A stretch of 57,466 nt of DNA from a virus. Under the pieces are notes generated by a model. The model was not told the origin of the DNA, searched no databases, and was given only the letters and a program-made list of their open reading frames with translations. Made by a program: the position numbers and the translations under genes. Below are positions 1 through 57,466 of the stretch, piece after piece (the first letter of the stretch is position 1; the number at the start of each line of letters is the position of its first letter). The DNA lies in IMG/VR virus record IMGVR_UViG_3300048026_000121, positions 1 through 57,466 of that record; one strand, 5' to 3'.

Positions 1-299
1 ATCTTCTTCCATTGTATTTCCTTAGTATCCAAAGGTGGGATCTGTTGCTTGAAATCCTGTTCGTTGTGCTGCAGGATCGAAGTCAAATATACTACTTCTT
101 GGTCTTGTCATGACCCCGTACCTTAAAGCGTCATATAAGTGATCTTCTGAGTTCGTGTCTACATCCTCAGGGTTTCTTTTGTCTAGAGGAATAGAGGGAA
201 GCTGAGATATAAGATGAGTGCAATTAGAAAATATGACAAGTCTTGGTTCCTCTGTAAACTCATCTACCTGCAGTCTTCTATGTATTTCGTTCTTACCAG
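1..299. repeat. Left end of contig overlap (variant A)
   Basis: This stretch matches 57168-57466 without net gaps. Positions 173-299 are identical to 57340-57466 (127 nt). Positions 1-172 are clearly homologous but carry many substitutions, mostly silent or conservative in the terminase reading frame. It contains the TerL 3' end and, at 1-12, the start of the portal gene (ATG GAA GAA GAT on the minus strand). The genome is therefore circular or circularly permuted, and this end is a strain variant rather than a second gene. Confidence 0.9.
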
Positions 300-1608
300 C
301 TACACGAGATCCTTTTGATCTGTCTGCTGGTCTCCATCTACAGCCTTTCATAATCATCTGTTCAGCAAGGCTAGGGCCAGTATCACCACGATTATGCCAC
401 AAAGAAGAGTCAAGAACTCCATACCTGACCTTCTCTTCTTGTTCAATGTCCAGGATCATGTCAGCCAAATCAGTAGCAATTACCTTAGATACATATAGCT
501 CTCTGTAGACTATTAGCTGTTCAGATCCTGGAACAACTGCGAACCAGACTACCCCAGTATAGGAACCATAACCATAGTCGCAAGCTCTGAAACGAACCCA
601 GTTACTTGGTATATCGAATGGTTCAACAACATGGATGCGTCTGTTAAACTCTGGGAAAGCTGCTCCTTCGTTAATATCCCAGTCACCTTCAAGCAACTGT
701 CTTCGTTGATGCTCAGGCAGAGATAAAAGGTTGGCTTCATACATTCCATCTTCAGATAGGTAAGGGTTATCAAATAAGGTAGCAGGAATAAACTTACGTT
801 TAAACAGTGGCTCACCTTCTCGACTGTGACCCTTAGGCCAACATATCACTTCGCCCTGTTCATCTGTAGCCCAGAATGGTTTATCTGGAATACTAGGATC
901 AATGAAGTGTTTCTTTACCCATTGATGCCCAGGTCCACCTGGGTTGGATGTAGCTCTCATGAAGAGGGGTAACCCTGAAGCCATTGTTGCACGTAGACGT
1001 GATCTCATATAGTTCCACGCATATGGTGTAGGCCACTGGGTAAGTTCGTCAAAGCCAATCCAACTAAAGGCTTGACCTTGGTATCTCATAACATCATCGT
1101 CCCTGTCAAGGTATGACATCCAAAGTGTTGCACCATTAGGTGCTACCCAAGTCTTGTCCCTCTCCATAAACTTAATACCAGGAACTGCTTGAGGGTAAAG
1201 CTGCTTACTTACAGAGATAAGCTCTCTAAGCTCTTCTGTAGACCTACGAACAAGTAGCATTCGTGCATGTGGATTTGAAAAGTACCTAACTGGATCTGCA
1301 ACCAACGAAAAGCTTTTTCCACCACCTGCTGCCCCTCCGTATAGGACTTCTTGTTCTGTAGCTGCTAGGAACCTAGTCTGTGGTCCTGGGTTTGGTTCGA
1401 AGATCACCTTTTGTTTGACCGCAGAAGGGGCAACACTCTCCATCTCTGAGTTCGATGTACTCATCGTCTGTGTCGAGATGTCTGGTGTGCTTTCCACCAA
1501 GTCTTTCTTCTTCGATCTTCTTGCTTTTCCTTGCCGCTTCTTTATACTTTTTGGCATACTGGCGGTAGTTGGAGGACGCCCTGCGCCTTTTTTCTTCCAT
1601 TCTGACAC
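22..1608 (-). CDS. terL: Terminase large subunit (TerL)
   Basis: DNA-packaging motor: an ATPase plus nuclease that docks on the portal and pumps genome into proheads. A Walker A-type loop (GGAAGGGKS) lies near residues 91-99. A Walker B-like acidic stretch (WIGFDELTQW) lies near 180, and the SNPGGPGHQW coupling motif near 218. The C-terminal half has nuclease-like acidic residues (RACDYGYGSY, VLDSSLW). The 528-residue form starts at GTG 1608 behind a weak AGGG and overlaps the preceding 173-aa gene by 236 nt. An ATG at 1464 would cut the overlap to about 92 nt and drop a basic, low-complexity leader, so the start is uncertain. A variant copy of the 3' end appears at 57189-57466. The gene follows TerS and precedes the portal across the circle. 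Confidence 0.95.
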   Translation of the reverse strand: MSEWKKKGAGRPPTTASMPKSIKKRQGKARRSKKKDLVESTPDISTQTMSTSNSEMESVAPSAVKQKVIFEPNPGPQTRFLAATEQEVLYGGAAGGGKSFSLVADPVRYFSNPHARMLLVRRSTEELRELISVSKQLYPQAVPGIKFMERDKTWVAPNGATLWMSYLDRDDDVMRYQGQAFSWIGFDELTQWPTPYAWNYMRSRLRATMASGLPLFMRATSNPGGPGHQWVKKHFIDPSIPDKPFWATDEQGEVICWPKGHSREGEPLFKRKFIPATLFDNPYLSEDGMYEANLLSLPEHQRRQLLEGDWDINEGAAFPEFNRRIHVVEPFDIPSNWVRFRACDYGYGSYTGVVWFAVVPGSEQLIVYRELYVSKVIATDLADMILDIEQEEKVRYGVLDSSLWHNRGDTGPSLAEQMIMKGCRWRPADRSKGSRVAGKNEIHRRLQVDEFTEEPRLVIFSNCTHLISQLPSIPLDKRNPEDVDTNSEDHLYDALRYGVMTRPRSSIFDFDPAAQRTGFQATDPTFGY

Positions 1609-1894
1609 GTTTATACAACCCTACATGTGAGATGTGTCTACCAGATTGATCAGACAGCCACTTGGCTACTTGCCTAACACTGTACTCTCGTAGAAACAAC
1701 TTTGCTTTTTCTAAAAGTTCTAGTTCTTCAGGGATAGGAATCAGAAGCATTTCATCTTCTTCATCTTGTTTGTACCCAAATGGTACGTGTCTTCCTACTC
1801 TTATAACAGGATACCACTCTCCGTTCTCTCCTTGAAGTGGTATCTGCCAGTCTACTTTAGTTGGATGATCTGCAGTTGATGCTCTCTTACTCAT
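1373..1894 (-). CDS. HTH protein between TerS and TerL
   Basis: 173 aa. Residues about 70-97 (SVRQVAKWLSDQSGRHISHV) read as a helix-turn-helix of the resolvase type. They are followed by a long, very basic helical stretch and a C-terminal CPFCG zinc-knuckle-like pair. It starts with a good AAGAAG ribosome site and overlaps the TerS stop by 8 nt, so it is translationally coupled. Its position between TerS and TerL suggests a DNA-recognition or packaging-accessory role; that is inference. Its C-terminal third overlaps the N-terminus of TerL in another frame. Confidence 0.75.
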   Translation of the reverse strand: MSKRASTADHPTKVDWQIPLQGENGEWYPVIRVGRHVPFGYKQDEEDEMLLIPIPEELELLEKAKLFLREYSVRQVAKWLSDQSGRHISHVGLYKRVRMEEKRRRASSNYRQYAKKYKEAARKSKKIEEERLGGKHTRHLDTDDEYIELRDGECCPFCGQTKGDLRTKPRTTD

Positions 1895-2249
1895 CTTCTT
1901 TCGCTGGTAGAATAAATAAAGGCTCAGATGCTTTTACTTCTACCTTATCTGTTTTCGTGAAACCTGCACGATCTAGAATGTCTTTAGCTGCTAACATCTT
2001 TTCTTTGACACCCAGATCAGTAGGATCTGCCATAACAGAGAACATAGTGTAAGCGGCTTTAGTAGACGATTGTGCTATGAACTTCTTTGTAAGCTCTGCA
2101 ATCTCGTCTGTCAAGGCATTAACGATACCTGATGTAGAAACACCTTCAGCATAACCTGCAAGTTTCTTAGCAGTCACAGGGTCTCCTTTGGCCTCATCAA
2201 AGAGGACATCAAGAAACTTTTGCTGCTTTTCTGTTAGATTTCTTGCCAT
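1887..2249 (-). CDS. terS: Terminase small subunit-like protein (TerS)
   Basis: 120 aa, starting at the ATG that overlaps the upstream stop (TAATG) with GGTGA in front. The opening LTEKQQKFLDVLF, then AKKLAGYAEG and a later AAKDILDRAGF segment, follow the usual small-terminase pattern (DNA-binding helices followed by an oligomerising helical part). TerS recognises the viral DNA and regulates TerL. It sits two genes upstream of TerL in the same unit. The family call rests on motif pattern only. Confidence 0.7.
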   Translation of the reverse strand: MARNLTEKQQKFLDVLFDEAKGDPVTAKKLAGYAEGVSTSGIVNALTDEIAELTKKFIAQSSTKAAYTMFSVMADPTDLGVKEKMLAAKDILDRAGFTKTDKVEVKASEPLFILPAKEDE

Positions 2250-2704
2250 TATGTCACCATATAAATTATGAAGCCAAATATTCCAAAACAAAGTATAAGT
2301 AAAAAGATACTTAGTGTCCAAGTAATAATTTCTTCTTGTAGTTCAGCCTTACGATACTCTTGCTCTTTCTTTTGCTTTCGTATCTTTCCTTCGATGGATA
2401 CTAGCTCATCCCAAGCAGATGGCCCCATCGTGAAACTAATATAGTCCTTGAGTTCTTTTCTCATGGACTCTGCTTTACGTTTTGCAGCAAAAACTTCCAT
2501 CGCCTCTGCTTCTACAGAACCTCCAATGGATTTCCACCAAGGGGGATTCTTTACTTGCTTCTCAGCTTGGCCTAGATCTGCCATATGCCCTGCCCACTTA
2601 GTTAGTTGGCCTGACATATCTTGCAGATCCTTACCAATGGCAAAGCCTTTCTTCAGAGCATTGAAGGCGACAGTGGCCCCACCAATAATTGTAACTGGGT
2701 CCAT
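2249..2704 (-). CDS. Conserved membrane-anchored phage protein
   Basis: 151 aa, function unknown. The N-terminus is small and hydrophobic (DPVTIIGGATVAFNALKKGF). The middle is a charged helical region with coiled-coil character (about 75-125). The C-terminus is a strong transmembrane segment (about 128-149). It overlaps TerS by one base (TAATG). The tail-anchored layout in the packaging/lysis half suggests a membrane-associated late protein. I cannot assign a family. Confidence 0.7.
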   Translation of the reverse strand: MDPVTIIGGATVAFNALKKGFAIGKDLQDMSGQLTKWAGHMADLGQAEKQVKNPPWWKSIGGSVEAEAMEVFAAKRKAESMRKELKDYISFTMGPSAWDELVSIEGKIRKQKKEQEYRKAELQEEIITWTLSIFLLILCFGIFGFIIYMVT

Positions 2705-2725
2705 TCGCCTCCTCCCAAAGACTAA

Positions 2726-2887
2726 TTAGACTTTACCGTCTCTCACGATTCTTTTGATGTCAGCACGACCAATCCCTAGATCGTTAAGTTCTCTGTCTGA
2801 CATTCTCCAGAGGTGCATCTCAGCAATACGAGCATTTGCTTGGGCTTGTCTTGCTTCAATCATTTTATTAAAGAATTTTTTAAACAT
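2726..2887 (-). CDS. DUF1127 small basic protein
   Basis: 53 aa, missed by long-ORF cut-offs. It starts at ATG 2887 with GGAG just upstream. The segment LWRMSDRELNDLGIGRADI followed by a basic tail is the DUF1127 (YjiS-like) signature, here complete. DUF1127 proteins are short, arginine-rich and abundant in Alphaproteobacteria; in Rhodobacter relatives, members affect RNA turnover and stress responses. In a phage this is probably a captured host regulator and hints at the host group. It stands alone, with about 87 nt of non-coding DNA upstream. Confidence 0.85.
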   Translation of the reverse strand: MFKKFFNKMIEARQAQANARIAEMHLWRMSDRELNDLGIGRADIKRIVRDGKV

Positions 2888-2974
2888 GTTCTACTCCTTG
2901 TGGTTAACCCTTGTTGGGCAGGAGTAGTTATATGTTATTAGTTATACTATACTATTACAAAAAATGCAACCCCG
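2888..2974 (-). promoter_or_regulatory. Short AT-rich gap ahead of the DUF1127 gene
   Basis: 87 nt without a gene, unusual in this tightly overlapped operon. Read on the minus strand it holds TAGTATAGTATAACTAATAA, which contains -10-like sequence, followed by a GGAG ribosome site. A local late promoter is possible. No clear -35 is visible. Confidence 0.3.
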
Positions 2975-3334
2975 TTACCCGACAGGAACAAAGGTCTCAG
3001 TTACAGTAACGATAGAATCAATGTGACCAGCAGCACCTGGAACAACTTGAATCTTATCTCCAGGTTGTAATACTAGGTCAATGTCAGCAAACTCGTGGTA
3101 GCCTCCCCCTGCCAAACTTTTATCGTTAAGGAAGTGAGATGTGTAGCTGTCAGCATCAACATACCACTGTATTGTGATATCGTTAGTTGATCCACCACCA
3201 TTGGCTACAATAATATATGTAACCTCTGCAGTGCAGTTAGCAGGACAAACATACACATCCTCTGTCGTGGTCCCAGTGTTGTGACCATACACAGACTTTC
3301 TACGAGAAGGTTTACCAGGGTTCAGGACTGTCAT
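2975..3334 (-). CDS. Small beta-rich, possibly structural protein
   Basis: 119 aa from the ATG at 3334, which overlaps the previous stop (ATGA); an upstream in-frame start would add 13 residues with less support. The sequence alternates beta-type stretches (VTYIIVANGG, ITIQWYVDAD, QPGDKIQVVPG) and ends TVTETFVPVG. This reads as an all-beta domain of the sort found in small decoration or tail accessory proteins. The function is not recognised. Confidence 0.65.
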   Translation of the reverse strand: MTVLNPGKPSRRKSVYGHNTGTTTEDVYVCPANCTAEVTYIIVANGGGSTNDITIQWYVDADSYTSHFLNDKSLAGGGYHEFADIDLVLQPGDKIQVVPGAAGHIDSIVTVTETFVPVG

Positions 3335-3615
3335 TTCTTCTTTGTGACCTTCTTGATTGTTTTGACTACCCAAGCCTCATTGACTTCAGTATCAGGATCA
3401 TCAGCAATGAAGTGCCCATTCTCATCACGAGCACGTTCCATTACCAACTCTTCTTCTACTTTAGCTTTTTTCTTGGGTGCCTTTTTCTTCGCAGGAGCTT
3501 CTTGCTCTTTAATAAATTCTAGGACTTTAGCTTCTTTAGTATGCCAAGTGCCACGAATCTTTTGAGCAAGAACATCTCCACGAGGACCAAGGACTTTATC
3601 TCCTTGTAGTCTCAT
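3331..3615 (-). CDS. Small Lys/Ala-rich protein
   Basis: 94 aa. A short folded-looking start (MRLQGDKVLGPRGDVLAQKI) leads to a lysine/alanine-rich segment (PAKKKAPKKKAK), an acidic middle and a very basic end (KKVTKKK). Such histone-like charge patterns suggest nucleic-acid binding or a disordered linker. It overlaps its downstream neighbour by 4 nt. Function unknown. Confidence 0.65.
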   Translation of the reverse strand: MRLQGDKVLGPRGDVLAQKIRGTWHTKEAKVLEFIKEQEAPAKKKAPKKKAKVEEELVMERARDENGHFIADDPDTEVNEAWVVKTIKKVTKKK

Positions 3616-4482
3616 TTAATAGTCTCCAAACTTTTTCTTGTGTTCTGCTACAGTCTCTTCTTTGTAACGAGTAGAGTACTTCTTACCCTTCCAAGTAAAC
3701 GTAGCATTCTTATCTTTACGATTACGTCTGAATGCATCTTTGAATGATTCATTCGTTGTTGGACCTGTTGCAGGACGTAGCTTAGGTTTAGGTGAAGAAC
3801 CTGGTGATACCTTCTTCTTAACGCCAGGATTTTCACCTGTTTTCTTATTTGGTGTAACCTTAGGCTTAGACTTCTTAGGTGTCATAGGCTTAGTATCTAG
3901 ACGCTTAGAAGGTGTACCCTCTTTTTTCTTTTCTACTGGCTTTAGATCATCCTTAGTAATCTCTGGTGCTGCAGGACGTGCAGAATCTCTAAGGATTGCA
4001 GGTCTGCTTGTCTTTGGTTTAGGAGGTAGATTAGGACGAGATCTGACCAACTTCTTATCCATCAGTGGAGCTTTCTTACGACCACGTTTACCTGTGTATC
4101 TTGAACCACCTGTACCGCCTGTAGGTTTAGCAGGAGCCTTAGTGCTTGTCTTAGGCTTTGCAGGAGCAGTTGTCTGCGTCTTAGGTTTCGCAGGTGAAGT
4201 GCTCTTTGGTGCGCTTGGTTTCGCAGGAGGTTTAGCAGGAGCCTTAGGCTTTGCGGGAACTGGGCTAGGCTTTTGAAACTTACCAGTCTTTGGGTTCTGT
4301 GGTTGACGAAGGGACTTGGGCGGTGGTTTTAGAGTATCTACTCTCACACCTTTTGGGGCAGTCGTTGTAACTCTGGCCCTTGGATTATTCTTTTTAATTT
4401 GATCTGCAACTTCTTTAGAGCCAGTCTTAAAGAACTTACCCAAGATCTCAATAAAGTATCTTGCTGCTGTAGCCTTACCCAT
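3616..4482 (-). CDS. Pro/Lys-rich disordered protein
   Basis: 288 aa. Only the first ~35 residues look folded; the rest is low-complexity PAKP/KPK repeats rich in proline, lysine, threonine and serine, with strong net positive charge. The C-terminal ~45 residues (FKDAFRRNRKDKNATFTWKG onward) look ordered again. Likely a DNA- or RNA-binding or internal virion protein, by analogy with basic phage proteins only. No homologue recognised. It lies between two other basic small proteins. Confidence 0.65.
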   Translation of the reverse strand: MGKATAARYFIEILGKFFKTGSKEVADQIKKNNPRARVTTTAPKGVRVDTLKPPPKSLRQPQNPKTGKFQKPSPVPAKPKAPAKPPAKPSAPKSTSPAKPKTQTTAPAKPKTSTKAPAKPTGGTGGSRYTGKRGRKKAPLMDKKLVRSRPNLPPKPKTSRPAILRDSARPAAPEITKDDLKPVEKKKEGTPSKRLDTKPMTPKKSKPKVTPNKKTGENPGVKKKVSPGSSPKPKLRPATGPTTNESFKDAFRRNRKDKNATFTWKGKKYSTRYKEETVAEHKKKFGDY

Positions 4483-4483
4483 C

Positions 4484-5011
4484 TTACTTACCTCTTTTTC
4501 CTTGAGTAGGTTTCATTGAAGCACCACAGTCAGCTTGAATTACACCACCATGTGCGTAACCTTTGCGTTTCTTAGCCATACCACCATAGCTGTAACCCAT
4601 CTTCTTGGCTACATCTGGTGCTTCTTTTTTCAGGGCTTGCATCCCTGGGTTCATTTTCTTTTTCATAACGCCACCTTTGTTCATTGCTGTATGATATCCA
4701 GTGCCACCACAATGTGAACACCCTTTTCCTTTGCACTTAGGACAAACTACTTTTTTACCTTTAGCCATGCCACCCTCTGCTGCTCTAAACTTTTTAACTT
4801 TATCTGCTACACCCTTTGGTTGGGCTACAAACTGTTTACCCTTGGCGTTGCCTTTTGCTTTTGCTGCGTTAGTTGCAGCCTTCTCACTTGCACTAAGTGC
4901 TTTCCATGCTTTTTCAGGTAAGTATCTTTTCTTACCTTTAGATGGAGATCCATCAGAAGTTTTCCACTTCTGCTGACCCCACTTCTTAAGAGACTTCTGT
5001 GGTGCTCTCAT
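4484..5011 (-). CDS. Basic protein with zinc-ribbon, DUF5872-like
   Basis: 175 aa. The opening (LKKWGQQKWKTSDGSPS then KRYLPEKAW) resembles the DUF5872 pattern seen in many phages. A DnaJ-type zinc-binding repeat follows near 88-105 (CPKCKGKGCSHCGGTG). The end is glycine/lysine-rich with repeated GGMAKK/HGGV units. Probably a nucleic-acid-binding late protein. The family assignment is from memory of the pattern. Overlaps the upstream gene by 4 nt. Confidence 0.7.
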   Translation of the reverse strand: MRAPQKSLKKWGQQKWKTSDGSPSKGKKRYLPEKAWKALSASEKAATNAAKAKGNAKGKQFVAQPKGVADKVKKFRAAEGGMAKGKKVVCPKCKGKGCSHCGGTGYHTAMNKGGVMKKKMNPGMQALKKEAPDVAKKMGYSYGGMAKKRKGYAHGGVIQADCGASMKPTQGKRGK

Positions 5012-5310
5012 GATGTGTAGCCTCCACCCTTAGCCTTGTATTGTTTTGCTACCATCTGAGCTTTACGTGCAGACCACTGACCAGGCTTACCACCTTTAGA
5101 TCCTGCTTTAACCTGAGCAACTAGTTTCTTTCTCATACCAGGTTTAGTGTAGTTACCTGCAGCATTTACTGTAGAACCACCTTTACTATAGCCTGTACTG
5201 CTCTTAGAAGCTTTGATAGCTTCACCTTGCTTTACAGCATCAATACGTCTTTTGTAGACCTTTCCAGTCTTACCCCAACGATATCCACCTGGTACTTTCT
5301 CTACTGGCAT
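5008..5310 (-). CDS. Small basic Gly/Lys-rich phage protein
   Basis: 100 aa. Starts MPVEKVPGGYRWGKTGKVYK and ends with KGG-rich basic sequence (VAKQYKAKGGGYTS). Proteins with this opening are common, uncharacterised members of marine phage late regions. TAATG overlap with the upstream gene. Its charge suggests nucleic-acid contact. Confidence 0.7.
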   Translation of the reverse strand: MPVEKVPGGYRWGKTGKVYKRRIDAVKQGEAIKASKSSTGYSKGGSTVNAAGNYTKPGMRKKLVAQVKAGSKGGKPGQWSARKAQMVAKQYKAKGGGYTS

Positions 5311-5498
5311 TATGCACTACTTCCTTCAACCTTATGGCAGTGTGGTGTAGCATACGCTCCTCCTGCTCTAATGTTGGCAACTATTTGTTCAGCTTCTTCT
5401 AAACATGCTTGTTCAGAGTAAAAGGGTTCTGGTTTTGCTATAATCTTACAAGACAGGGCCATAGGATCAAAGCAGACTAGGAGTATCCCTATCCACAT
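5310..5498 (-). CDS. Small secreted or periplasmic protein
   Basis: 62 aa, from ATG 5498 (TAATG overlap with the upstream stop). The N-terminus is hydrophobic (MWIGILLVCFDPMALS) and could be a signal peptide or a single membrane segment. The remainder holds three cysteines (in SCK, ACLEE and HCHK) and could carry a disulphide outside the cytoplasm. It lies near the lysis cluster. Function unknown. Confidence 0.55.
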   Translation of the reverse strand: MWIGILLVCFDPMALSCKIIAKPEPFYSEQACLEEAEQIVANIRAGGAYATPHCHKVEGSSA

Positions 5499-5815
5499 TA
5501 CGAACCTTTCTTCCACTTCGTAGAAGAGGATTTAGTTTTAGAGGGCGACCACTTTACTTTATCAGCCCAGTATGCTGCAGACATCTTACCCTTTGATATG
5601 TTCTTGGCGTGGCGAGACTTGAATGCCTCTCGTTGTCCTGCAGTCTGATTGGTTTTCACACCCTTCTGACCAAACTTGATATACTTATACTTACCACCTT
5701 CAGAGGCCATAACGTGATGAGACTTACCACTACCGTCATTAAGACGTTGTGGTTTGTTGACCCCTTTAAGGCCAGCATCTTTCATCTTTGTTTTTACTCG
5801 TTCAGGTATACTCAT
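5498..5815 (-). CDS. DUF6321-like phage protein
   Basis: 105 aa. The pattern MSIPERVKTKMKDAGLKGVN, then KSHHVMASEGGKYKYIKFGQ, KSRHAKNISKGKMSAAYWAD and a lysine/serine-rich tail matches a conserved family in marine phages that I recall as DUF6321. It is basic and of unknown role. The family number is from memory and should be confirmed. Confidence 0.7.
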   Translation of the reverse strand: MSIPERVKTKMKDAGLKGVNKPQRLNDGSGKSHHVMASEGGKYKYIKFGQKGVKTNQTAGQREAFKSRHAKNISKGKMSAAYWADKVKWSPSKTKSSSTKWKKGS

Positions 5816-5855
5816 GGTAATGTTAGGGGGAACATGGGACGTTCACTATTTACCC

Positions 5856-6248
5856 CTACTCCTTTGTTACTTTAAATCTATCGTACTTAGGATTATCTTT
5901 ACGCCCAAATAATCTTAACACAAAATTAACGAAACCCCTAGCTATTTCTGTTGGTGTGGGCAACAACCAACCTAAAATGAGGAGTAGGATTACCCAGGGT
6001 GGGATATTTGTGTTGATGATGTCTAGGTTTTCCACAGTGCCTGTCTCAACCTCTTTGATGATTTCTGTTTGGACTACATCCCTGCCAGCAGTCACTTCTT
6101 CTTTTTGTTCTACAGAGACTACAGATTGTCTGTTCTCTTTCCCTATCTGAGCATTGCTGTTGACTGTAGGTCCACCAGATCCACCAAAGGGTAGAATAGA
6201 TGTTAGACCACAGCTAGATAATAATAGGATCAGGACCAACCATCTCAT
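5856..6248 (-). CDS. Unimolecular spanin (u-spanin) candidate
   Basis: 130 aa. It has an N-terminal lipoprotein signal with lipobox LLSSC (Cys13) and a short beta-type periplasmic part (VNSNAQIGKENRQSVVSVEQ onward). A C-terminal transmembrane segment (about 81-98, PPWVILLLILGWLLP) and a basic cytoplasmic tail complete it. An outer-membrane lipid anchor plus an inner-membrane anchor in one chain is the u-spanin layout; the model, T1 gp11, is of similar size. Such proteins fuse or disrupt the outer membrane as the last lysis step. It overlaps a tiny membrane gene by 4 nt and follows the endolysin in the same operon. Confidence 0.75.
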   Translation of the reverse strand: MRWLVLILLLSSCGLTSILPFGGSGGPTVNSNAQIGKENRQSVVSVEQKEEVTAGRDVVQTEIIKEVETGTVENLDIINTNIPPWVILLLILGWLLPTPTEIARGFVNFVLRLFGRKDNPKYDRFKVTKE

Positions 6249-6385
6249 TTTGCAAATGCATCATCAAGAAGTATGATCTCCAGTCTTTGTACCTGTAGTT
6301 GTAGCTGATTAGTCGTATTGATATTCCAACCAATAAGACCAACTACAGCAGCAAACAGTACAGACACTAAAGCTTTATTATCCAT
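6245..6385 (-). CDS. 46-aa single-pass membrane protein
   Basis: 46 aa: MDNKALVSVLFAAVVGLIGW starts a membrane segment, followed by a short helical tail (LQLQVQRLEIILLDDAFAK). ATGA overlap with the u-spanin gene. The size and position in the lysis cluster suggest an accessory holin, antiholin or lysis regulator; this is inference from context. Confidence 0.6.
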   Translation of the reverse strand: MDNKALVSVLFAAVVGLIGWNINTTNQLQLQVQRLEIILLDDAFAK

Positions 6386-6386
6386 A

Positions 6387-6617
6387 TTACTTATTTCTCA
6401 GTGTTTGCTCTATGCTATCTAGTTTCATAAAGATAGCTTTGATGGTTTCTTTCATCTCTTTCATTTCTCTGTCGTGATGAAGAGATCTCTGTTCATGTTG
6501 AGCCTGAATGACTGCAATATCTCTTTCGTTCTTAGTTACTTTATTAAAAAGTACCCAGACAACTACTATGATAGGTGCCACTAACCATTGCATTACTATG
6601 TCAATCATCTCGTACAT
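6387..6617 (-). CDS. Holin-like membrane/coiled-coil protein
   Basis: 76 aa. One transmembrane segment near 9-26 (WLVAPIIVVVWVLFNKV), then a charged amphipathic coiled-coil (about 28-76, ERDIAVIQAQHEQR onward). It lies between endolysin and spanin genes. One-TM proteins with a soluble coil are common in lysis cassettes, as holins or antiholins. A later in-frame Met (codon 4) could also start it. Confidence 0.65.
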   Translation of the reverse strand: MYEMIDIVMQWLVAPIIVVVWVLFNKVTKNERDIAVIQAQHEQRSLHHDREMKEMKETIKAIFMKLDSIEQTLRNK

Positions 6618-6620
6618 GGC

Positions 6621-7115
6621 TTATTCAATATCTTCTGGTTCGGGACGTGTAATAAGTTGGAAGTGTGGGCCGTCAAGGAACGGTCTACGCCCTTCTGATC
6701 TACGGTTGTCAATGTATCTATTCATTGCGTCTTCCATAGTCCCCATGTGCCCACCAATATTTCCTTGGTCCCAAGCTGCTCCCCAAAGAACTTCAATATT
6801 GTTTTGAGTTGCTGCATGAGCCATAGCATCAGCGATATCATCATACAAATTCAATTCCCAGGCCACATCTGAACCAATATAAGCTACAAGGTCTACAGCA
6901 TGGCTGTAACCATCTTCTTGAGGTAGGTGTAAGGAGTTCATAGTCTGAGACTTACCTGCAGCTACTAGGCGTTCTTGCTCTTCTACAGTTCTAAGACCAC
7001 AAGTTACACCAAAGTCCACTCTTGTGTAGCCTATTGCTTCTTTAACAACCGCAACTAAGTCAGGGTGTACACCCTCTAGTCTGTCTAAAGATCTTTGTGA
7101 AAGTTTAAATGCCAT
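6621..7115 (-). CDS. Endolysin, M15-family peptidase
   Basis: 164 aa, the whole length of a single catalytic domain. It is predicted to cut the peptide part of peptidoglycan (VanY/L-alanyl-D-glutamate endopeptidase type, as in the phage T5 lysin) as a zinc enzyme. FGVTCGLRTVEEQ (about 35-47) is the usual M15 opening. The ligand motif SLH...HAVD gives His63 and Asp75, with a few inserted residues compared with the canonical spacing, and GPHF near 149-152 supplies the last His. No signal peptide, so release depends on a holin; holin-like genes lie on both sides. Confidence 0.88.
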   Translation of the reverse strand: MAFKLSQRSLDRLEGVHPDLVAVVKEAIGYTRVDFGVTCGLRTVEEQERLVAAGKSQTMNSLHLPQEDGYSHAVDLVAYIGSDVAWELNLYDDIADAMAHAATQNNIEVLWGAAWDQGNIGGHMGTMEDAMNRYIDNRRSEGRRPFLDGPHFQLITRPEPEDIE

Positions 7116-7125
7116 TTTTTCTTAC

Positions 7126-7446
7126 CTATTTGCTCATTGCCATCTTGTTGCCCATTGGTTTACCAGCCATGTAAGCTGTTGCACCCATGTATGCTGCTAC
7201 TACACCTGTTTGGGCTATGTAGAATAAACCTAGTAGGTCAGCTAAAGCTGCTACTCTTGAATCTGACATCATTGGGGTAAACAAATAGACTGTGAAACCA
7301 ATCATCATCAGCATTGCTACCCAGGCCATCTTCTTCTGGGACTCTGCTTTCTCTTCACGTAGCTCTATTTCAAGCATACGTTCCTTCATAGCTACTTCTT
7401 CTGCTGTGACCTTACCATCACCATCAACATCAAAGTCTACTACCAT
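7126..7446 (-). CDS. EF-hand membrane protein, holin candidate
   Basis: 106 aa. Residues 6-17 (DVDGDGKVTAEE) form a canonical 12-residue EF-hand loop with Asp at 1, 3 and 5, Gly at 6 and Glu at 12. A charged helix follows, then two membrane segments (about 39-60 and 65-93) and a short basic tail. The pairing of a calcium-binding loop with a two-TM hairpin directly upstream of the endolysin suggests a holin whose triggering might respond to calcium. EF-hand small membrane proteins occur in marine phages, but the role is unproven. Confidence 0.75.
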   Translation of the reverse strand: MVVDFDVDGDGKVTAEEVAMKERMLEIELREEKAESQKKMAWVAMLMMIGFTVYLFTPMMSDSRVAALADLLGLFYIAQTGVVAAYMGATAYMAGKPMGNKMAMSK

Positions 7447-7700
7447 TATTCCCAGTCCCTTTTCCTGTCAGGATCTAGTACGTCCTGCTTCCTGAGCATA
7501 CCTTCAAGGTACATTGCTCTTTCCATTCTATCTAATGAGACCCAGTGACCTGTAGATTCATAGTAAGCCCTACGAACATAGAAGACATCTGACCTAGGGA
7601 TATGTACCCTACGTAATTTCTTCTCGTTTTTATCAGCTAAGGCTTGGTAGAACTCTTCAAGTACTGAGTCTGACTCAAAGTACTTTATTCTTTTGTTCAT
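7446..7700 (-). CDS. First gene of the minus-strand unit, unknown
   Basis: 84 aa, soluble, charged (MNKRIKYFESDSVLEEFYQA onward, with RRVHIPRSDVFYVRRAYYES and a Trp near each end of the C-terminal half). No family recognised. It is the first gene of the leftward unit, immediately next to the control region. It overlaps the EF-hand gene by TAATG, so it may set that gene's translation. Confidence 0.7.
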   Translation of the reverse strand: MNKRIKYFESDSVLEEFYQALADKNEKKLRRVHIPRSDVFYVRRAYYESTGHWVSLDRMERAMYLEGMLRKQDVLDPDRKRDWE

Positions 7701-7802
7701 TTTTATATCTAATGTTCTGTAGTTGTACGTAAAGTACCCTTGAAGTCAACAGATCTTCTCAATTTTCTAACGAAAATAGGACTACAAACAATGATAGTAG
7801 GG

Positions 7803-7819
7803 TACTAATAGTAATTACT
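7803..7819. repeat. TACTAATAGTAATTACT motif, copy 1
   Basis: Reads TACTAATAGTAATTACT. A near-identical copy, one base shorter, occurs at 12377-12392 in the other early non-coding gap. AAGTATTACT at 7881-7890 recurs inverted at 12441-12450. Candidate shared operator or promoter element. Confidence 0.5.
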
Positions 7820-7944
7820 TAAAGTTAATTCTTATAAAAGTATATAAATATAAGAATAAAAGACAAAAGAGTAAAACTTTAAGTATTACTATAAGTATTA
7901 TATACCAATAGTTATACCCGCCACAAGTATTCTACAAGAGAAAT

Positions 7945-8140
7945 CCCCCCATTGAGACAATCTGCCACAGTATATCCCCCAGGATGTAACAAACAGTGTA
8001 ATATATTGAAACATTACGTTACTTATTTAAGTAAAACTGGTTAACATACCTTACCAATTCCCACCTAATTGAAAATACCCCCCCGCTGTCATTGGGCATA
8101 TATGTATAACGCCATACCCCCCAGTGGCCCATGCGCCCCC
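7945..8140. repeat. Five oligo-C tracts
   Basis: Runs of C occur at 7945-7950 (6), 7976-7980 (5), 8078-8084 (7), 8117-8122 (6) and 8136-8140 (5), most preceded by ATA or AT. In AT-rich surroundings such a cluster is not expected by chance. It could give G-rich structures on the other strand or a protein-binding array. Confidence 0.5.
7953..7967. repeat. TGAGACAATCTG(C/T)CA motif, copy 1
   Basis: TGAGACAATCTGCCA here matches TGAGACAATCTGTCA at 12330-12344, with one difference in 15 nt. Both copies lie in the non-coding gaps of the early strand, so this is a candidate regulatory element. Confidence 0.5.
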
Positions 8141-8206
8141 GATTAACGGTTAAGGCTCTGTTATACATTCAGAAATTACAATATGTTTATTCAACCTATA
8201 GGAATA

Positions 8207-8308
8207 TAGTTTAATGTTAAATCAATTGGTTTAAAGCTAAACTATTATGGGAAAAAAGTAGTTTAACGTTAAACTATTTCTCTATGAATTTCATTTAGCA
8301 TTAAACTA
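8207..8308. repeat. Four TAGTTTAA-NN-TTAAACTA palindromes
   Basis: Four 18-bp sites at 8207-8224, 8227-8244, 8259-8276 and 8291-8308. The third (TAGTTTAACGTTAAACTA) is a perfect palindrome; the others differ at a few positions. Their centres are 20, 32 and 32 bp apart, so all face nearly the same side of the helix. This is the look of a cooperative repressor/activator or initiator binding array. Confidence 0.8.
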
Positions 8309-8314
8309 TTGGGG

Positions 8315-8388
8315 TGTGATCACAAAATACACTAGGCAACTACACTTTGTGATCACATTTCTGGTGGTCATCTCTATTTGTGATCACA
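8315..8388. repeat. Three TGTGATCACA palindromes
   Basis: Perfect 10-bp palindromes at 8315-8324, 8348-8357 and 8379-8388, centre spacing 33 and 31 bp. They continue the phasing of the TAGTTTAA array (20 bp from its last centre). The spacer-free form differs from a CRP site, which keeps six bases between TGTGA and TCACA. The last copy is about 40 bp upstream of a TATAAA/TATAAT box. Confidence 0.8.
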
Positions 8389-8413
8389 TTCAGAGAAACA
8401 ATATTTTATACCT

Positions 8414-8425
8414 TATAAATATAAT
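8414..8425 (+). promoter_or_regulatory. Candidate early promoter -10 region
   Basis: TATAAATATAAT sits just downstream of the palindrome array and about 180 nt before the first rightward gene. No consensus -35 is visible, which would fit activation by a protein bound at the palindrome centred near 8383, about 41-42 bp before a start at ~8425. Tentative. Confidence 0.35.
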
Positions 8426-8606
8426 ACGCTCATTCTGGAACGAATCAGGAACATTGATGTTTCAGTAGAACAAAATAGAAACATAAATAAAAATACTAAA
8501 AAAGAATTGTTTGTTTTCAATAACTTATAAAATAGTTTGGTGAAGTGTATTGCAAAGTGAATAACAATAGAACAATTATTAATCATCGAAACAAGGAAAC
8601 GAGAAA

Positions 8607-9191
8607 ATGAGCTACATCAAAAACATTCTTGCAATCTATGATCAAGCTGATCAATCAGAAATGGCGCATGGATTGAACTGGTATTCTGATGCTAAAATTG
8701 CAGCATTTGAAATTGCTGATAAGTATCAAATGCCATTGTCCATTGTTGTTGGTGTGATTGCAGCGTTATCCCCAACAAATAAATGGGAAAGAAATATTGT
8801 TGATGCTGATAAGCTGATCGAATGTTTTGTTAATGGTGGATATATGGAAGATATCAATGTCTGTACCTATAAAACAATGAAAGAAAAAGCTTGGAATATT
8901 ATGGTGGAAAACAATCCCTTGGTGGATCACATTGTTAAGCTTTTAAATGGGCCAAAGATAACTGATTTTTTCCTATGTATCCTAGGCCATGACGTTTGCG
9001 TAATTGATGGACATGCATGGTGCATTGCAAATGCTGATCGCAGAACATTGCAAGAAGTGCCCAATATTGGGAAGAAATTGCGCAAGGAATTGCAGGATGC
9101 ATACGCTGCTGCAGGTGCAAGCCAAGGTGTGACAGCCTATGAAATGCAAGCAATCACATGGGTTGCATGGAAACGTATTTATAACGTGTAA
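8607..9191 (+). CDS. First early gene; possible HhH nucleic-acid protein
   Basis: 194 aa with a good AAGGA site. I know similar uncharacterised phage proteins by the VVGVIAALSPTNKWERN core (about 48-64). The segment VCVIDGHAWCIAN (about 130-142) echoes the conserved Asp-containing VDTHV motif of HhH-GPD DNA glycosylases. The next stretch, VPNIGKKLRKEL, resembles a helix-hairpin-helix loop, although the order of the two is reversed from that family. A DNA-binding or base-processing role is thus possible but unproven. First gene of the early unit. Its codon choice (many TTG, ATT, GCA) looks different from the replication genes. Confidence 0.75.
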   Translation: MSYIKNILAIYDQADQSEMAHGLNWYSDAKIAAFEIADKYQMPLSIVVGVIAALSPTNKWERNIVDADKLIECFVNGGYMEDINVCTYKTMKEKAWNIMVENNPLVDHIVKLLNGPKITDFFLCILGHDVCVIDGHAWCIANADRRTLQEVPNIGKKLRKELQDAYAAAGASQGVTAYEMQAITWVAWKRIYNV

Positions 9192-9203
9192 AGGAAAGAA
9201 ACA

Positions 9204-9407
9204 ATGCGCAGATCATTCTATATCTATGAAGGTTTTGACAGGGGCCAAGCTTTGGCAATCACCAACAATATGAAACAAGCTAAAACGTGGGCAATCGAAC
9301 TGTCGAAAACGTTGGGCACAATTACAGTTCGTGATGCCCTAGGTGGCCTACGCTTAGAAGTAAATCCAGATGCGCCAGAACAACACCAAGTAAAGGAAAC
9401 AAAATAA
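9204..9407 (+). CDS. Small early protein, unknown
   Basis: 67 aa, AAGGAAAG site upstream. Begins MRRSFYIYEGFDRGQALAIT with a mixed alpha/beta pattern. No family recognised. Overlaps the next gene by TAATG. Confidence 0.65.
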   Translation: MRRSFYIYEGFDRGQALAITNNMKQAKTWAIELSKTLGTITVRDALGGLRLEVNPDAPEQHQVKETK

Positions 9408-9628
9408 TGTCGCATACTGACCTACAAGATTGGGAAGCAAACAACGTTGATCTGTGGATCAATAACGATGAGGAATTATATTGCGATGCCTATGGCAAGG
9501 TCACAATGATTGGCCCCAAAGAAGCAGCCAAGGAAATGTGGCGCATGTTGAAAGGAAAGAAAACGCCTGATGGTGCACGATATACCTACAATCGTATCTA
9601 TGAAACACTAGCAAAAATGGAAGTGTAA
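9407..9628 (+). CDS. Small acidic early protein, unknown
   Basis: 73 aa. Tryptophan- and acid-rich start (DLQDWEANNVDLWINNDEEL), later KEAAKEMWRMLKGKK. Could be a host-interacting protein, judged only from its position among small early genes. Confidence 0.65.
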   Translation: MSHTDLQDWEANNVDLWINNDEELYCDAYGKVTMIGPKEAAKEMWRMLKGKKTPDGARYTYNRIYETLAKMEV

Positions 9629-9630
9629 CA

Positions 9631-9705
9631 ATGGCAATCCCTTACTTTCTACTAGGCGTGTTGATCTGCTGCTATGTGATCGCATGGTTAATTGAGACAA
9701 GATAA
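9631..9705 (+). CDS. 24-aa membrane peptide
   Basis: Encodes MAIPYFLLGVLICCYVIAWL plus IETR, one hydrophobic helix with a CC pair. Its ATG lies just after the preceding stop (TAA at 9626-9628). A second peptide of the same size and type is at 12258-12332. Tiny membrane peptides in early regions may alter host membranes or superinfection; inference. Confidence 0.5.
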   Translation: MAIPYFLLGVLICCYVIAWLIETR

Positions 9706-9724
9706 AATGAAACAGGAAATACAT

Positions 9725-9970
9725 ATGACATATCAAGAAGCACTAGAACAAGTTGAGACAATGCAGGGGCGTGTTGCCTACAAAGAACGTCAAATCCAGA
9801 GCCTAATCAATCAGCATGGGCAAGGTGTCAGACCATCGTGGGTGTCAACTGACCTAGCAATCTACAGCCAACAGATGCAGGACTACACAAAGCAATTATC
9901 GTATGCTGAATATGTTGTTGCCCACTACGAGGCAGCGCAGGATGCACTAGCAGATCAGGAGGGTGAATAG
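9725..9970 (+). CDS. Small helical early protein
   Basis: 81 aa from ATG 9725, preferred because AGGAA lies 6 nt upstream; an in-frame ATG at 9707 is possible. Mostly helical and Gln-rich with coiled-coil character (TYQEALEQVETMQGRVAYKE). Function unknown. Confidence 0.65.
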   Translation: MTYQEALEQVETMQGRVAYKERQIQSLINQHGQGVRPSWVSTDLAIYSQQMQDYTKQLSYAEYVVAHYEAAQDALADQEGE

Positions 9971-10204
9971 ATGCAGTACAGAATAAACATTGCGAAACGT
10001 GAACAGATACGTATGCGGTATGGCAAGATGGAAGACAGCTATCGCCACTATTTCAAGATTGAAACAGACCTGTTTGGTGATGCCCTGCTGCAACTAATAT
10101 CTGAGCAGAAACAGATGTACCCTGCACCAGAATGGAACGTCACATTGTATAGGGAAACATCCTACTCTGAATTGATAGACCTAGACGAAAAGGAAACAGC
10201 ATAA
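9971..10204 (+). CDS. Small early protein, unknown
   Basis: 77 aa with a strong AGGAGGGTG site. Starts MQYRINIAKREQIRMRYGKM and is rich in Tyr and Met. Overlaps the next gene by TAATG. No family recognised. Confidence 0.65.
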   Translation: MQYRINIAKREQIRMRYGKMEDSYRHYFKIETDLFGDALLQLISEQKQMYPAPEWNVTLYRETSYSELIDLDEKETA

Positions 10205-10410
10205 TGGACAAGTTCGAGAAAACATTTGCTGCAATATCAGGGCATTTCCTGACACAGCAACTGCCTAATAACTGGAAGGACTTCGATGACGAATATCTTG
10301 AGGAATGGTTTGTTGAATGTGCTGTGCACACCTACGAATATTGGGACTGGGAAAAGGTCTATGCAAAGATAGCAGCAATCACAGAAACAGTACTGGAGTT
10401 AGACAAATGA
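10204..10410 (+). CDS. Small acidic, aromatic early protein
   Basis: 68 aa, acidic with many Trp/Tyr (WKDFDDEYLEEWFVECAVHT). A small negatively charged protein could mimic DNA or bind a host enzyme; speculative. TAATG and ATGA overlaps on both sides show tight coupling. Confidence 0.65.
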   Translation: MDKFEKTFAAISGHFLTQQLPNNWKDFDDEYLEEWFVECAVHTYEYWDWEKVYAKIAAITETVLELDK

Positions 10411-10643
10411 GAGACCACCCAGAAACAGTTTATGTAGTATTCTACACGACACGTAGTGACACAGGCAAACCAAGCCAAGCATGGGGCGACCCAAACAATC
10501 CAGTGTACCTAACAGATCACTGGGAGATTGAATGGACAAGGCGCAGGGCAATCGCAAGGTATGATCAAGTGTTCAAAGAATACGACATACACACAGCAGG
10601 TATTGCGCCTATTGATGAAGAATACAAAACAGATTGGATGTAG
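10407..10643 (+). CDS. Small early protein, unknown
   Basis: 78 aa from ATG 10407 (ATGA overlap). Contains TVYVVFYTTRSDTGKPSQAW and a basic stretch (WTRRRAIARYD). Function unknown. Confidence 0.65.
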   Translation: MRDHPETVYVVFYTTRSDTGKPSQAWGDPNNPVYLTDHWEIEWTRRRAIARYDQVFKEYDIHTAGIAPIDEEYKTDWM

Positions 10644-10645
10644 AA

Positions 10646-11023
10646 ATGATATCTCTTAAAGAAGCACGTAAGGCAGCAGGTCTTACACAAGTTGAAGTAG
10701 CAAATTATGTACATGTAACACAAAGCACGATCTGCCAATGGGAGCAGGGTCTAAAGACAATACCAATAGACAGGCTGCGACAGCTATCCAAACTGTACGA
10801 CACCCCAATGTCGGACATCCAAGCAACTGAGGTATCAGAAGAACAATACGTCACTAGCTTAAAGGTTAATATGTCATATAGGCAACGCCACAAATTGGTT
10901 TGCGATGTGATCCATCAACTAATCACTGACTGGTACAACCCCAAGGACAGGGCAATGGCAACTAAACTAATTGAGAATATCTCAAACAGTAAATTGAAAG
11001 AATACATGGAAGGAGTAAAGTAA
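10646..11023 (+). CDS. Xre-family HTH regulator
   Basis: 125 aa. Residues about 3-60 form a Cro/CI-type helix-turn-helix (LKEARKAAGLTQVEVANYVH, then TQSTICQWEQGLKTIP), a DNA-binding fold that normally represses promoters. The C-terminal ~60 residues are helical and probably dimerise. ATG 10646 is preferred over an upstream TTG (10634). It is a natural candidate for binding one of the palindrome types in 8207-8388. No CI partner or integrase is seen, so it more likely times early genes than maintains lysogeny. Confidence 0.85.
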   Translation: MISLKEARKAAGLTQVEVANYVHVTQSTICQWEQGLKTIPIDRLRQLSKLYDTPMSDIQATEVSEEQYVTSLKVNMSYRQRHKLVCDVIHQLITDWYNPKDRAMATKLIENISNSKLKEYMEGVK

Positions 11024-11238
11024 TGTTTAAGATAGAAAAAGGTATACCCATTCCAAAGGGAAAAGGCAGAGCCAAAGGTCAGCTACGACTGACAGTAGAA
11101 CAGATGAACGTTGGCGACAGCATCGTTGTCCCAAAGAAAAACATAGAGCATATGAGAGCACTGCAAGACAGGTGCGGAATAAAAATCAAGGCTCGTAAAA
11201 TTGATGATGAAACCTTTAGAGTATGGAGAACAGTCTAA
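11023..11238 (+). CDS. Small basic early protein
   Basis: 71 aa, lysine/arginine-rich (IPIPKGKGRAKGQLRLTVEQ; VGDSIVVPKK). Fold and function are not recognised. Overlaps its neighbours by one base (TAATG). Confidence 0.65.
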   Translation: MFKIEKGIPIPKGKGRAKGQLRLTVEQMNVGDSIVVPKKNIEHMRALQDRCGIKIKARKIDDETFRVWRTV

Positions 11239-11486
11239 TGCCACACCCAATGAGAGCTGTAATAGTATTAGACATTGACGTTGATAAGGTGCTGGACGCT
11301 GCAGATTTCTCTATGTTCATGAAGACTGTAGCAAACCAGATCGAAAGCCCTCTGGATGGGGTGACGATCACACACAGGATTGCAGGTGTACCACTGAAAG
11401 AAAGACGAGGTAAGAGTGGAACCCTTGAAGAGATAGTATTCAGAGGGACACGAGGCCCATACAAAAAAAGTTTAAAGATGGGTTGA
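11238..11486 (+). CDS. Small early protein, unknown
   Basis: 82 aa from ATG 11238 (TAATG); a start at 11223 is possible but overlaps more. Begins MPHPMRAVIVLDIDVDKVLD with a beta-alpha look, and has a basic C-terminus (TRGPYKKSLKMG). No family recognised. Confidence 0.6.
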   Translation: MPHPMRAVIVLDIDVDKVLDAADFSMFMKTVANQIESPLDGVTITHRIAGVPLKERRGKSGTLEEIVFRGTRGPYKKSLKMG

Positions 11487-11537
11487 AATATTTTTATTAA
11501 TCCCCATGTAATAGTTACAGAAAGAAAAGGAAAACAA

Positions 11538-11897
11538 ATGGAACTTACTGTAAACACAGCAGAAAAAATTCGTGAAGAGGCATGGGCATCTGCAGTCGTA
11601 GCCACAAACAAGTACATCGAAAAGTATCTTGATGGTGAAGACCAGTTTGCCTGTGGGTTTGCTTGGGTCACAGTCTACCCAAAGCACAAGGGCAACACCA
11701 AACTAGGACGTGAAGAACGTAAAGTTCTTACAGCCCTAGGTCTTAAGAAAGACTGGACAGGTAAAGCCTACCAGTGGTGGAACCCTAGCAACTCTGGCTT
11801 CCAGAATGTTGATTGCAAGGAAGCAGGAGCACAGGCTGCAGCAACAATCCTGAAAGCCTATGGCCTAGAAGCCTATGCGGATTCGAGACTAGACTAA
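11538..11897 (+). CDS. Conserved phage protein, unknown
   Basis: 119 aa with an AAAGGAAAA site. FACGFAWVTVYPKHKGNTKLG (about 37-57), WTGKAYQWWNPS and NVDCKEAGAQAAATILKAYG form a pattern I recall from many tailed-phage early regions. The strong conservation of WNPS and the Cys/His pairs suggests an enzyme-like or metal-binding site, but no activity is known to me. Confidence 0.75.
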   Translation: MELTVNTAEKIREEAWASAVVATNKYIEKYLDGEDQFACGFAWVTVYPKHKGNTKLGREERKVLTALGLKKDWTGKAYQWWNPSNSGFQNVDCKEAGAQAAATILKAYGLEAYADSRLD

Positions 11898-12040
11898 TGT
11901 GGATTGATCTTATCATATCAGACAAGGGTGGTTTGCGTATTGCAAATCACCTAGTCAACACAATGGAAGAGGCAACAAAACTCTGGAGAGTTTACACCTC
12001 ATTTGGTTTCACAGTTAAGATTGAGAAGTTGAGAACATGA
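11897..12040 (+). CDS. 47-aa early protein
   Basis: 47 aa starting at ATG 11897 (TAATG overlap). MWIDLIISDKGGLRIANHLV then a Trp-containing helix and basic end. It looks like a small ferredoxin-like alpha/beta unit. Function unknown. Confidence 0.6.
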   Translation: MWIDLIISDKGGLRIANHLVNTMEEATKLWRVYTSFGFTVKIEKLRT

Positions 12041-12258
12041 TTGATCCAGAGCACGAGATTTCTTACACATTCAACTATGGCGGTAGGCAACGAACATACT
12101 ACTTTGACAGTAGAGATAAGAACATAAAGACACACGCCATGTTCCAAGCTGACAGCATGATCAACCACTGCGTGGATGGGTACTGGAAGCTGACAAACGT
12201 GGATAAACGAGAGTACACTTGGACTAACATCTACGACAGCAGAGCGAACAGAACCTGA
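12037..12258 (+). CDS. Small early protein, unknown
   Basis: 73 aa, ATGA overlap upstream. Rich in Tyr, Asp and Asn (YTFNYGGRQRTYYFDSRDKN). No recognised family. Confidence 0.6.
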   Translation: MIDPEHEISYTFNYGGRQRTYYFDSRDKNIKTHAMFQADSMINHCVDGYWKLTNVDKREYTWTNIYDSRANRT

Positions 12259-12332
12259 TGGAAACATATGAGATTATAGCGATAGCATTGAACGTAGGTT
12301 ACGTAGGGTTACTTGTGTTCATTGGGTGGTGA
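12258..12332 (+). CDS. 24-aa membrane peptide
   Basis: METYEIIAIALNVGYVGLLV plus FIGW: one hydrophobic helix. It overlaps the previous stop (TGATG). Matches the other 24-aa peptide (9631-9705) in length and topology, not in sequence. Confidence 0.5.
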   Translation: METYEIIAIALNVGYVGLLVFIGW

Positions 12333-12467
12333 GACAATCTGTCATACTTGAAACGAAACAGGATGGATATAACTAATACTAATAGTATTACTAACAGTTA
12401 AAACTTATATCTTTATTTCTTATATAGATTAGTTACTGTTAGTAATACTTTAAGAAAGGAACTTAAA
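12333..12467 (+). promoter_or_regulatory. Second early control gap with inverted repeat
   Basis: 135 nt without a gene. AGTATTACTAACAGT (12384-12398) pairs with ACTGTTAGTAATACT (12435-12449), a 15-bp perfect inverted repeat around a 36-nt AT-rich centre. It shares two motifs with the main control region: TGAGACAATCTGTCA (12330-12344) and TACTAATAGTATTACT (12377-12392). A second early promoter or operator is likely. Confidence 0.6.
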
Positions 12468-12689
12468 GTGTATACTACAGGAAAGCCCTACTGGTTCAGA
12501 GTTATTACAGCTATCAGTGTTCTGATTAATGTAGTATTAGGGGGTAGTAACAACCAAACTTTCAGTGCTAGGAACTGGCAATGGAAAAGAGATAAAAGAT
12601 TTAATATTGTTTGGTTGATTGATGTAGTCCTAGGCAAGGGTCACTGCGCTGAGTGTTGGGTCTACTGGAAAACAAGGAGGAAGTGGTGA
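12468..12689 (+). CDS. Small Trp-rich protein with membrane segment
   Basis: 73 aa, GTG start with AGGA 6 nt upstream. One membrane helix (about 10-25), then QTFSARNWQWKRDKRFNIVW and a HCAECW cysteine pair. Proteins with the NQTFSARN motif and C-terminal Cys/Trp are widespread small phage proteins of unknown function. Confidence 0.7.
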   Translation: MYTTGKPYWFRVITAISVLINVVLGGSNNQTFSARNWQWKRDKRFNIVWLIDVVLGKGHCAECWVYWKTRRKW

Positions 12690-12886
12690 CAGATGATGAC
12701 TACAAGAAAGTTTTACAGTTGTTGAATGAGGAAGACACAGAGGACTTAGTAAAAAAGATTATGTTGACGAACACTGAACTGATGGAATCAGTCTACGATC
12801 TACAAGAATTTATGGAAGACAGTGGACTAACAGCAGAACAGTTTCATGAGTGGAAGAAACAAAAAGATTTGAGGATGTACCATTGA
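12686..12886 (+). CDS. Small acidic helical protein
   Basis: 66 aa. A GTG start overlapping the previous stop (GTGA) is chosen because a perfect AAGGAGG lies 5 nt ahead. Acidic and helical (DDDYKKVLQLLNEEDTEDLV). Function unknown. Confidence 0.65.
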   Translation: MTDDDYKKVLQLLNEEDTEDLVKKIMLTNTELMESVYDLQEFMEDSGLTAEQFHEWKKQKDLRMYH

Positions 12887-13098
12887 ATATTTATATACCA
12901 GAACCTATTACTATTTTACTTGTAGTCTTATCTTTCTTAGCAGGTTTCCTGTATAGACAGTACACAGACAAGGAAGACATAGCAGACGCATACGATGAAG
13001 GGTTTGAGAAGGGTAGTAAGGAAGTGGTCAAAGCATTCTCTCAATTAACAGGGAAGGATATTGAGATTGAGTTTGACAAGGACTACATGGACAGATGA
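12883..13098 (+). CDS. Single-pass membrane protein
   Basis: 71 aa from a TTG start overlapping the previous stop, with GAGGA 8 nt ahead. The membrane segment is about residues 8-24 (ITILLVVLSFLAGFLYR), with an acidic cytoplasmic tail after it. Function unknown. Confidence 0.6.
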   Translation: MNIYIPEPITILLVVLSFLAGFLYRQYTDKEDIADAYDEGFEKGSKEVVKAFSQLTGKDIEIEFDKDYMDR

Positions 13099-13137
13099 TC
13101 CACACGATGATGTAACACACTGGCTTGGGAGATTGAA

Positions 13138-13323
13138 ATGATACAGACCAGAACTCTTGAAGGAAGACTAATCAGCCTGGAGAAATATATCTCTGACCTG
13201 GCACGTCAAATAGATGACTACGAGTGGGACAACAAACTTGATCTGGCTGACCTACTCAAGCCACAGTTAGAAGAAGCAAAGAAACGTAGAGAACAAGGTG
13301 AAGTCTGGGAACCTATGTTCTAA
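13138..13323 (+). CDS. Small coiled-coil protein
   Basis: 61 aa, strongly helical and charged (LEGRLISLEKYISDLARQID). Ends just before the tRNA gene. No function assigned. Confidence 0.6.
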   Translation: MIQTRTLEGRLISLEKYISDLARQIDDYEWDNKLDLADLLKPQLEEAKKRREQGEVWEPMF

Positions 13324-13329
13324 GTGATA

Positions 13330-13406
13330 CCACCCTTAGCTCAACTGGATAGAGCAACTGCCTTCTAAGCAGTAGGTTGTAGGTTCGAGTCCTACAGGGT
13401 GGGCCA
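13330..13406 (+). tRNA. tRNA-Arg (anticodon UCU)
   Basis: A full cloverleaf: a 7-bp acceptor stem (CCACCCT with AGGGTGG), D arm GCTC/GAGC, anticodon stem ACTGC/GCAGT with loop CTTCTAA (anticodon TCT at 13364-13366), T arm GTAGG TTCGAGT CCTAC, and an encoded CCA (13404-13406). It reads AGA codons, common in this AT-leaning genome and probably rarer in the host. It sits in the early unit, so it is made with early mRNA. Confidence 0.96.
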
Positions 13407-13423
13407 AAACAAAAGGAAGTAGA

Positions 13424-13720
13424 ATGAAGAAGAGTTATGATGATAAGTACACCAAGGGTACAGAAGTCCTGAAGAAAAGAAAGTTAGGTCTTGTCTTCTA
13501 TAAACCCAATGGACGTTCTGCCTACAAGATAACCAAAAGACTACAGGTTCTAGATGTTAAAACAAACAAGGTTAAAAGTGTATGGTTTGCTCAAACTCTA
13601 AACAGAATTGGTTACTTCCTAGATCCTAACAGAGGCTATGACACAGAGGCGAGTGGACTTTACGAAACATTTGGATGGCAGGTTCAAGGAGATATCATGG
13701 AGGCAATAGAGAATGATTGA
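13424..13720 (+). CDS. Small basic early protein
   Basis: 98 aa, AAGGAAG site. Basic N-terminus (DDKYTKGTEVLKKRKLGLVF) and a mixed beta/alpha body with Trp and Tyr. Overlaps the next gene by 8 nt. Unknown function. Confidence 0.65.
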   Translation: MKKSYDDKYTKGTEVLKKRKLGLVFYKPNGRSAYKITKRLQVLDVKTNKVKSVWFAQTLNRIGYFLDPNRGYDTEASGLYETFGWQVQGDIMEAIEND

Positions 13721-13991
13721 AGCATCAAAATTAATAGGCCACAGTGCAGCTAAGTGGTCAAAGACACAACCACATGAAGGTATCTGGTGGACAAATAAAC
13801 TGAGCCAAGGGGTTAAGGGTGCATCTAAATCTTACATTGCTTATTCACCCTTGAAGCATCGACTTATGTATGTCCAACAGCTTTGGAACCCTGAGGAACA
13901 GAAGGTGAAATGGTTAGTTGGTGCTACCAGAAAAACCTTTGATGATCTTGATGAAGCAAAAGAGTTTGCAAAGGAACTGCTAAATGATTGA
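13713..13991 (+). CDS. Small early protein, unknown
   Basis: 92 aa. Contains SAAKWSKTQPHEGIWWTNKL and a C-terminal helix (FDDLDEAKEFAKELLND). Overlaps ThyX by 8 nt, suggesting coupling to nucleotide synthesis. No family recognised. Confidence 0.65.
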   Translation: MIEASKLIGHSAAKWSKTQPHEGIWWTNKLSQGVKGASKSYIAYSPLKHRLMYVQQLWNPEEQKVKWLVGATRKTFDDLDEAKEFAKELLND

Positions 13992-14667
13992 AGCAACATA
14001 CATAGACCACATGGGATCTGACCTGTCAGTTGTGAACGCTGCACGAGTCAGCTTTGGTAAGAAGTCTGACTGGATGCCAAGAATACACAATGGTGAACCA
14101 AAGGTACTGCAGTTCAAAGATGACAAGCTGATTAAGTATCTAGCCAAGCACAAACACATCAGCCCATTTGGCCATGCCTTTGCATCCTTCCACGTCAAGG
14201 CACCAGTCTTTGTAGCACGTCAGCTAGTGAAGCATAAGTTCTTACGTTGGAATGAAATCAGCAGACGTTACGTTGATGAAGAGCCTGAGCTTTATGAACC
14301 TGATGTTTGGCGTAGACGTAGTGCTGACAAGAAGCAAGGCAGTGAAGGTGCTATTGATCAGTCTGGTTATAGATATGATGCTACTGCTGAACATCTTACT
14401 AGAATTAGTAATGATAATGCTGTATATCTTTACAATCATTTACTTTGGGAGGGTGTCTGCCCTGAGCAAGCACGTATGGTACTGCCACAGTCAATGATGA
14501 CTGAGTGGTACTGGTCTGGATCTCTTGATGCCTTTGCTGACATGTGCCACCTCAGATGTAAGTCAGACACACAACTTGAAACACAGATCGTGGCTAACTA
14601 CATAGATGATAAGATGCAGGAACTATTCCCCATATCATGGGAAGCACTAAGGATGTATGCAGAATGA
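13984..14667 (+). CDS. thyX: Flavin-dependent thymidylate synthase ThyX
   Basis: 227 aa, normal length. Makes dTMP from dUMP with methylene-tetrahydrofolate, FAD and NADPH, supplying thymidine for phage DNA. The signature RHR-x7-S is present as K83-H84-K85, then Ser93 in LVKHKFLRWNEISRRY: both arginines have become lysine, and the usual Ser within the motif is Arg88. The downstream C-terminal helix (EWYWSGSLDAFADMCHLR) is typical. It heads the replication/nucleotide block with RNR and MazG. Confidence 0.95.
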   Translation: MIEATYIDHMGSDLSVVNAARVSFGKKSDWMPRIHNGEPKVLQFKDDKLIKYLAKHKHISPFGHAFASFHVKAPVFVARQLVKHKFLRWNEISRRYVDEEPELYEPDVWRRRSADKKQGSEGAIDQSGYRYDATAEHLTRISNDNAVYLYNHLLWEGVCPEQARMVLPQSMMTEWYWSGSLDAFADMCHLRCKSDTQLETQIVANYIDDKMQELFPISWEALRMYAE

Positions 14668-14876
14668 CTGGTATGATTGGAGTAGAACAAGTAGAGGAAC
14701 ATGAGGATGGCAGTGCCACCTATCAGTTTCATCTTGATAACAAATGCGCCAAGCTATTACAGGAAGAAGGACTGAAGCTAGTCCTCTACTGTGCAGCAGC
14801 AAAGCTAGACATGCAGGTTGTCTATGACTTTATTGAAGACCATATAAGGTATGAGAACGATGAGCAAACTACCTGA
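14664..14876 (+). CDS. Small protein after thyX
   Basis: 70 aa from ATG 14664, ATGA overlap with thyX. Acidic beta-type start (GVEQVEEHEDGSATYQFHLD), two cysteines and a helical end. Similar small proteins accompany replication genes in related phages. Role unknown. Confidence 0.65.
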   Translation: MTGMIGVEQVEEHEDGSATYQFHLDNKCAKLLQEEGLKLVLYCAAAKLDMQVVYDFIEDHIRYENDEQTT

Positions 14877-15042
14877 AGGAAGAAAGCCACTGGGAAATAA
14901 GTGGTATAGTGACAAGATTCGTGCTATGACTTGGGAAGAACGTCAGAGATCGAAAGAAAAGGAACAGAGTAATGACAGCAGCAGTGAACAGCAGCAACGA
15001 GATAACCCACCAGCCTTGCCCCTACGAGGACTGTGCAAGTAG
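14860..15042 (+). CDS. Small basic protein overlapping primase start
   Basis: 60 aa, charged (LPEGRKPLGNKWYSDKIRAM; WEERQRSKEKEQ). It overlaps the preceding gene by 17 nt and the primase-helicase by 71 nt in another frame. The first half looks like real coding sequence. ATG 14851 is an alternative start. Confidence 0.5.
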   Translation: MSKLPEGRKPLGNKWYSDKIRAMTWEERQRSKEKEQSNDSSSEQQQRDNPPALPLRGLCK

Positions 15043-16567
15043 TGATGCCTTTGCTTACAATGTAGTGTCTAAGTTAGGTAAGTGTCACTCATGTAATAGG
15101 GCTTACCCTGGTAAGGATAAAAAGTTTTCCTGGGCAGAAGGAACCTACCCTCCACCTCCACCGAAGGTAGACCTACGTAACACCAAGATTATTTCTGGTA
15201 GGTTCAATGACATTCGTGGGTTGGATGAAGACGTAGCCAAACTATACAACATCCAACTGCAGTATGGTGAGAACAACACACCAGTACGTTACGCATTCAA
15301 GTATCCTAACAACGTAAAGTATCGTGGCTTTGCAGAGAAGAAGTTCTGGACTAAAGAACGTGGGGCACCCACTGATCTGTTTGGCCCTGACTTCAATGCA
15401 GGATCAAGCAAACGTATATACATCACAGAGGGTGAGTTCGATGCAGCCAGTCTCTATCAGGTACTAGGCAAGTCCTACCCTGTTAAGTCACTGCCAAGTG
15501 CCAGCCTGTCAGAGAAGTTTATTAAAGATAACTTTGATTACTTGAACGCATTTGAGATGGTAGTCTACGCAGGTGAACTGGACGCAGCAGGTAAGGGTGC
15601 AGCACAGAAACTGTACAGCATGATGCCTGACAAGTTCTACTACGTGCCTATGTCTAAGTGGAAAGATGCCAACGAGTTCCTGACGGAAGGGGATGGTGAT
15701 GACCTGAAGTGGGCAGCACTGAAACCTCAACGTTACAGCCCAGACAATTTCTTTGTAGGTGATCTTGAGGTTGAGAAAGCAATCACAACTGAGAACCCCT
15801 ACGAGTATGTACCCACAGGACACACTGGCCTAGACGATAAACTACGTGGCCTAGTTAAGGGTGGCCTGACATTCATCAAGGCACTACGTGGACAAGGTAA
15901 GACTGAGCTAGTCAGATACTTTGAGGTTGCACTACTTAAGCAACAGACACGAGTGGCTCTACTCCACATGGAAGAGATGAAGTCCACCACCTATCGTGCT
16001 ATGGCAACCTACGAACTGGGTTGGAATGTACGTACCAAAGAGGATGCCATTGCCACAGGGTTTACTGAAGAGCAGGTCATTGCTGCAGCGCAGAAGATGG
16101 CAGGTGGTGAAAGCACTATCATCTTTGAGATGCAATCCCATGATGATCCTATGCAGTTGTTGGAGTATGTACGCCTAGCATCTACAGTCTATGGTGCTGA
16201 GTACATCTTCATTGATCACGTCCAACGTCTGGCCTACCTATCAAACTCTGGGGTGGATGCAGCCACCAGTACACTGACCACACTAGGTTCTCGTATGGCA
16301 CAGCTTGCTAAGGAGTTGAACATTGGTGTAGTCTTTATCTCCCAGGTGAATGAGGATGGACGTACAAAGTATGCAGCATCTCTTGAGGAAGAAGCTATCA
16401 TCTGTATCAAACTACAACGTGATACTGAATCTGATGATGAGATAGTTCGTAACACTACACAGTTCATCGTTGACAAGAATAGACCCTTCGCTAAGTTAGG
16501 AAACGCAGGGTCAGTATACTACGATCCTGAGACTACGATACTGGAGGAGGCAGTGTTTCAGGGATGA
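14972..16567 (+). CDS. T7 gp4-like primase-helicase
   Basis: 531 aa. It opens the replication fork and primes lagging-strand synthesis. An N-terminal zinc ribbon (Cys16, 21, 38, 41) reads template. A TOPRIM core spans about 148-215 (YITEGEFDAAS, then GELDAAGKGA). A DnaB/gp4 RecA-type helicase runs from about 283, with Walker A near 305-312 (RGQGKTEL) and a Walker B-like YIFIDHVQRL. AAGGA precedes the ATG. It overlaps the polymerase gene by ATGA, so fork proteins are made together. Confidence 0.95.
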   Translation: MTAAVNSSNEITHQPCPYEDCASSDAFAYNVVSKLGKCHSCNRAYPGKDKKFSWAEGTYPPPPPKVDLRNTKIISGRFNDIRGLDEDVAKLYNIQLQYGENNTPVRYAFKYPNNVKYRGFAEKKFWTKERGAPTDLFGPDFNAGSSKRIYITEGEFDAASLYQVLGKSYPVKSLPSASLSEKFIKDNFDYLNAFEMVVYAGELDAAGKGAAQKLYSMMPDKFYYVPMSKWKDANEFLTEGDGDDLKWAALKPQRYSPDNFFVGDLEVEKAITTENPYEYVPTGHTGLDDKLRGLVKGGLTFIKALRGQGKTELVRYFEVALLKQQTRVALLHMEEMKSTTYRAMATYELGWNVRTKEDAIATGFTEEQVIAAAQKMAGGESTIIFEMQSHDDPMQLLEYVRLASTVYGAEYIFIDHVQRLAYLSNSGVDAATSTLTTLGSRMAQLAKELNIGVVFISQVNEDGRTKYAASLEEEAIICIKLQRDTESDDEIVRNTTQFIVDKNRPFAKLGNAGSVYYDPETTILEEAVFQG

Positions 16568-18525
16568 AGATCGTCATCAGTGACATAGAAACTAATGGGC
16601 TAGAGGACAGCACCAAGCTGTGGCTTTGTGGTGGTAAGGATCTTACTACTGGTGAAGTACATAAGTTTGAGAACTGCCACGAAGATCCAGTAGCTAAGGC
16701 AGCAGCCATTGCATGGTATGAATCAGCAGACCTAATTGTTGGTCACAACTTCATACAGTTTGATGCACCTATGCTGAACAAACTACTGAAGCCTCGACTC
16801 ATAGACCCACAGAAAGTCATAGACACATTGGTGATCAGTCGCCTTGTTGACTACGACATTGACACACCCAAGGGTGCTAAGTTTCCTCACAGCCTACAGG
16901 CTTGGGGTATACGATTGAACAAACACAAAGGAGACTTTCATGAGTTTGATAAGTTCAGTGATGAAATGGTTGAATACTGGTATGGAGACATCGAGGTTAC
17001 TCATGATCTTTACAAACATTTCTCTTCTATTATTTGGGATAATGATTGGAAACTTTCTCTAAGGACTGAGCACAACGTACAGATAGAACTGGTACGTACA
17101 CAGTACTATGGTTTCTACTTCGACAAGAACAAGGCAGAGTTCCTACTCAATTCAGTACAGCAAAAGATGAAGACACTGGAAGAACAATTCCAAGTAGACT
17201 TCCCACCTAAGTTGACTGAGATCAATCGCATCAAGTATCGCCTGAAGAAAGATGGTGAAGAGATGGCGACAGTAAAGAATGCCAAGTCCAAGTACGCCAT
17301 GACAACACGAGAAGGTGAAGACTTAGTTTGCTTTGACTGGATTGATTTCAAACCTGGCTCACCCAAGGATCGCATTGATGCCTTATGGAATGCAGGTTGG
17401 AACCCAGTGGACAGAACAAAGACAGCTATCAACTTTGCACGTAAGCAGGTTGGTGATCCCTATGGTAAGTCAGTCGAGGCTATGGATCAGGAGTTCTATG
17501 ATCAGAAGAAAGAACACCTAGACAGATATGGTTTCACTGTGTCTGAGGATAACCTTAGCACACTGCCTGAGGATGCCCCTGCAGGAGCCAAAGCTCTGGC
17601 CCAGTGGCTGACACTAGAAGGTAGGCGTTCCTCACTGGTGGAGTGGATTAACCAAGTCAAAGACGACAACAGAATACATGGTAGGATACAGAGCATTGGT
17701 GCATGGACTGGACGCTGTGCACACAAAGATCCTAACACTGCTAACATCTCTTCTCCTTTTCATGGGGATGCAAAGACAGCAGTCGAGGAAGTAAAGAAGC
17801 AGTATGACGTACACCTACGTGCTTGCTGGACTGTACCCTCAGGCTCTTGGCTAGTAGGCACAGACGCAGATGGGATTCAGCTACGTGTATTGGCTGACTA
17901 CCTTTGGCGTATGTTTGGTGAAGACCAGTATGCCCAAGCCATCATGCTTGGTAAGAAGGAAGACGAGACAGACATCCACAACGTGAACAAGAATGCTCTT
18001 GATGTTCCCAATGGTACACGAGACATGGCAAAGACATTCATCTATGCTTGGCTGCTAGGTGCAGGTGTAGCAAAGACTGCACAGATACTGAAGGTCAACA
18101 AGAAGGAAGCACAGGATGCACGTACTCGTTTCGAGATGAGCATTGGTGGTCTCTACGATCTGAAGAACAGATACATCAAACAGGTTGGAGAGAATGGTTG
18201 GTTCAAAGGATATGATGGACGTAGGGTCAAGGTGCCTAGCACACACAAGGCACTAGCAGGTATACTACAGAATGGCGAGGCTTGCCTGATGAAACACACC
18301 CTCCTACGTTGGCATGACGTAGCACGTAAGGAAGGGATCAAGTTCAAGATGGTTGGCTTTATTCATGACGAATACCAAGTCGAGGTTATAGGCACAGAAG
18401 AAGAAGCAAAACGTCTTGGTCAGATACAGGCAGACGCTATGCTTGCCACTGGTCAAGAACTAGGATTCAAGATACCTACACCAGGATCATATGACGTAGG
18501 AAAAAATTGGGCAGAGACCCATTGA
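16564..18525 (+). CDS. DNA polymerase, family A with 3'-5' exonuclease
   Basis: 653 aa replicative polymerase. The exonuclease motif ISDIETNGL (Asp7, Glu9) is at the start. Polymerase motif A is TDADGIQLRVLADYL (about 432-447), motif B RDMAKTFIYAWLLGAG (about 486-501) and motif C FIHDEYQVE (about 598-606). The residue aligned with E. coli Phe762 is Tyr, as in T7. The next key Tyr (766 in E. coli, 530 in T7) is Leu here. The T7 thioredoxin-binding region is not evident, so processivity must come from elsewhere. Confidence 0.95.
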   Translation: MKIVISDIETNGLEDSTKLWLCGGKDLTTGEVHKFENCHEDPVAKAAAIAWYESADLIVGHNFIQFDAPMLNKLLKPRLIDPQKVIDTLVISRLVDYDIDTPKGAKFPHSLQAWGIRLNKHKGDFHEFDKFSDEMVEYWYGDIEVTHDLYKHFSSIIWDNDWKLSLRTEHNVQIELVRTQYYGFYFDKNKAEFLLNSVQQKMKTLEEQFQVDFPPKLTEINRIKYRLKKDGEEMATVKNAKSKYAMTTREGEDLVCFDWIDFKPGSPKDRIDALWNAGWNPVDRTKTAINFARKQVGDPYGKSVEAMDQEFYDQKKEHLDRYGFTVSEDNLSTLPEDAPAGAKALAQWLTLEGRRSSLVEWINQVKDDNRIHGRIQSIGAWTGRCAHKDPNTANISSPFHGDAKTAVEEVKKQYDVHLRACWTVPSGSWLVGTDADGIQLRVLADYLWRMFGEDQYAQAIMLGKKEDETDIHNVNKNALDVPNGTRDMAKTFIYAWLLGAGVAKTAQILKVNKKEAQDARTRFEMSIGGLYDLKNRYIKQVGENGWFKGYDGRRVKVPSTHKALAGILQNGEACLMKHTLLRWHDVARKEGIKFKMVGFIHDEYQVEVIGTEEEAKRLGQIQADAMLATGQELGFKIPTPGSYDVGKNWAETH

Positions 18526-18575
18526 CATCCTAGCAGGGTAGTATTACATAACAGATATCAAAAAAGGAGGGCGAC

Positions 18576-19100
18576 ATGCCAGCTACACAAATCGACATCA
18601 AAGGCAAACTAGACTGGGCAAAAGTATTTGAGTCCAATCGTGATCGTGCCGAATGGAATAAAGAAACTGATGGTGAGTATAAGGTTACTGTCACCACAGA
18701 TAAAGATACTGCACAGGCTTTGAAGAAAGCAGGGTGCATGAAAAAGATTGAGGAAGTTACTGATGGCTACAAAGTCACAGTGTCACGTCCTCATACAGGC
18801 GCACAGGACTGGATGGGTGGCGCACCTATCGTTGCTGACGTAACTGGTAAGGCTTGGAACCTACAGGAACAAGGTCTTATTGGTAATGGCAGTGAAGGTA
18901 TCGTGAAGGTAGAAGTTTATCCTACACGTACTGGACGTACAGGTACACGCTTACTAGGTGTCCAAGTCCTTGAGCATGTGGTCTATGAATCAGAAGGTGG
19001 TCCCTCCCAACCACGATCAATGTTCACAGACCATTCGAGTTCTTCTGGATCTTCGTCTTCCACCTCCCAAAAAGAACCAGAGGACTCAATCCCCTTCTAG
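18576..19100 (+). CDS. Single-stranded DNA-binding protein, gp2.5-like
   Basis: 174 aa with a strong AAGGAGG site. An OB-type beta-rich body (EYKVTVTTDK, DGYKVTVSRP, GIVKVEVYPT) ends in a serine-rich linker (SSSSGSSSSTS) and the acidic tip EPEDSIPF. That tip copies the bacterial SSB tail (DDDIPF), which recruits host replication and repair proteins. It follows primase-helicase and polymerase and would coat ssDNA at the fork. The function is inferred from tail and position. Confidence 0.75.
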   Translation: MPATQIDIKGKLDWAKVFESNRDRAEWNKETDGEYKVTVTTDKDTAQALKKAGCMKKIEEVTDGYKVTVSRPHTGAQDWMGGAPIVADVTGKAWNLQEQGLIGNGSEGIVKVEVYPTRTGRTGTRLLGVQVLEHVVYESEGGPSQPRSMFTDHSSSSGSSSSTSQKEPEDSIPF

Positions 19101-19152
19101 GTTTCCCTGTTTCCTTTCCCTAGAAGCTCTCCCTCACCCTTCGGGGTGGGGG
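19094..19152 (+). terminator. Double hairpin with UUCG tetraloop
   Basis: Two stems in the gap after the SSB-like gene: CTTCTAGG (19094-19101) with CCTAGAAG (19119-19126), then CCCTCACCC (19131-19139) with GGGTGGGGG (19144-19152) around a TTCG loop closed by C-G. There is no U-run, so this could be a partial terminator, an mRNA 3'-end stabiliser or a processing site. Confidence 0.6.
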
Positions 19153-19173
19153 TACAAACAAAAAGGATAAGAC

Positions 19174-20043
19174 ATGCCAAGCATCAACACACTCGTCAAA
19201 GATATGGAAGACACAATACTTGGTCTCAAAGGTTGGGATCATTTGATCAGCCTTAAGATGGGTGATCGTGTTGGCAAAGCAGCTACCTCAAGATTCAGAG
19301 CACCACAGAAACCAAGAGGTTATCTGTCTTTCTCTTCTATTGGTAGTCCATGCAAAAGAAAACTATGGTATAAGATCAACGAGACTGCTACAGCAAAGCC
19401 TCTTGCTCCATCGGATTTGCTGAAGTTCTTTTATGGTGACATGATCGAAGAGTTAGTCTTGGCTATTGTCGAGGCGTCTGGTCACACTGTAACTGGGACG
19501 CAGGATCGTATGCGTATCAATGACCTGGCTGGACACAGAGATGCAGTCATTGATGGCATGACAGTGGATGTAAAGTCAGCATCGCCATACTCATTTAAGA
19601 AGTTTGCTGAAGGTAACCTCAGAGAGGATGACCCCTTTGGGTACATCAGTCAGCTTAGTTCTTATGTGTACGCAGCCAAGGACGATCCACTGGTAACAAA
19701 CAAAACTCATGGGGCTTTCCTTGTAGTAGATAAAGTGAACGGTTCAATCTGTCTTGATGTCTATGACTTCACTCCTGAGTTGGAGCAGAAAGAAAAAGAG
19801 ATAGAGCAGGTCAAGTCTATGGTAGCAGGTGGCATACCTGACAGAGGCTTCGATCCTGTCCCTCAATCTAAGACTAGCCCTAACACAAAGCTGCATCCAT
19901 CGTGTGGCTTCTGTGAGTTCAACAAGAAGTGCTGGCCTGAAGCCAGAAGGTTTGTCTACAAGACAGGTGATGTCCTACTGGTAGATGTGGTGAAAGCACC
20001 CAACGTCCCAGAGGATTTTACTTACAATGAGCAGGAAGTTTAG
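19174..20043 (+). CDS. Cas4/RecB-like PD-(D/E)XK exonuclease
   Basis: 289 aa. Nuclease motifs: AGHRDAVIDG, then TVDVKSAS (Asp and Lys of the D-x-K core), then a QLSSY motif-IV-like stretch. One cysteine near residue 60 (SPCKRKLWY) and three near 244-254 (CGFCEFNKKCW) are the Cas4/AddB pattern that holds a 4Fe-4S cluster. Probably degrades host DNA or resects ends for recombination and concatemer processing. Overlaps endonuclease I by 17 nt. Confidence 0.85.
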   Translation: MPSINTLVKDMEDTILGLKGWDHLISLKMGDRVGKAATSRFRAPQKPRGYLSFSSIGSPCKRKLWYKINETATAKPLAPSDLLKFFYGDMIEELVLAIVEASGHTVTGTQDRMRINDLAGHRDAVIDGMTVDVKSASPYSFKKFAEGNLREDDPFGYISQLSSYVYAAKDDPLVTNKTHGAFLVVDKVNGSICLDVYDFTPELEQKEKEIEQVKSMVAGGIPDRGFDPVPQSKTSPNTKLHPSCGFCEFNKKCWPEARRFVYKTGDVLLVDVVKAPNVPEDFTYNEQEV

Positions 20044-20419
20044 AGCAGCAGCACTCAAGGCAGGTTATCGTTCAGGCTTTGAAGATGATGTAGCAAAAGA
20101 GCTACGATCCAAAGGAATTAAGTTCACCTACGAGAAAGAAAAGATCAAGTGGGTTGACTTAAAAGTAAGAACGTATACACCTGACTTCGTTTTATCTAAT
20201 GGTATCATCATAGAAACCAAGGGACGATTTGTCTCAACAGATAGACGCAAGCATCGTGAAATCCAGAAGCAGTTTCCTGATCTGGATATTCGTTTTGTAT
20301 TTCAAAATAGTAGAGCAAAATTATATAAAGGTGCCAAGTCATCCTATGGTGACTGGTGCAAGAAGTACGGTTTTAAGTACGCAGATAAATCAATTCCTGA
20401 TGATTGGTTGAAAGAATAG
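20027..20419 (+). CDS. T7 endonuclease I-like junction resolvase
   Basis: 130 aa, close to family length. The catalytic core YTPDFVLSNGIIIETKGRF provides Asp, Glu and Lys of the T7 gp3 active site. Cuts branched DNA and Holliday junctions before packaging and can help break down host DNA. Grouped with the Cas4-like nuclease. Confidence 0.92.
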   Translation: MSRKFRAAALKAGYRSGFEDDVAKELRSKGIKFTYEKEKIKWVDLKVRTYTPDFVLSNGIIIETKGRFVSTDRRKHREIQKQFPDLDIRFVFQNSRAKLYKGAKSSYGDWCKKYGFKYADKSIPDDWLKE

Positions 20420-20460
20420 ATTGACGTAATTAGTTTAGGCTATATAACTTGGAGGTTCCT

Positions 20461-20616
20461 GTGTTGTTTGAAGTAACAATGCTGATAGAGTTAGACCCTG
20501 AGGCAAACTTTATTGCTTCAGATAGTATTAGTAGAAGTCTTGAAGAAATTCTTCAGGACACCATATATGATATTGATGACATTGAAGTTGTCGAGATAGA
20601 GGTGAAAGACAAATGA
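20461..20616 (+). CDS. 51-aa acidic protein
   Basis: 51 aa from GTG 20461, with GGAGG 5 nt ahead. VTMLIELDPEANFIASDSIS, then a strongly acidic end with IEVVEIEV beta pattern. It overlaps MazG by ATGA. It looks like a small ferredoxin-like domain; function unknown. Confidence 0.7.
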   Translation: MLFEVTMLIELDPEANFIASDSISRSLEEILQDTIYDIDDIEVVEIEVKDK

Positions 20617-20990
20617 TAAGTGGAGATGACTTAGACGAGTTTGGTTACTTTGAAAACTTTGATAGTGACGAAGTAGACTGGGCAGATCTTTACTCAGCCT
20701 GGGTAGAGAAGAAGATTATGACTGAAGGTCAGGCAAGACTAGTAGAGAATACACTTGGTCTTGTGGGAGAAGCAGGAGAGGTAGCAGAAAAGATCAAGAA
20801 ACTTATTCGTGATAGCTCTCGTTTCCAGAATGAAGAGATCATGAAAGAGCTAGGGGATGTAGTGTTCTATGCTACAGCACTAGCCAACATCTATGGTAAG
20901 GGATTGCAAGAAGTACTAGAACTAAACATTGCCAAGCTAGATGACAGACAAAGACGTGGAAAACTAAAAGGATCAGGAGACAACAGATGA
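20613..20990 (+). CDS. mazG: MazG-like nucleotide pyrophosphohydrolase
   Basis: 125 aa. The MazG helices carry the metal-binding acids in GLVGEAGEVAEKIKK (about 49-63) and MKELGDVVFYATAL (about 78-91). Hydrolyses NTPs or dNTPs to monophosphates; phage versions are proposed to recycle nucleotides or lower (p)ppGpp-like signals. Lies between endonuclease I and RNR, overlapping RNR by ATGA. Fits the nucleotide-supply set with ThyX. Confidence 0.92.
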   Translation: MISGDDLDEFGYFENFDSDEVDWADLYSAWVEKKIMTEGQARLVENTLGLVGEAGEVAEKIKKLIRDSSRFQNEEIMKELGDVVFYATALANIYGKGLQEVLELNIAKLDDRQRRGKLKGSGDNR

Positions 20991-22744
20991 GCATCCCAAA
21001 CACAGAACCAGAGTACGGCCCAACAATCAGCATCTCAGAAGAGATTCATGCTATGAAGTATCGTAGTAAAGGTGAGACTTTCAAAGAGGCTATGACTCGT
21101 GTTGCTGAAGCACTGAAGGATGATGAGGGTCACTTCAATAACTTTCGTAACATTCTGTACAACCAACGTTTCCTACCAGCAGGACGTGTCCAGTCTGCTA
21201 TGGGTGCACCAAGACGTGTGACACCATACAACTGCTTCGTGTCTATGACTATTGAGGATAGCATGGATGGTATCATGGAGGCTGCAAGACGTGCAGCAGA
21301 GACCATGCGTCTAGGTGGTGGCATTGGCTATGACTTTAGTACACTTCGTCCTCGTGGCACAATGATCAAGTCACTAGACAGTAAGTCATCTGGCCCTCTA
21401 TCTTTCATGGGTATCTTTGATGCTGTCTGTCGTACCATTGCATCAGCAGGACACAGACGTGGGGCACAGATGGGTGTACTACGTGTTGATCATCCTGACA
21501 TTGAAGAGTTCATCACAGCTAAGAACAACTCTGACACACTAACACAGTTCAACATCTCTGTAGGTGTGACTGATGAGTTCATGACAGCAGTGAAAGAAGA
21601 CAAAGACTTTGATCTTAAGTTTGAAGGGCGTGTCTACAAAACAGTAAGTGCTACTGCATTATGGGATCAGATCCTACGTTCTACATGGGACTGGGCAGAA
21701 CCTGGTATCCTCTTCATTGATCGTATCAATAAGAAGAATAACCTGTGGTACGCAGAGAAGATTGCTGCAACCAACCCATGTGGTGAGCAACCACTGCCAC
21801 CCAATGGTGCATGTCTACTTGGTTCATTCAACTTGACTAAGTATGTAGTTGAACATGAAGGTAAGTACGTATTCAACATGAACCAATTACGTAACGACAT
21901 CCCACATGTTGTTCGTGCTATGGATAATGTGGTTGATCGTGCAACGTATCCACTGAAAGAACAGGAGCAAGAAGCCAAGAGTAAAAGACGTATGGGCCTT
22001 GGTGTTACTGGGGTAGCAAATGCTATCGAAGCACTGGGGTTTGAGTATGGCAGTGAGAGATTCCTGCAGACCCTCGAAGAAATCATGGGGGTGATTAGGG
22101 ATGTTGCATACAAAACATCTGTTGAGTTGGCTATGGAGAAAGGTCCATTTCCTCTCTTTACTCAGGCTTATCTGGAGAGTGACTTTGCTAAGTCTCTTCC
22201 TGATGATATCCGTAATCTCATTAGTGAGTGTGGTATCCGTAACAGTCATCTTCTTTCGGTTGCTCCAACAGGAACTATCAGCTTGTCAGCCGACAACGTA
22301 TCCTCTGGAATCGAGCCTGTCTTCTCACATTACTACGACAGAACTATCCAAACCTTCGATGGACCCAAGGTTGAACGAGTAGAAGACTACGGCTATCGTG
22401 TCTTTGGTGTGAAGGGTAAGACTGCAGACGAACTGTCTGTGTTTGATCACGTCAAAGTGTTGAACGTTGCTTCTCGTTTTGTTGACTCAGCTTGCTCCAA
22501 GACCTGTAACACAGGCGAGGAAGTAACCTGGGAAGAGTTCAAGCAGGTGTACATGGATGCCTACGATGGTGGTGCCTCTGGTTGTACAACCTTTAGGGCA
22601 GCAGGTAAACGTTATGGTATCCTGAATGCTTCTACCTCTGAGGATGTAGTTGAAGAGCCAGAAGTAGAAGAGACACAGGACTACGTGGATGAAGGTGGTG
22701 CTTGCTACTTTGATCCAGCAACTGGTCTACGTCAGTGTGAATAG
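20987..22744 (+). CDS. nrdJ: Class II (B12-dependent) ribonucleotide reductase
   Basis: 585 aa. Converts ribonucleotides to deoxyribonucleotides using adenosylcobalamin. Signature stretches are PYNCFVSM, RLGGGIGYDFS, AGHRRGAQMGVLRVDHPDI, NPCGEQPLPPNGACLLGS (the class II form; class I has a different Leu-Cys-Glu motif) and APTGTISL. The tail CYFDPATGLRQC supplies the swinging cysteine pair. No small subunit gene is present, as expected. Activity requires cobalamin in the host cell, an ecological constraint. Confidence 0.95.
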   Translation: MSIPNTEPEYGPTISISEEIHAMKYRSKGETFKEAMTRVAEALKDDEGHFNNFRNILYNQRFLPAGRVQSAMGAPRRVTPYNCFVSMTIEDSMDGIMEAARRAAETMRLGGGIGYDFSTLRPRGTMIKSLDSKSSGPLSFMGIFDAVCRTIASAGHRRGAQMGVLRVDHPDIEEFITAKNNSDTLTQFNISVGVTDEFMTAVKEDKDFDLKFEGRVYKTVSATALWDQILRSTWDWAEPGILFIDRINKKNNLWYAEKIAATNPCGEQPLPPNGACLLGSFNLTKYVVEHEGKYVFNMNQLRNDIPHVVRAMDNVVDRATYPLKEQEQEAKSKRRMGLGVTGVANAIEALGFEYGSERFLQTLEEIMGVIRDVAYKTSVELAMEKGPFPLFTQAYLESDFAKSLPDDIRNLISECGIRNSHLLSVAPTGTISLSADNVSSGIEPVFSHYYDRTIQTFDGPKVERVEDYGYRVFGVKGKTADELSVFDHVKVLNVASRFVDSACSKTCNTGEEVTWEEFKQVYMDAYDGGASGCTTFRAAGKRYGILNASTSEDVVEEPEVEETQDYVDEGGACYFDPATGLRQCE

Positions 22745-22925
22745 ACAACGTAGAAAGAAACTGGGCACTGTCCCTTCACCCTGCATAAAGGTCTGTCGTA
22801 TTGAAGATGGCTTTTGTGTGGGGTGTAAAAGAACACTTGACGAAATACGTGACTGGATGATACTGTCCGATTACGAGCAGAAGAAACTGCTTCACGAACT
22901 AATGTGGAGGAAAGACAATGGCTAA
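22737..22925 (+). CDS. DUF1289 protein
   Basis: 62 aa. SPCIKVCRIEDGFCVGCKRT then LDEIRDWMILSDYEQKKLL is the DUF1289 signature: four cysteines likely binding iron-sulphur or zinc. The GTG start lies inside the RNR 3' end (8-nt overlap). DUF1289 proteins are typical of Proteobacteria; their function is not established. Placement right after RNR hints at a redox or maturation role. Confidence 0.85.
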   Translation: MNRQRRKKLGTVPSPCIKVCRIEDGFCVGCKRTLDEIRDWMILSDYEQKKLLHELMWRKDNG

Positions 22926-23073
22926 GGTTCAGATCGTTGGTGCATCAGCTAACTCTCACCAAGCCCTAAAGAAAAAGACTTCTCAGTCTAAGAGAATAGG
23001 TTCTATTAAGTATGGTTCCATGAACAAACATAAACGTAGGGCCACTAAACCATATAGGGGTCAAGGCAAATGA
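22918..23073 (+). CDS. 51-aa highly basic protein
   Basis: 51 aa: MAKVQIVGASANSHQALKKK then a lysine/arginine-rich tail (NKHKRRATKPYRGQGK). Overlaps both neighbours, GGAGGAAAG in front. A nucleic-acid-binding peptide is likely from charge alone. Confidence 0.65.
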   Translation: MAKVQIVGASANSHQALKKKTSQSKRIGSIKYGSMNKHKRRATKPYRGQGK

Positions 23074-23558
23074 AAGTTCATGTACGTAAGTTTAGAAAAG
23101 ATGTTTATGATGAAGTTAATGAACCATCTAAACAAGCTTTGATCAAACTACTTGAGAGGGATGGACATACGGTTCTATCTGATAAAGAAGATTACAACGC
23201 TGATGTAGTTACCACTAAGGACGGTCAGACGTACTACCATGAGGTTGAGCGTAAAGCACAGTGGGGTAAGGACTGGTTAAGTAAAAGAAACTATAATCTC
23301 ACTCCTGAGAGTGGTTGGCCCACAGCATGGGAAGAACTAAGGATTCCTGGTAGAAAGAGAAGACTTGTACAGAAGTACAAAGACAACATAGATAATCTTT
23401 TCTTCTATGTTTTTAATTGTGAGTACGACAAGGCATGGAAAGTTAAAGGCAGTCAGATGACTGACGACTGCATTCGTAGACCAGACTTTGCTAGAGTCCA
23501 CAAAGATGAAACATTCTACCACATCCCTTACACTGAAGCGGAGTTAGTTACTCTATGA
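23070..23558 (+). CDS. Putative PD-(D/E)XK-type nuclease
   Basis: 162 aa. ADVVTTKDGQTYYHEVERKAQ (about 44-64) gives an Asp followed by Glu-x-Glu-x-Lys, the restriction-nuclease-like core. Then come WPTAWEELRIPGRKRRL and an FFYVFN strand. Similar proteins occur in marine phages next to replication genes. Probably host-DNA degradation or repair; the family call is by motif only. Confidence 0.65.
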   Translation: MKVHVRKFRKDVYDEVNEPSKQALIKLLERDGHTVLSDKEDYNADVVTTKDGQTYYHEVERKAQWGKDWLSKRNYNLTPESGWPTAWEELRIPGRKRRLVQKYKDNIDNLFFYVFNCEYDKAWKVKGSQMTDDCIRRPDFARVHKDETFYHIPYTEAELVTL

Positions 23559-23830
23559 CGTACTGCCCTGACTGTGATAACTTACTAGATGATAATGGTG
23601 TGTGTGCAGAGTGTGAAGATATGTTTGATCCAGTACAGAGACCAAGCCACTACGGTCAAGGTGAGATAGAATGTATTGACTACATCAAAGACTTCCTGAC
23701 CAGAGAAGAATACATTGGTTACCTCAGAGGTAACATTGCAAAGTACATGCACAGATGGCGTTACAAGAATGGTGCCCAAGATCTGGAGAAGGCTGAGTGG
23801 TATCTCAAACAACTAATAGAGGTAGCATGA
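23555..23830 (+). CDS. DUF3310 protein with N-terminal zinc ribbon
   Basis: 91 aa. An N-terminal Cys-x2-Cys pair (CPDC) and a second (CAEC) suggest a zinc ribbon. The rest (RPSHYGQGEIECIDYIKDFL; NIAKYMHRWRYKNG; DLEKAEWYLKQLI) is a clear DUF3310 domain. DUF3310 domains occur in phage proteins annotated as nucleotide kinases (T7 gp1.7 type). Supports the nucleotide-metabolism theme. Confidence 0.88.
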   Translation: MTYCPDCDNLLDDNGVCAECEDMFDPVQRPSHYGQGEIECIDYIKDFLTREEYIGYLRGNIAKYMHRWRYKNGAQDLEKAEWYLKQLIEVA

Positions 23831-24075
23831 CAGAACAAAAGAGACCAAGAGGTAGACCACCAAAAAAGAAAACCCTTGAGCAAGAAGCCCAAGAGTTCAT
23901 TAAATCAGAGATTCCTAGTGGTGAAATACCTGCTAGGGATTACTTCGCAGGAGCAGCCTTGTCAGGGTTACTTGCCTCTGGGAAGTATATGCGATCAGAC
24001 GAGATCGTTAGTCAAGCATTCTGTTATTCCTGTCTGATGCTTGATCATAAAAAACAAAAAGATAAATCGTCTTAA
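23827..24075 (+). CDS. AT-hook-like small protein, last early gene
   Basis: 82 aa from ATG 23827 (overlaps the previous stop). RPRGRPPKKK is an AT-hook for minor-groove binding. DYFAGAALSGLLASGKYMRS and the CYSC pair form a small domain common in marine phages. Likely DNA-associated. It is followed by the terminator that ends the rightward unit. Confidence 0.75.
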   Translation: MTEQKRPRGRPPKKKTLEQEAQEFIKSEIPSGEIPARDYFAGAALSGLLASGKYMRSDEIVSQAFCYSCLMLDHKKQKDKSS

Positions 24076-24079
24076 ACTA

Positions 24080-24104
24080 AACCCCCAGTTAATCCCTGGG
24101 GGTT
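24080..24104. terminator. Bidirectional terminator at convergence point
   Basis: AACCCCCAG (24080-24088) pairs with CTGGGGGTT (24096-24104), a 9-bp GC-rich stem around a 7-nt loop. Outside it, TTAAACTAAA and TTTAGTTTAA can extend the stem and give U-runs in both directions (TTTTCTTTT rightward). It separates the rightward unit from the last leftward gene, whose stop is at 24110. Confidence 0.9.
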
Positions 24105-24109
24105 TTCTT

Positions 24110-27100
24110 TTAGTTTAATGGTGCAATGTTTGGCACAGTAACTAAGAGTTTCATTCGTCTTTCTATTTCATCTTGAACTGTTTCAGAACCTGCTAGGTAT
24201 TCTTCTGCTGATGAACCATTAATCATCTGTGCAGCAGTGTCCAAGTTTCTTCTACCACCTTTACTTCTTGAATAGACTGTGTAGTTATTTCTGATGAAGC
24301 CTCTAGCTTTGATTGGGTTCTCAGCTACAAAGGAGTCAAACATACCCTCTACCTGTTCTTTTTCTTTAGATATTTTATTTGTAATCCATCCTTCTAGGAT
24401 TGCTTTTTTATCTGCGTTGTCAATAGAAGGATCTTCAGAGATCTCGTTGTAGGTCATCTCTCCATAACGTCCAGGCTGACCATTTTTACCTACAGTTGCA
24501 GGTGCATTCTTTTTCCAGTCCTCAAAGTCTTTGTACATTGTCTTTGCTAGTCTGTGTCTAAGAACTAGATCAACGTTAGCTGTTTTAGCTGTAGTGTTTG
24601 TGTATAGTTGGTAGTTCTTTAGATTGTATTTAGACATCTCTCTTTGAAGGGCAGTCGTTGGTGGCTCACCTGTGATACCAGTGATCTGTTTTAGGCCAGG
24701 ATCAATCTTACCTCTAGCCACTGGGTTATCGAAGTCGTAGTAAGACAAGTCTGTCTCACCATTGAATGACTGGGTGTACTGCAGGAACAACATATCAGGA
24801 GCAAAGCGTAGTGCTCTGTTCTTCATCTCCTCAGATGGTTCTCCTGCACCAAGTAGGCTTACGTCAGTACCTTCAGCAAGATCCCTTGTGTATGGTGCAC
24901 CTGCCTGATCATAAGACATCTGTCCAATAACATCCCTGGCGATAGCACCAGGCATTGTATAAGTTGCAAGGAAATCCCCAAACTGTCTTCTTGCCTGTTC
25001 TACTGCAGCATCGTTACCTTCAGTAAGCATTGCTAGAATAGGTCCAGTTGCAAGGCCAAGATCAAATGAGAACTCAGGGATACCACCCAAGACATCTGCC
25101 ATATCTCTTTTGAATTGTTCTGCATTATCAATAGACATAGGCAAGTTGTTGTCGGATCTCCACTTCTGGTCACCTATGTACATGTGTAGCATGGTAGCAC
25201 CTAGTAGAGGTTTGAGGTCAGCATCATCACCAATCTCTTGAATAAGAGTGTTCTTTACAGAACCGTAGTCTACTTCACCTTGACGTTGATTAGCTAGTTC
25301 GTAACCACCCCACAACATCATGGCACCAGTGGCTTGTCGAGCATACCTTGTTGCTGCATCCTCTGGACCTTGTGTGATCTTAGCCTGATGTAATGCCTCA
25401 CCAAAGAGAGGAGCATACTCTGACATCTTTTGGATGTGATTACCCAAATATCTTGGGAATGGTACACCTGCAAAGGTAGATACAAGAAAAGGAACTTTTC
25501 TATTTAGTCTAACCAAAGATCTGGTTGTGGTTCCTACCAAAGAATCAGCATCTCTGAATGTATCCTGCATGGTCATAGAGTTAGCTTCTTTTGTAGCTGC
25601 ATCTATTGAGATACCATCAGGTAAGTTATCTAGTTTTGTGTTTGATCTTAACCAGTCTGTCATAGACAAACCTTGATCTCTAAACTGTCTGTCCAGTGCA
25701 CCGTAGAAGATGGCTTCCTTCAGTGCTGTGTCTGTCAAGGTATTAGCAAAGTTAGCAGCACGTCCTGCCTTAGCAAGGATACTGTTACTTTCCATACCAA
25801 TCTCAAGCCTCATAGCTTCAGAGTACAAACGTCTGGATTCCTCTGGCATTTCATCCAACATGATCTGTCTGAGTAGTTGTGCCTCAGTCTTATTCATGGT
25901 CATGCCTCTGAGGATAGCAGAGGTGTTAGGTATGATGTTCTTAATACCAGTTGTATCACCTTTCATACCTTGAAATATAGCCTTGAATACTTGGTCAGAC
26001 ATATCAGCACCCATAAGGATGCCAGTACTCATGACGTTCCTTGCTGTAGTAGCAGGTTGTGATGTCATGAGAGAAACACGAAGGGTGTCTAGATCCTGGA
26101 AGAAACCATAGATAGCCCCTGTTGTTTCATTTCTAGTAGCAGCAGCAGCTATCTCTTTGGCATCTACACCACTGATAGATGATGCCCCCTTAGCAAAGAG
26201 AACATCAATAGGTGTAGCAGTTCTTCTAATCTCTCCACCTCTCTTGATAGCACTCTGGAAACCAAGAGTTTGACCAGCACGAGAAACCTCTGCCATGTAG
26301 ATCAAAGAGAACTCTTCTTTAGTTAGTCCATACTTATCTTTTACAGTGTTAAGAATATTAAATACTCTTTCTGATCCTTCCCCCTGCATAGCATTAGCTA
26401 TAGCCTCAGTGATACGAATCTCTCCACCTTGTGTGTCGAGTTTAAATTCGTTCATCAAGTCTACAGACGCAGCAGCAATACCTCTCAGGGTATGGGCAGA
26501 CAGTCCTGAACTAAATTCAGGGTTAGCCTTTGGGTCTGTCATAGATGCAAGGATTGCCTGACCTTTACTTACACGTTCTGGGTCTAGTCTACCTTTTAAC
26601 TTAGCACCTTTTACTCCTGCACGAGCAGATAGGATATCGTCTAGGTCAGCAATGATAGTCTGAGCAGCTTTCTTCTGGGCAGGTGAAGCACCTGAGATAG
26701 TACCTAAAGATCTTTGTGCAGCTTTCTCTGCCTCTTCAGCAAAGACCTTTCCTCTTTCCTTGAGGATGTCATCTATCTTGTTTTGTCTACCTCTCCCAAG
26801 GACACCTGACAAATAACCACCTGCACCACCTACAGTAGCATCAGTGATACCACCAATTAGAGAATCGTAGATAAAGTCTCTGGAGGTATACTCAAAGCCT
26901 TCAACGACTTCATCTCTGGTTTCCCCTTGTGCCCCTGCCTGGACACCACTAACAGTAACACCAGTACCAAAACCAATGCCAGCTTCTTTAACTGCTTGCC
27001 TAGCTGCTGATCTTTTTACACCAGTCTTCACTACGTTCTTTTGTGTAGCTTCTTTTAACCCTGCTCTGACAGCAAGCTGTGTTGCTTTAGCTCCTGCCTT

Positions 27101-27508
27101 TGCACCCAACTTAGTAAGACCAAAACTACCAAGACCTAGATAAGTAGAGGGAGCAGTAATGACAGCCTCAGAGAAGTCACCAATAGCATCACCCCAGGTA
27201 CTACCTACCTGTTCAGTATTATCCCATGCCTGGATCAAACGACCAAAGGCATCCTTACCCTTCTGACTAAAGTCCTTGTTCTTTACGTAGTTCAAGTCCT
27301 TCACTGCTGTGACTTCGTTCCAAGACTGTGCTCTCATGTGTTCGACAAACTCTTTTGTCAAACCCTCAAAGCCAATCTCTCTCATTTGATCCTTGGTGTA
27401 CTTATACCTTCCACCAGAGAAGAAACGTACCAGATCCCTTTTGAAATCGTCATCCTCAACAAGATCAACGAAGTTATTATCTGGTGCCTTGTCGATGTAA
27501 CCTGCCAT
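24110..27508 (-). CDS. Large internal virion/ejection protein
   Basis: 1132 aa, last gene of the late unit. Mostly helical, with a glycine/alanine-rich central part (about 120-245: AGAKATQLAVRAG, GGITDATVGGAGGYLSGVLG) that could insert in or cross membranes. It is the last and largest member of a run of three proteins behind the lysozyme-like gene. By size and place it matches the T7 gp16-type protein that forms the DNA-ejection channel; sequence-level homology is not claimed. TAATG overlap with the upstream gene. Confidence 0.7.
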   Translation of the reverse strand: MAGYIDKAPDNNFVDLVEDDDFKRDLVRFFSGGRYKYTKDQMREIGFEGLTKEFVEHMRAQSWNEVTAVKDLNYVKNKDFSQKGKDAFGRLIQAWDNTEQVGSTWGDAIGDFSEAVITAPSTYLGLGSFGLTKLGAKAGAKATQLAVRAGLKEATQKNVVKTGVKRSAARQAVKEAGIGFGTGVTVSGVQAGAQGETRDEVVEGFEYTSRDFIYDSLIGGITDATVGGAGGYLSGVLGRGRQNKIDDILKERGKVFAEEAEKAAQRSLGTISGASPAQKKAAQTIIADLDDILSARAGVKGAKLKGRLDPERVSKGQAILASMTDPKANPEFSSGLSAHTLRGIAAASVDLMNEFKLDTQGGEIRITEAIANAMQGEGSERVFNILNTVKDKYGLTKEEFSLIYMAEVSRAGQTLGFQSAIKRGGEIRRTATPIDVLFAKGASSISGVDAKEIAAAATRNETTGAIYGFFQDLDTLRVSLMTSQPATTARNVMSTGILMGADMSDQVFKAIFQGMKGDTTGIKNIIPNTSAILRGMTMNKTEAQLLRQIMLDEMPEESRRLYSEAMRLEIGMESNSILAKAGRAANFANTLTDTALKEAIFYGALDRQFRDQGLSMTDWLRSNTKLDNLPDGISIDAATKEANSMTMQDTFRDADSLVGTTTRSLVRLNRKVPFLVSTFAGVPFPRYLGNHIQKMSEYAPLFGEALHQAKITQGPEDAATRYARQATGAMMLWGGYELANQRQGEVDYGSVKNTLIQEIGDDADLKPLLGATMLHMYIGDQKWRSDNNLPMSIDNAEQFKRDMADVLGGIPEFSFDLGLATGPILAMLTEGNDAAVEQARRQFGDFLATYTMPGAIARDVIGQMSYDQAGAPYTRDLAEGTDVSLLGAGEPSEEMKNRALRFAPDMLFLQYTQSFNGETDLSYYDFDNPVARGKIDPGLKQITGITGEPPTTALQREMSKYNLKNYQLYTNTTAKTANVDLVLRHRLAKTMYKDFEDWKKNAPATVGKNGQPGRYGEMTYNEISEDPSIDNADKKAILEGWITNKISKEKEQVEGMFDSFVAENPIKARGFIRNNYTVYSRSKGGRRNLDTAAQMINGSSAEEYLAGSETVQDEIERRMKLLVTVPNIAPLN

Positions 27509-28437
27509 TAATCTTCACCTTCCTCTTCAATGAGGTCTTCTGTTGCAGATGTATTTGGATCTGCAGGTAAAGGTCTTTCTATTGTCTGAGGATTATACTC
27601 AAACGTTGGATAGTTAGTAGCAATATCTCTAAGGTTAGTCATGCCTGTTAGGAAATTAACCTTATCAAAAATCTCAGAATAAACATCACTCTCATCTTTT
27701 TGAATTAGTGGGTCACTGATCTGTACCTTGAAGTACTCCACAGCATTCTGAATAATTTCACCTGCTGCATCAGGGTTCTCCCACTTAATATTACCAGTGT
27801 CTGCATTATAAGAACCACCAAGCTGACCAATGAGAGAACGTTCAATTTGTTTTTGAACCTTTGCCTCTTTGTCAGTGTCAAAAGAAGTAAGAGACATTGG
27901 GTTTACTTTAAACCTGTTAATGTCTGGGGATGCTGCACCAGGGCCAGTAGCTGCACTCAACAGTGGAGTAAGTGCAGTCTCAAAGTCTTCTTCAGTGTTG
28001 GCATAGATAGCTTCAATAAGTTTGTCAGACGTTGGATTTTCTGCGTATCCCATATCTAAAGCATAAGCCATAGCAGAGGCAATCTTCTCTGGTTTAAGGT
28101 TAGCAACTACAGCCTCACTAAGTCTTTCCATACCAGAACTACTGATAGTTTTATCAGGATCTTCCTGTAGTTTCGTAAGTCTAACCAACAAAGTATCAAG
28201 ATCACCAGATGATTCTAGAACTGCAGCAGCTTCCTCTGTCAATCCAAAACCAACACCTGCGTTAACTCTTGCTGCTCTCTTCTGAGCCTTTTCTTTTCTA
28301 GCTTCAATACGAGACATCAACTCAGGTAGGATCTGAGCCTTACGCTTTTCTAGTAGAGACATCATAAATTCGTCAGCCCTAGTAGCTGCGTCTTCCTGGC
28401 GATTAATCTCTGCTACAACACCTGCTAAAAAACCCAT
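27508..28437 (-). CDS. Internal virion protein candidate
   Basis: 309 aa, helical, charged N-terminal coiled-coil (about 10-55: EINRQEDAATRADEFMMSLL). No recognised domain. Position between the lysozyme-like region and the large ejection protein suggests a core or ejection component; acidic C-terminus (EDLIEEEGED). Confidence 0.6.
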   Translation of the reverse strand: MGFLAGVVAEINRQEDAATRADEFMMSLLEKRKAQILPELMSRIEARKEKAQKRAARVNAGVGFGLTEEAAAVLESSGDLDTLLVRLTKLQEDPDKTISSSGMERLSEAVVANLKPEKIASAMAYALDMGYAENPTSDKLIEAIYANTEEDFETALTPLLSAATGPGAASPDINRFKVNPMSLTSFDTDKEAKVQKQIERSLIGQLGGSYNADTGNIKWENPDAAGEIIQNAVEYFKVQISDPLIQKDESDVYSEIFDKVNFLTGMTNLRDIATNYPTFEYNPQTIERPLPADPNTSATEDLIEEEGED

Positions 28438-28439
28438 AG

Positions 28440-29084
28440 TTACATCCTCGCCATAAGACCTTTAGGTTCTGCCTTAGGCTCACCAAGATCCATTTCCATT
28501 TGTTGTTTAGGCTCTTCTACTGGAGCCTCTCTCATTGCAGGTCTCTCAGGAGATCTACCCTCAGATTTAGCAAGAGCACTCCTGACCATAGACATTTCTT
28601 TTTCGTCTTCTTCTTGCTCGTCTTTCTCGAACCCAGACTTGTACTCAATACCTACTTCATCAGCTACATCAGCAATGAACTCATGGACAGTAGGGGCAAT
28701 GATTAGACTTACATCAATGCTGTGGATACCTTCAGCTACTGCACTTCTCAGTAGACCTTCAGTAAGACTACGAACATCTACACCTTTATCTAGCAGCATC
28801 ATAGCTGTGTCTAGTCTTTCTACATCATTAAGACGTGTAAGGTGTAGGCGTAGTGCATCCTCTGGATCAGTGATCTCTGGTGGTCTTTCGTATGGTCTGC
28901 TCTTAGGTTCAGCAGTAAGTGACTGCCCAGGGATAGGAGCATTGAATAACTTAGGGCTTGGTCTACCTACTGGTTTCTTTAGCTTAGGTTTAGCCTTAGG
29001 CTTTGGCCTCGTGTCACCCTTGACTGGTTGCTTAAATACTTGAGCAGCCTGTGCATTCATTGGTTGTTTCTGTGGTGCTAACAT
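28440..29084 (-). CDS. Virion-associated protein, unknown
   Basis: 214 aa. A basic Pro/Lys N-terminus (KPKAKPKLKKPVGRPSPKLF) that may touch DNA, a helical middle (about 75-150) and an acidic, methionine-rich tail. Unknown family; in the internal-virion gene block. Confidence 0.6.
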   Translation of the reverse strand: MLAPQKQPMNAQAAQVFKQPVKGDTRPKPKAKPKLKKPVGRPSPKLFNAPIPGQSLTAEPKSRPYERPPEITDPEDALRLHLTRLNDVERLDTAMMLLDKGVDVRSLTEGLLRSAVAEGIHSIDVSLIIAPTVHEFIADVADEVGIEYKSGFEKDEQEEDEKEMSMVRSALAKSEGRSPERPAMREAPVEEPKQQMEMDLGEPKAEPKGLMARM

Positions 29085-29090
29085 TTTTAC

Positions 29091-29927
29091 CTACCCATAA
29101 TATCCTTTGAGACTACCAAGTGTAATTGGTCCATCCCCTTCTGATCTCCATCCAGGATTTGCTTTCCATTCTTTCGAGTTCTTAGCATAGATAACAGTGC
29201 TACTTGGTTTACCCTTTAAGTTTTTAGCTTTACCAGGAGCAGCTTGCATTACAGCTAGTGGAACACTACCATCGTAACCCCAACGCTCCAAGTACTTTCT
29301 ATACTCAGCTACCTGTTCAGATGGCTTAAGTGTTGTCAAAGTTTCGTAGTCAATTCCTGCCTCTTCAGCAGGGGTTTTACCTATTTGGAATAGACCTTTG
29401 TAGCCTAGTTTGTTTGTAGTAGTCCAAGACCAGTCCTTGTTTTCACCATTAATAACAGAATAAATTTCTCTTGTTGTAATGTTAAAGTCTTCAGCTAGTC
29501 TCTTAACTGAATCCTTAAACTCAGGATCATTAGCATCTCTTTGAACTTTAGTTGCTAGTTCTTCAAAACTTAGTAGACCACTATCACCAGGAAGTCTTGG
29601 TTTAATTTCTGGTTCACTTGGCCTAGATGCTACAGCATCCTCACCGTAGTTGTCTTCCATATCAGAGTAATCATCTGCAGGTTTCTTAGATTTAGAAACT
29701 GCATCTGCCATACTAGACCTGTATTCATTCATAGCAGTTCTGTAAGAACCTACAGCCTCACCACCACTAACCTGTGGTGCTGTTTTCTTGATAAGACTTG
29801 TGTCTATTTCACCAAGTGCTCTCTGCGCTTGTTTCTTTCCAGAGTCTACAGAGTGCTTAGATCTTTTACCTGCTACTCTTTCAGATGCTTTAGGTGCACT
29901 CTGTACTGGCTGATTTAAATTATACAT
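29091..29927 (-). CDS. Virion lytic transglycosylase-like protein
   Basis: 278 aa. After ~110 disordered residues, a lysozyme-like domain runs from about 118 to 278. It includes LAEDFNITTREIYSVINGEN with a candidate catalytic Glu, then GYKGLFQIGKTPAEEAGIDY, and VMQAAPGKA in place of the usual substrate-side motif. Such virion enzymes open a small hole in peptidoglycan during DNA entry. The domain resembles soluble lytic transglycosylases, but the catalytic assignment is tentative. Confidence 0.75.
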   Translation of the reverse strand: MYNLNQPVQSAPKASERVAGKRSKHSVDSGKKQAQRALGEIDTSLIKKTAPQVSGGEAVGSYRTAMNEYRSSMADAVSKSKKPADDYSDMEDNYGEDAVASRPSEPEIKPRLPGDSGLLSFEELATKVQRDANDPEFKDSVKRLAEDFNITTREIYSVINGENKDWSWTTTNKLGYKGLFQIGKTPAEEAGIDYETLTTLKPSEQVAEYRKYLERWGYDGSVPLAVMQAAPGKAKNLKGKPSSTVIYAKNSKEWKANPGWRSEGDGPITLGSLKGYYG

Positions 29928-29936
29928 TTTACGTCC

Positions 29937-32900
29937 TTAATCAAAGATAGACTTAAAGTCAGAGGAGAAGAATACTTTGGTTAGAAGAGTACCTAATGCC
30001 TGATCTTCCTGTGAGTCAAGCTGCTGTTTAATAGAAGACAACTGCTTATCACCTAGAAGAATACTTAGTGCACGATCAGCTTCATTCTCTGACTGTGTAA
30101 ATGAGTAGTCCATCAGGTCACGTTCCCTCTGCCAGATCTCATCTAGTGTTTTAAGAGTAAGAGCATTCACAGTTTGTGTGTATTCCATATTAGACTCGTT
30201 AGCTGCAGCAGTATTAATAGTTGCCAGGTTCTGTCTCCACTGAGCATTTGCCTGGGCAACTACAAGATAGTTCTGAGCATTAAACATCTCTCTTTGGTTC
30301 TGCATACTAGCATTAAACTCAAGGAGGGAGTTGACCTCATCAGCATTGAACTGCTTCATAGCATTCATCTGTGCTGCATTGAACTGATTGACTGAGGCTG
30401 AAAGGTTAGAGAAGAACTGGTTAGTCTGGTTCTCTGATGTAGCATTAAACTGAGCAGCAGCATTGGCAGCAGCCTGATCAGAAAGGATACTATTGATCAA
30501 TGACTGCTGTTTAAACATAGCTGTCTGCTGTTCATTGGCTAGGTTAGCCATGTCTACTTGCAAGAAGTTCTGAGCATTCTGAACTGCAGCCTGTTGTCTG
30601 TTGTTCAGGTTCTGAGTATCTAGTTGAGATAGAGCAGCAGCTTCTGCCATGACTAGTGCTTGCTCGTTGCTTAGGTTCTGCAAGGCCATAGTGTTTGCAG
30701 CCTTAGAGTTTTCAAGAGCAATCTGCTGTTCAGCAGTGAAGTTCATGTTAGCAATCTCAGAGACTTTGGCAGCATTCATAACCTTAGCTTGGAATGCTTG
30801 ATCAAACTCCATACCCAAGAACTTAGATCTTTGCTCTGCTTTGAATAGGGCAACCTGTTGTTTGTTGCTTGCATCAATCTGAGCAATAGGTAGAGCAGCT
30901 TCCATAGCAGCCTGAATGACTGCTTGTCCTGCCATACTTGAAGCACCTAAACCTCTGGCAGCAAGCATCTGTGAAGCAGCCCTCATAGATCCTGCAGCCC
31001 AAGCAGGTGTGTCACCACCCTCGAACTGAGACATCAAGTTAGCTAGTTCACCCTGTACAGATGCAGCCTGTACTTCACCAGTACCGAATGCTTCTCCTAC
31101 TTTTGCTTGGTCTACACCAGTGCCAGTGATCATCTCACCAGTCTGTTCTGTACGAGTAGGTTGGCCTGTAACATCTACAGAAGAACCTGTAGCAGCATCA
31201 AGACCAGAGACAGAACTCGTCTTCTGCTCTTCTGCTGTAATAGTTTGTGTAGGGCCACCTGTCATGGTGGCAGGTGTCATACCTTCTGTAGCTTTCTGTA
31301 CGTCAGTATAACCTTGGTTAGCTGTGTAGGTTGCAGCACCCTGTCCAGTAGGAACATCAGCAGTAGTAACAGATCCAATCTGTGCTACCTGATCATCTTG
31401 TACCATAGGTGCTGTAGCAAGAGTCTGACCTGCAGTAGATTCAATAACAGAACCGTAGGTATTAGGATCAATGTAGGCTGTAGGAGCAGCAGCCACAGCA
31501 CCACCAGGGGCTACAGTTGACTGTGCAACTAAGTCTCTCTGTGCTTGTGCTAGACCTTCTGCAGTTACATCCATCTGTCCTGTTGGCATATCTGCATTAA
31601 TGCCACCAGTTTCTGGTGGTTGATCAGCTTGATCTGCAGCTTGCTGTTGAGCTTGCATATTCTGTAGTGTAGCAGGGTCAGAAAGGTAAGACTGATAAGC
31701 ACCAAACATTGTATCTTGATCATACCCTGGTAGGTTCATATCATACCCTTGCTGCTGCAGGTATGTATTGTAGTCGGGGAGACCAAGGTTAGACGTACCC
31801 ATATCAAGGGCAGCTTTTGCTTCCATTGCACTGCTGTATGGCTGAGACTGACCGCCATTATTGGGGTACTCAATTACGTACTTATCACCAACTTGTTTAA
31901 CTGTACCACCAGGTTTAAAGTTCATTGCAGGGTTTACTGTTAAACCAGATTCATTAAAACCTTGGATCACACCACCTTGGTTCTGACCTTGCGCTGTAGC
32001 AGTACCCAGTGTCTGAGCTTCAGCTCCAAAGCCTTGTACTCTATAATAACCAGGAGGAATAGGTTGACTAGGTACACCATTGATATGTTGGACATACATA
32101 GACATACCAAACCTGTTACGGTACAACACATTCTCAAACGCAGGAGCAGTACCTGCAGCTTGTTGTTCTTCTAGTGTTTGTGGTTGATATAGTTTAGCTT
32201 GTTCAGAAGCTCTGTTTTCAAACTGTGTTTGCTGTAAACCTAGTCCTGCTTCGTAGGTAGGAATATCTACTTCAGTAAGACCAGTTTGACCTTCACCATA
32301 CACTGGAGTTACTGCACCAATGTTAGGTGTGCTTACAAAGTTAGGGCCAGTATAAGGTGTACCAGAACCTACACCACCAGTACCACCAGTTCCAACTCCA
32401 CCTACACCACCTACATTCACAGTACCTGTGGCCCCAGATCCTCCACCAGTTCCAGCAGTTCTCTTCTCTTCAGCTTTCTTTTTAATTAGATCCCACTCAA
32501 GAATATCAAGAATATTCTCTTGAGTTTTCCAGTTAGGATTATCAGCACCATAGATACCTTTTAATCTATCAAGTTCATCTCTTGCTTCTTGAGCATTTGT
32601 GGCACCTGTCATACCTAGGCTACTTTGGTCACCACCTAGGATACCTCTTCCAGATCCCCACAAACCATACGTTTGATCTGCAGAAAGACCTCTTTTTTTC
32701 ATCTCTTGTTCAAGATACCAGTTAGCATTACTAGCTGAAACAGAGACTTCTGCTGGATCTAAACCTGCATCAATTAGATCTTGATCTGTAGGTTTTTGAT
32801 TAAGGCGGTCTAGTACTATCTGTGCACCTAGGTCTTGTGGTCCAGAATTACTTCCAAAGAATGTCTCTTGTGCCCCTGGATTATACCCTAACTCTTTTAG

Positions 32901-33491
32901 TATCTTATCTTTCTTATAATGAGCACTGGTATCATTTGGGTCAAGACCAAGACTTTCATAGACAGCATTCATATCAGAGGTTTTAACGCCACCATTTTGT
33001 GCTAAGAAGGTAATCTCAGCAGCTTTCTTAAGTACGTTTGCATCAATACTGGAAACATCTACAGTAGCATCATCAGTGCCTACTGGCATAAGCTGCTGTG
33101 ATCCATCACTATCTGTAAAAGAAATTGTACCATCAGAGTTTATAGTGTGCTTGTCACTATTCATAATTGCTGCTTGAGAAGCAGAATCAAGATCATTTAT
33201 ATTTTGGGCACCATACGTAAGAACACCCTCTGTTTTTAAGTATTTAGTTCCAGACCCAGAAGGAGTACTACTACTAGCAGTACTTGCTGCAGCACTAGAA
33301 GGGGTTGTGCCACGAGGCATAGTTTCTTCAAGAGGAACTACAGTATCTTCAACTGGTACTAATTTAGAAGTAATACCACTTCCTTCTTCTCCTGCTACTT
33401 TAGTGTACTTTTGCCCATTAACCGTTACAGAATCGCCAATGTTAGTACCTATAGAAGCATCCTTTAGGTTATCAAATTTAATTGTTGTCAT
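29937..33491 (-). CDS. Large Asn/Gln-rich repetitive virion protein
   Basis: 1184 aa. The N-terminal half is low complexity (Ser/Thr/Gly-rich linkers, e.g. GGVGGVGTGGTGGVGSG near 355). The C-terminal ~400 residues are a long Ala/Asn/Gln-rich helical repeat, with units such as NLSNEQALVMA, NLNNRQQAAVQ and NLANEQQTAMF at roughly 20-25 residue steps. Such rods occur in marine podovirus virion proteins. Probably an internal core or ejection protein. It directly follows the heptose genes (11-nt gap). Confidence 0.75.
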   Translation of the reverse strand: MTTIKFDNLKDASIGTNIGDSVTVNGQKYTKVAGEEGSGITSKLVPVEDTVVPLEETMPRGTTPSSAAASTASSSTPSGSGTKYLKTEGVLTYGAQNINDLDSASQAAIMNSDKHTINSDGTISFTDSDGSQQLMPVGTDDATVDVSSIDANVLKKAAEITFLAQNGGVKTSDMNAVYESLGLDPNDTSAHYKKDKILKELGYNPGAQETFFGSNSGPQDLGAQIVLDRLNQKPTDQDLIDAGLDPAEVSVSASNANWYLEQEMKKRGLSADQTYGLWGSGRGILGGDQSSLGMTGATNAQEARDELDRLKGIYGADNPNWKTQENILDILEWDLIKKKAEEKRTAGTGGGSGATGTVNVGGVGGVGTGGTGGVGSGTPYTGPNFVSTPNIGAVTPVYGEGQTGLTEVDIPTYEAGLGLQQTQFENRASEQAKLYQPQTLEEQQAAGTAPAFENVLYRNRFGMSMYVQHINGVPSQPIPPGYYRVQGFGAEAQTLGTATAQGQNQGGVIQGFNESGLTVNPAMNFKPGGTVKQVGDKYVIEYPNNGGQSQPYSSAMEAKAALDMGTSNLGLPDYNTYLQQQGYDMNLPGYDQDTMFGAYQSYLSDPATLQNMQAQQQAADQADQPPETGGINADMPTGQMDVTAEGLAQAQRDLVAQSTVAPGGAVAAAPTAYIDPNTYGSVIESTAGQTLATAPMVQDDQVAQIGSVTTADVPTGQGAATYTANQGYTDVQKATEGMTPATMTGGPTQTITAEEQKTSSVSGLDAATGSSVDVTGQPTRTEQTGEMITGTGVDQAKVGEAFGTGEVQAASVQGELANLMSQFEGGDTPAWAAGSMRAASQMLAARGLGASSMAGQAVIQAAMEAALPIAQIDASNKQQVALFKAEQRSKFLGMEFDQAFQAKVMNAAKVSEIANMNFTAEQQIALENSKAANTMALQNLSNEQALVMAEAAALSQLDTQNLNNRQQAAVQNAQNFLQVDMANLANEQQTAMFKQQSLINSILSDQAAANAAAQFNATSENQTNQFFSNLSASVNQFNAAQMNAMKQFNADEVNSLLEFNASMQNQREMFNAQNYLVVAQANAQWRQNLATINTAAANESNMEYTQTVNALTLKTLDEIWQRERDLMDYSFTQSENEADRALSILLGDKQLSSIKQQLDSQEDQALGTLLTKVFFSSDFKSIFD

Positions 33492-33502
33492 GCCTTAGTA
33501 CC

Positions 33503-34273
33503 CTATACTGCTAAAGTCTGCCTAAGCTTTGTTGTATCTGCTTTAGTAAACTCTTGGTAATTACCTTTTAAATTTTCTGGGAAATCAATAAACTCTATAC
33601 TTGCACCAGTCTTGTCTGAGACCTCTAGGGCTACATCGTAAAAGCTACGAGGATTGCCTGTGCCAAAATTCCATATACCTGACTCGTCCACATCAAAGAA
33701 TCTTTGCTGATCCATTACGACTTTACCTACATGTATAAAGTCTCTTAAATACTTAGGGGAACCCTTGAAGATCTTTATCTTCCCAGTCTTCTTAGCCTGT
33801 TCCATAAACTTGGCGAAGGGGCTTGCTTGGTTTCCTTTATGTTCCTCGTGGGGACCATGTACGTTGAAGTATCTAAATATTTGAGTAGTGATATCAGCAT
33901 TTCTAAACTCTATATACTTTTCAAACAGTGCCTTACTACGAGCATAGTGGTTCTGAGGATCAACAGGAGATGTCTCCTTGAAGTCTGACTTTAGTCCATA
34001 GACTGAAGCACTAGAAGCAAACTGAAACTTAACATTGTTTTTAATACACTCTTCGTACAACTTAATACTGAACTCTACGTTCTGTCTGTAGATCTTAGAT
34101 ATATTTGTTTCAGTTGTAGAGCTAATAGCACCTAAGTGTATTACCCAGTCCAGTCCCTCTACACCAGGAAAGGACATGCCCCACTCATTCTTTACCACTT
34201 CGTGGTGAGGTGAGAGGGCATTGACCATATTCTGACCAATGAAGCCATTACTCCCAGTGACTAGTATCTTCAT
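33503..34273 (-). CDS. HldD-like ADP-heptose 6-epimerase
   Basis: 256 aa, SDR-type sugar nucleotide epimerase. Rossmann start GSNGFIGQN (about 8-16), the catalytic Ser region FASSASVYG, and YARSK (YxxxK). RYFNVHGPHEEHKGNQAS and FKGSPKYLRDFIHV match ADP-L-glycero-D-manno-heptose 6-epimerases rather than general galactose epimerases. It would flip C6 of the heptose, the last step of ADP-heptose synthesis. Shorter than E. coli HldD (about 310 aa). Overlaps the cupin gene by 4 nt. Confidence 0.85.
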   Translation of the reverse strand: MKILVTGSNGFIGQNMVNALSPHHEVVKNEWGMSFPGVEGLDWVIHLGAISSTTETNISKIYRQNVEFSIKLYEECIKNNVKFQFASSASVYGLKSDFKETSPVDPQNHYARSKALFEKYIEFRNADITTQIFRYFNVHGPHEEHKGNQASPFAKFMEQAKKTGKIKIFKGSPKYLRDFIHVGKVVMDQQRFFDVDESGIWNFGTGNPRSFYDVALEVSDKTGASIEFIDFPENLKGNYQEFTKADTTKLRQTLAV

Positions 34274-34626
34274 GCCTGACTGTCACCTTTTGCTACTCTG
34301 TAATTATCTTCTACAGAATCAGGAGTAGAGACCTCTAGGATTGTTCCCTCTTCTAAGCAAATGATTTGATGAGGTACAAGAGTCGGGTTCGTCCAGGCAT
34401 CGCCCTCACCCAAGGACTCAACGTGTGTGGTGGCGTCTTCTGTGTCGATCCAAAGAACCTCAAACTTGCCAGATAGAACGTACCAACTTTCCTTCTTATC
34501 TTTGTGGAAGTGCATAGAGAATTTAGCACCAGTATTAAAAGATAAAAACTTACTACAATACTCGTCATTTGTTACCCATATAAGTTCAGAACCCCAGCCC
34601 TTCTTAACGAAGCCTTCAAGTCGCAT
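34270..34626 (-). CDS. Cupin, sugar isomerase-like
   Basis: 118 aa single cupin barrel. MHFHKDKKESWYVLSGKFEV carries the metal-binding His-x-His and Glu, and VPHQIICLEEGTILEVSTP the second His motif, as in the cupin half of type II mannose-6-phosphate isomerases and small sugar-phosphate cupins. It lies between the kinase and epimerase genes, overlapping both (11 and 4 nt). It could isomerise or epimerise a heptose intermediate; substrate unknown. Confidence 0.8.
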   Translation of the reverse strand: MRLEGFVKKGWGSELIWVTNDEYCSKFLSFNTGAKFSMHFHKDKKESWYVLSGKFEVLWIDTEDATTHVESLGEGDAWTNPTLVPHQIICLEEGTILEVSTPDSVEDNYRVAKGDSQA

Positions 34627-35374
34627 GTTGTGTTACCTCTGCTAGTGTAGGAGCATATACTCCTCTGTGTTGGACAGTTATGGCTGCTGCATCCATTGCA
34701 AACTTTATAGCCTTGTCTATATCATAAGTATCTAGATAGTTGAATACAAGACCTGCAAGGAATGTATCTCCTGCACCACACACATCATGAGTTTCTACAC
34801 TAGGGGGTAGGTAAGTTCTGTTCTTATACTCGACTTTCTTTGAGCCGTATGTGACGATCAGATCGTCTGTTAGTGTTTCTGCTGCCTCCAGTTCATACTG
34901 GTTTATCTTTACGAAGCAGCCATCAAACTGAGCTAAGTTGGTCTTCTTAGTATCTACAAAGATAGGGCCGTTATACTTAGCTCTGAAATCTTTTATGTCA
35001 CCTTCGGCTACAAACCCTTTGTTGTAGTCTGAGATAACAACAGCATCATACATACTTACGTCTTCGTCTGCTGTATCTATGTGCTCAGTCTTAATCTTTT
35101 CATCTACTCTGATCAGTTGCTGACCAGTCTTATCTTCAATGTACCTGTGCTTACGCTCTCTGTACTCTGTTATGATGTCTACCCTAGTCCCTAGGTTCAC
35201 TAAGTTGTTGTAGACGTTATAGGCCATGCCTCTTTTGATTACAGAAGATACAAGATCAAAGACAGGGACAGGAGCCTCTGGGCTTATTCTTGATACAGTG
35301 CCTGTGTGATATTCATCATAGCAACTGTCGCCTAGTAATAAAATCTTCGATTGTTTTTGTGGTAGACTGCCCAT
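34616..35374 (-). CDS. HldE-type heptose-7-phosphate kinase
   Basis: 252 aa PfkB/ribokinase-family enzyme. KILLLGDSCYDEYHTG (about 10-25), RISPEAPVPVFDL (HldE hallmark, about 30-42), GQQLIRVDEKI, and the anion-hole motif CGAGDTFLAGL (about 204-214). Adds phosphate at C1 of heptose 7-phosphate. Shorter than the E. coli kinase domain (about 315 aa). Its 5' end overlaps the nucleotidyltransferase gene by 59 nt in a different frame, so the essential first strand is dual-coded. Confidence 0.9.
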   Translation of the reverse strand: MGSLPQKQSKILLLGDSCYDEYHTGTVSRISPEAPVPVFDLVSSVIKRGMAYNVYNNLVNLGTRVDIITEYRERKHRYIEDKTGQQLIRVDEKIKTEHIDTADEDVSMYDAVVISDYNKGFVAEGDIKDFRAKYNGPIFVDTKKTNLAQFDGCFVKINQYELEAAETLTDDLIVTYGSKKVEYKNRTYLPPSVETHDVCGAGDTFLAGLVFNYLDTYDIDKAIKFAMDAAAITVQHRGVYAPTLAEVTQHAT

Positions 35375-35726
35375 TGGTTCTCTCGTAGAATACTATTTCT
35401 TTGCAGTACTCCTCCCCAAGTATTGTCTTCCCTTTCCAATCAGATCCTTTTACCATTACATCAGGCTGATAAGCTTTTATAATACCTACCAAGTCCTCGT
35501 CTGTATCAAATACTCTGACACTATTGACAGGCTTCAACATAGACATTATATGTTTACGTATTGACAAAGTATTGAAAGGTCTCCCAGTACCCTTGTTATA
35601 CTCAATACGACTGTCTGTGTCAATAGCTACTAACAAATGACCACCTAACATCCCTGCAAAATCAAGGAGATCTAGGTGCCCAGAGTGCAGTACATCAAAT
35701 GCACCATTAACAAAAACTTTCTTCAT
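35316..35726 (-). CDS. HldE-type heptose-1-phosphate adenylyltransferase
   Basis: 136 aa nucleotidyltransferase. VNGAFDVLHSGHLDLLDFA has the HxGH active-site motif. VAIDTDSRI, then PDVMVKGSDWKGKTILG, and QSTTKTIEDFITRR match the C-terminal domain of HldE. Joins heptose 1-phosphate to AMP. In E. coli the kinase precedes this domain in one chain; here they are two overlapping genes in the opposite order. It starts 17 nt from the divergent phosphatase gene. Confidence 0.9.
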   Translation of the reverse strand: MKKVFVNGAFDVLHSGHLDLLDFAGMLGGHLLVAIDTDSRIEYNKGTGRPFNTLSIRKHIMSMLKPVNSVRVFDTDEDLVGIIKAYQPDVMVKGSDWKGKTILGEEYCKEIVFYERTNGQSTTKTIEDFITRRQLL

Positions 35727-35743
35727 GAGGTAAAGATCCTAAT

Positions 35744-36391
35744 ATGTCCAGATTTAAACATATTATTTCACAAGAACCAAGTCAACAACCTCAACAAGAG
35801 TTACCGCCAGATTGGCCTACAGTCTTCCCTAAGTCTATTGTAGGTCTAGATCGTGATGGTGTTATCAACGTAGACAAAGGACACTACATTACAGATCCTG
35901 AAGACTTTGAGGTGTACCCTGAGTCCTTAGCAGCTATCCACAAGTTACGTATCAAAGGATACAAAGTGGTAATATTAACTAACCAGGGTGGTATTACCAA
36001 GGGACTACAAACACATGAGCAGGTAGAAGCTGTACACCAACGTATGTTTGAAATGTTTGGACAAGCAGGTATCTACACTATTGATGGTCTCTTCTACTCT
36101 GAGTCTTCATTAAAAGAAGACATGTATGCCAAACCTAATCTAGGTATGTTTCACAGAGCAGAGAAAGAAATCTTTGGTGGAAAGACTAGGTTCAAAGACA
36201 AAGGTTTCTATGTGGGCGATAAGATGTCTGACCTTAAAGCTGCTGAGAGAATTGGTGCCACCCCAATCTTAGTAAGAACTGGTCATGGGGTGGACACTGA
36301 AGGAGAGCTAAAGAAGTTCTCAAAAGAGAAGTTAAGAAAGAAGACTAAGGTTTTCGATAACCTCCTCCAATTTGTGGATAGGCTACCTTAG
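35744..36391 (+). CDS. GmhB-like heptose-bisphosphate phosphatase (inverted gene)
   Basis: 215 aa HAD phosphatase. IVGLDRDGVINVDKGHYITD (about 32-51) with the Asp nucleophile, VVILTNQGGITKG, KPNLGMF and YVGDKMSDLKAAERIG are the GmhB/histidinol-phosphatase set. It would remove the C7 phosphate of heptose bisphosphate. The four-residue Cys/His zinc site of E. coli GmhB is absent: FYSESSLKEDMYAKP stands in its place. It is the only sizeable rightward gene in the leftward late unit. It has just 17 nt ahead of it and overlaps the carbamoyltransferase 3' end by 4 nt. Confidence 0.85.
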   Translation: MSRFKHIISQEPSQQPQQELPPDWPTVFPKSIVGLDRDGVINVDKGHYITDPEDFEVYPESLAAIHKLRIKGYKVVILTNQGGITKGLQTHEQVEAVHQRMFEMFGQAGIYTIDGLFYSESSLKEDMYAKPNLGMFHRAEKEIFGGKTRFKDKGFYVGDKMSDLKAAERIGATPILVRTGHGVDTEGELKKFSKEKLRKKTKVFDNLLQFVDRLP

Positions 36392-38103
36392 GCAGCCTTT
36401 TCCTCTACTTCTTCAACTACTGAGTCATTGTAAGGATACTTCACCAACAGACCTTGTTCTGGTAGGTACAAGTAATTTATGTCTGAGTTCTTAATAGTTC
36501 TCATTGCATCGTCTAGTGTTTCTACCAGTGGCTCACCTGCTAAGTTAAAGCTGGTGTTGAACAAAATAGGTACACCAGTAATCTTACGGAACTCATCAAT
36601 CAAAGTGTGATACGTTCCATTCTGCTCTTTAGTCACAGTCTGAATACGGCAAGTACCGTCTACGTGTGTGATAGCTGGGCACTCTCCATGCTTCTCTAAC
36701 TTGAAGTCCATTGCATACATCATGAATGGTGACTCTTCCATACCGTAGGTATCAAACCATTCCTCAAAGTGTTCCTGCATCATAGAACCTGCAAAGGGTC
36801 TAAACCACTCACGTCCTTTGACCTTGTTCACAGTGTCCTTGCCATCAGGGTCTGTGGGATCGTACAGGATAGAACGATTCCCTAGTGCACGAGGTCCAGC
36901 CTCAGAACGTCCTTGGTACAAAGCTACAATATTCTTCTCAGAGATAAGCTTTGCTACATCAGCAGGTTTTACTTCCTCAGTTTCAATGTCGCCAAAGTCA
37001 TAAGACTCTTCACGTTCAGGACCAAGATACAAAGTGTCTAGTGGACGAATAGTTTTGTCTTTTGTTTCTGTGTAGTGCACTAGCTGTGCTAGACCGATTG
37101 CTGTACCACCATCATGAGAGATAGGATCAACATAAATGTTAAGGTCAGGGAAACGTTTCTTGTAGTAGTAGTTTGCTACGCAGTTAAGACCATAACCACC
37201 TGCAATGACGATGTTCTTTTTACCAGTCATTGATACAGCTTTTTCAATCAAGTCACCTACAAGAGTTTGTGTTTCGTCTTGTACTGCCCAAGCTAAATTC
37301 TTAGCTGCATCTGTAACTTTACTAGGATCGTTATGCCAAGCACGAGGATCTTCAGTCAAGGTTAAGTAGGGGTGGCGAGTATGATCAATATGAGCACCAG
37401 CAGGATAGTTAGGGACAAAAACATTCTTGTTACCTCTACCATTAAAGAACAGGCTGGGGATCATCTCATCATACGTACCGTATGGTGCAAGACCCATTGT
37501 CTTACCTGCTTCAATAAAACCAAAGCCTAGGTATTCTGATACAGCTTCGTATCCTTTAACAAGTGTGATGGCATTGTCCATTTCAATGTTTTCAGAAGTA
37601 ATTCTTTGGGTATCATAGTTACCACCAAAGGCTTGGAATACAGGTTTAATACCTTCTTCGTAGTCACAGTTAAAGATAGTCTCTGTCTCAAACCCTGGGT
37701 TCTTTTGACCCTCTTCATTTATTTGGACCTCTTGACGTGTACCAGATCCGTCTACAATAACAGCAGCAGCATCTTCAAAACCTGAGTTGTAGAAAGCTGC
37801 AGAAGCATGTCCAAGGTGGTGGATATGTCCTAAGTTGATTACTTGTACGTTTGGATAAAACTTACGAACAAGACCAGAATAAGGATCTTCACCAGTCCAA
37901 GGTAGTTGTGGGAACTGTGAATGTGTTCCACCTAAAACAATGACATCAATCCCATAGTGAATTGCTTCAAGGATACCTTTGTATGGGTTGCCATCATATT
38001 TACTACGAGACAGACGTTCTTCTTCAATGTAGAACTTAATCTCACCATCTACTAACAAAGCAGCAGAACCATTATGACCTGGGTTAATTGCTAGGATATT
38101 CAT
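36388..38103 (-). CDS. NodU/CmcH-family carbamoyltransferase
   Basis: 571 aa, full length. The N-terminal half binds the metal and carbamoyladenylate with NPGHNGSAALLVDG (about 7-20), EEERLSRSKYD and HHLGHASAAFYNSGF with the key histidines. The C-terminal YrdC-like half has GRSEAGPRALGNRSIL (about 399-414) and FNTSFNLAGEP. Transfers a carbamoyl group from carbamoyl phosphate to a hydroxyl, usually of a sugar. Next to a heptosyltransferase and heptose genes, a carbamoyl-heptose is the likely product. Confidence 0.93.
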   Translation of the reverse strand: MNILAINPGHNGSAALLVDGEIKFYIEEERLSRSKYDGNPYKGILEAIHYGIDVIVLGGTHSQFPQLPWTGEDPYSGLVRKFYPNVQVINLGHIHHLGHASAAFYNSGFEDAAAVIVDGSGTRQEVQINEEGQKNPGFETETIFNCDYEEGIKPVFQAFGGNYDTQRITSENIEMDNAITLVKGYEAVSEYLGFGFIEAGKTMGLAPYGTYDEMIPSLFFNGRGNKNVFVPNYPAGAHIDHTRHPYLTLTEDPRAWHNDPSKVTDAAKNLAWAVQDETQTLVGDLIEKAVSMTGKKNIVIAGGYGLNCVANYYYKKRFPDLNIYVDPISHDGGTAIGLAQLVHYTETKDKTIRPLDTLYLGPEREESYDFGDIETEEVKPADVAKLISEKNIVALYQGRSEAGPRALGNRSILYDPTDPDGKDTVNKVKGREWFRPFAGSMMQEHFEEWFDTYGMEESPFMMYAMDFKLEKHGECPAITHVDGTCRIQTVTKEQNGTYHTLIDEFRKITGVPILFNTSFNLAGEPLVETLDDAMRTIKNSDINYLYLPEQGLLVKYPYNDSVVEEVEEKAA

Positions 38104-38104
38104 T

Positions 38105-39031
38105 TTACTTCACCTTCTTTTCGATATCTTTTACGATGTCAGCATAAATACTGTTTATCTCTTCGTCTGTAAACTCAACAGTTACTTCATTAACTCTATC
38201 TGCTAAGTGTGACTCAAGACCTGAAATACGTATAGGTGAGTAAACTTTAGGAACAGCCCTTTCAATTATATTAAAGTAATTTGGGTATGTAGTATTTATA
38301 GGGAAAGTAGATCCTATAATTACTGAACCAGGTTTATTAAGTGCCCTTGCCATATGCTGACCTACAGAATCACAACCTACAAAGTAATCTGCTGCATCAA
38401 TAAAGGATGACCACATACGAAGGTCTGCTTCAGGCTTCATGGTGTATGTGTCTTCAGGCATCCAGAAGTTTTTTTCAGCAAACAAAACCAGATTGTATTT
38501 CGTTGCTAGTTTCTTTACTAGTTTAAGATACGTATCTGGATTAATAGAACGAGAAGATTGATCTAGTAAAACACCTTCCTGTGGTTTCTCAATGGATCTA
38601 CCAAAAGGTTGTATGACAATAGTCTTTTGCTTTTGTTGTTGCTGTCTTACTTGCTGCATAAAGTTAGCAGCATTCAATTCCTCTTGTCTATTTGTTTTAA
38701 GGACAGGAGCACCAAGATCAGAGTGGTCATCAGTCTCATTGATCAAGTAATCAAAAGCTTCAGCAAGAGACTTCTCTTGTTTATAGTAGCCTGGAACTCT
38801 GTATGGTTCTGGAGAGATTACTCTGTCAGCATCCATAAAGAATTGATCCATTGATCCCTTTTGGTCTGGGTTAAATACTTTATCATGTAGCTCAGGGATA
38901 CCCCAGTACAAAGAGTCCCAACCCATGACCATAACTCTAAAGTCTTTATCTTTTTTAGAGTACTTGATAAGAGCAGGAATAGCTGCTATAGCTCTACCTG
39001 CACCACCATCAATCATAAAAACAGTTTTCAT
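38105..39031 (-). CDS. GT9 heptosyltransferase-like glycosyltransferase
   Basis: 308 aa, similar to WaaC/WaaF length. N-terminal Rossmann half (MIDGGAGRAIAAIPALIKYS). The C-terminal nucleotide-binding part has KTIVIQPFGRSIEK, SINPDTYLKLVKKLATKYNL and FVGCDSVGQHMARALNKPGS, matching the GT9 block (usually VGxDxGxxHLAxALxxP). Would transfer heptose from ADP-heptose to an acceptor: host LPS core or a virion protein. AAAGAAGAAG precedes the ATG. It lies between the Cys-rich tail gene and the carbamoyltransferase. Confidence 0.82.
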   Translation of the reverse strand: MKTVFMIDGGAGRAIAAIPALIKYSKKDKDFRVMVMGWDSLYWGIPELHDKVFNPDQKGSMDQFFMDADRVISPEPYRVPGYYKQEKSLAEAFDYLINETDDHSDLGAPVLKTNRQEELNAANFMQQVRQQQQKQKTIVIQPFGRSIEKPQEGVLLDQSSRSINPDTYLKLVKKLATKYNLVLFAEKNFWMPEDTYTMKPEADLRMWSSFIDAADYFVGCDSVGQHMARALNKPGSVIIGSTFPINTTYPNYFNIIERAVPKVYSPIRISGLESHLADRVNEVTVEFTDEEINSIYADIVKDIEKKVK

Positions 39032-39058
39032 AGTCTTCTTCTTTTATTATTATCTTTA

Positions 39059-39077
39059 CAGGGCCATTATAGCCCTG
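39059..39077. terminator. Hairpin between Cys-rich and GT9 genes
   Basis: CAGGGC (39059-39064) and GCCCTG (39072-39077) form a 6-bp GC stem with a 7-nt loop. No U-run follows on the leftward transcript, so it may attenuate or protect mRNA between tail and sugar genes rather than stop transcription fully. Confidence 0.5.
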
Positions 39078-39103
39078 GTGAATTTTATCATAAAATTACT
39101 TCT

Positions 39104-42100
39104 TTAACAAGAACAAATAATTCCTTCATTATACAACCTTAAAGCACCTTCGTAGTAGCCTTCTCCAGCATTTAACTTGTGAGGAGCTTTAGCATTAAGG
39201 GCAGAAGGTGAATTGTATGAAGGTGCTGAAAAATTATTATTAATTCTCAAGTAACATGCATATCTTTTTGTTGCATCTCTATGTAAATGGCAAGGTTTGA
39301 TACAGCAGAATATCATGTTAGAATGACATGCAATACCTTGTCTGTAAGGATTACAACATGTTAATCTGTAATGACAACGAACACATTCATGATCATAGAA
39401 TTGATATAGCTGAGTACACAGACCAGTACCACTAAAAAGACCTCCACAAAGACAAGTACAATGGTACATACCTATGGTTTGATTCATCATGTATGTTCTG
39501 GTTATATTGAACATACAGCAGCATTGCATGGTAGCCCCACCTGAAATAGCATGTGGGCAGAAACAACCTCCATAACACAATCTACAGAATCCTGGGAAGA
39601 ACATATAGTTTGAATCACCAAAACCAAATGTACAAGCATTAAACTGCATTCTGCAAGCTGCACTTGCTGAGAATGGGTGATAGGCTAAAGATCCTAACCA
39701 TCTTATATTCCAAAAGTTCTTCATGATTTCGGATGTATTCCAACCAATACATTCTAGAGGAACATTGAATGGTGCTTTCATTCTTCCTGTTTCTGGGATA
39801 ACTTGCATAATACAGCCATTACATCCACCATATAGAGAAGCACAAGCACCTGTACACAGACACCCAAAGTACTTACTACTACCTATACAGCAGCATTTTG
39901 CTGGCATAATACCACAGTGATTAAAGCAACAAACCCCACCCATAATGAACTGGACGCCACCTACGTCACTTGAATGATCCGACCCATATGTTGTAAAGTC
40001 TAATCCGATTGTTCGGCAGTTTGTACAACCGATGCAAGCTCCAACAACCCCTTCAAACTGTAAACAGTGTCTTAGGCAACAGCAGAGTGTTGGGTCAACA
40101 AACTTACAGTTTACACACTTATCAGTTGAAGGCCAGAGTTGATTAACCTTACTAACACAGCAATTAGTTAAGTCAAAGCATATGGCTCCAAGCCACATAA
40201 AGGTACTTCCAAAGGTGAAACATGTACACGTACCACAGGCAAGAATACCACCTATAAAGACTAGATGATCAGTGCAACAGTTGTAGTACCAGTTTGGTCT
40301 ACAGAAGTTTCCTGTACCAACCAAGTTTAAGTTTGTACCGTTACACCCCCCAAAAGTACCCCAAGTAAAGTGGAAATCGTGTCCTTGGCAATGAGCCAAA
40401 AGACTTGTAGCACAACACCCAGTTATTGCTTGAATACAAGCTGCTACAGTACACTTTGGGCAAGCATCATTGTTACCAAGCCAGAGCCTACCTGCAATGT
40501 CACAAGGAGTACAACCACAATTACACAAATGCATTGGGCTTGAAATATACCATTTAGCCATATGTCTTCTGGCATCTTGAGACTGAATCATTGCGTAGAA
40601 GTTGATACTACACTCAATTTGACAAGTTGATTTATTAAATACTGTATAGACAGGTGTATTTCTACTTGCTTGATCACAATAGCTAGTGTGGGAGTTATAG
40701 TCTCCATTACCAAACATGAGAAGTCTGTTAGCACAAGTAGGGTGTTGTATGATATCACCATGAGTAGTTGGGTCCATCATTGGAACACCACCTGGGCATG
40801 TGTAAACAGAAATCTTACCAGTATCATAAAGAGCACAACGAGTTCTGTCTCTATTTCTACCAACACTACCCTGGGAAGTGAACCCCATCATGCAGAATAT
40901 TCTTTCTGTAGTTGGGTAACAGTTTGTTAGGAATACACACCCTTTGCAACACATCCAAGGCATCATGCACTTAGGTTGAATTGGTGACCAGTACTGGAAA
41001 GATTTATGAGGTCTGCAGAATTTAGTAATAATTAAAGTACAATGTGTTTCAAATCTACATGAACAACCACTACATTGGAAAGCACATGCAGGGGAGTATG
41101 CACAAAGACATGGGAAACACAGCCAGTCAAACATCCATAAAACATCACCATCACAGTCCCAATGCTTCATACCTGAGTTATACCCACCTGCTGTACCTCC
41201 AGGCACACACAACGCAGTTTGACCTGTGCAGGATGCTGGGTAAAGAGTAAGCCACATATTAGGGCAGCAACGAGGATCAAATGATTTTATACATATACCA
41301 TCACAACTTTTTGGGCATTTTGCAGTGTACATGCCTTTATTCCAAATACTAGGAGGACCACTAATGTCAGTCCTACTAGTAAACCAAGGCATCAGACAAC
41401 CTGCTACTCCACCTGTTCCATAACAAATAGACCCAAGACCATCTACTTTTAGGTTTAAACAATTATAACATGGCTTATAACAAGTATTTTGCCAATGGAA
41501 TGGGTAAGGATTTATAGGTCTACCACTATGAGTAAAGAAAGCATAATCACAAACCTCCTCTTCAGGTCCACCTAAAGCTGAGTTTGTACATGCTAGATAA
41601 ATTAAAGGGGGTGCTAAGTAAGGGTGTGCACCAGCAGAAGAACCTGGTGCAGACAGTGGCATTGAGATCATTGGCCCCAAACAAGAAGTTGCCTCAAAGT
41701 AAGAAGGAGCAAAGAAAGGTCCAATATCAATACCTTGTGTACAAGTACAACAGCAAAATGCTGCTATTTGACCTGTTTTACTGTAAACACCACCCTTTTT
41801 AGTGATGACTGCTTCTTCCCAGTCTTGTCTGTGTTCATAACAAGCTACTGCGTATTGTTTTTGTTGGTGCTTTGTATAAATACTACCATCAATCATTGGC
41901 TGATATGTTCCACAAAGTGCGTGGCAAGGCCATAGATTGTTATTTTCGTAACCAAGCAGACAAGGTATATTTCTACATCTACAGCCCCAAGGTTTAACCC
42001 AAGTGTATGCACAGCCCTGCCCTAGACCACAGCACGTACAAACAACAACTTCACCAGTGGTATACTTTACTTCTCCAGGTACATCAGGTCTCCATGCTCC

Positions 42101-42532
42101 AATACAACTGTTAAGGCTGCATCTCCAATTCGTATAGGTGCCAGTAATGTAGAATGGCATTCTCATTCCTGGAGAGGCGTAAAGGTTATTATTTAGAGTT
42201 TGATCATATGGGCATCTAGCAGTTTCATCACACTTACAGAAATTTGATCTGACCGTCATATACATTGTAGAGTAGTAGTCGTTAGAGAACTCATCTGTCT
42301 CTAGCCCACCACCACCAACTGAAGCCCATTCAGTACCGTTGTACGAGATAAGAGAACCTAGGTCTGTATCAAAATAGATAGACCCAGTAGCAGGAGAACC
42401 AGGTCTCTGGGCTGTCGTCCCACTAGGGGCATCCATACGTGAACTAGCTGTAATACAACACGAGGTAACACAACAGGCACAGACGTTCCTGCTGTTATCG
42501 ACCACCGTAGTGCCATTAATCTTATATGCCAT
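39104..42532 (-). CDS. Giant cysteine-rich tail-associated protein
   Basis: 1142 aa, GGAG site 8 nt from the ATG. Residues about 1-75 are a tail-attachment-like module (GTTAQRPGSPATGSIYFDTD, LISYNGTEW) shared with the adjacent 71-aa protein. The remaining ~1060 residues contain about 120 of the 126 cysteines I count (11% overall), as CC, CCC, CxC and CxxC, among many Gly, Trp, Tyr, Met and Phe and few charges. No family is recognised. The last ~60 residues (HRDATKRYACYLRINNNFSA onward) are cysteine-poorer. It lies after the S74 fibre, so a distal receptor-binding or decoration protein is most likely. Possibilities include a disulphide-knit or metal-binding adhesin. Confidence 0.85.
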   Translation of the reverse strand: MAYKINGTTVVDNSRNVCACCVTSCCITASSRMDAPSGTTAQRPGSPATGSIYFDTDLGSLISYNGTEWASVGGGGLETDEFSNDYYSTMYMTVRSNFCKCDETARCPYDQTLNNNLYASPGMRMPFYITGTYTNWRCSLNSCIGAWRPDVPGEVKYTTGEVVVCTCCGLGQGCAYTWVKPWGCRCRNIPCLLGYENNNLWPCHALCGTYQPMIDGSIYTKHQQKQYAVACYEHRQDWEEAVITKKGGVYSKTGQIAAFCCCTCTQGIDIGPFFAPSYFEATSCLGPMISMPLSAPGSSAGAHPYLAPPLIYLACTNSALGGPEEEVCDYAFFTHSGRPINPYPFHWQNTCYKPCYNCLNLKVDGLGSICYGTGGVAGCLMPWFTSRTDISGPPSIWNKGMYTAKCPKSCDGICIKSFDPRCCPNMWLTLYPASCTGQTALCVPGGTAGGYNSGMKHWDCDGDVLWMFDWLCFPCLCAYSPACAFQCSGCSCRFETHCTLIITKFCRPHKSFQYWSPIQPKCMMPWMCCKGCVFLTNCYPTTERIFCMMGFTSQGSVGRNRDRTRCALYDTGKISVYTCPGGVPMMDPTTHGDIIQHPTCANRLLMFGNGDYNSHTSYCDQASRNTPVYTVFNKSTCQIECSINFYAMIQSQDARRHMAKWYISSPMHLCNCGCTPCDIAGRLWLGNNDACPKCTVAACIQAITGCCATSLLAHCQGHDFHFTWGTFGGCNGTNLNLVGTGNFCRPNWYYNCCTDHLVFIGGILACGTCTCFTFGSTFMWLGAICFDLTNCCVSKVNQLWPSTDKCVNCKFVDPTLCCCLRHCLQFEGVVGACIGCTNCRTIGLDFTTYGSDHSSDVGGVQFIMGGVCCFNHCGIMPAKCCCIGSSKYFGCLCTGACASLYGGCNGCIMQVIPETGRMKAPFNVPLECIGWNTSEIMKNFWNIRWLGSLAYHPFSASAACRMQFNACTFGFGDSNYMFFPGFCRLCYGGCFCPHAISGGATMQCCCMFNITRTYMMNQTIGMYHCTCLCGGLFSGTGLCTQLYQFYDHECVRCHYRLTCCNPYRQGIACHSNMIFCCIKPCHLHRDATKRYACYLRINNNFSAPSYNSPSALNAKAPHKLNAGEGYYEGALRLYNEGIICSC

Positions 42533-42562
42533 TTATATTCTCCGTCCTAAGACTATCGTGAA

Positions 42563-42778
42563 TCAAACCCATTCGGTTCCGTTGTAAGAAACTACTGTGC
42601 CTAAATCTGTATCAAAAAAGATATGACCTGTATTTGGTGAACCAGGTCTCTGTGCTGTTGTACCAGAAGGTATAGTGAGGACGTTAGCTGATACTATCGT
42701 CCCCTGTACTGAAGGTGTTCCTGAAGGAATGTTTTTACTGTCGTCAATAACAGTTGTGCCACTAACCTTTAGAGCCAT
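42563..42778 (-). CDS. 71-aa tail module protein
   Basis: 71 aa: MALKVSGTTVIDDSKNIPSG, then GTTAQRPGSPNTGHIFFDTD and VVSYNGTEWV. It is a stand-alone copy of the N-terminal module of the Cys-rich protein downstream, without cysteines. The start lies inside the S74 fibre 3' end (17-nt overlap). Similar GTTAQRPGSP modules are common in marine phage tail fibres. Possibly a linker or capping protein, or a remnant of a duplicated fibre. Confidence 0.75.
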   Translation of the reverse strand: MALKVSGTTVIDDSKNIPSGTPSVQGTIVSANVLTIPSGTTAQRPGSPNTGHIFFDTDLGTVVSYNGTEWV

Positions 42779-45700
42779 TCTCTAGTTCCTCTACTTTACC
42801 TTGTAGACACTTCACAGTTTCAATGAGTGCACCTACCAAGCCATTATAGTTGACTGATTTGTAACCATCGTCATCTGTTATAACAAGTTCTGGGAATGCT
42901 TCTTCTACTTCTTGAGCAACAACACCCATTGTGTATTTACCAGAATCTTTCCAGCTATAGTTTACACCTCTGATCTGACCGATCTTGCAGTAAGCATCTT
43001 CTACTGTAACAATGTTGTCCTTGCATCTGCAATCAGAAGTAGAGTTGAAGTCAACAGCACAAGCTACGTTAGTTCTAACGGCAGATACACCACAAACAAT
43101 GTTAGCCTTTACACAACACTCTACACAGTGGCAGTTCTCTGTTCTTGCACCGTAGGAGGTAGTACATAACATAGCTGTGTTATTAAAGAGCAAGCACACG
43201 CCACTATTACATGTACCTTTCCACATCCATTCGTTAGTAACATCATTATAGATACCAACAGAATCAGCATTGCCCATGAATACCCATTTGTCTTCAATGG
43301 AGTACCCAGGCCAGTTACCATCACCACCTACAACAGAGATAGAGCCGTAGGTACCTCCTGATTGACAGATACATCTGCCACCTACTGCAAGCCAAGTACC
43401 ACCACAGATAATTGGGGATAGTACACAGGTAGTACCACATACTTTAGGAGCTTTAACACAACAAGAAGCACAGGAACATGTAACAAATGAATAGGGGGAT
43501 TTAAAGCAATTAGCAGCACAGATACATGCACCATTAAAGTTGTTAGATGTAGAGCCATTCGTTGCAGCTTTACCTGACAAACATGTTGCTAGTCCATCAA
43601 CGTTAGCTACTGTGTGGTTGTGGCTATCGTCTGCAATAGTAAGGCTAAGGTTAGCATTACCAAGGTTTGTGAATGTAGCAGAACCTGTAGCATCTCCACA
43701 GATACAAAGTGTAGGATCAGAAGTAGCAGTCGTATTGACTGTGAAGTTACCTGAACCATCTACTGAAGTAGAACCTGTTACTGCACCACAGACACACAGT
43801 GTTCTAGCAGTAGCCCAAGCACTTGCTGTGTCAGCATTACCAGTAACAGCACCTGTGACAGGAGCACATACTCTGGCAAATGTTACTGTATCAGATGTGC
43901 CTACTGCTTGTCCAATGTTAATTCCATTACCATCAACAGTAACACCTGTACCTGCATCAGCAGTAAAAGTTGTACCAGTTAAGGTAAGACCATTACCTGC
44001 ATCGTAAACAGCAGTCTCAGCTACGACAGTAAAGGTAATGTTTGTTGTACCGAATGTTATAACACCAGATGTGTTCATAACATAAAGTTCACCAGAACCA
44101 GTGTTACCTTCTTTTACGAAGAATGCATCACCTTCACCTAGTGCATCTTGGTCTGAAGCACCATAGCTGTCAGCATCTGTAGCACGAGTAAGAACCCAGT
44201 TAGTCGAAGCTGAACCAGTGTTGGTAACTGTGTAGACACCATTCTCGTAGCCATTGGTTTGGCTGTAGATAAGAACACGATCATTTGTGTTTAGTGTTAC
44301 ACCATCAATAACTAGGGCAGCTTGTGCCCCATTGTTAGTAAGGGTAGCACCTACACCATTCGTACCATTGTCGTAGGTAGCACTTAGGTTACCTGCACTG
44401 TCTGGTGATTCAACTCGTACTGGATCGTGATAGTGAATACCAGCAGCAGCAATCGTATCAACGTACTCTTTAGTTGCAAGTTGACAAGCCTGAGTTGGGT
44501 TACCTGTAACACAGACAGATCCAAAGCATACATTGTCTGATGTGCCAACAGCCTGTCCAATAGCTATTGCACCAGATGTGTAAGTAACACCTGTACCACC
44601 TGATAGGTGGCTGTCTACTCTAGCTGTTGTAAAGTACTGGTTTGTACCTTCCGCTAGGTCATCTGTGTCATGGTTACTTATATCACTTACAGTACCAGTG
44701 ACATCACCATTAACATTTCCTGTCAGTGTTCCATATAGGCTAGAGACACAAACAGCACCTGTACCGTAGATGCAGTTAGTACCTGCATTAAGATTGCCAC
44801 CAAGAGCAGGAGAAGAATCCCCTGCAACACATGTAAGAGCATCACCTAGTGTGAATGCTGCAGAAGACCATGCCGAACCATCATACACTCTTAGAGCATT
44901 GTCGGTGGTGTTCCAGTATAATGCACCAGTAATAAGTCCATCACCATCGTTGTCTACTGATGGGTCTGAAGCTTTATCACCAAGGTATCTGTCATCAAAG
45001 TCATCATAAGAAGTAGCTGCATTTGTTGCTGAAGTAGCAGCAGCAGTAGCTGAGTTAGAAGCATTTGTTTCCGATGTAGCTGCAGCAGTTGCACTATTAG
45101 CAGCACAAGTAGCTGAAGTGGCTGCATCTGTAGCTGACTGGAGAATACCATCAACATAAGTCTTCGTAGTCAAATCAGCAGCATCAGTAGGTGTATAAGT
45201 CGTAGTGATCTTATTGGCACCCATATCAATAGTGCCAGTTACAGTACCACCAGAACAAGCTAGTCTTGTATCACGTTGAGTATCTGTGTATGTCTTTGTG
45301 GCTGCATCTTGTGCTAGGGTAGGATCGCCCAGTCCTGTGATCTTTGATGTACCCATAGCAATAGCACCCGACATGGTTCCACCAGTCAGATTTAGCTTTA
45401 GAGCATCTTGATCATCTACATAACCCTTACGAGTAAGAGTATCAGCAGTAGCAGGTGTAGCTGTAGATGTAGCTTTATTAGAACCTAATGCAATGTCACC
45501 AGTCATTGTGCCACCAGCCAATGGTAGCTTACCTGCAATGCTTGTTGTTATTGTTGTACTAAAGTCTGGGTCATCCCCAATAGCTGCAGCAATCTCGTTA
45601 AGAGTATCTAGTGTGCCTGGTGCAGAGTCAATCAAATTAGAAACAGAGGTATCTACATACCCCTTCGTTGCAGCATCTGCATCAGCAGTTGGAGTTGCAA

Positions 45701-47042
45701 GAGAAGTAATTTTTGCAGAACCCATATCAAGTCCTGCTGTACCTGTCATGTTAATATCACAGAAAGTAGAAGTACCTACTGAGGTTACATCACCAGTTAG
45801 ATCACCTGTTACGTTCCCTGTAACTGCACCTGACACATCACCTGTGACATCCCCAACAAAACAAGTGTTAGCTGTAATGGTTGTACCAGTTATAGCATCA
45901 GGCGTGGTAGCACCAACTACACCATCAAAGTTTCCTGTGTGACAACCTACTGCATTACCAGTTAGGTTGCCTGTTACATTACCTGAAACAGCACCAGTAA
46001 CATCACCTACGAAGCAAGTGTTAGCTGTAACTGTTGTACCTGTTATAGCACCTGCTGTAGTCCCACCAATAGTAGCACCGTCAATAGTGCCCCCATTGAT
46101 ATCGACTGAAGAAAAAGTACCCTGTCCTGTCGTACTAACTGTAGTAAAGCTACCTGCAGCAGCACTAGAAGCACCGATAACAGTGCCATCAATATTACCT
46201 GCATTGATATCTACTGTGGCTAGAGTTGCTGTACCTGTGGCAGAAAGGTCTGGTACAGTTACTGTATCACCAAAACCTGCAACACCTGTAACACCAAGTG
46301 TACCTGCCAGTGTAGTATTTCCTGTAATTCCTGCAGTTCCACCAACAGTAAGGTTACCACTAGAGCCAAGAGTTGTAAATTCACCAGAGGCAGCAGTCGT
46401 ATTACCAATTATAGTACCATCAATAGTACCACCATTAATGTCTGCTGTGTCAGCTACAAGGCTGTCAATATTTGCTGTTCCAGTAATGTAAGCATCATTC
46501 CACTCACTACCTGTAGCACCTAGATCATATGTTGCATCTGCAGAAGGGATAAGGTCTGAGGCAACATCAGCATTTACTGTAACAGTATCACTATCGTCAC
46601 TACCAAGAGTAGTATTCCCATTAACGGTAAGGTTACCCGTAATAGTAGCATTCTCGTGAATCGCCAGAGTGTCGATATAACCCACACCATCAATGTAAAG
46701 ATCTTTAAACTCAGCAGCCGAAGAACCCAAATCAATATCTTCATCAGTGACAGGAACAATAGCTCCATCTTGTATCCTTACCTGCTCTACTGCTGCATTA
46801 CCAACGTTAGTAAAGAAATTAATTCTGTTGTTAGCTGTATCAACAACAACTTTACTATACTGGTTAGTGTCTGAAATTAGAGGAATGAGGCCACCTTCTC
46901 CAGTAGAAGTGCCATCATGTCTGTGACCTGTGCTTGCACTAAATGCTGCTACAAGCTGTTCAAATTCATTGTGTACTGGTTCAGCTTTAATAACCTGACC
47001 AGAAACAATATCAGCAGCACTTTGTCTTGTATAACCTGCCAT
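42762..47042 (-). CDS. Tail fibre with S74 self-cleaving chaperone
   Basis: 1426 aa. The N-terminus (MAGYTRQSAADIVSGQVIKA; SASTGHRHDGTST) is a virion-attachment domain common in marine podovirus fibres. A long beta-repeat shaft follows (TVTGDVSG/GNLTGN-type units). The C-terminal ~95 residues are an intramolecular chaperone/peptidase S74 domain (SDCRCKDNI, YSWKDSGKYTMGVVAQEVEE), which trimerises the fibre and then cuts itself off. Unusually, cysteines appear within canonical repeats (ANTCFVGDVTG twice, ARTLCVCGAVTG, PTLCICGDATG) and cluster heavily before S74 (CSCASCCVKAPKVCGTTCV). Probably binds the host receptor. Confidence 0.92.
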   Translation of the reverse strand: MAGYTRQSAADIVSGQVIKAEPVHNEFEQLVAAFSASTGHRHDGTSTGEGGLIPLISDTNQYSKVVVDTANNRINFFTNVGNAAVEQVRIQDGAIVPVTDEDIDLGSSAAEFKDLYIDGVGYIDTLAIHENATITGNLTVNGNTTLGSDDSDTVTVNADVASDLIPSADATYDLGATGSEWNDAYITGTANIDSLVADTADINGGTIDGTIIGNTTAASGEFTTLGSSGNLTVGGTAGITGNTTLAGTLGVTGVAGFGDTVTVPDLSATGTATLATVDINAGNIDGTVIGASSAAAGSFTTVSTTGQGTFSSVDINGGTIDGATIGGTTAGAITGTTVTANTCFVGDVTGAVSGNVTGNLTGNAVGCHTGNFDGVVGATTPDAITGTTITANTCFVGDVTGDVSGAVTGNVTGDLTGDVTSVGTSTFCDINMTGTAGLDMGSAKITSLATPTADADAATKGYVDTSVSNLIDSAPGTLDTLNEIAAAIGDDPDFSTTITTSIAGKLPLAGGTMTGDIALGSNKATSTATPATADTLTRKGYVDDQDALKLNLTGGTMSGAIAMGTSKITGLGDPTLAQDAATKTYTDTQRDTRLACSGGTVTGTIDMGANKITTTYTPTDAADLTTKTYVDGILQSATDAATSATCAANSATAAATSETNASNSATAAATSATNAATSYDDFDDRYLGDKASDPSVDNDGDGLITGALYWNTTDNALRVYDGSAWSSAAFTLGDALTCVAGDSSPALGGNLNAGTNCIYGTGAVCVSSLYGTLTGNVNGDVTGTVSDISNHDTDDLAEGTNQYFTTARVDSHLSGGTGVTYTSGAIAIGQAVGTSDNVCFGSVCVTGNPTQACQLATKEYVDTIAAAGIHYHDPVRVESPDSAGNLSATYDNGTNGVGATLTNNGAQAALVIDGVTLNTNDRVLIYSQTNGYENGVYTVTNTGSASTNWVLTRATDADSYGASDQDALGEGDAFFVKEGNTGSGELYVMNTSGVITFGTTNITFTVVAETAVYDAGNGLTLTGTTFTADAGTGVTVDGNGINIGQAVGTSDTVTFARVCAPVTGAVTGNADTASAWATARTLCVCGAVTGSTSVDGSGNFTVNTTATSDPTLCICGDATGSATFTNLGNANLSLTIADDSHNHTVANVDGLATCLSGKAATNGSTSNNFNGACICAANCFKSPYSFVTCSCASCCVKAPKVCGTTCVLSPIICGGTWLAVGGRCICQSGGTYGSISVVGGDGNWPGYSIEDKWVFMGNADSVGIYNDVTNEWMWKGTCNSGVCLLFNNTAMLCTTSYGARTENCHCVECCVKANIVCGVSAVRTNVACAVDFNSTSDCRCKDNIVTVEDAYCKIGQIRGVNYSWKDSGKYTMGVVAQEVEEAFPELVITDDDGYKSVNYNGLVGALIETVKCLQGKVEELENGSKG

Positions 47043-48599
47043 TTATAATCTATCCCCCACTCCAAACGTCACAACAATGCCTTGGACACTGTGTGCAGCA
47101 TTCGTGTCATTTGTAACATATCTAAAAGAAACTGATTTACCCGAACCTGAAACATTTACTCTTTGAACGGGAGAGGGGTTACCACTCCATATTGTTGTAT
47201 TAGAAGGTTCATCATATACAGCCTCGTTATAGTAGGCTGCTGCACCTTCATTTGTAAGAATAAAGTTGGTTGGGTTAAGAATGGTGGTATCATCATAGTC
47301 AAAGATAACTGACATTATGATCTCGTTATCACCTTCTGATCTAAGGTAAGTAGCAACAGTATGAATAATCTTACGTTGCTCTGGATCTTGCATGTGCAAG
47401 AATGGTGTTTGGTAAAGGCTTACGATGTTACTACCACCGAAGCTGTTACCTGATTCCTGTCTATAAACTTTTCCTGAGGTATCCCCATGAATGACGTATT
47501 CTTCTTTGTCGATGTATCCACTGTCAGCACAGGTAGCTTCAATGCCAATCATCTGACCAAACTCAAAACCAATGCCACCCTGTTGTCCTAAACGTAGGCC
47601 ACCAAGTAAAGCAGCACCACTGTCTGTATTGTAGAACAATCTAAACTGAGACTTACCTCTGATAATTACAGAGGACACTGCATCTAAGTCATTGTTGAAG
47701 ATAACGTCAGAAATAAAAGATTGGATGTTCTTGGTTAATGTTTCCAAGTTAACGTCACCAATCTTATCTGTACCTGAGATAGGTCTGATACCATCTTGTG
47801 ATAAGAAGATTAGGTCACCACCAATCTCAATAACACTGTCTGATGCTAGGCAACCAAGGTCATCTGTTACGTGTTGTAACTGCCAGTCTGAGATGTTGTT
47901 ACCTACGATCCTTTTGATGTTGTTTGTACCAAACACAAACAAAGCATCACGAAACGGTTTGATTGCTACAACAGGAAAGCCTACGTTAATTACACCAGCA
48001 CCATCTGCAGGTGCCCACTTTGTTTCGTCTGTAGGAGCACTGAAGTAAACGTTATGAGGTTCAGCAGGATCACCTGCAAGCCACATGTGGTTCTTAAATA
48101 CTGCAGCAAACTTAGGATCTGTAGGAGCTTCTGTAGCTGTAATCTGTGTGTAAGTTGTACCATCGTAGGTAGCTGCAGGGTTTATACCATCTGTTAAAAT
48201 AACTTTTGCTGTACCCCAATTAAACCTAGTAAATCTTACTTTAGATACACCTGTCATTGTAGGTAAACCAGAAGTAGTTACTGCAACCCAAGCTGATGTA
48301 GCATCATCCCAGTAGTGTAGGTAGTTGTTACCTGTAGAAGGTTTACGTGCTGCAAGAATGCCATCATTGATACCAGCAGCTACTGCTACACCTAAGACAC
48401 TACCAGAGCTATCACCAGGTACTGTGCCATAGTCATTGCTAAAACCACTAACACGTCTGTATCCACCAGTGGTAGCAGGTTCGTAGTTAAGCAAGGAGAT
48501 AGCAGAACCAGGTTGTGTTTCACCTTGTGACAACACGTCCCTGTTCAGGTTCAATCCACCCTGAGCAAATACTTTAAAGGAGCCTAAGTTGTCTGCCAT
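47043..48599 (-). CDS. Tail nozzle/tubular protein B-like
   Basis: 518 aa, all-beta with repeated strands and Gly turns. Contains features of podovirus nozzle proteins, e.g. LNYEPATTGGYRRVSGFSND, FKNHMWLAGDPAEPHNVYFS, FVFGTNNIKRIVG and LIFLSQDGIRPISGTD, reminiscent of beta-propeller blades. Placed between the adaptor and the fibre, the usual order. Forms the tube tip through which DNA exits. The role is from position plus fold pattern. Confidence 0.78.
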   Translation of the reverse strand: MADNLGSFKVFAQGGLNLNRDVLSQGETQPGSAISLLNYEPATTGGYRRVSGFSNDYGTVPGDSSGSVLGVAVAAGINDGILAARKPSTGNNYLHYWDDATSAWVAVTTSGLPTMTGVSKVRFTRFNWGTAKVILTDGINPAATYDGTTYTQITATEAPTDPKFAAVFKNHMWLAGDPAEPHNVYFSAPTDETKWAPADGAGVINVGFPVVAIKPFRDALFVFGTNNIKRIVGNNISDWQLQHVTDDLGCLASDSVIEIGGDLIFLSQDGIRPISGTDKIGDVNLETLTKNIQSFISDVIFNNDLDAVSSVIIRGKSQFRLFYNTDSGAALLGGLRLGQQGGIGFEFGQMIGIEATCADSGYIDKEEYVIHGDTSGKVYRQESGNSFGGSNIVSLYQTPFLHMQDPEQRKIIHTVATYLRSEGDNEIIMSVIFDYDDTTILNPTNFILTNEGAAAYYNEAVYDEPSNTTIWSGNPSPVQRVNVSGSGKSVSFRYVTNDTNAAHSVQGIVVTFGVGDRL

Positions 48600-49318
48600 T
48601 AGCTTACTCTACTCAAACCTACATTAGCTCTTTCAACTACTGTGGATCTTATTCTTAGAGGTTCGTCTACAAGAACTCTTCTCATAGACTTAATACCATC
48701 TTGGAACACGCCTTGGTGTACTGCAGCACTCTGCTCATTAGATCTAAATCTCATCATGTACATCATAGCACCATCAATGATTACATGTTTAAATCTATCA
48801 GGAATAACTGTTACATCATCGTAAGCACTTAGGTCTGAAGGAAATGACCAGTACACGTACTCAATTTGGTATGCTGCATCAGGAATAGGTGTTACACCAA
48901 ACTTCTCTTCGTTTGTTTGATAAACAAGGGTAGGGGCAGATATACCTGTCTGATCTCCTGTGTCATCTCCTTGACGATACTTTTGAACATACTCGTCATA
49001 AGAAATAACTTTCATAGCTGCAGGAATATTAGTCCCACCTGAAAGTTGTTTGATGTAAAAAGTCTGCCAGTCTGCTCTAGAAAAGTCAGATGGGAAGTCA
49101 TACTCTCTTGTACTTGCAGTCAATGTCTGAGTGTATGTAGTTTTTAGGAAAGGCCACTCCTGACCTGTCTGTAAGATATTTCTAATGGAGTTATTTACAG
49201 CTTGTTTAGCTAGTGCCTGTACATTACGTACATCAGTAAAGCCACTACCCCCTACAGCAAGGGTAACCTCGTTAAGTCTGGTTAATAGTTCATTTACTAG
49301 TGTAACGTAATTAGCCAT
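48599..49318 (-). CDS. Head-tail adaptor (tail tubular A-like)
   Basis: 239 aa. A helical start (YVTLVNELLTRLNEVTLAVG; AKQAVNNSIRNILQTGQEWP) then YTQTLTASTREYDFPSDFSR, typical of T7 gp11 / P22 gp4-type adaptors that extend the portal and bind the tail. Directly after the capsid gene and coupled to the nozzle by TAATG. Confidence 0.82.
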   Translation of the reverse strand: MANYVTLVNELLTRLNEVTLAVGGSGFTDVRNVQALAKQAVNNSIRNILQTGQEWPFLKTTYTQTLTASTREYDFPSDFSRADWQTFYIKQLSGGTNIPAAMKVISYDEYVQKYRQGDDTGDQTGISAPTLVYQTNEEKFGVTPIPDAAYQIEYVYWSFPSDLSAYDDVTVIPDRFKHVIIDGAMMYMMRFRSNEQSAAVHQGVFQDGIKSMRRVLVDEPLRIRSTVVERANVGLSRVS

Positions 49319-49343
49319 TACAAAAATCCTTCAGATAGCCTAA

Positions 49344-49365
49344 AGGGGCCAGTCGCCCAGCCCCT
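49344..49365 (-). terminator. Hairpin after capsid gene
   Basis: AGGGGC (49344-49349) pairs with GCCCCT (49360-49365), about 15 nt downstream of the capsid stop in transcript sense. Only a short U-run follows. A partial terminator here would make capsid mRNA more abundant than downstream tail mRNA, as in T7. Confidence 0.6.
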
Positions 49366-49378
49366 AAAGTTTTAAGTA

Positions 49379-50452
49379 CTAAGCCAAGTTATACTTAGCT
49401 GTAACCAACGCCTCTGGGCGTAGGATTTTTCTACCGTAAAGGTGCATACCACGAACAATATCGGCAAATGAATCTGGATCACGATATGTCTCAGTCTTGT
49501 TGATCTGCTCTGCAGTAGCAACGGCTGAATCATGACCAGCTACGATTACACCGTAGTTAGTGTTCTGGTTGGCTACGCCTGTTGTAGCTGCGCCAGTACC
49601 AACTGAAGGAAGATTTGATGAAGAGTAAACTCTGAAACCATTCCAGTTGTTGATTACTAGGCCGTTACGTAGACCGCCTGAAGCACCCCATTCAGATTGT
49701 AGGAAGCGTGAATCTTCGTCCATCAAGATTTCCATCATGACAGGGTCAATTACGATCCAACGACCATCTTTGTCAACTTGTTGTTGATCAAGTAGACGAC
49801 CCATACGAGCCACCATCATTGTTGGTGAAACGTATTCTGTTGGTAGTGCAGTTGCACCTGGCAAACGTGCTGCAACAGGGATTGAATGGTCATCAGCATC
49901 TGCTGTTGTGATGTTTCCAAAGTCACCTTTGTTTAGCTTGTTTGCTGCAAGTAGTTCGTCATCACCTGCAGTTGTGTCTGCTTTAGTACCGTTAACAGTA
50001 TCATTAACAGTGTCAGCATTCCCATGTAGGGCAGACTGTTTGTAACCTGCTAGGTAACCTAGAACTTCTTGGTCATGCTGGTCAGCAAGACGGTAAGCTG
50101 CTCTGTTGGTAGCAAGGTTCATAAAATCGATGTGGCTATGAGCCTCTTCGACATCGTCCATCTTGAAAGCAAAATAGTTAGCTTTATCAATGACTAACGA
50201 GAAATCGTCATCTGATAAATCTTGTGCTGCGATGGTTGTGCCACGAGTGTATGCAGAAACTGAGATCTCAGGTTCTTTCATAATCTTCACTGTGTCACCT
50301 TGGTTTGCGATCTCTCCGAAATATTCAGAGTTCGTAATGTCACCTACAACAGTTGCTTTTCTAAAGGCAAGCTGTGTTTTTTTGGAATAGATGACTGGGC
50401 TGAAATTCCCATTTGGTAGGTTAGTATAACCTGATGCGGATGCAAAAGCCAT
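49379..50452 (-). CDS. Major capsid protein
   Basis: 357 aa from ATG 50452, preferred because GGAGG lies 8 nt ahead; an upstream ATG adds 15 unlikely residues. GYTNLPNGNFSPVIYSKKTQ, IMKEPEISVSAYTRG, FKMDDVEEAHSHIDFM and GRWIVIDPVMMEIL follow the coat protein pattern of podoviruses in this group (HK97 fold expected). Flanked by scaffold upstream and adaptor downstream, with its own likely upstream terminator/processing gap and downstream hairpin for high expression. Confidence 0.92.
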   Translation of the reverse strand: MAFASASGYTNLPNGNFSPVIYSKKTQLAFRKATVVGDITNSEYFGEIANQGDTVKIMKEPEISVSAYTRGTTIAAQDLSDDDFSLVIDKANYFAFKMDDVEEAHSHIDFMNLATNRAAYRLADQHDQEVLGYLAGYKQSALHGNADTVNDTVNGTKADTTAGDDELLAANKLNKGDFGNITTADADDHSIPVAARLPGATALPTEYVSPTMMVARMGRLLDQQQVDKDGRWIVIDPVMMEILMDEDSRFLQSEWGASGGLRNGLVINNWNGFRVYSSSNLPSVGTGAATTGVANQNTNYGVIVAGHDSAVATAEQINKTETYRDPDSFADIVRGMHLYGRKILRPEALVTAKYNLA

Positions 50453-50693
50453 GATTAAATCCTCCATGATATTTGGCTTTAGAAGAAAGCTAAACACCTG
50501 AAAGAGGCTGTTACTTTTCTAGGGTGCAGAAAGGTACTCAGTTGCGCAACCGAATACCCACTGGGCCTATACTTGAACAGGTGGTTCTTTGTAGTTTAGA
50601 CTTTTATGAAAAAGTATCTATAGAGGTAGTCCCGAAGGAGGCTCTATATTAGATACGTGTAGTTATATTGAACACTTCTTAAGTGTCAATAGT
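50453..50693 (-). promoter_or_regulatory. Non-coding gap between scaffold and capsid
   Basis: 241 nt without a gene in an otherwise gapless operon. Contains a long hairpin with U-run (50608-50656), a perfect palindrome GTTGCGCAAC near 50543-50552, a small hairpin (ACACTTCTTAAGTGT) near 50671-50685, and the capsid GGAGG site. It probably holds a terminator or RNA processing site and a capsid-specific promoter or leader. Confidence 0.6.
50608..50656 (-). terminator. Hairpin with U-run upstream of capsid
   Basis: On the leftward transcript, GTATCTAATATAGAG pairs with CTCTATAGATAC (plus-strand 50614-50656, a 3-nt bulge in one arm) and is followed by TTTTTC. This looks like an intrinsic terminator or stable processed leader between scaffold and capsid genes. 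Confidence 0.55.
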
Positions 50694-51650
50694 TTATCTG
50701 GCTGCGCCAGACATGTCGTAGACAAATTTACCAGAAGCCATAGCTTGTGAAATTTCGTCTTGACGTGCCTCAAACTCCTTAGCTGACATCTTAGCTACAT
50801 CAGACTCTTTGATCTGACCTGATACACCTTTAGTGTCAATAGAAGTACGAGTTCCTTTGGTAACAGATGAAGCAGCAGCTCTACGAGTATCTCGTTTAGC
50901 TTCTCTCGTCATTCCATTATCAACTTTATAAAGATCAATCACACGAATAACAGATGCAGGATCATCCATGTTTTCGTACAGAGCATCCTTAACCCACTTA
51001 GGCTGTGCCTCTGCCCAGTTATGGAACTCTTCTGATTGTCTTAATTCATCGAAGTCATCATGAGACTTACGAATAACATTCTCTGCTTTCATTCGTAGTG
51101 CTTCATTATGAGCTTCATCTAACTCTTTTAGACGTTCCTCTGCTTTGCTGAACATCTCTCTTGCTTTCTCTGAAGCAATCTTTTCTACAATACCTGCTAC
51201 GTCTGGGTACTGCTTTGCCCACTCTTCAATGTCTTCATCAGACTTAGGAGGAACAATACTTTGTTTCTTTTTTCCCTTTTCAAGAGATTCAAGGCGTTCA
51301 TTCCATTCCTTTTCTTTCTCTTGCATGTGTCTACGTAGATCACCATAACGTTTCTTGAAAGACTTCTCTTCAGCACTCAGTCCTGCTGTGGCATCGTCTT
51401 CCTGTGCTTCCCCTTCCTGGGATGCTTGTTCTTCTTGTTGGGTATCACTTGAGGCTTGTACCTGGGTGTCCTCAATACTTTCGCTACTGGGTTCACTTTC
51501 TTCAACATACTCTTCGCCACGAGACTCTGCCTCTAATCTTGCAATCTCTTTCTCTTCTTCTTCCATGCGCTTCTTGCGCTGTTGGTTGTTGAAGCTTCTA
51601 TCTACAAACCCTGCTTTCTTAGGGCTTTCCATTGTCATCATTTCAGGCAT
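50694..51650 (-). CDS. Capsid scaffolding protein
   Basis: 318 aa, highly charged and helical. Glu/Gln-rich disordered part (about 45-100), long coiled-coil (about 100-190: RRHMQEKEKEWNERLESLEK) and a basic C-terminal part that would contact coat. The location directly upstream of the capsid gene and this composition fit scaffolding proteins, which guide prohead assembly and leave before packaging. AAGGAAAA site. Confidence 0.85.
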   Translation of the reverse strand: MPEMMTMESPKKAGFVDRSFNNQQRKKRMEEEEKEIARLEAESRGEEYVEESEPSSESIEDTQVQASSDTQQEEQASQEGEAQEDDATAGLSAEEKSFKKRYGDLRRHMQEKEKEWNERLESLEKGKKKQSIVPPKSDEDIEEWAKQYPDVAGIVEKIASEKAREMFSKAEERLKELDEAHNEALRMKAENVIRKSHDDFDELRQSEEFHNWAEAQPKWVKDALYENMDDPASVIRVIDLYKVDNGMTREAKRDTRRAAASSVTKGTRTSIDTKGVSGQIKESDVAKMSAKEFEARQDEISQAMASGKFVYDMSGAAR

Positions 51651-51698
51651 AGTATTTTCCTTATGTTGGGGCCAGGGTTGATTCCCTGGGTAGCCTTA

Positions 51699-54600
51699 TT
51701 ATTTTTTCTTATTAGCCTTGGTCATTAGACCACCTTTGTTACCTGCTGCTGCAGATGTAACATAATCCTGCATTGTTTGTTGTTGTTCCTCAGTGCCACC
51801 TGTCGTAGTAACTTCTGAGACATTTCCAGAATCATCAAGAGTAACTTGTGTGTCCACATCTTTGTCTGCTTTTTTAGCTGCTTCTACTAGACTAAATAAA
51901 GGTGGATCATCATCATCACCTGTTAGAAGAGCAGTTTTCTTCTTGTTGGCTTCTGTATCTTTAAAGGTGTAGTTACCCTTTTTATCTTTATCGAAGAGCA
52001 AGCCTAGTCTATTCATAGTAGTCTCAGCTTTTTTGTTACCATCTGCAACAATGTCTTCTAGGAATTGAACAGCGTTATTAGACTGTGCAATATAATCTTT
52101 TACTGCGTCATCAATCTGCTTTGCTTGATCTTCCATACCTTGCGCTCTAGCGATGATAGCTGCTGCACGTAGATCAGATATTTTACCTAGACCCATAGCA
52201 GTTTGAGCAACACCTGCACCAATCATTCCTGCAGGACCAAGGGCTGCACCTGCAAGGGCAGTACCTATACCACCAAGCTTTTCAAGCTTACTTACTTCAA
52301 GAGTTTTTGCAAAGGCTAGTGGATCTGTCCAGTCTACGTCTTGGCCCCACTGTTCAAACTCGTTTCCTGAGGTAGGTGTTGTAGGGGGAGGTGTTGAACC
52401 ACCATCGTCACCACCTGTAGGTTGTTGTGTAGCTTGCTGTGCTTTCTTAAGGGCTGAACTGCCAAACTCATAGTAAGGAGGGACAGTGTACTGCTCATCT
52501 CCAGGGTTCTTTAATTTACCGTTAACGTACTCAAGGACTCTTTTCTGATTTGTCTCAGCATTAACAAACGTTTTAAATGTTGTAACACTATCTTGTTGCG
52601 ATGGTTGATTGAAGGTTGAACCACCAACTGTAGCCCAGTCTTCAGGATTAAACCCACCACCACCTAGCTGCTGTGCTTGCTGCGTATACTCATCAGGCAT
52701 TGTAAGAATACCTGCATTAGCTTGTACAGGCATAGGAGCAGGTTGTCCTGCCTGTGGAGCACCACTCATGTTCTGTTGAATCTGCTGTGGGGTAAGAGGT
52801 TCACCACCAATCCTACCATTCTGTTCCATAGACTGCAAGCCTTGTTTGGCCTTGCCACGTAGTCCTTCAAAGAAGTTTACTCCATAGTATCTAAGAACAT
52901 CAGCAGGAACTACGTATTCACCTTCAGACAACATAGCAGGAATATCATCACGTACTTCTTTAGCTAGTGAGCCAGGAGGAATATCATTTCCAGAGACAGG
53001 ATCTTTCTTCATGCCATCGTCTGCAATACCACCATACTCAAACAACGACATCTGTTTCTGCATATTCATGGCTGCACCACCCTCATTAAAAACTCTAATT
53101 TTATCATCTTTAGTTCTGACACCCATCTCTTTCATCTGCGAGATAGTTGGCTTCTTTACATTCTTAGCAAGAACAAGTGGTCCTACTTGTATAATCTCTT
53201 CAGCTTCAAATACAGGCTTACCTGTTTTCTTGTCGTAGAACCCACTACCACGATATGGATTCATACCTACCTGTGTCCACTCTTTTGATCCTGAAGCAAT
53301 AATTTCTGCAGCTTGACGTTGTAGATCGTAAGGATCTTCTGAGGTGTACTCTCCAAAGATACGAGCAATGGTGGCTTTGTTTTGTTTGGCAGGTCCACCA
53401 GTCTTTTTATCTGTGGCATCTTGCAATGTCTTTCGATCAGTACGTGTACCTCTAGCAATATCTAACGCTGTGTCTGCGTCAGAACCAAACCTAATATTTT
53501 TAAGTCTGATCGCCTGACCGTAACCTACAACAGAACCAGACTTTTGATTTCCATCATGTATAGAGACAACCCACTTATCATAGTCGTCATAAGCAGGAAT
53601 ATCTAGTCGAGATGAAACAACCTGACCTTCTGCTAAATCTGCACCTTCAACACCTAGGATAGGATACCTCGTACCCTTCTTACCTAATGAACCTTGTACT
53701 TCTGTAAGAGAAGGAAGTAATTCCATAACTTCCTCTGCTGTGTATTCTTTTGGTTCAGGGAATGCTTCTTGTATACGCTTCCTTGCTTCTTTAGAAGTAA
53801 TCTTACCCTCTATAAGAGACTGTGCTGCTGCCTGTGCGTCAGGTAAATTCTTTTGCCTCTGGGTCTCAGGTAGTTTATTATCTTTACGCCATTGCTCTAA
53901 TGCATCAAGATCATTACGTAGACGTGCTGCCTCTGCTGCATCTGCTGATCTATCTACAGGAGCTTTTTTCTTAATAGCACCAACACCAAAGGCTGACATT
54001 GCACTTGGGTCAATCTCATACTGTTTTACTTTATCTGATAAGGCTTTAACACCTTTGGCACCGTACTTACCTACAACACCACCCATAAGTAAAAGACCTG
54101 CTTCAAGAGCAGCACTTTGTCCTGCCTCTGTGAACTGACCCTTGATGTAGTCGTAGTCACGTTCACCCTCAGGTTTCATGTATTCTTCTACAACGTTAGA
54201 GATATTTACACCTGAGTCGTAGAAAGGAATTAGAAATGATGCAGCATTCTCCACACCTGCCATAAGTTCGTCTTCAGATACTTGCCCTTTAGCTTCTGAA
54301 AAACTTCTGAACCCAGGTCTACGAGAGTATGCACCACCAAAAGCTTTATCTGTTTGATCAGCTACACCACCTTCATTGTACTGACCTGTACCAAAATGTT
54401 TACTAGGGCTAAACAAGTACTCTACAAAACCTTTAAACTCTTCACCATAAGGCTCAAGCTTTCTTCTTACCTTACTCATAAAGGTTTCATCAGGATCATT
54501 GTAATAGTGCTCAGAGGTAGGGTCACTCTGCAGTCTTGCTATTTCTTTTAGCTCTTCTTCATCAAACCTTGGTTCTTCAGCCATTCCACCCTCATTAAAC

Positions 54601-54869
54601 TTTAAAGAATCGCTACGTTTACGAGCAGCTTCAGTTGCTTCTTTTAAACTGTTATGAATACTTGTGGGTTTAACTATATCCGCTTCCAACATAAGAAGCA
54701 GTGTTTCTTCATCATAGGACTTACCATCAAATATTGTGGGAACATTAACCCACTTACCTTTGTATTTAAATGTTGTAGACTTTTCAGATACTAATTCACC
54801 TTCAGGGGTTTTATATACGTCACGACCTGCCTGTGTTTTCTTACCAGTCTTCTTTCCAACATCAGCCAT
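51699..54869 (-). CDS. Polyvalent-like virion protein, EGG repeats
   Basis: 1056 aa between portal and scaffold genes. An N-terminal segment resembles phage proteins with EGGMA/EGGVA repeats (GGMAEEPRFDEEEL, EGGVADQTDK). The middle (about 385-620: YDKWVVSIHDGNQKSGSVVG; KATIARIFGEYTSEDPYDLQ; WTQVGMNPYRGSGFYDKKTG; QVGPLVLAKNVKKP) resembles a domain found in phage/plasmid polyvalent proteins that travel with DNA into the cell. Next comes DPVSGNDIPPGSLAKEVRDD, widespread in marine phages, and a Gln/Pro-rich then coiled C-terminus. Probably a virion protein injected with DNA; the domain call is from memory. Confidence 0.7.
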   Translation of the reverse strand: MADVGKKTGKKTQAGRDVYKTPEGELVSEKSTTFKYKGKWVNVPTIFDGKSYDEETLLLMLEADIVKPTSIHNSLKEATEAARKRSDSLKFNEGGMAEEPRFDEEELKEIARLQSDPTSEHYYNDPDETFMSKVRRKLEPYGEEFKGFVEYLFSPSKHFGTGQYNEGGVADQTDKAFGGAYSRRPGFRSFSEAKGQVSEDELMAGVENAASFLIPFYDSGVNISNVVEEYMKPEGERDYDYIKGQFTEAGQSAALEAGLLLMGGVVGKYGAKGVKALSDKVKQYEIDPSAMSAFGVGAIKKKAPVDRSADAAEAARLRNDLDALEQWRKDNKLPETQRQKNLPDAQAAAQSLIEGKITSKEARKRIQEAFPEPKEYTAEEVMELLPSLTEVQGSLGKKGTRYPILGVEGADLAEGQVVSSRLDIPAYDDYDKWVVSIHDGNQKSGSVVGYGQAIRLKNIRFGSDADTALDIARGTRTDRKTLQDATDKKTGGPAKQNKATIARIFGEYTSEDPYDLQRQAAEIIASGSKEWTQVGMNPYRGSGFYDKKTGKPVFEAEEIIQVGPLVLAKNVKKPTISQMKEMGVRTKDDKIRVFNEGGAAMNMQKQMSLFEYGGIADDGMKKDPVSGNDIPPGSLAKEVRDDIPAMLSEGEYVVPADVLRYYGVNFFEGLRGKAKQGLQSMEQNGRIGGEPLTPQQIQQNMSGAPQAGQPAPMPVQANAGILTMPDEYTQQAQQLGGGGFNPEDWATVGGSTFNQPSQQDSVTTFKTFVNAETNQKRVLEYVNGKLKNPGDEQYTVPPYYEFGSSALKKAQQATQQPTGGDDGGSTPPPTTPTSGNEFEQWGQDVDWTDPLAFAKTLEVSKLEKLGGIGTALAGAALGPAGMIGAGVAQTAMGLGKISDLRAAAIIARAQGMEDQAKQIDDAVKDYIAQSNNAVQFLEDIVADGNKKAETTMNRLGLLFDKDKKGNYTFKDTEANKKKTALLTGDDDDPPLFSLVEAAKKADKDVDTQVTLDDSGNVSEVTTTGGTEEQQQTMQDYVTSAAAGNKGGLMTKANKKK

Positions 54870-55050
54870 TCACTTCGTCCCTAAGTCTTTTTAATCTACG
54901 AAGACAGGTCACATGTCCCTGCAACCTGTAAAAGTCTTCTGGTGTTGTAGCCTGTTCCATCTGGACATGAACACGTTCAATCTTCTCGTCCATCTCTTCT
55001 AGAAAAGACTCCCAGATGTCTTTGTTGTTTACGAGTAGTTTAAGGCTCAT
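54862..55050 (-). CDS. 62-aa coiled-coil protein after portal
   Basis: 62 aa, helical (IWESFLEEMDEKIERVHVQM; LQGHVTCLRRLKRLRDEV). Overlaps the portal by 4 nt and the next gene by 8 nt. Common in this position in marine podoviruses; possible assembly factor. Function unknown. Confidence 0.75.
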   Translation of the reverse strand: MSLKLLVNNKDIWESFLEEMDEKIERVHVQMEQATTPEDFYRLQGHVTCLRRLKRLRDEVNG

Positions 55051-57179
55051 CCTTGTCCTTGTCCTGTGTTACCTGAGAACCCTGGTTCACCTGGTGTAGG
55101 AGCACTACCTGTACCTATCTGACCACCACCAGAACCCTGTGTATCCTGTGCCTGTGCTCCTGCAGGTACTGCACCCTGTGGTGCTGCTCCTGGAGGTGCC
55201 TGAGGTGGTGCAGGGGGTGGGTTAGCTTCTTGGAACTTCTTGAGGATTTCAGCTTGGATTGCTGCATCAGTCATTGAGTTTGCTACTTTATCAGGATCAA
55301 GATCCATAGAGTTTGCAATCTCTCTGATAATATAATCCATTTTAGCAAATGGTGCAAGTGCAGGATTCTGCACGACACCCAAGAACTGCATCAAGCGTTG
55401 GCTACGTACTTCGTTAGCCATCAACGAGTTTGTACCTTCTGCTTTAACTTCTAAGTCACCCTTAATCTCAGGATCAAAATCAAACTGCATGTTGAAGCTG
55501 AAGAATGCTTTAGCTAGTGGGCCAAGCAGGTAGTCATCAATGTTCTTAACTACTGTGCGAATAGAACCATTAGCAGCAGACATAAGCATAGAAATACCTG
55601 AAGCAGTCCGACCAACGCCACTGACTCCAGTCTGCCCATGAGCAAACGAAGGAAAACCAGTACTCTCATCTGATAGTTGCCTTGCCTTATCGAACATCTG
55701 CATGTTCTCATTAGATACGTTAGGGAACTTGGTGCCGAAGATGGCCTGACCTGGTGCTCCCCCCATTCTACGTAGGACTTTGCCTGGGTAGATAGACAAG
55801 TCTTGTCCAGGAGCTAGGTTTGTTTCGTCTACTTCGATAAGCAAGTTACCCGAAAGTGCAGCATTATCTACACTCATACGCATAAAACCATTCATTAGGG
55901 TCTGTGTATCATCCATATTCTCTGCTATACCTACCCCAAAGAATGAGTAAGGATTCACTTCATATGGTACAGCATAATACGGAAGTATCGCAGGAGTGAA
56001 TGGGTTCATTACAAGACGTATAACCTGACCATTACAGATCCAGATATTTACTGATAACTGGTCTCTGTCTTTCAATTCCTTTGGAATATCTACGTCATGA
56101 TCTTTTAGAATGTCTGTATCTACATAACCCCAGAACTCAAGGACGTTAAATCTTTCTGATTTAGTCTCTTGGTCTGCATCCTCCATGACCTGTTCCCACC
56201 ACTCTTTGCTATAGGATTCACCCATCTCAATAGCAATATCAATGGCGTTAGATCTGAAGAAAGGTCTGTTTTTTAGTCCTCTCATTTGAGAACGAGACAT
56301 CTTATGACGTTCTACTACGTACTCTGCTTCGTCCATATTGTTAGCATCTGGATCAGGGTAGAAGTTCCAGATAGAAACAGAAGCAGTCTGGGGGATAGTT
56401 TTGAACATAGGAGAGTAGTTACCCTCCTCATCCCAATCAGGATACTCTTTGTCTAGAGCAAATGGCCCCTTCATAATACCTGTACCAAAGAGAGCAGTTT
56501 CAAAGGCTGTATTACGAAGTTGCTTGCTTGCGTTAGATTCTTCTAGCTGATCATGGATCTTCTTTTCCATCTTCTTAGCTGCAACCATTGCAGGATGGAA
56601 AGTAGGTTGAGATGGGGTAGTGCCCTCACCTTCTCTTAGATCATCCATAACAGGATCTAGTTTATTCTTTAATCCACCTAGACGTTCACGTAGATCAATT
56701 ATTGTTTCACCAGGTTGCAACTTCGTGTCTTCTGGTGATAGCTGTGGTGCTTGACCTGTAGCTGCTTTGATCTGTGGGTTAGCTTCAAAGTGTACAGCTT
56801 CTGCTACGCCATCAGGAAGTCTGGTAGGATTAATAGAGATAGGAAACTTATGAGAGCCAAAGAGAACATCTACGATCTGACCATACGCAGCCAAAACCTT
56901 TGTCTTAGTAACTTTAACAAAGACACGAGACTTCTCTGTTGTAGTAAACTGAACATCAGGGCCATATACCCCTCTGTAGTTTTGATATGCTTTAATCCAT
57001 CTCTGTTCATCAGAGTAACGAGCTTTCTCAGCTTTGTTATAACGTTCCTCTACAAAGCCAACAATAGTACCTACTGTAGGATCACTGAATACATCAGAGT
57101 CGTCTACGTCATCTGCGTAAGAGGAAGTAGCCTCGTCAATAGACAGTTCGTCTGATTCAAAAATGTCATCTTCTTCCAT
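55047..57179 (-). CDS. Portal protein
   Basis: 710 aa, the dodecameric channel at the capsid vertex that binds TerL and the tail adaptor. Acidic N-terminus; the body includes RWIKAYQNYRGVYGPDVQFT, SVSIWNFYPDPDANNMDEAE, YAVPYEVNPYSFFGVGIAEN and TASGISMLMSAANGS, which follow podovirus portals of this group. The last ~60 residues are a Pro/Gln/Gly/Ala tail (PPPAPPQAPPGAAPQG). It follows TerL across the contig junction, and its first codons are repeated at 1-12. Confidence 0.92.
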   Translation of the reverse strand: MEEDDIFESDELSIDEATSSYADDVDDSDVFSDPTVGTIVGFVEERYNKAEKARYSDEQRWIKAYQNYRGVYGPDVQFTTTEKSRVFVKVTKTKVLAAYGQIVDVLFGSHKFPISINPTRLPDGVAEAVHFEANPQIKAATGQAPQLSPEDTKLQPGETIIDLRERLGGLKNKLDPVMDDLREGEGTTPSQPTFHPAMVAAKKMEKKIHDQLEESNASKQLRNTAFETALFGTGIMKGPFALDKEYPDWDEEGNYSPMFKTIPQTASVSIWNFYPDPDANNMDEAEYVVERHKMSRSQMRGLKNRPFFRSNAIDIAIEMGESYSKEWWEQVMEDADQETKSERFNVLEFWGYVDTDILKDHDVDIPKELKDRDQLSVNIWICNGQVIRLVMNPFTPAILPYYAVPYEVNPYSFFGVGIAENMDDTQTLMNGFMRMSVDNAALSGNLLIEVDETNLAPGQDLSIYPGKVLRRMGGAPGQAIFGTKFPNVSNENMQMFDKARQLSDESTGFPSFAHGQTGVSGVGRTASGISMLMSAANGSIRTVVKNIDDYLLGPLAKAFFSFNMQFDFDPEIKGDLEVKAEGTNSLMANEVRSQRLMQFLGVVQNPALAPFAKMDYIIREIANSMDLDPDKVANSMTDAAIQAEILKKFQEANPPPAPPQAPPGAAPQGAVPAGAQAQDTQGSGGGQIGTGSAPTPGEPGFSGNTGQGQG

Positions 57180-57466
57180 AGGTATTCCTTAATAACCAAA
57201 TGTTGGGTCTGAAGCCTGAAAGCCAGTTCTCTGTGAAGCAGGATCAAAGTCAAACAGGCTGCTTCTTGGTCTTGTCATTACGCCATACCTTAGGGCATCA
57301 TACAAGTGGTCTTCAGAGTTTGTGTCTACATCCTCAGGATTTCTTTTGTCTAGAGGAATAGAGGGAAGCTGAGATATAAGATGAGTGCAATTAGAAAATA
57401 TGACAAGTCTTGGTTCCTCTGTAAACTCATCTACCTGCAGTCTTCTATGTATTTCGTTCTTACCAG
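57168..57466. repeat. Right end of contig overlap (variant B)
   Basis: Partner of positions 1-299. The last 127 nt (57340-57466) are identical to 173-299. The rest differs mostly at third codon positions. The overlap shows a circular map of about 57,167 bp. Confidence 0.9.
57189..57466 (-). CDS. terL: TerL C-terminus, second allele (partial)
   Basis: The last ~92 codons of TerL in variant form, truncated by the window edge. It ends DPTFGY like the copy at 22, with a few conservative changes just upstream (GFQASDPTFGY against GFQATDPTFGY). It is the same locus seen again because the map is circular, not a paralogue. Confidence 0.9.
   Translation of the reverse strand, partial: GKNEIHRRLQVDEFTEEPRLVIFSNCTHLISQLPSIPLDKRNPEDVDTNSEDHLYDALRYGVMTRPRSSLFDFDPASQRTGFQASDPTFGY

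What the first reader, a model, noticed from the sequence alone, without database searches (positions are those of the whole stretch)
8207..8388. Phased array of seven palindromes of two kinds
Centres at 8215.5, 8235.5, 8267.5, 8299.5, 8319.5, 8352.5 and 8383.5, giving steps of 20, 32, 32, 20, 33 and 31 bp, close to 2 or 3 helical turns. The first four share TAGTTTAA-NN-TTAAACTA, the last three TGTGATCACA. Two proteins bound side by side on one DNA face could form a switch between divergent units or an origin complex.
Basis: seen in the sequence. Interest (0 to 1): 0.75.

Follow-up and report, generated by a model that had tools for sequence, protein, structure and literature searches.

The report
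Host metabolic operators in phage DNA
A marine bacterial virus carries, at its main control point, a neat row of DNA switch sites that match the ones its bacterial hosts use to run their central energy metabolism, which suggests that the virus reads the host's carbon state.

Summary
The array is real at the stated coordinates and conserved. The window is a CRP-9/HMO-2011-type phage; its closest isolates infect Roseobacter RCA bacteria. Both palindromes match host operators. TGTGATCACA contains GTGATCAC, reported in print as the motif of the activator AkgR. In Rhodobacteraceae it precedes sucC, sdhC, sucA and an AkgR-like GntR/FCD gene; a 21-bp-spaced pair occurs in 88 of 149 family genomes, control 0. 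TAGTTTAA-NN-TTAAACTA precedes malic enzyme, pdhA and lpd (21 of 149 genomes, control 0) and fits the motif predicted for LacI-type RSP_1663 (CceR). Arrays of both motifs recur, alone or together, in phages with five unrelated terminase groups; terminase is transcribed away from the array in 77 of 78. Spacings, also between the two kinds, mostly fall on whole helical turns. The phage Xre protein does not accompany the array (0 of 21 loci, 0 of 15 isolates). Best reading: a composite, phased operator at which host carbon-metabolism regulators control phage transcription. Binding, effectors and the direction controlled are untested; a decoy role is the main rival.

The parts
8207..8224 (.). first-kind palindrome 1, TAGTTTAANNTTAAACTA with 2 mismatches; predicted CceR-type host operator
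   Evidence: host context
8227..8244 (.). first-kind palindrome 2, 2 mismatches
8259..8276 (.). first-kind palindrome 3, perfect copy
8291..8308 (.). first-kind palindrome 4, 3 mismatches
8315..8324 (.). second-kind palindrome 1, TGTGATCACA; predicted AkgR-type host operator
   Evidence: host context; motif in print
8348..8357 (.). second-kind palindrome 2, exact
8379..8388 (.). second-kind palindrome 3, exact
8420..8425 (+). candidate -10 box TATAAT of a rightward promoter without a good -35 box, 39 bp (centre to centre) beyond the last second-kind site
   Evidence: read directly; modest TATAAT bump at 20-40 bp beyond arrays in relatives; not reported by the consensus scan
7446..7700 (-). first gene of the leftward unit (84 aa, unknown function), linked to the array in many relatives
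   Evidence: no Pfam or PHROG match
8607..9191 (+). first sizeable gene of the rightward early unit, DUF7178

Best explanation
The array is a composite operator for host transcription factors. The three TGTGATCACA sites are binding sites of the host's AkgR-type GntR/FCD activator, which serves mdh-suc and sdh genes of the TCA cycle. The four TAGTTTAA-NN-TTAAACTA sites are binding sites of the host regulator of pdhA, lpd and malic enzyme, most likely the LacI-type CceR. The proteins sit on one face of about 180 bp of DNA between the leftward lysis/packaging unit and the rightward early unit and act together on one or both phage promoters, so that phage transcription follows host carbon and energy state. 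Shown: the motifs, their phasing, conservation, identity with host operator sequences, recurrence in unrelated phages. Inferred: binding, which paralogue binds, sign and direction of control.
For: GTGATCAC is the motif among AkgR binding sites according to PMC6365646 (passage). 88 of 149 family genomes hold a 21-bp-spaced TGTGATCACA pair, control 0; 18 of 30 returned loci lie by sucC, sdhC or sucA. A GntR/FCD gene with the site in its own promoter lies about 9 kb from the mdh-suc pair in two genomes. First kind in 21 of 149 genomes, control 0, 15 of 21 returned loci by malic enzyme, pdhA or lpd, matching motif form and targets predicted for RSP_1663 (PMC4344238). No GntR gene in the window or 7 isolate records, while 12 of 14 control genomes ring. 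Arrays in five unrelated terminase groups. Phasing within and between kinds. 6 of 11 roseophage isolates of this type carry sites, 0 of 3 phages of SAR11 or SAR116 hosts.
Against: No binding was tested and the host of this phage is not known. 5 of 11 roseophage isolates of this type and 0 of 7 other roseophages lack or have no arrays, so the element is dispensable for growth on such hosts. TGTGATCACA also precedes other GntR genes, so the paralogue is open. A published target list for GapR (RSP_1663) lacks pdhA and malic enzyme, so CceR is less sure. No strong promoter was found by consensus. PMC10976474 itself warns that predicted Pho boxes in phages are not reliable without binding tests.
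Confidence: 0.62

Rival explanations
1. Decoy: the sites mainly soak up host AkgR-type and CceR-type regulators as phage DNA multiplies, changing host TCA-cycle and pyruvate metabolism, with little effect on phage promoters.
For: The sites equal host operators and there are up to seven per phage genome; the hosts tested hold 2-36 TGTGATCACA copies, so replicated phage DNA could outnumber them (inference).
Against: Helical phasing within and between kinds and a fixed place upstream of the terminase unit in 77 of 78 arrays are not needed for a decoy.
Confidence: 0.14
2. Phage-encoded regulators, Xre or unknown, own these operators; the likeness to host operators comes from capture or chance.
For: An Xre gene lies nearby in the early unit; phage control regions often carry operators of phage repressors (established knowledge).
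Against: Xre is absent from 0-hit searches of 15 isolates and 21 array loci; no GntR gene in the window or 7 isolates; both motifs recur in unrelated phages and stand at coherent host regulons.
Confidence: 0.1
3. The array is an origin or packaging-site complex, the palindromes being initiator or terminase sites.
For: Repeated sites in a long AT-rich gap; GC skew changes sign here; arrays lie upstream of terminase genes.
Against: The skew change coincides with the change of transcription direction. Arrays are absent from several close relatives. The same motifs stand before host metabolic genes.
Confidence: 0.06

Closest known systems
AkgR operators of Rhodobacteraceae TCA-cycle genes (GntR/FadR-type activator)
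   Same: Core GTGATCAC (PMC6365646); in hosts in helically spaced pairs or triples before mdh-suc and sdh genes
   Different: Here in a phage, three copies 31-33 bp apart instead of the 21 bp usual in hosts, and joined to a second operator type
CceR/GapR (RSP_1663, LacI family) operators
   Same: Fits [AGT]GTT-N8-AAC[ACT]; host copies precede malic enzyme and pdhA
   Different: Phage copies are in arrays of two to four; most host copies are single; GapR target list in PMC4052901 lacks these genes
Cyanophage Pho boxes and NtcA sites
   Same: Marine phages placing host nutrient-regulator sites on their own genes; host PhoB binds phage promoters in vitro (PMC10976474; NtcA sites in PMC3037559)
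   Different: There phosphorus or nitrogen regulators at individual gene promoters; here two central-carbon operator types in one phased array at the main divergent region, in unrelated phages
Phage repressor operator arrays (lambda-like switches)
   Same: Several phased palindromes between divergent units (general knowledge)
   Different: The binders appear to be host proteins; no conserved phage repressor accompanies the array

Membership tests
AkgR-type operator | palindrome GTGATCAC | tested here: met
   three exact TGTGATCACA; motif named for AkgR in PMC6365646
AkgR-type operator | same sequence stands before TCA-cycle genes in the host family | tested here: met
   88 of 149 genomes with a 21-bp pair; 18 of 30 loci by sucC, sdhC or sucA
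AkgR-type operator | host encodes an AkgR-like protein | tested here: inconclusive
   GntR/FCD gene with the site in its promoter in two Rhodobacteraceae genomes; the host of this phage is unknown
AkgR-type operator | bound by AkgR | not testable with these tools
   needs protein
CceR/GapR operator | [AGT]GTT-N6-8-AAC[ACT] inverted repeat | tested here: met
   AGTT-N8-AACT in the perfect copy 8259-8276; motif from PMC4344238
CceR/GapR operator | same sequence before predicted CceR targets | tested here: inconclusive
   malic enzyme and pdhA yes; glycolytic and gluconeogenic targets of PMC4052901 not seen among exact sites
CceR/GapR operator | bound by CceR | not testable with these tools
   needs protein
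CRP site | TGTGA-N6-TCACA | tested here: not met
   the half sites abut without the N6 gap; CRP form recalled
operator array of a phage repressor (Xre) | repressor gene kept together with the array | tested here: not met
   0 of 15 isolates, 0 of 21 array loci
replication origin | replication starts here | not testable with these tools
   skew is uninformative because transcription turns here

The most novel reading that the evidence does not exclude
Unrelated, abundant marine phages of Rhodobacteraceae have converged on a master switch made of host carbon-regulator operators: host AkgR (TCA side) and CceR (glycolysis/pyruvate side) bind one DNA face as an integrator, so that the phage's early/late programme follows host carbon and energy state without a phage-encoded regulator.
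Probability: 0.42. Interest if true: 0.87.

Novelty: new variant of a known kind. Interest (0 to 1): 0.79.

Why it matters
It would show that widespread ocean phages sense host central metabolism by borrowing two global regulators of the host, a direct link between carbon flow in Roseobacters and infection. It names sites, candidate proteins and culturable phage-host pairs (CRP-9, CRP-13, CRP-603 and others) in which the idea can be tested. The arrays may also serve as a sequence signature of Rhodobacteraceae phages in metagenomes.

Tried and rejected
Xre as binder: no homologue with the array. CRP site: wrong spacing. Origin by GC skew: confounded. A paper search for the 10-mer itself gave 12 papers; none reads as microbial gene regulation by its title, and I opened none. 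Searches for phage with CceR, host factors at phage promoters, roseophage control regions and AkgR listed no paper tying these regulators to phages; only the held open-access library was searched. The primary AkgR/CceR paper is not held, so its motif figures were not seen. A recalled CceR form, TGTTANCGNTAACA, gave 4 sites in 2 of 10 host genomes, none of them by an expected target that I recognised, so it did not define a separate regulon. The consensus promoter scan was uninformative, and TATAAT position counts show only a modest bump. Cobaviruses and other roseophages: 0 of 7 with either motif.

Limits. Array loci were largely found by the motif searches (spacer 15-45), so the range of TGTGATCACA spacings is bounded; the empty classes 35-38 and 49-51 lie inside it, as do 25-28. 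Near-identical arrays were dropped before counts. The 16 genomes were chosen because they hold a pair; the 149-genome samples were not. Gene labels come from sequence signatures, eye or BLAST, with HMM checks on representatives. Six of 21 first-kind and 12 of 30 second-kind family loci had no labelled gene. That RSP_0981 is AkgR and RSP_1663 is CceR is inference and recall; no text that I read says so.

Full report
What is there. They lie in a gap of about 900 bp between a leftward unit that begins with gene 7446-7700 and runs on to the terminase genes, and a rightward early unit that begins with a DUF7178 gene at 8607 and holds primase-helicase, DNA polymerase A and ssb-like genes. The window is an IMG/VR virus record. 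Its large terminase is 93.8% identical to Roseobacter phage CRP-9 and 78.7% to CRP-13, phages of RCA strain FZCC0023 with HMO-2011-type structural modules (PMC8528129, passages).

Conservation in related phages. Of 15 isolate records searched, 5 have exact TGTGATCACA near the end of the record, in the same intergenic region: CRP-13 (2), CRP-603 (4), CRP-2 (1), CRP-1 (2), CRP-345 (2). CRP-9 has only the first kind, three exact 14-bp cores, and CRP-13 has both kinds. CRP-3, -207, -212, -235 and -738 have neither, nor do HMO-2011 (SAR116 host) and two pelagiphages. SIO1, ICBM1, P12053L and CRP-4 to CRP-7 have neither, 0 of 7. So 6 of 11 HMO-2011/CRP-9-type roseophage isolates carry sites and 0 of 3 from SAR11 or SAR116 hosts do. 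Presence does not follow host strain strictly: four of the five lacking roseophages infect strain FZCC0040, also of the RCA lineage.

Phasing. In 99 non-redundant TGTGATCACA arrays the 139 spacings fall in classes 20-23, 29-34, 39-46, 52-55, 64-65 and 74-75, with only 13, 48 and 97 outside; vector strength at 10.5 bp is 0.65 (132 spacings up to 70 bp), null 99.9% quantile 0.34. For the first kind, 43 spacings in 33 arrays give 0.67, null quantile 0.53 (the null is uniform spacing, and relatedness left after removal of near-identical arrays is not modelled). In 29 chosen loci with one or both kinds, the 29 distances between unlike neighbours are largely in phase too (strength 0.52, no null made); the clear exceptions are 17 or 18 bp in L012, L342, L380 and L386. 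The whole layout of the window, M-20-M-32-M-32-M-20-T-33-T-31-T, is repeated in its close relative L001.

Unrelated phages. Of 236 viral loci from the motif and control scans, 92 have under 35% of their proteins similar to the HMO-2011-type isolates. Terminases of representative array loci fall in different PHROG families. With eight terminases as queries, 78 non-redundant arrays had a terminase on the same locus, in five groups that share at most about 26% identity over stretches above 100 residues; in 77 of 78 the terminase is transcribed away from the array. Both kinds of array occur in at least three of these groups. A phage-encoded binder would have to be shared by all; a host protein explains this more simply.

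Host operators, second kind. A genome scan for the pair gave 101 stretches, many from Rhodobacteraceae, Planktomarina among them. Sixteen genomes chosen from these hold 2-36 copies against 0-2 of the reversed control. In an even sample of 149 genomes of the family, 88 have a pair spaced by 21 bp, control 0. Of 30 returned loci, 18 lie by sucC (13), sdhC (4) or sucA (1); 12 are unlabelled. HMMs confirm sucC, sdhC, mdh and 2-oxoglutarate dehydrogenase E1 at representative loci. Of 20 GntR loci fetched from four genomes, two (L514, L517) have TGTGATCACA, just upstream of the GntR gene; the two proteins are 61% identical, carry GntR and FCD domains, and lie about 9 kb from the mdh-suc pair of their genomes. 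PMC4344238 predicts that the GntR protein RSP_0981 controls succinyl-CoA synthetase, succinate dehydrogenase and 2-oxoglutarate dehydrogenase genes in R. sphaeroides (passage). [quoted passage not shown] sphaeroides, and links it to a GntR-like regulator in Pseudomonas too (passage). That RSP_0981 is AkgR is my inference from family and targets.

Host operators, first kind. TAGTTTAANNTTAAACTA occurs in 21 of 149 family genomes, control 0. Of 21 returned loci, 15 lie close upstream (mostly 8-41 bp) of malic enzyme (9, two judged by eye), pdhA (4) or lpd (2); 6 are unlabelled. More such sites are, with HMM checks. PMC4344238 gives the LacI-type RSP_1663 the motif [AGT]GTT-N6-8-AAC[ACT] and predicted targets that include malic enzyme, PdhAB and Mdh (passage). 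PMC4052901 names the same gene GapR and reports a 20-bp palindrome, with a target list without pdhA or malic enzyme. In P. denitrificans malic enzyme falls without CceR (PMC11323563, passage). That RSP_1663 is CceR is recalled. I hold CceR as likely, not proven.

Mechanism. Host regulators bound side by side on one face could act on a rightward promoter whose TATAAT lies 39 bp beyond the last AkgR-type site, a place where an activator can serve a promoter without a good -35 box (inference; modest positional support, none). Or they act on the leftward unit, as the cross-phage position suggests. AkgR is called an activator, CceR a repressor of glycolytic and activator of gluconeogenic genes, so the array could integrate two carbon signals. 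None of this is shown by experiment. The decoy rival needs the same binding but no promoter effect.

Known relatives of the idea. Cyanophages carry Pho boxes, some bound by host PhoB in vitro (PMC10976474, passages), and NtcA sites (PMC3037559, passages). The principle of borrowing a host regulator is thus known; the two carbon regulators, the phased composite form, the place, and the spread over unrelated phages were not found described in the searches made.

Noticed in passing
39104-42532 (-), window: A 1142-residue predicted protein is extraordinarily rich in cysteine (many CC and CxC pairs); the end of the next large protein (42762-47042) is cysteine-rich too.
   Followed up: no
33503-39031, window: A block of sugar-nucleotide-like genes (epimerase-like, cytidylyltransferase-like, kinase-like, phosphatase-like, carbamoyltransferase-like by eye) lies within the structural unit; probably auxiliary surface-sugar genes.
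   Followed up: no
L210 9881-9892 and 10002-10013 (HMO-2011): The SAR116 phage lacks both motifs but has two CACTTAAGTG-type palindromes 121 bp apart in the corresponding gap, perhaps operators of another host regulator.
   Followed up: no
L211 5809-5822, L212 6486-6499; L206 6625-6637, L207 5189-5201: Other palindromes recur beside the arrays: GTCCAAC-NN-like GTCCAACATTGGAC/GTCCAACGTTGGAC in CRP-1 and CRP-345, and AACAGGTCCTGTT/CACAGGTCCTGTG in CRP-9 and CRP-603.
   Followed up: no
window about 8437-8455; L206 about 6613-6660; L209 about 6215-6275: A repeated element like GAACGAATCAGGAAC, holding GAATC (a GANTC site), lies near the array in several relatives, even in CRP-207 without an array.
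   Followed up: no
window 7972-8141: Four copies of a C-run element (ATACCCCCCAG-like) lie in the same gap, left of the array.
   Followed up: no
L244, L262, L273, L289, L296, L308-L310: TGTGATCACA pairs are also frequent in Bifidobacterium genomes, presumably for an unrelated regulator.
   Followed up: no

Follow-up and report, generated by a model that had tools for sequence, protein, structure and literature searches.

Gene Content of the Locus

The window, by which we mean the whole 57,466-nucleotide stretch analyzed here, comes from a marine roseopodovirus of the CRP-9 type, the host family of which is probably Rhodobacteraceae. The features that concern us are, in order of position:

33503..34273, − strand: HldD-like putative ADP-heptose 6-epimerase, 256 aa (TIGR02197, HldD 1eq2, key residues)
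34270..34626, − strand: cupin with HxHxxKxE motif, 118 aa (PF07883, PF01050)
34616..35374, − strand: HldE N-domain-like (PfkB) putative heptose 7-phosphate kinase, compact, 252 aa (TIGR02198, motifs)
35316..35726, − strand: HldE C-domain-like nucleotidyltransferase, 136 aa (TIGR02199, TIGR01518, PDB profiles)
35744..36391, + strand: GmhB-like HAD-IIIA phosphatase, 215 aa (NF006506)
36388..38103, − strand: NodU/TobZ-type O-carbamoyltransferase, 571 aa (PF16861, PF02543, phrog_1601, pairing with GT9)
38105..39031, − strand: GT9-fold glycosyltransferase, putative heptosyltransferase, 308 aa (AlphaFold and structure matches, WaaF alignment)
39104..42532, − strand: distal tail-fiber-like Cys-rich protein, proposed acceptor, 1142 aa (composition, anchor, relatives)
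42563..42778, − strand: ORF of 71 aa repeating the fiber anchor (SGTTAQRPGSP...FDTDLG...SYNGTEW)
42762..47042, − strand: tail fiber, 1426 aa (CRP-13 homology, tail-family matches)

The seven reading frames of the heptose locus, from the epimerase to the GT9 gene, are all intact, at the same coordinates as in an earlier note on this DNA, and its enzyme assignments were supported by HMM searches and, for the GT9 protein, by the predicted structure. The same note had placed the whole cassette on the late strand; this holds for six of the genes, which share a strand, but not for the phosphatase, which is encoded on the opposite one. The kinase and nucleotidyltransferase are two separate genes overlapping by 59 nt. 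The 1426-aa tail fiber is homologous to the CRP-13 fiber in its N-terminal half and matches phage tail families in its C-terminal region. The most unusual neighbor of the cassette, omitted from the earlier note, is the 1142-aa protein: 126 of its residues (11.0%) are Cys, its N-terminal anchor of ~80 aa is conserved and the remainder hypervariable, and its AlphaFold model has a pLDDT of 27.

Enzymes of the Cassette

The kinase, nucleotidyltransferase, phosphatase, and epimerase scored far above chance, yet below the cut-offs of the curated equivalog models. The kinase reached 120 bits with TIGR02198 (cut-off 345 bits), its profile matched HldA 4e84 at an E value of 7e-28, and the sequence and an alignment of relatives show the motifs RISPEAPVPV, NQYE (NxxE), and GAGD. 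The epimerase, shortened in its N-terminal half, scored 222 bits with TIGR02197 (cut-off 274.6 bits) and matched HldD 1eq2 at an E value of 1.7e-41. Y140 (Tyr-x3-Lys) and K178 (the Lys of the HKG motif) are the catalytic residues of Escherichia coli HldD; the YxxxK motif and the K178 equivalent are kept in the window protein, with Y110, K114, and K146 invariant in the alignment of homologues. The phosphatase scored 126.9 bits with NF006506 (cut-off 178 bits). E. coli GmhB has a Cys-rich zinc site, which the window phosphatase lacks because it contains no Cys (0%).

The nucleotidyltransferase scored 96.4 bits with TIGR02199 (cut-off 181.5 bits) and 65 bits with TIGR01518. Every homologue listed carries an HxGH motif (HSGH or HPGH, with HEGH in one), the window protein having HSGH. 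Its RTNGQSTT motif follows the pattern RTxGxSTT and resembles TagD, and the best PDB matches of its profile are solved cytidylyltransferases. Whether this putative enzyme uses an A or a C base is a matter on which the sequence evidence points both ways.

The cupin matched PF07883 at 33 bits, above the cut-off, as well as PF01050. Among the cupins that its profile matched were lyxose and ribose isomerases, with oxalate decarboxylase-type cupins scoring slightly higher than lyxose isomerase; in related loci the cupin gene is a near-constant companion of the kinase gene. The protein, ambiguous in its sequence identity, is a candidate to replace GmhA in the isomerization of sedoheptulose 7-phosphate, the step that is missing. 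GmhA itself (TIGR00441) was found in none of 50 phage records, the window and 49 others, which bears out its absence as claimed in the earlier note. A cyanophage gene annotated as "phosphoheptose isomerase" was rejected as GmhA: it encodes a mini-HAD protein (DIDGTIC...TARG...FIDDK) and not a SIS isomerase.

The transferase gave no Pfam match, PF01075 included (its cyanophage homologues reached E values of 0.01 to 0.1), a weak NCBIfam match (5e-5), and, as a sequence profile, no match in the PDB. Its AlphaFold model (pLDDT 95.4) matched WaaF, TibC, WaaC, and the Veillonella GT9 protein (3tov) with Z scores of 20 to 24; the next folds, unrelated GT-B proteins, were at Z ~12, with the exception of three GT9-like chains of plant NDH-PSI complexes (Z 19 to 20). 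On the predicted structure, the window transferase has a GT9-type fold. At the residue level, hhalign gave a usable alignment to WaaF and none to WaaC, the candidate catalytic Asp of which is Asp13. Arg13 of the window protein, invariant in 46 phage GT9 homologues, aligns with the candidate catalytic Asp of WaaF. With Arg in place of the heptosyltransferase Asp, activity and acceptor chemistry are uncertain. Relatives of the transferase occur in hundreds of viral contigs. In almost all relatives of the cassette compared, the GT9 gene is paired with that of the carbamoyltransferase, which in the window scored 207 bits with PF16861 and 70.8 bits with PF02543, both over the cut-off, and 513 bits with phrog_1601.

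The sugar made would on this evidence be a heptose. That the same enzymes make another activated sugar for the GT9 protein to use, such as a CDP-linked or differently configured 7-phospho-sugar, is an alternative that we regard as unlikely. It would fit the nearness of the nucleotidyltransferase to solved cytidylyltransferases and its TagD-like motif, the lack of GmhA throughout the phage records, the Cys-free GmhB-like protein, and the scores below equivalog level. On the other hand, heptose-specific models score best for the kinase, epimerase, and nucleotidyltransferase, HldD-specific residues are retained, and the fold of the transferase is that of heptosyltransferases.

Heptose Supply and the Host

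The earlier note had named the host as one possible source of heptose 7-phosphate, which our searches do not support. In the inferred host family (199 genomes), HldE and GT9 each gave no hit, and no genome exceeded the GmhA cut-off. The single HldD hit came from a MAG in which a phage-like contig is also present. The heptose pathway is absent from the inferred host family, and with neither the pathway nor GT9 no heptose inner core is expected there.

Association with Cys-Rich Genes

A Cys-rich gene was present in 44 of the 49 loci having GT9, carbamoyltransferase, and kinase genes, but in only 1 of the 67 with the kinase and without GT9 and carbamoyltransferase; the compared loci are related by descent, and the Fisher p-value overstates their independence. 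Where GT9 and carbamoyltransferase occurred with no kinase detected, 23 of 46 loci had no Cys-rich gene, many of these contigs being short. Nearly all of the Cys-rich genes (99 of 101) sit one to six genes upstream of GT9. Cys density in a sliding window was by itself too noisy to set a threshold on: values of 7 to 11% occur in kinase-only loci as well. Two loci stood apart: L058 has the enzymes and no Cys-rich gene, and the kinase-only L149 has a Cys-rich ORF of 160 aa that is probably spurious.

In the whole genomes of P-SSM2 and S-CAM1, Cys-rich genes occur at the cassette only; in P-SSM2 they include PSSM2_304 and PSSM2_306. Three cyanophages and two roseophages that lack the GT9–carbamoyltransferase pair have none. 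A BLAST search with two cyanophage Cys-rich queries against 50,697 phage records found relatives in 21, of which 20 also carry GT9; the remaining one is a single-cell virus with GT9 on a different contig. In three further phages, two of Vibrio and one of Aeromonas, GT9 is the only part of the cassette seen, and the GT9 homologue adjoins the gene with the highest Cys density in the stretch. The pair and the Cys-rich tail genes are genetically tied in several phage groups. That GT9 lies beside Cys-rich fiber genes in several unrelated phages suggests that the phage's own fiber is sugar-coated, not the bacterium, and the link, our strongest argument for a virion acceptor, supports the guess of the earlier note that the virion tail may be an acceptor.

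These results also bear on the idea that the cassette acts late in infection on the surface of the host, altering LPS or some other envelope glycan so that progeny would not be held by debris or competitors would be excluded. The cyanophage relatives have been treated as LPS genes (PMC3037559, PMC2984593), and in S-SM2, P-TIM68, S-T4, and Sf-CH8, heptose genes unaccompanied by the pair belong to larger clusters containing further glycosyltransferases. However, the inferred host family has neither the heptose pathway nor GT9, and the GT9–carbamoyltransferase pair, unlike the kinase-only clusters, lies in the fiber block beside Cys-rich genes; we consider this explanation improbable.

Cysteine Patterns

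Across 103 Cys-rich proteins, 47 have an odd number of Cys, CxxC spacing is not enriched, and adjacent CC pairs show a mild, 1.36-fold enrichment. Neither a CxxC pattern of the zinc-finger kind nor strict pairing in disulfides is supported. Within clusters of these proteins, Cys ranks with the most strongly conserved residues, and where it is replaced, it is by the polar residues Q, D, N, and E, not by A, V, and S; Cys exchange was normal in the cassette enzymes used as a control. Pfam and PHROG searches with 45 of the proteins gave mostly unknown families and a few tail-fiber, virion-structural, and Gly-rich matches. It is quite improbable that the Cys-rich fiber and the sugar enzymes merely travel together as an exchangeable tail module without acting on each other, the Cys serving in disulfides or metal binding: modules do recombine in this phage group (PMC8528129), and the conservation of Cys and the CC pairs would agree, but the odd counts, the unenriched CxxC, and the polar-type exchange do not, and unrelated phages show the same association, among them the Vibrio and Aeromonas phages in which GT9 alone was seen.

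Proposed Function

We lean toward reading the locus as a virion-fiber glycosylation module that puts (carbamoyl-)heptose onto the Cys-rich adhesin. The kinase, phosphatase, nucleotidyltransferase, and epimerase, together with the cupin, would make nucleotide-activated heptose from host sedoheptulose 7-phosphate; GT9 would move the heptose to the Cys-rich distal fiber protein encoded directly upstream; and the NodU/TobZ-type enzyme would carbamoylate it before or after transfer. We infer the heptose as the sugar, the fiber as acceptor, the linkage atom, and the cupin reaction, as we do the benefit, which may be altered receptor binding or shielding of the exposed adhesin. If correct, a phage-made glycan would sit on a probable host-recognition protein, built by a pathway that the host lacks, and heptosyltransferases would gain a new acceptor class, perhaps cysteine.

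More tentatively, the Cys themselves could be the acceptors, GT9 S-glycosylating up to about 100 exposed Cys with carbamoyl-heptose and laying a dense sugar coat on the hypervariable tail adhesin. This would explain the lost catalytic Asp, since a thiol needs less activation, as well as the odd Cys counts and Cys evolving like polar surface residues.

Comparison with Known Systems

With the LPS core system of WaaC/WaaF and HldE/HldD/GmhB the window shares the transferase fold and the enzyme families. It differs in having no GmhA, a shortened kinase, and Arg for the catalytic Asp, and its genes lie in a phage fiber block, in a virus the inferred host family of which has no such pathway.

The BAHT adhesin heptosyltransferases (TibC/AAH) resemble the window GT9 in their GT9-like fold (Z 21). 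TibC transfers heptose to serines of the surface adhesins TibA and AIDA-I (PMC4358343) and is, by analogy, the precedent for protein heptosylation. BAHT enzymes have a four-Cys iron finger, whereas the window GT9, with a single Cys (0.3%), cannot; the position of the catalytic Asp110 of TibC (PMC4358343) is Arg in the window protein; and BAHT systems have no carbamoyltransferase, unlike the window.

The closest likeness is to the "LPS gene" cassette of T4-like cyanophages (P-SSM2, S-CAM1, S-CAM3, S-SSM7, Sf-FS3; T4-GC 302-308), with 34 to 50% identity and a near-identical gene order, GT9–carbamoyltransferase–nucleotidyltransferase–kinase–cupin–epimerase, which recurs in the window. There, too, tail and neck genes surround the cassette, and Cys-rich proteins are encoded upstream of it. 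The window, in contrast, comes from a CRP-9-type podovirus and carries the epimerase on the same strand as the other genes. Its phosphatase gene, on the other strand, is a complete GmhB-like one; the cyanophages have a mini-HAD phosphatase in its place. The earlier note had thought that a heptose-based virion glycosylation system would be new. The pathway itself is already present in T4-like cyanophages; the link to Cys-rich fiber genes went unseen in that note. Our literature search found no account of Cys-rich tail fibers, nor of heptose genes with a carbamoyltransferase in cyanophages. The cyanophage genes have been known since the early cyanophage genomes, with no function assigned to them; annotation and discussion alike have treated them as LPS genes (PMC3037559, PMC2984593), and a 2010 comparison raised packaging filler as a possible role (PMC3037559). 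If our reading is right, these cyanophage "LPS genes" would gain a concrete purpose and a named acceptor.

A sugar-gene cassette in a relative of Roseobacter phages

The virus belongs with the Roseobacter phages CRP-9 and CRP-13, the isolates of its group: it shares 94% identity with CRP-9 in capsid and terminase and, in DNA polymerase, 86% with CRP-9 and 69–70% with CRP-13. On the basis of this relationship, its host is probably a Rhodobacteraceae bacterium. The cassette is missing from both isolates and is flanked by fibre genes and by a gene of 1184 aa common to the window and CRP-9. The window also has a single tRNA gene. The features concerned are:

13330–13406, tRNA-Arg (UCU)
33503–39031, seven sugar genes: GT9, carbamoyltransferase, GmhB-like phosphatase, nucleotidyltransferase, kinase, cupin, epimerase
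35744–36391, GmhB-like gene, opposite in orientation to the other cassette genes across the window's group
38105–39031, minus strand, GT9, a putative heptosyltransferase of 308 aa
39059–39077, GC-rich hairpin after the stop codon of the Cys-rich fibre gene and before the start of GT9, possibly a processing or attenuation site
39104–42532, minus strand, Cys-rich protein, the proposed acceptor

All seven ORFs are intact where the earlier note had placed them. In HMM searches, the best models for the kinase, nucleotidyltransferase, epimerase and phosphatase were HldE, HldD and GmhB, with scores under the curated cut-offs yet far over chance, and the carbamoyltransferase assignment was clear. The kinase retains the motifs RISPEAPVPV, NxxE and GAGD, and the epimerase the tyrosine and lysines of HldD. 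The best reading of the cassette is a phage-encoded fibre glycosylation module, of which we infer the sugar, nucleotide base, linkage and acceptor: the phage enzymes would make heptose inside a host without it, GT9 would move it onto the Cys-rich distal fibre, and the carbamoyltransferase would carbamoylate it.

Distribution of the cassette

The cassette is not unique to the window. Three IMG/VR scans gave about 190 viral loci, and the T4-like cyanophages P-SSM2, S-CAM1, S-CAM3, S-SSM7 and Sf-FS3 carry the same genes in nearly the same order amid tail and neck genes. Dozens of contigs of the window's group are arranged alike: fibre, Cys-rich protein, GT9, carbamoyltransferase, GmhB (inverted), nucleotidyltransferase, kinase, cupin, epimerase. 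Two blocks are seen, a GT9–carbamoyltransferase pair and a nucleotidyltransferase–kinase–cupin–epimerase block with the cupin as an almost constant partner. One locus with cassette enzymes (L058) is without the GmhB-like gene. Cyanophage cassettes are interspersed with 2OG-Fe(II) oxygenase or prolyl-4-hydroxylase-like genes (Sf-FS3, L009:7929–17210; P-SSM2, L002:12795–13292), as if the same protein were modified further; the cassette of S-SSM7 (L010) additionally includes a gene for a tryptophan halogenase. Phage-type cassette genes also occur on three contigs (L208, L205, L212) listed under genomes of Rhodobacteraceae, Euryarchaeota and Prochlorococcus; these contigs resemble phage DNA that was mis-binned or co-sorted.

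Supply of heptose

No GmhA (TIGR00441) was found in the window and 49 other phage records, including complete cyanophage genomes that bear a "phosphoheptose isomerase" annotation. We rejected this protein (PSSM2_311, L002:11312–11656; L003:9159–9482; homologues) as GmhA: it is a mini-HAD protein of 106–118 aa, more likely to be a phosphatase replacing GmhB. The P-SSM2 product annotated as "cysteine dioxygenase" (PSSM2_312) corresponds to the cassette cupin. The cupin has the metal-binding motif HxHxxKxE, lyxose and ribose ketol-isomerases are among the cupins that its profile matches, and it is a candidate for the missing ketose–aldose step.

Among 199 genomes from the family of one Rhodobacteraceae MAG, none had GT9 or, at 1e-60, HldE, none passed the GmhA cut-off (five gave weak GmhA-like matches), and one, the MAG that also contains the phage-like contig L208, had an HldD-like match. 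The inferred host should therefore be without heptose. Of 151 genomes in the cyanobacterial family to which G244 belongs, 7 have HldE and 29 have GmhA-like matches.

Cys-rich genes accompany the GT9–carbamoyltransferase pair

Upstream of GT9, 72 nt away, lies a gene for a protein of 1142 aa, 126 of which are Cys. Conservation within the window's group is confined to the initial 80 residues; the hypervariability of the remainder resembles that of receptor-binding proteins. Its AlphaFold model was unusable. We searched 175 distinct viral loci for Cys-rich genes (at least 150 aa and at least 7% Cys) and found them in 44/49 loci with GT9, carbamoyltransferase and kinase, 23/46 with GT9 and carbamoyltransferase only, and 1/67 kinase-only loci (GT9–carbamoyltransferase loci vs. 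all others, Fisher P = 1.4e-19, uncorrected for descent among related loci). Nearly all Cys-rich genes (99/101) lie 1–6 genes upstream of GT9.

Complete or near-complete genomes show the same pattern: 2 of 170 genes in P-SSM2 and 3 of 114 in S-CAM1 (plus one antisense ORF) are Cys-rich, all at the cassette, and there are none in S-SM2, P-TIM68 and S-T4, where heptose genes occur without the pair, or in CRP-9 and CRP-13. A BLAST search with two cyanophage Cys-rich proteins found relatives in 21 phage records. GT9 is present in 20 of these; the 21st is a single-cell virus contig, and another contig of that virus carries GT9. Distant GT9 homologues of the N4-like Vibrio phages SBP1 and D505 and Aeromonas phage HJ05 lie within a tail/structural block, directly adjoining the gene with the highest Cys density in the stretch; the stretches read contain no annotated carbamoyltransferase or heptose genes. 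Vibrio and Aeromonas hosts produce ADP-heptose for their own LPS. The work of Sullivan and colleagues did not settle if the cyanophage cassette genes are functional (PMC3037559); the link to Cys-rich proteins makes the question of their function testable in cultured phages.

Behaviour of the cysteines

Across 16 clusters of Cys-rich proteins, Cys ranks with the most conserved residues, but at the positions where it varies it is exchanged for Q, D, N, Y and E. The correlation of its substitution row with hydropathy is negative (rho −0.59), but positive in BLOSUM62 (+0.80) and for cassette-enzyme cysteines of the same viruses (+0.85). The Cys count is odd in 47 of 103 Cys-rich proteins, and these 103 show no CxxC enrichment. 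The cysteines appear to behave as exposed polar positions, which fits a hydrophilic modification but also exposed thiols or surface-loop disulfides.

Fold and catalytic residue of GT9

The GT9 assignment is weak by sequence but firm by predicted structure. The AlphaFold model (pLDDT 95.4) matches a Veillonella GT9 (Z 23.8), WaaF (22.1), TibC (21.2) and WaaC (19.9), whereas unrelated GT-B folds reach Z 12 or less. At the position of the WaaF Asp after the first strand, all 46 aligned phage GT9 proteins have Arg. Transfer to a thiol would depend less on base catalysis, and Arg in place of Asp may hint toward such an acceptor. In TibC, the candidate base is Asp110 (PMC4358343). TibC, which heptosylates an adhesin, sets the mechanistic precedent; by two tested features the window GT9 is not itself a TibC-type adhesin heptosyltransferase (BAHT).
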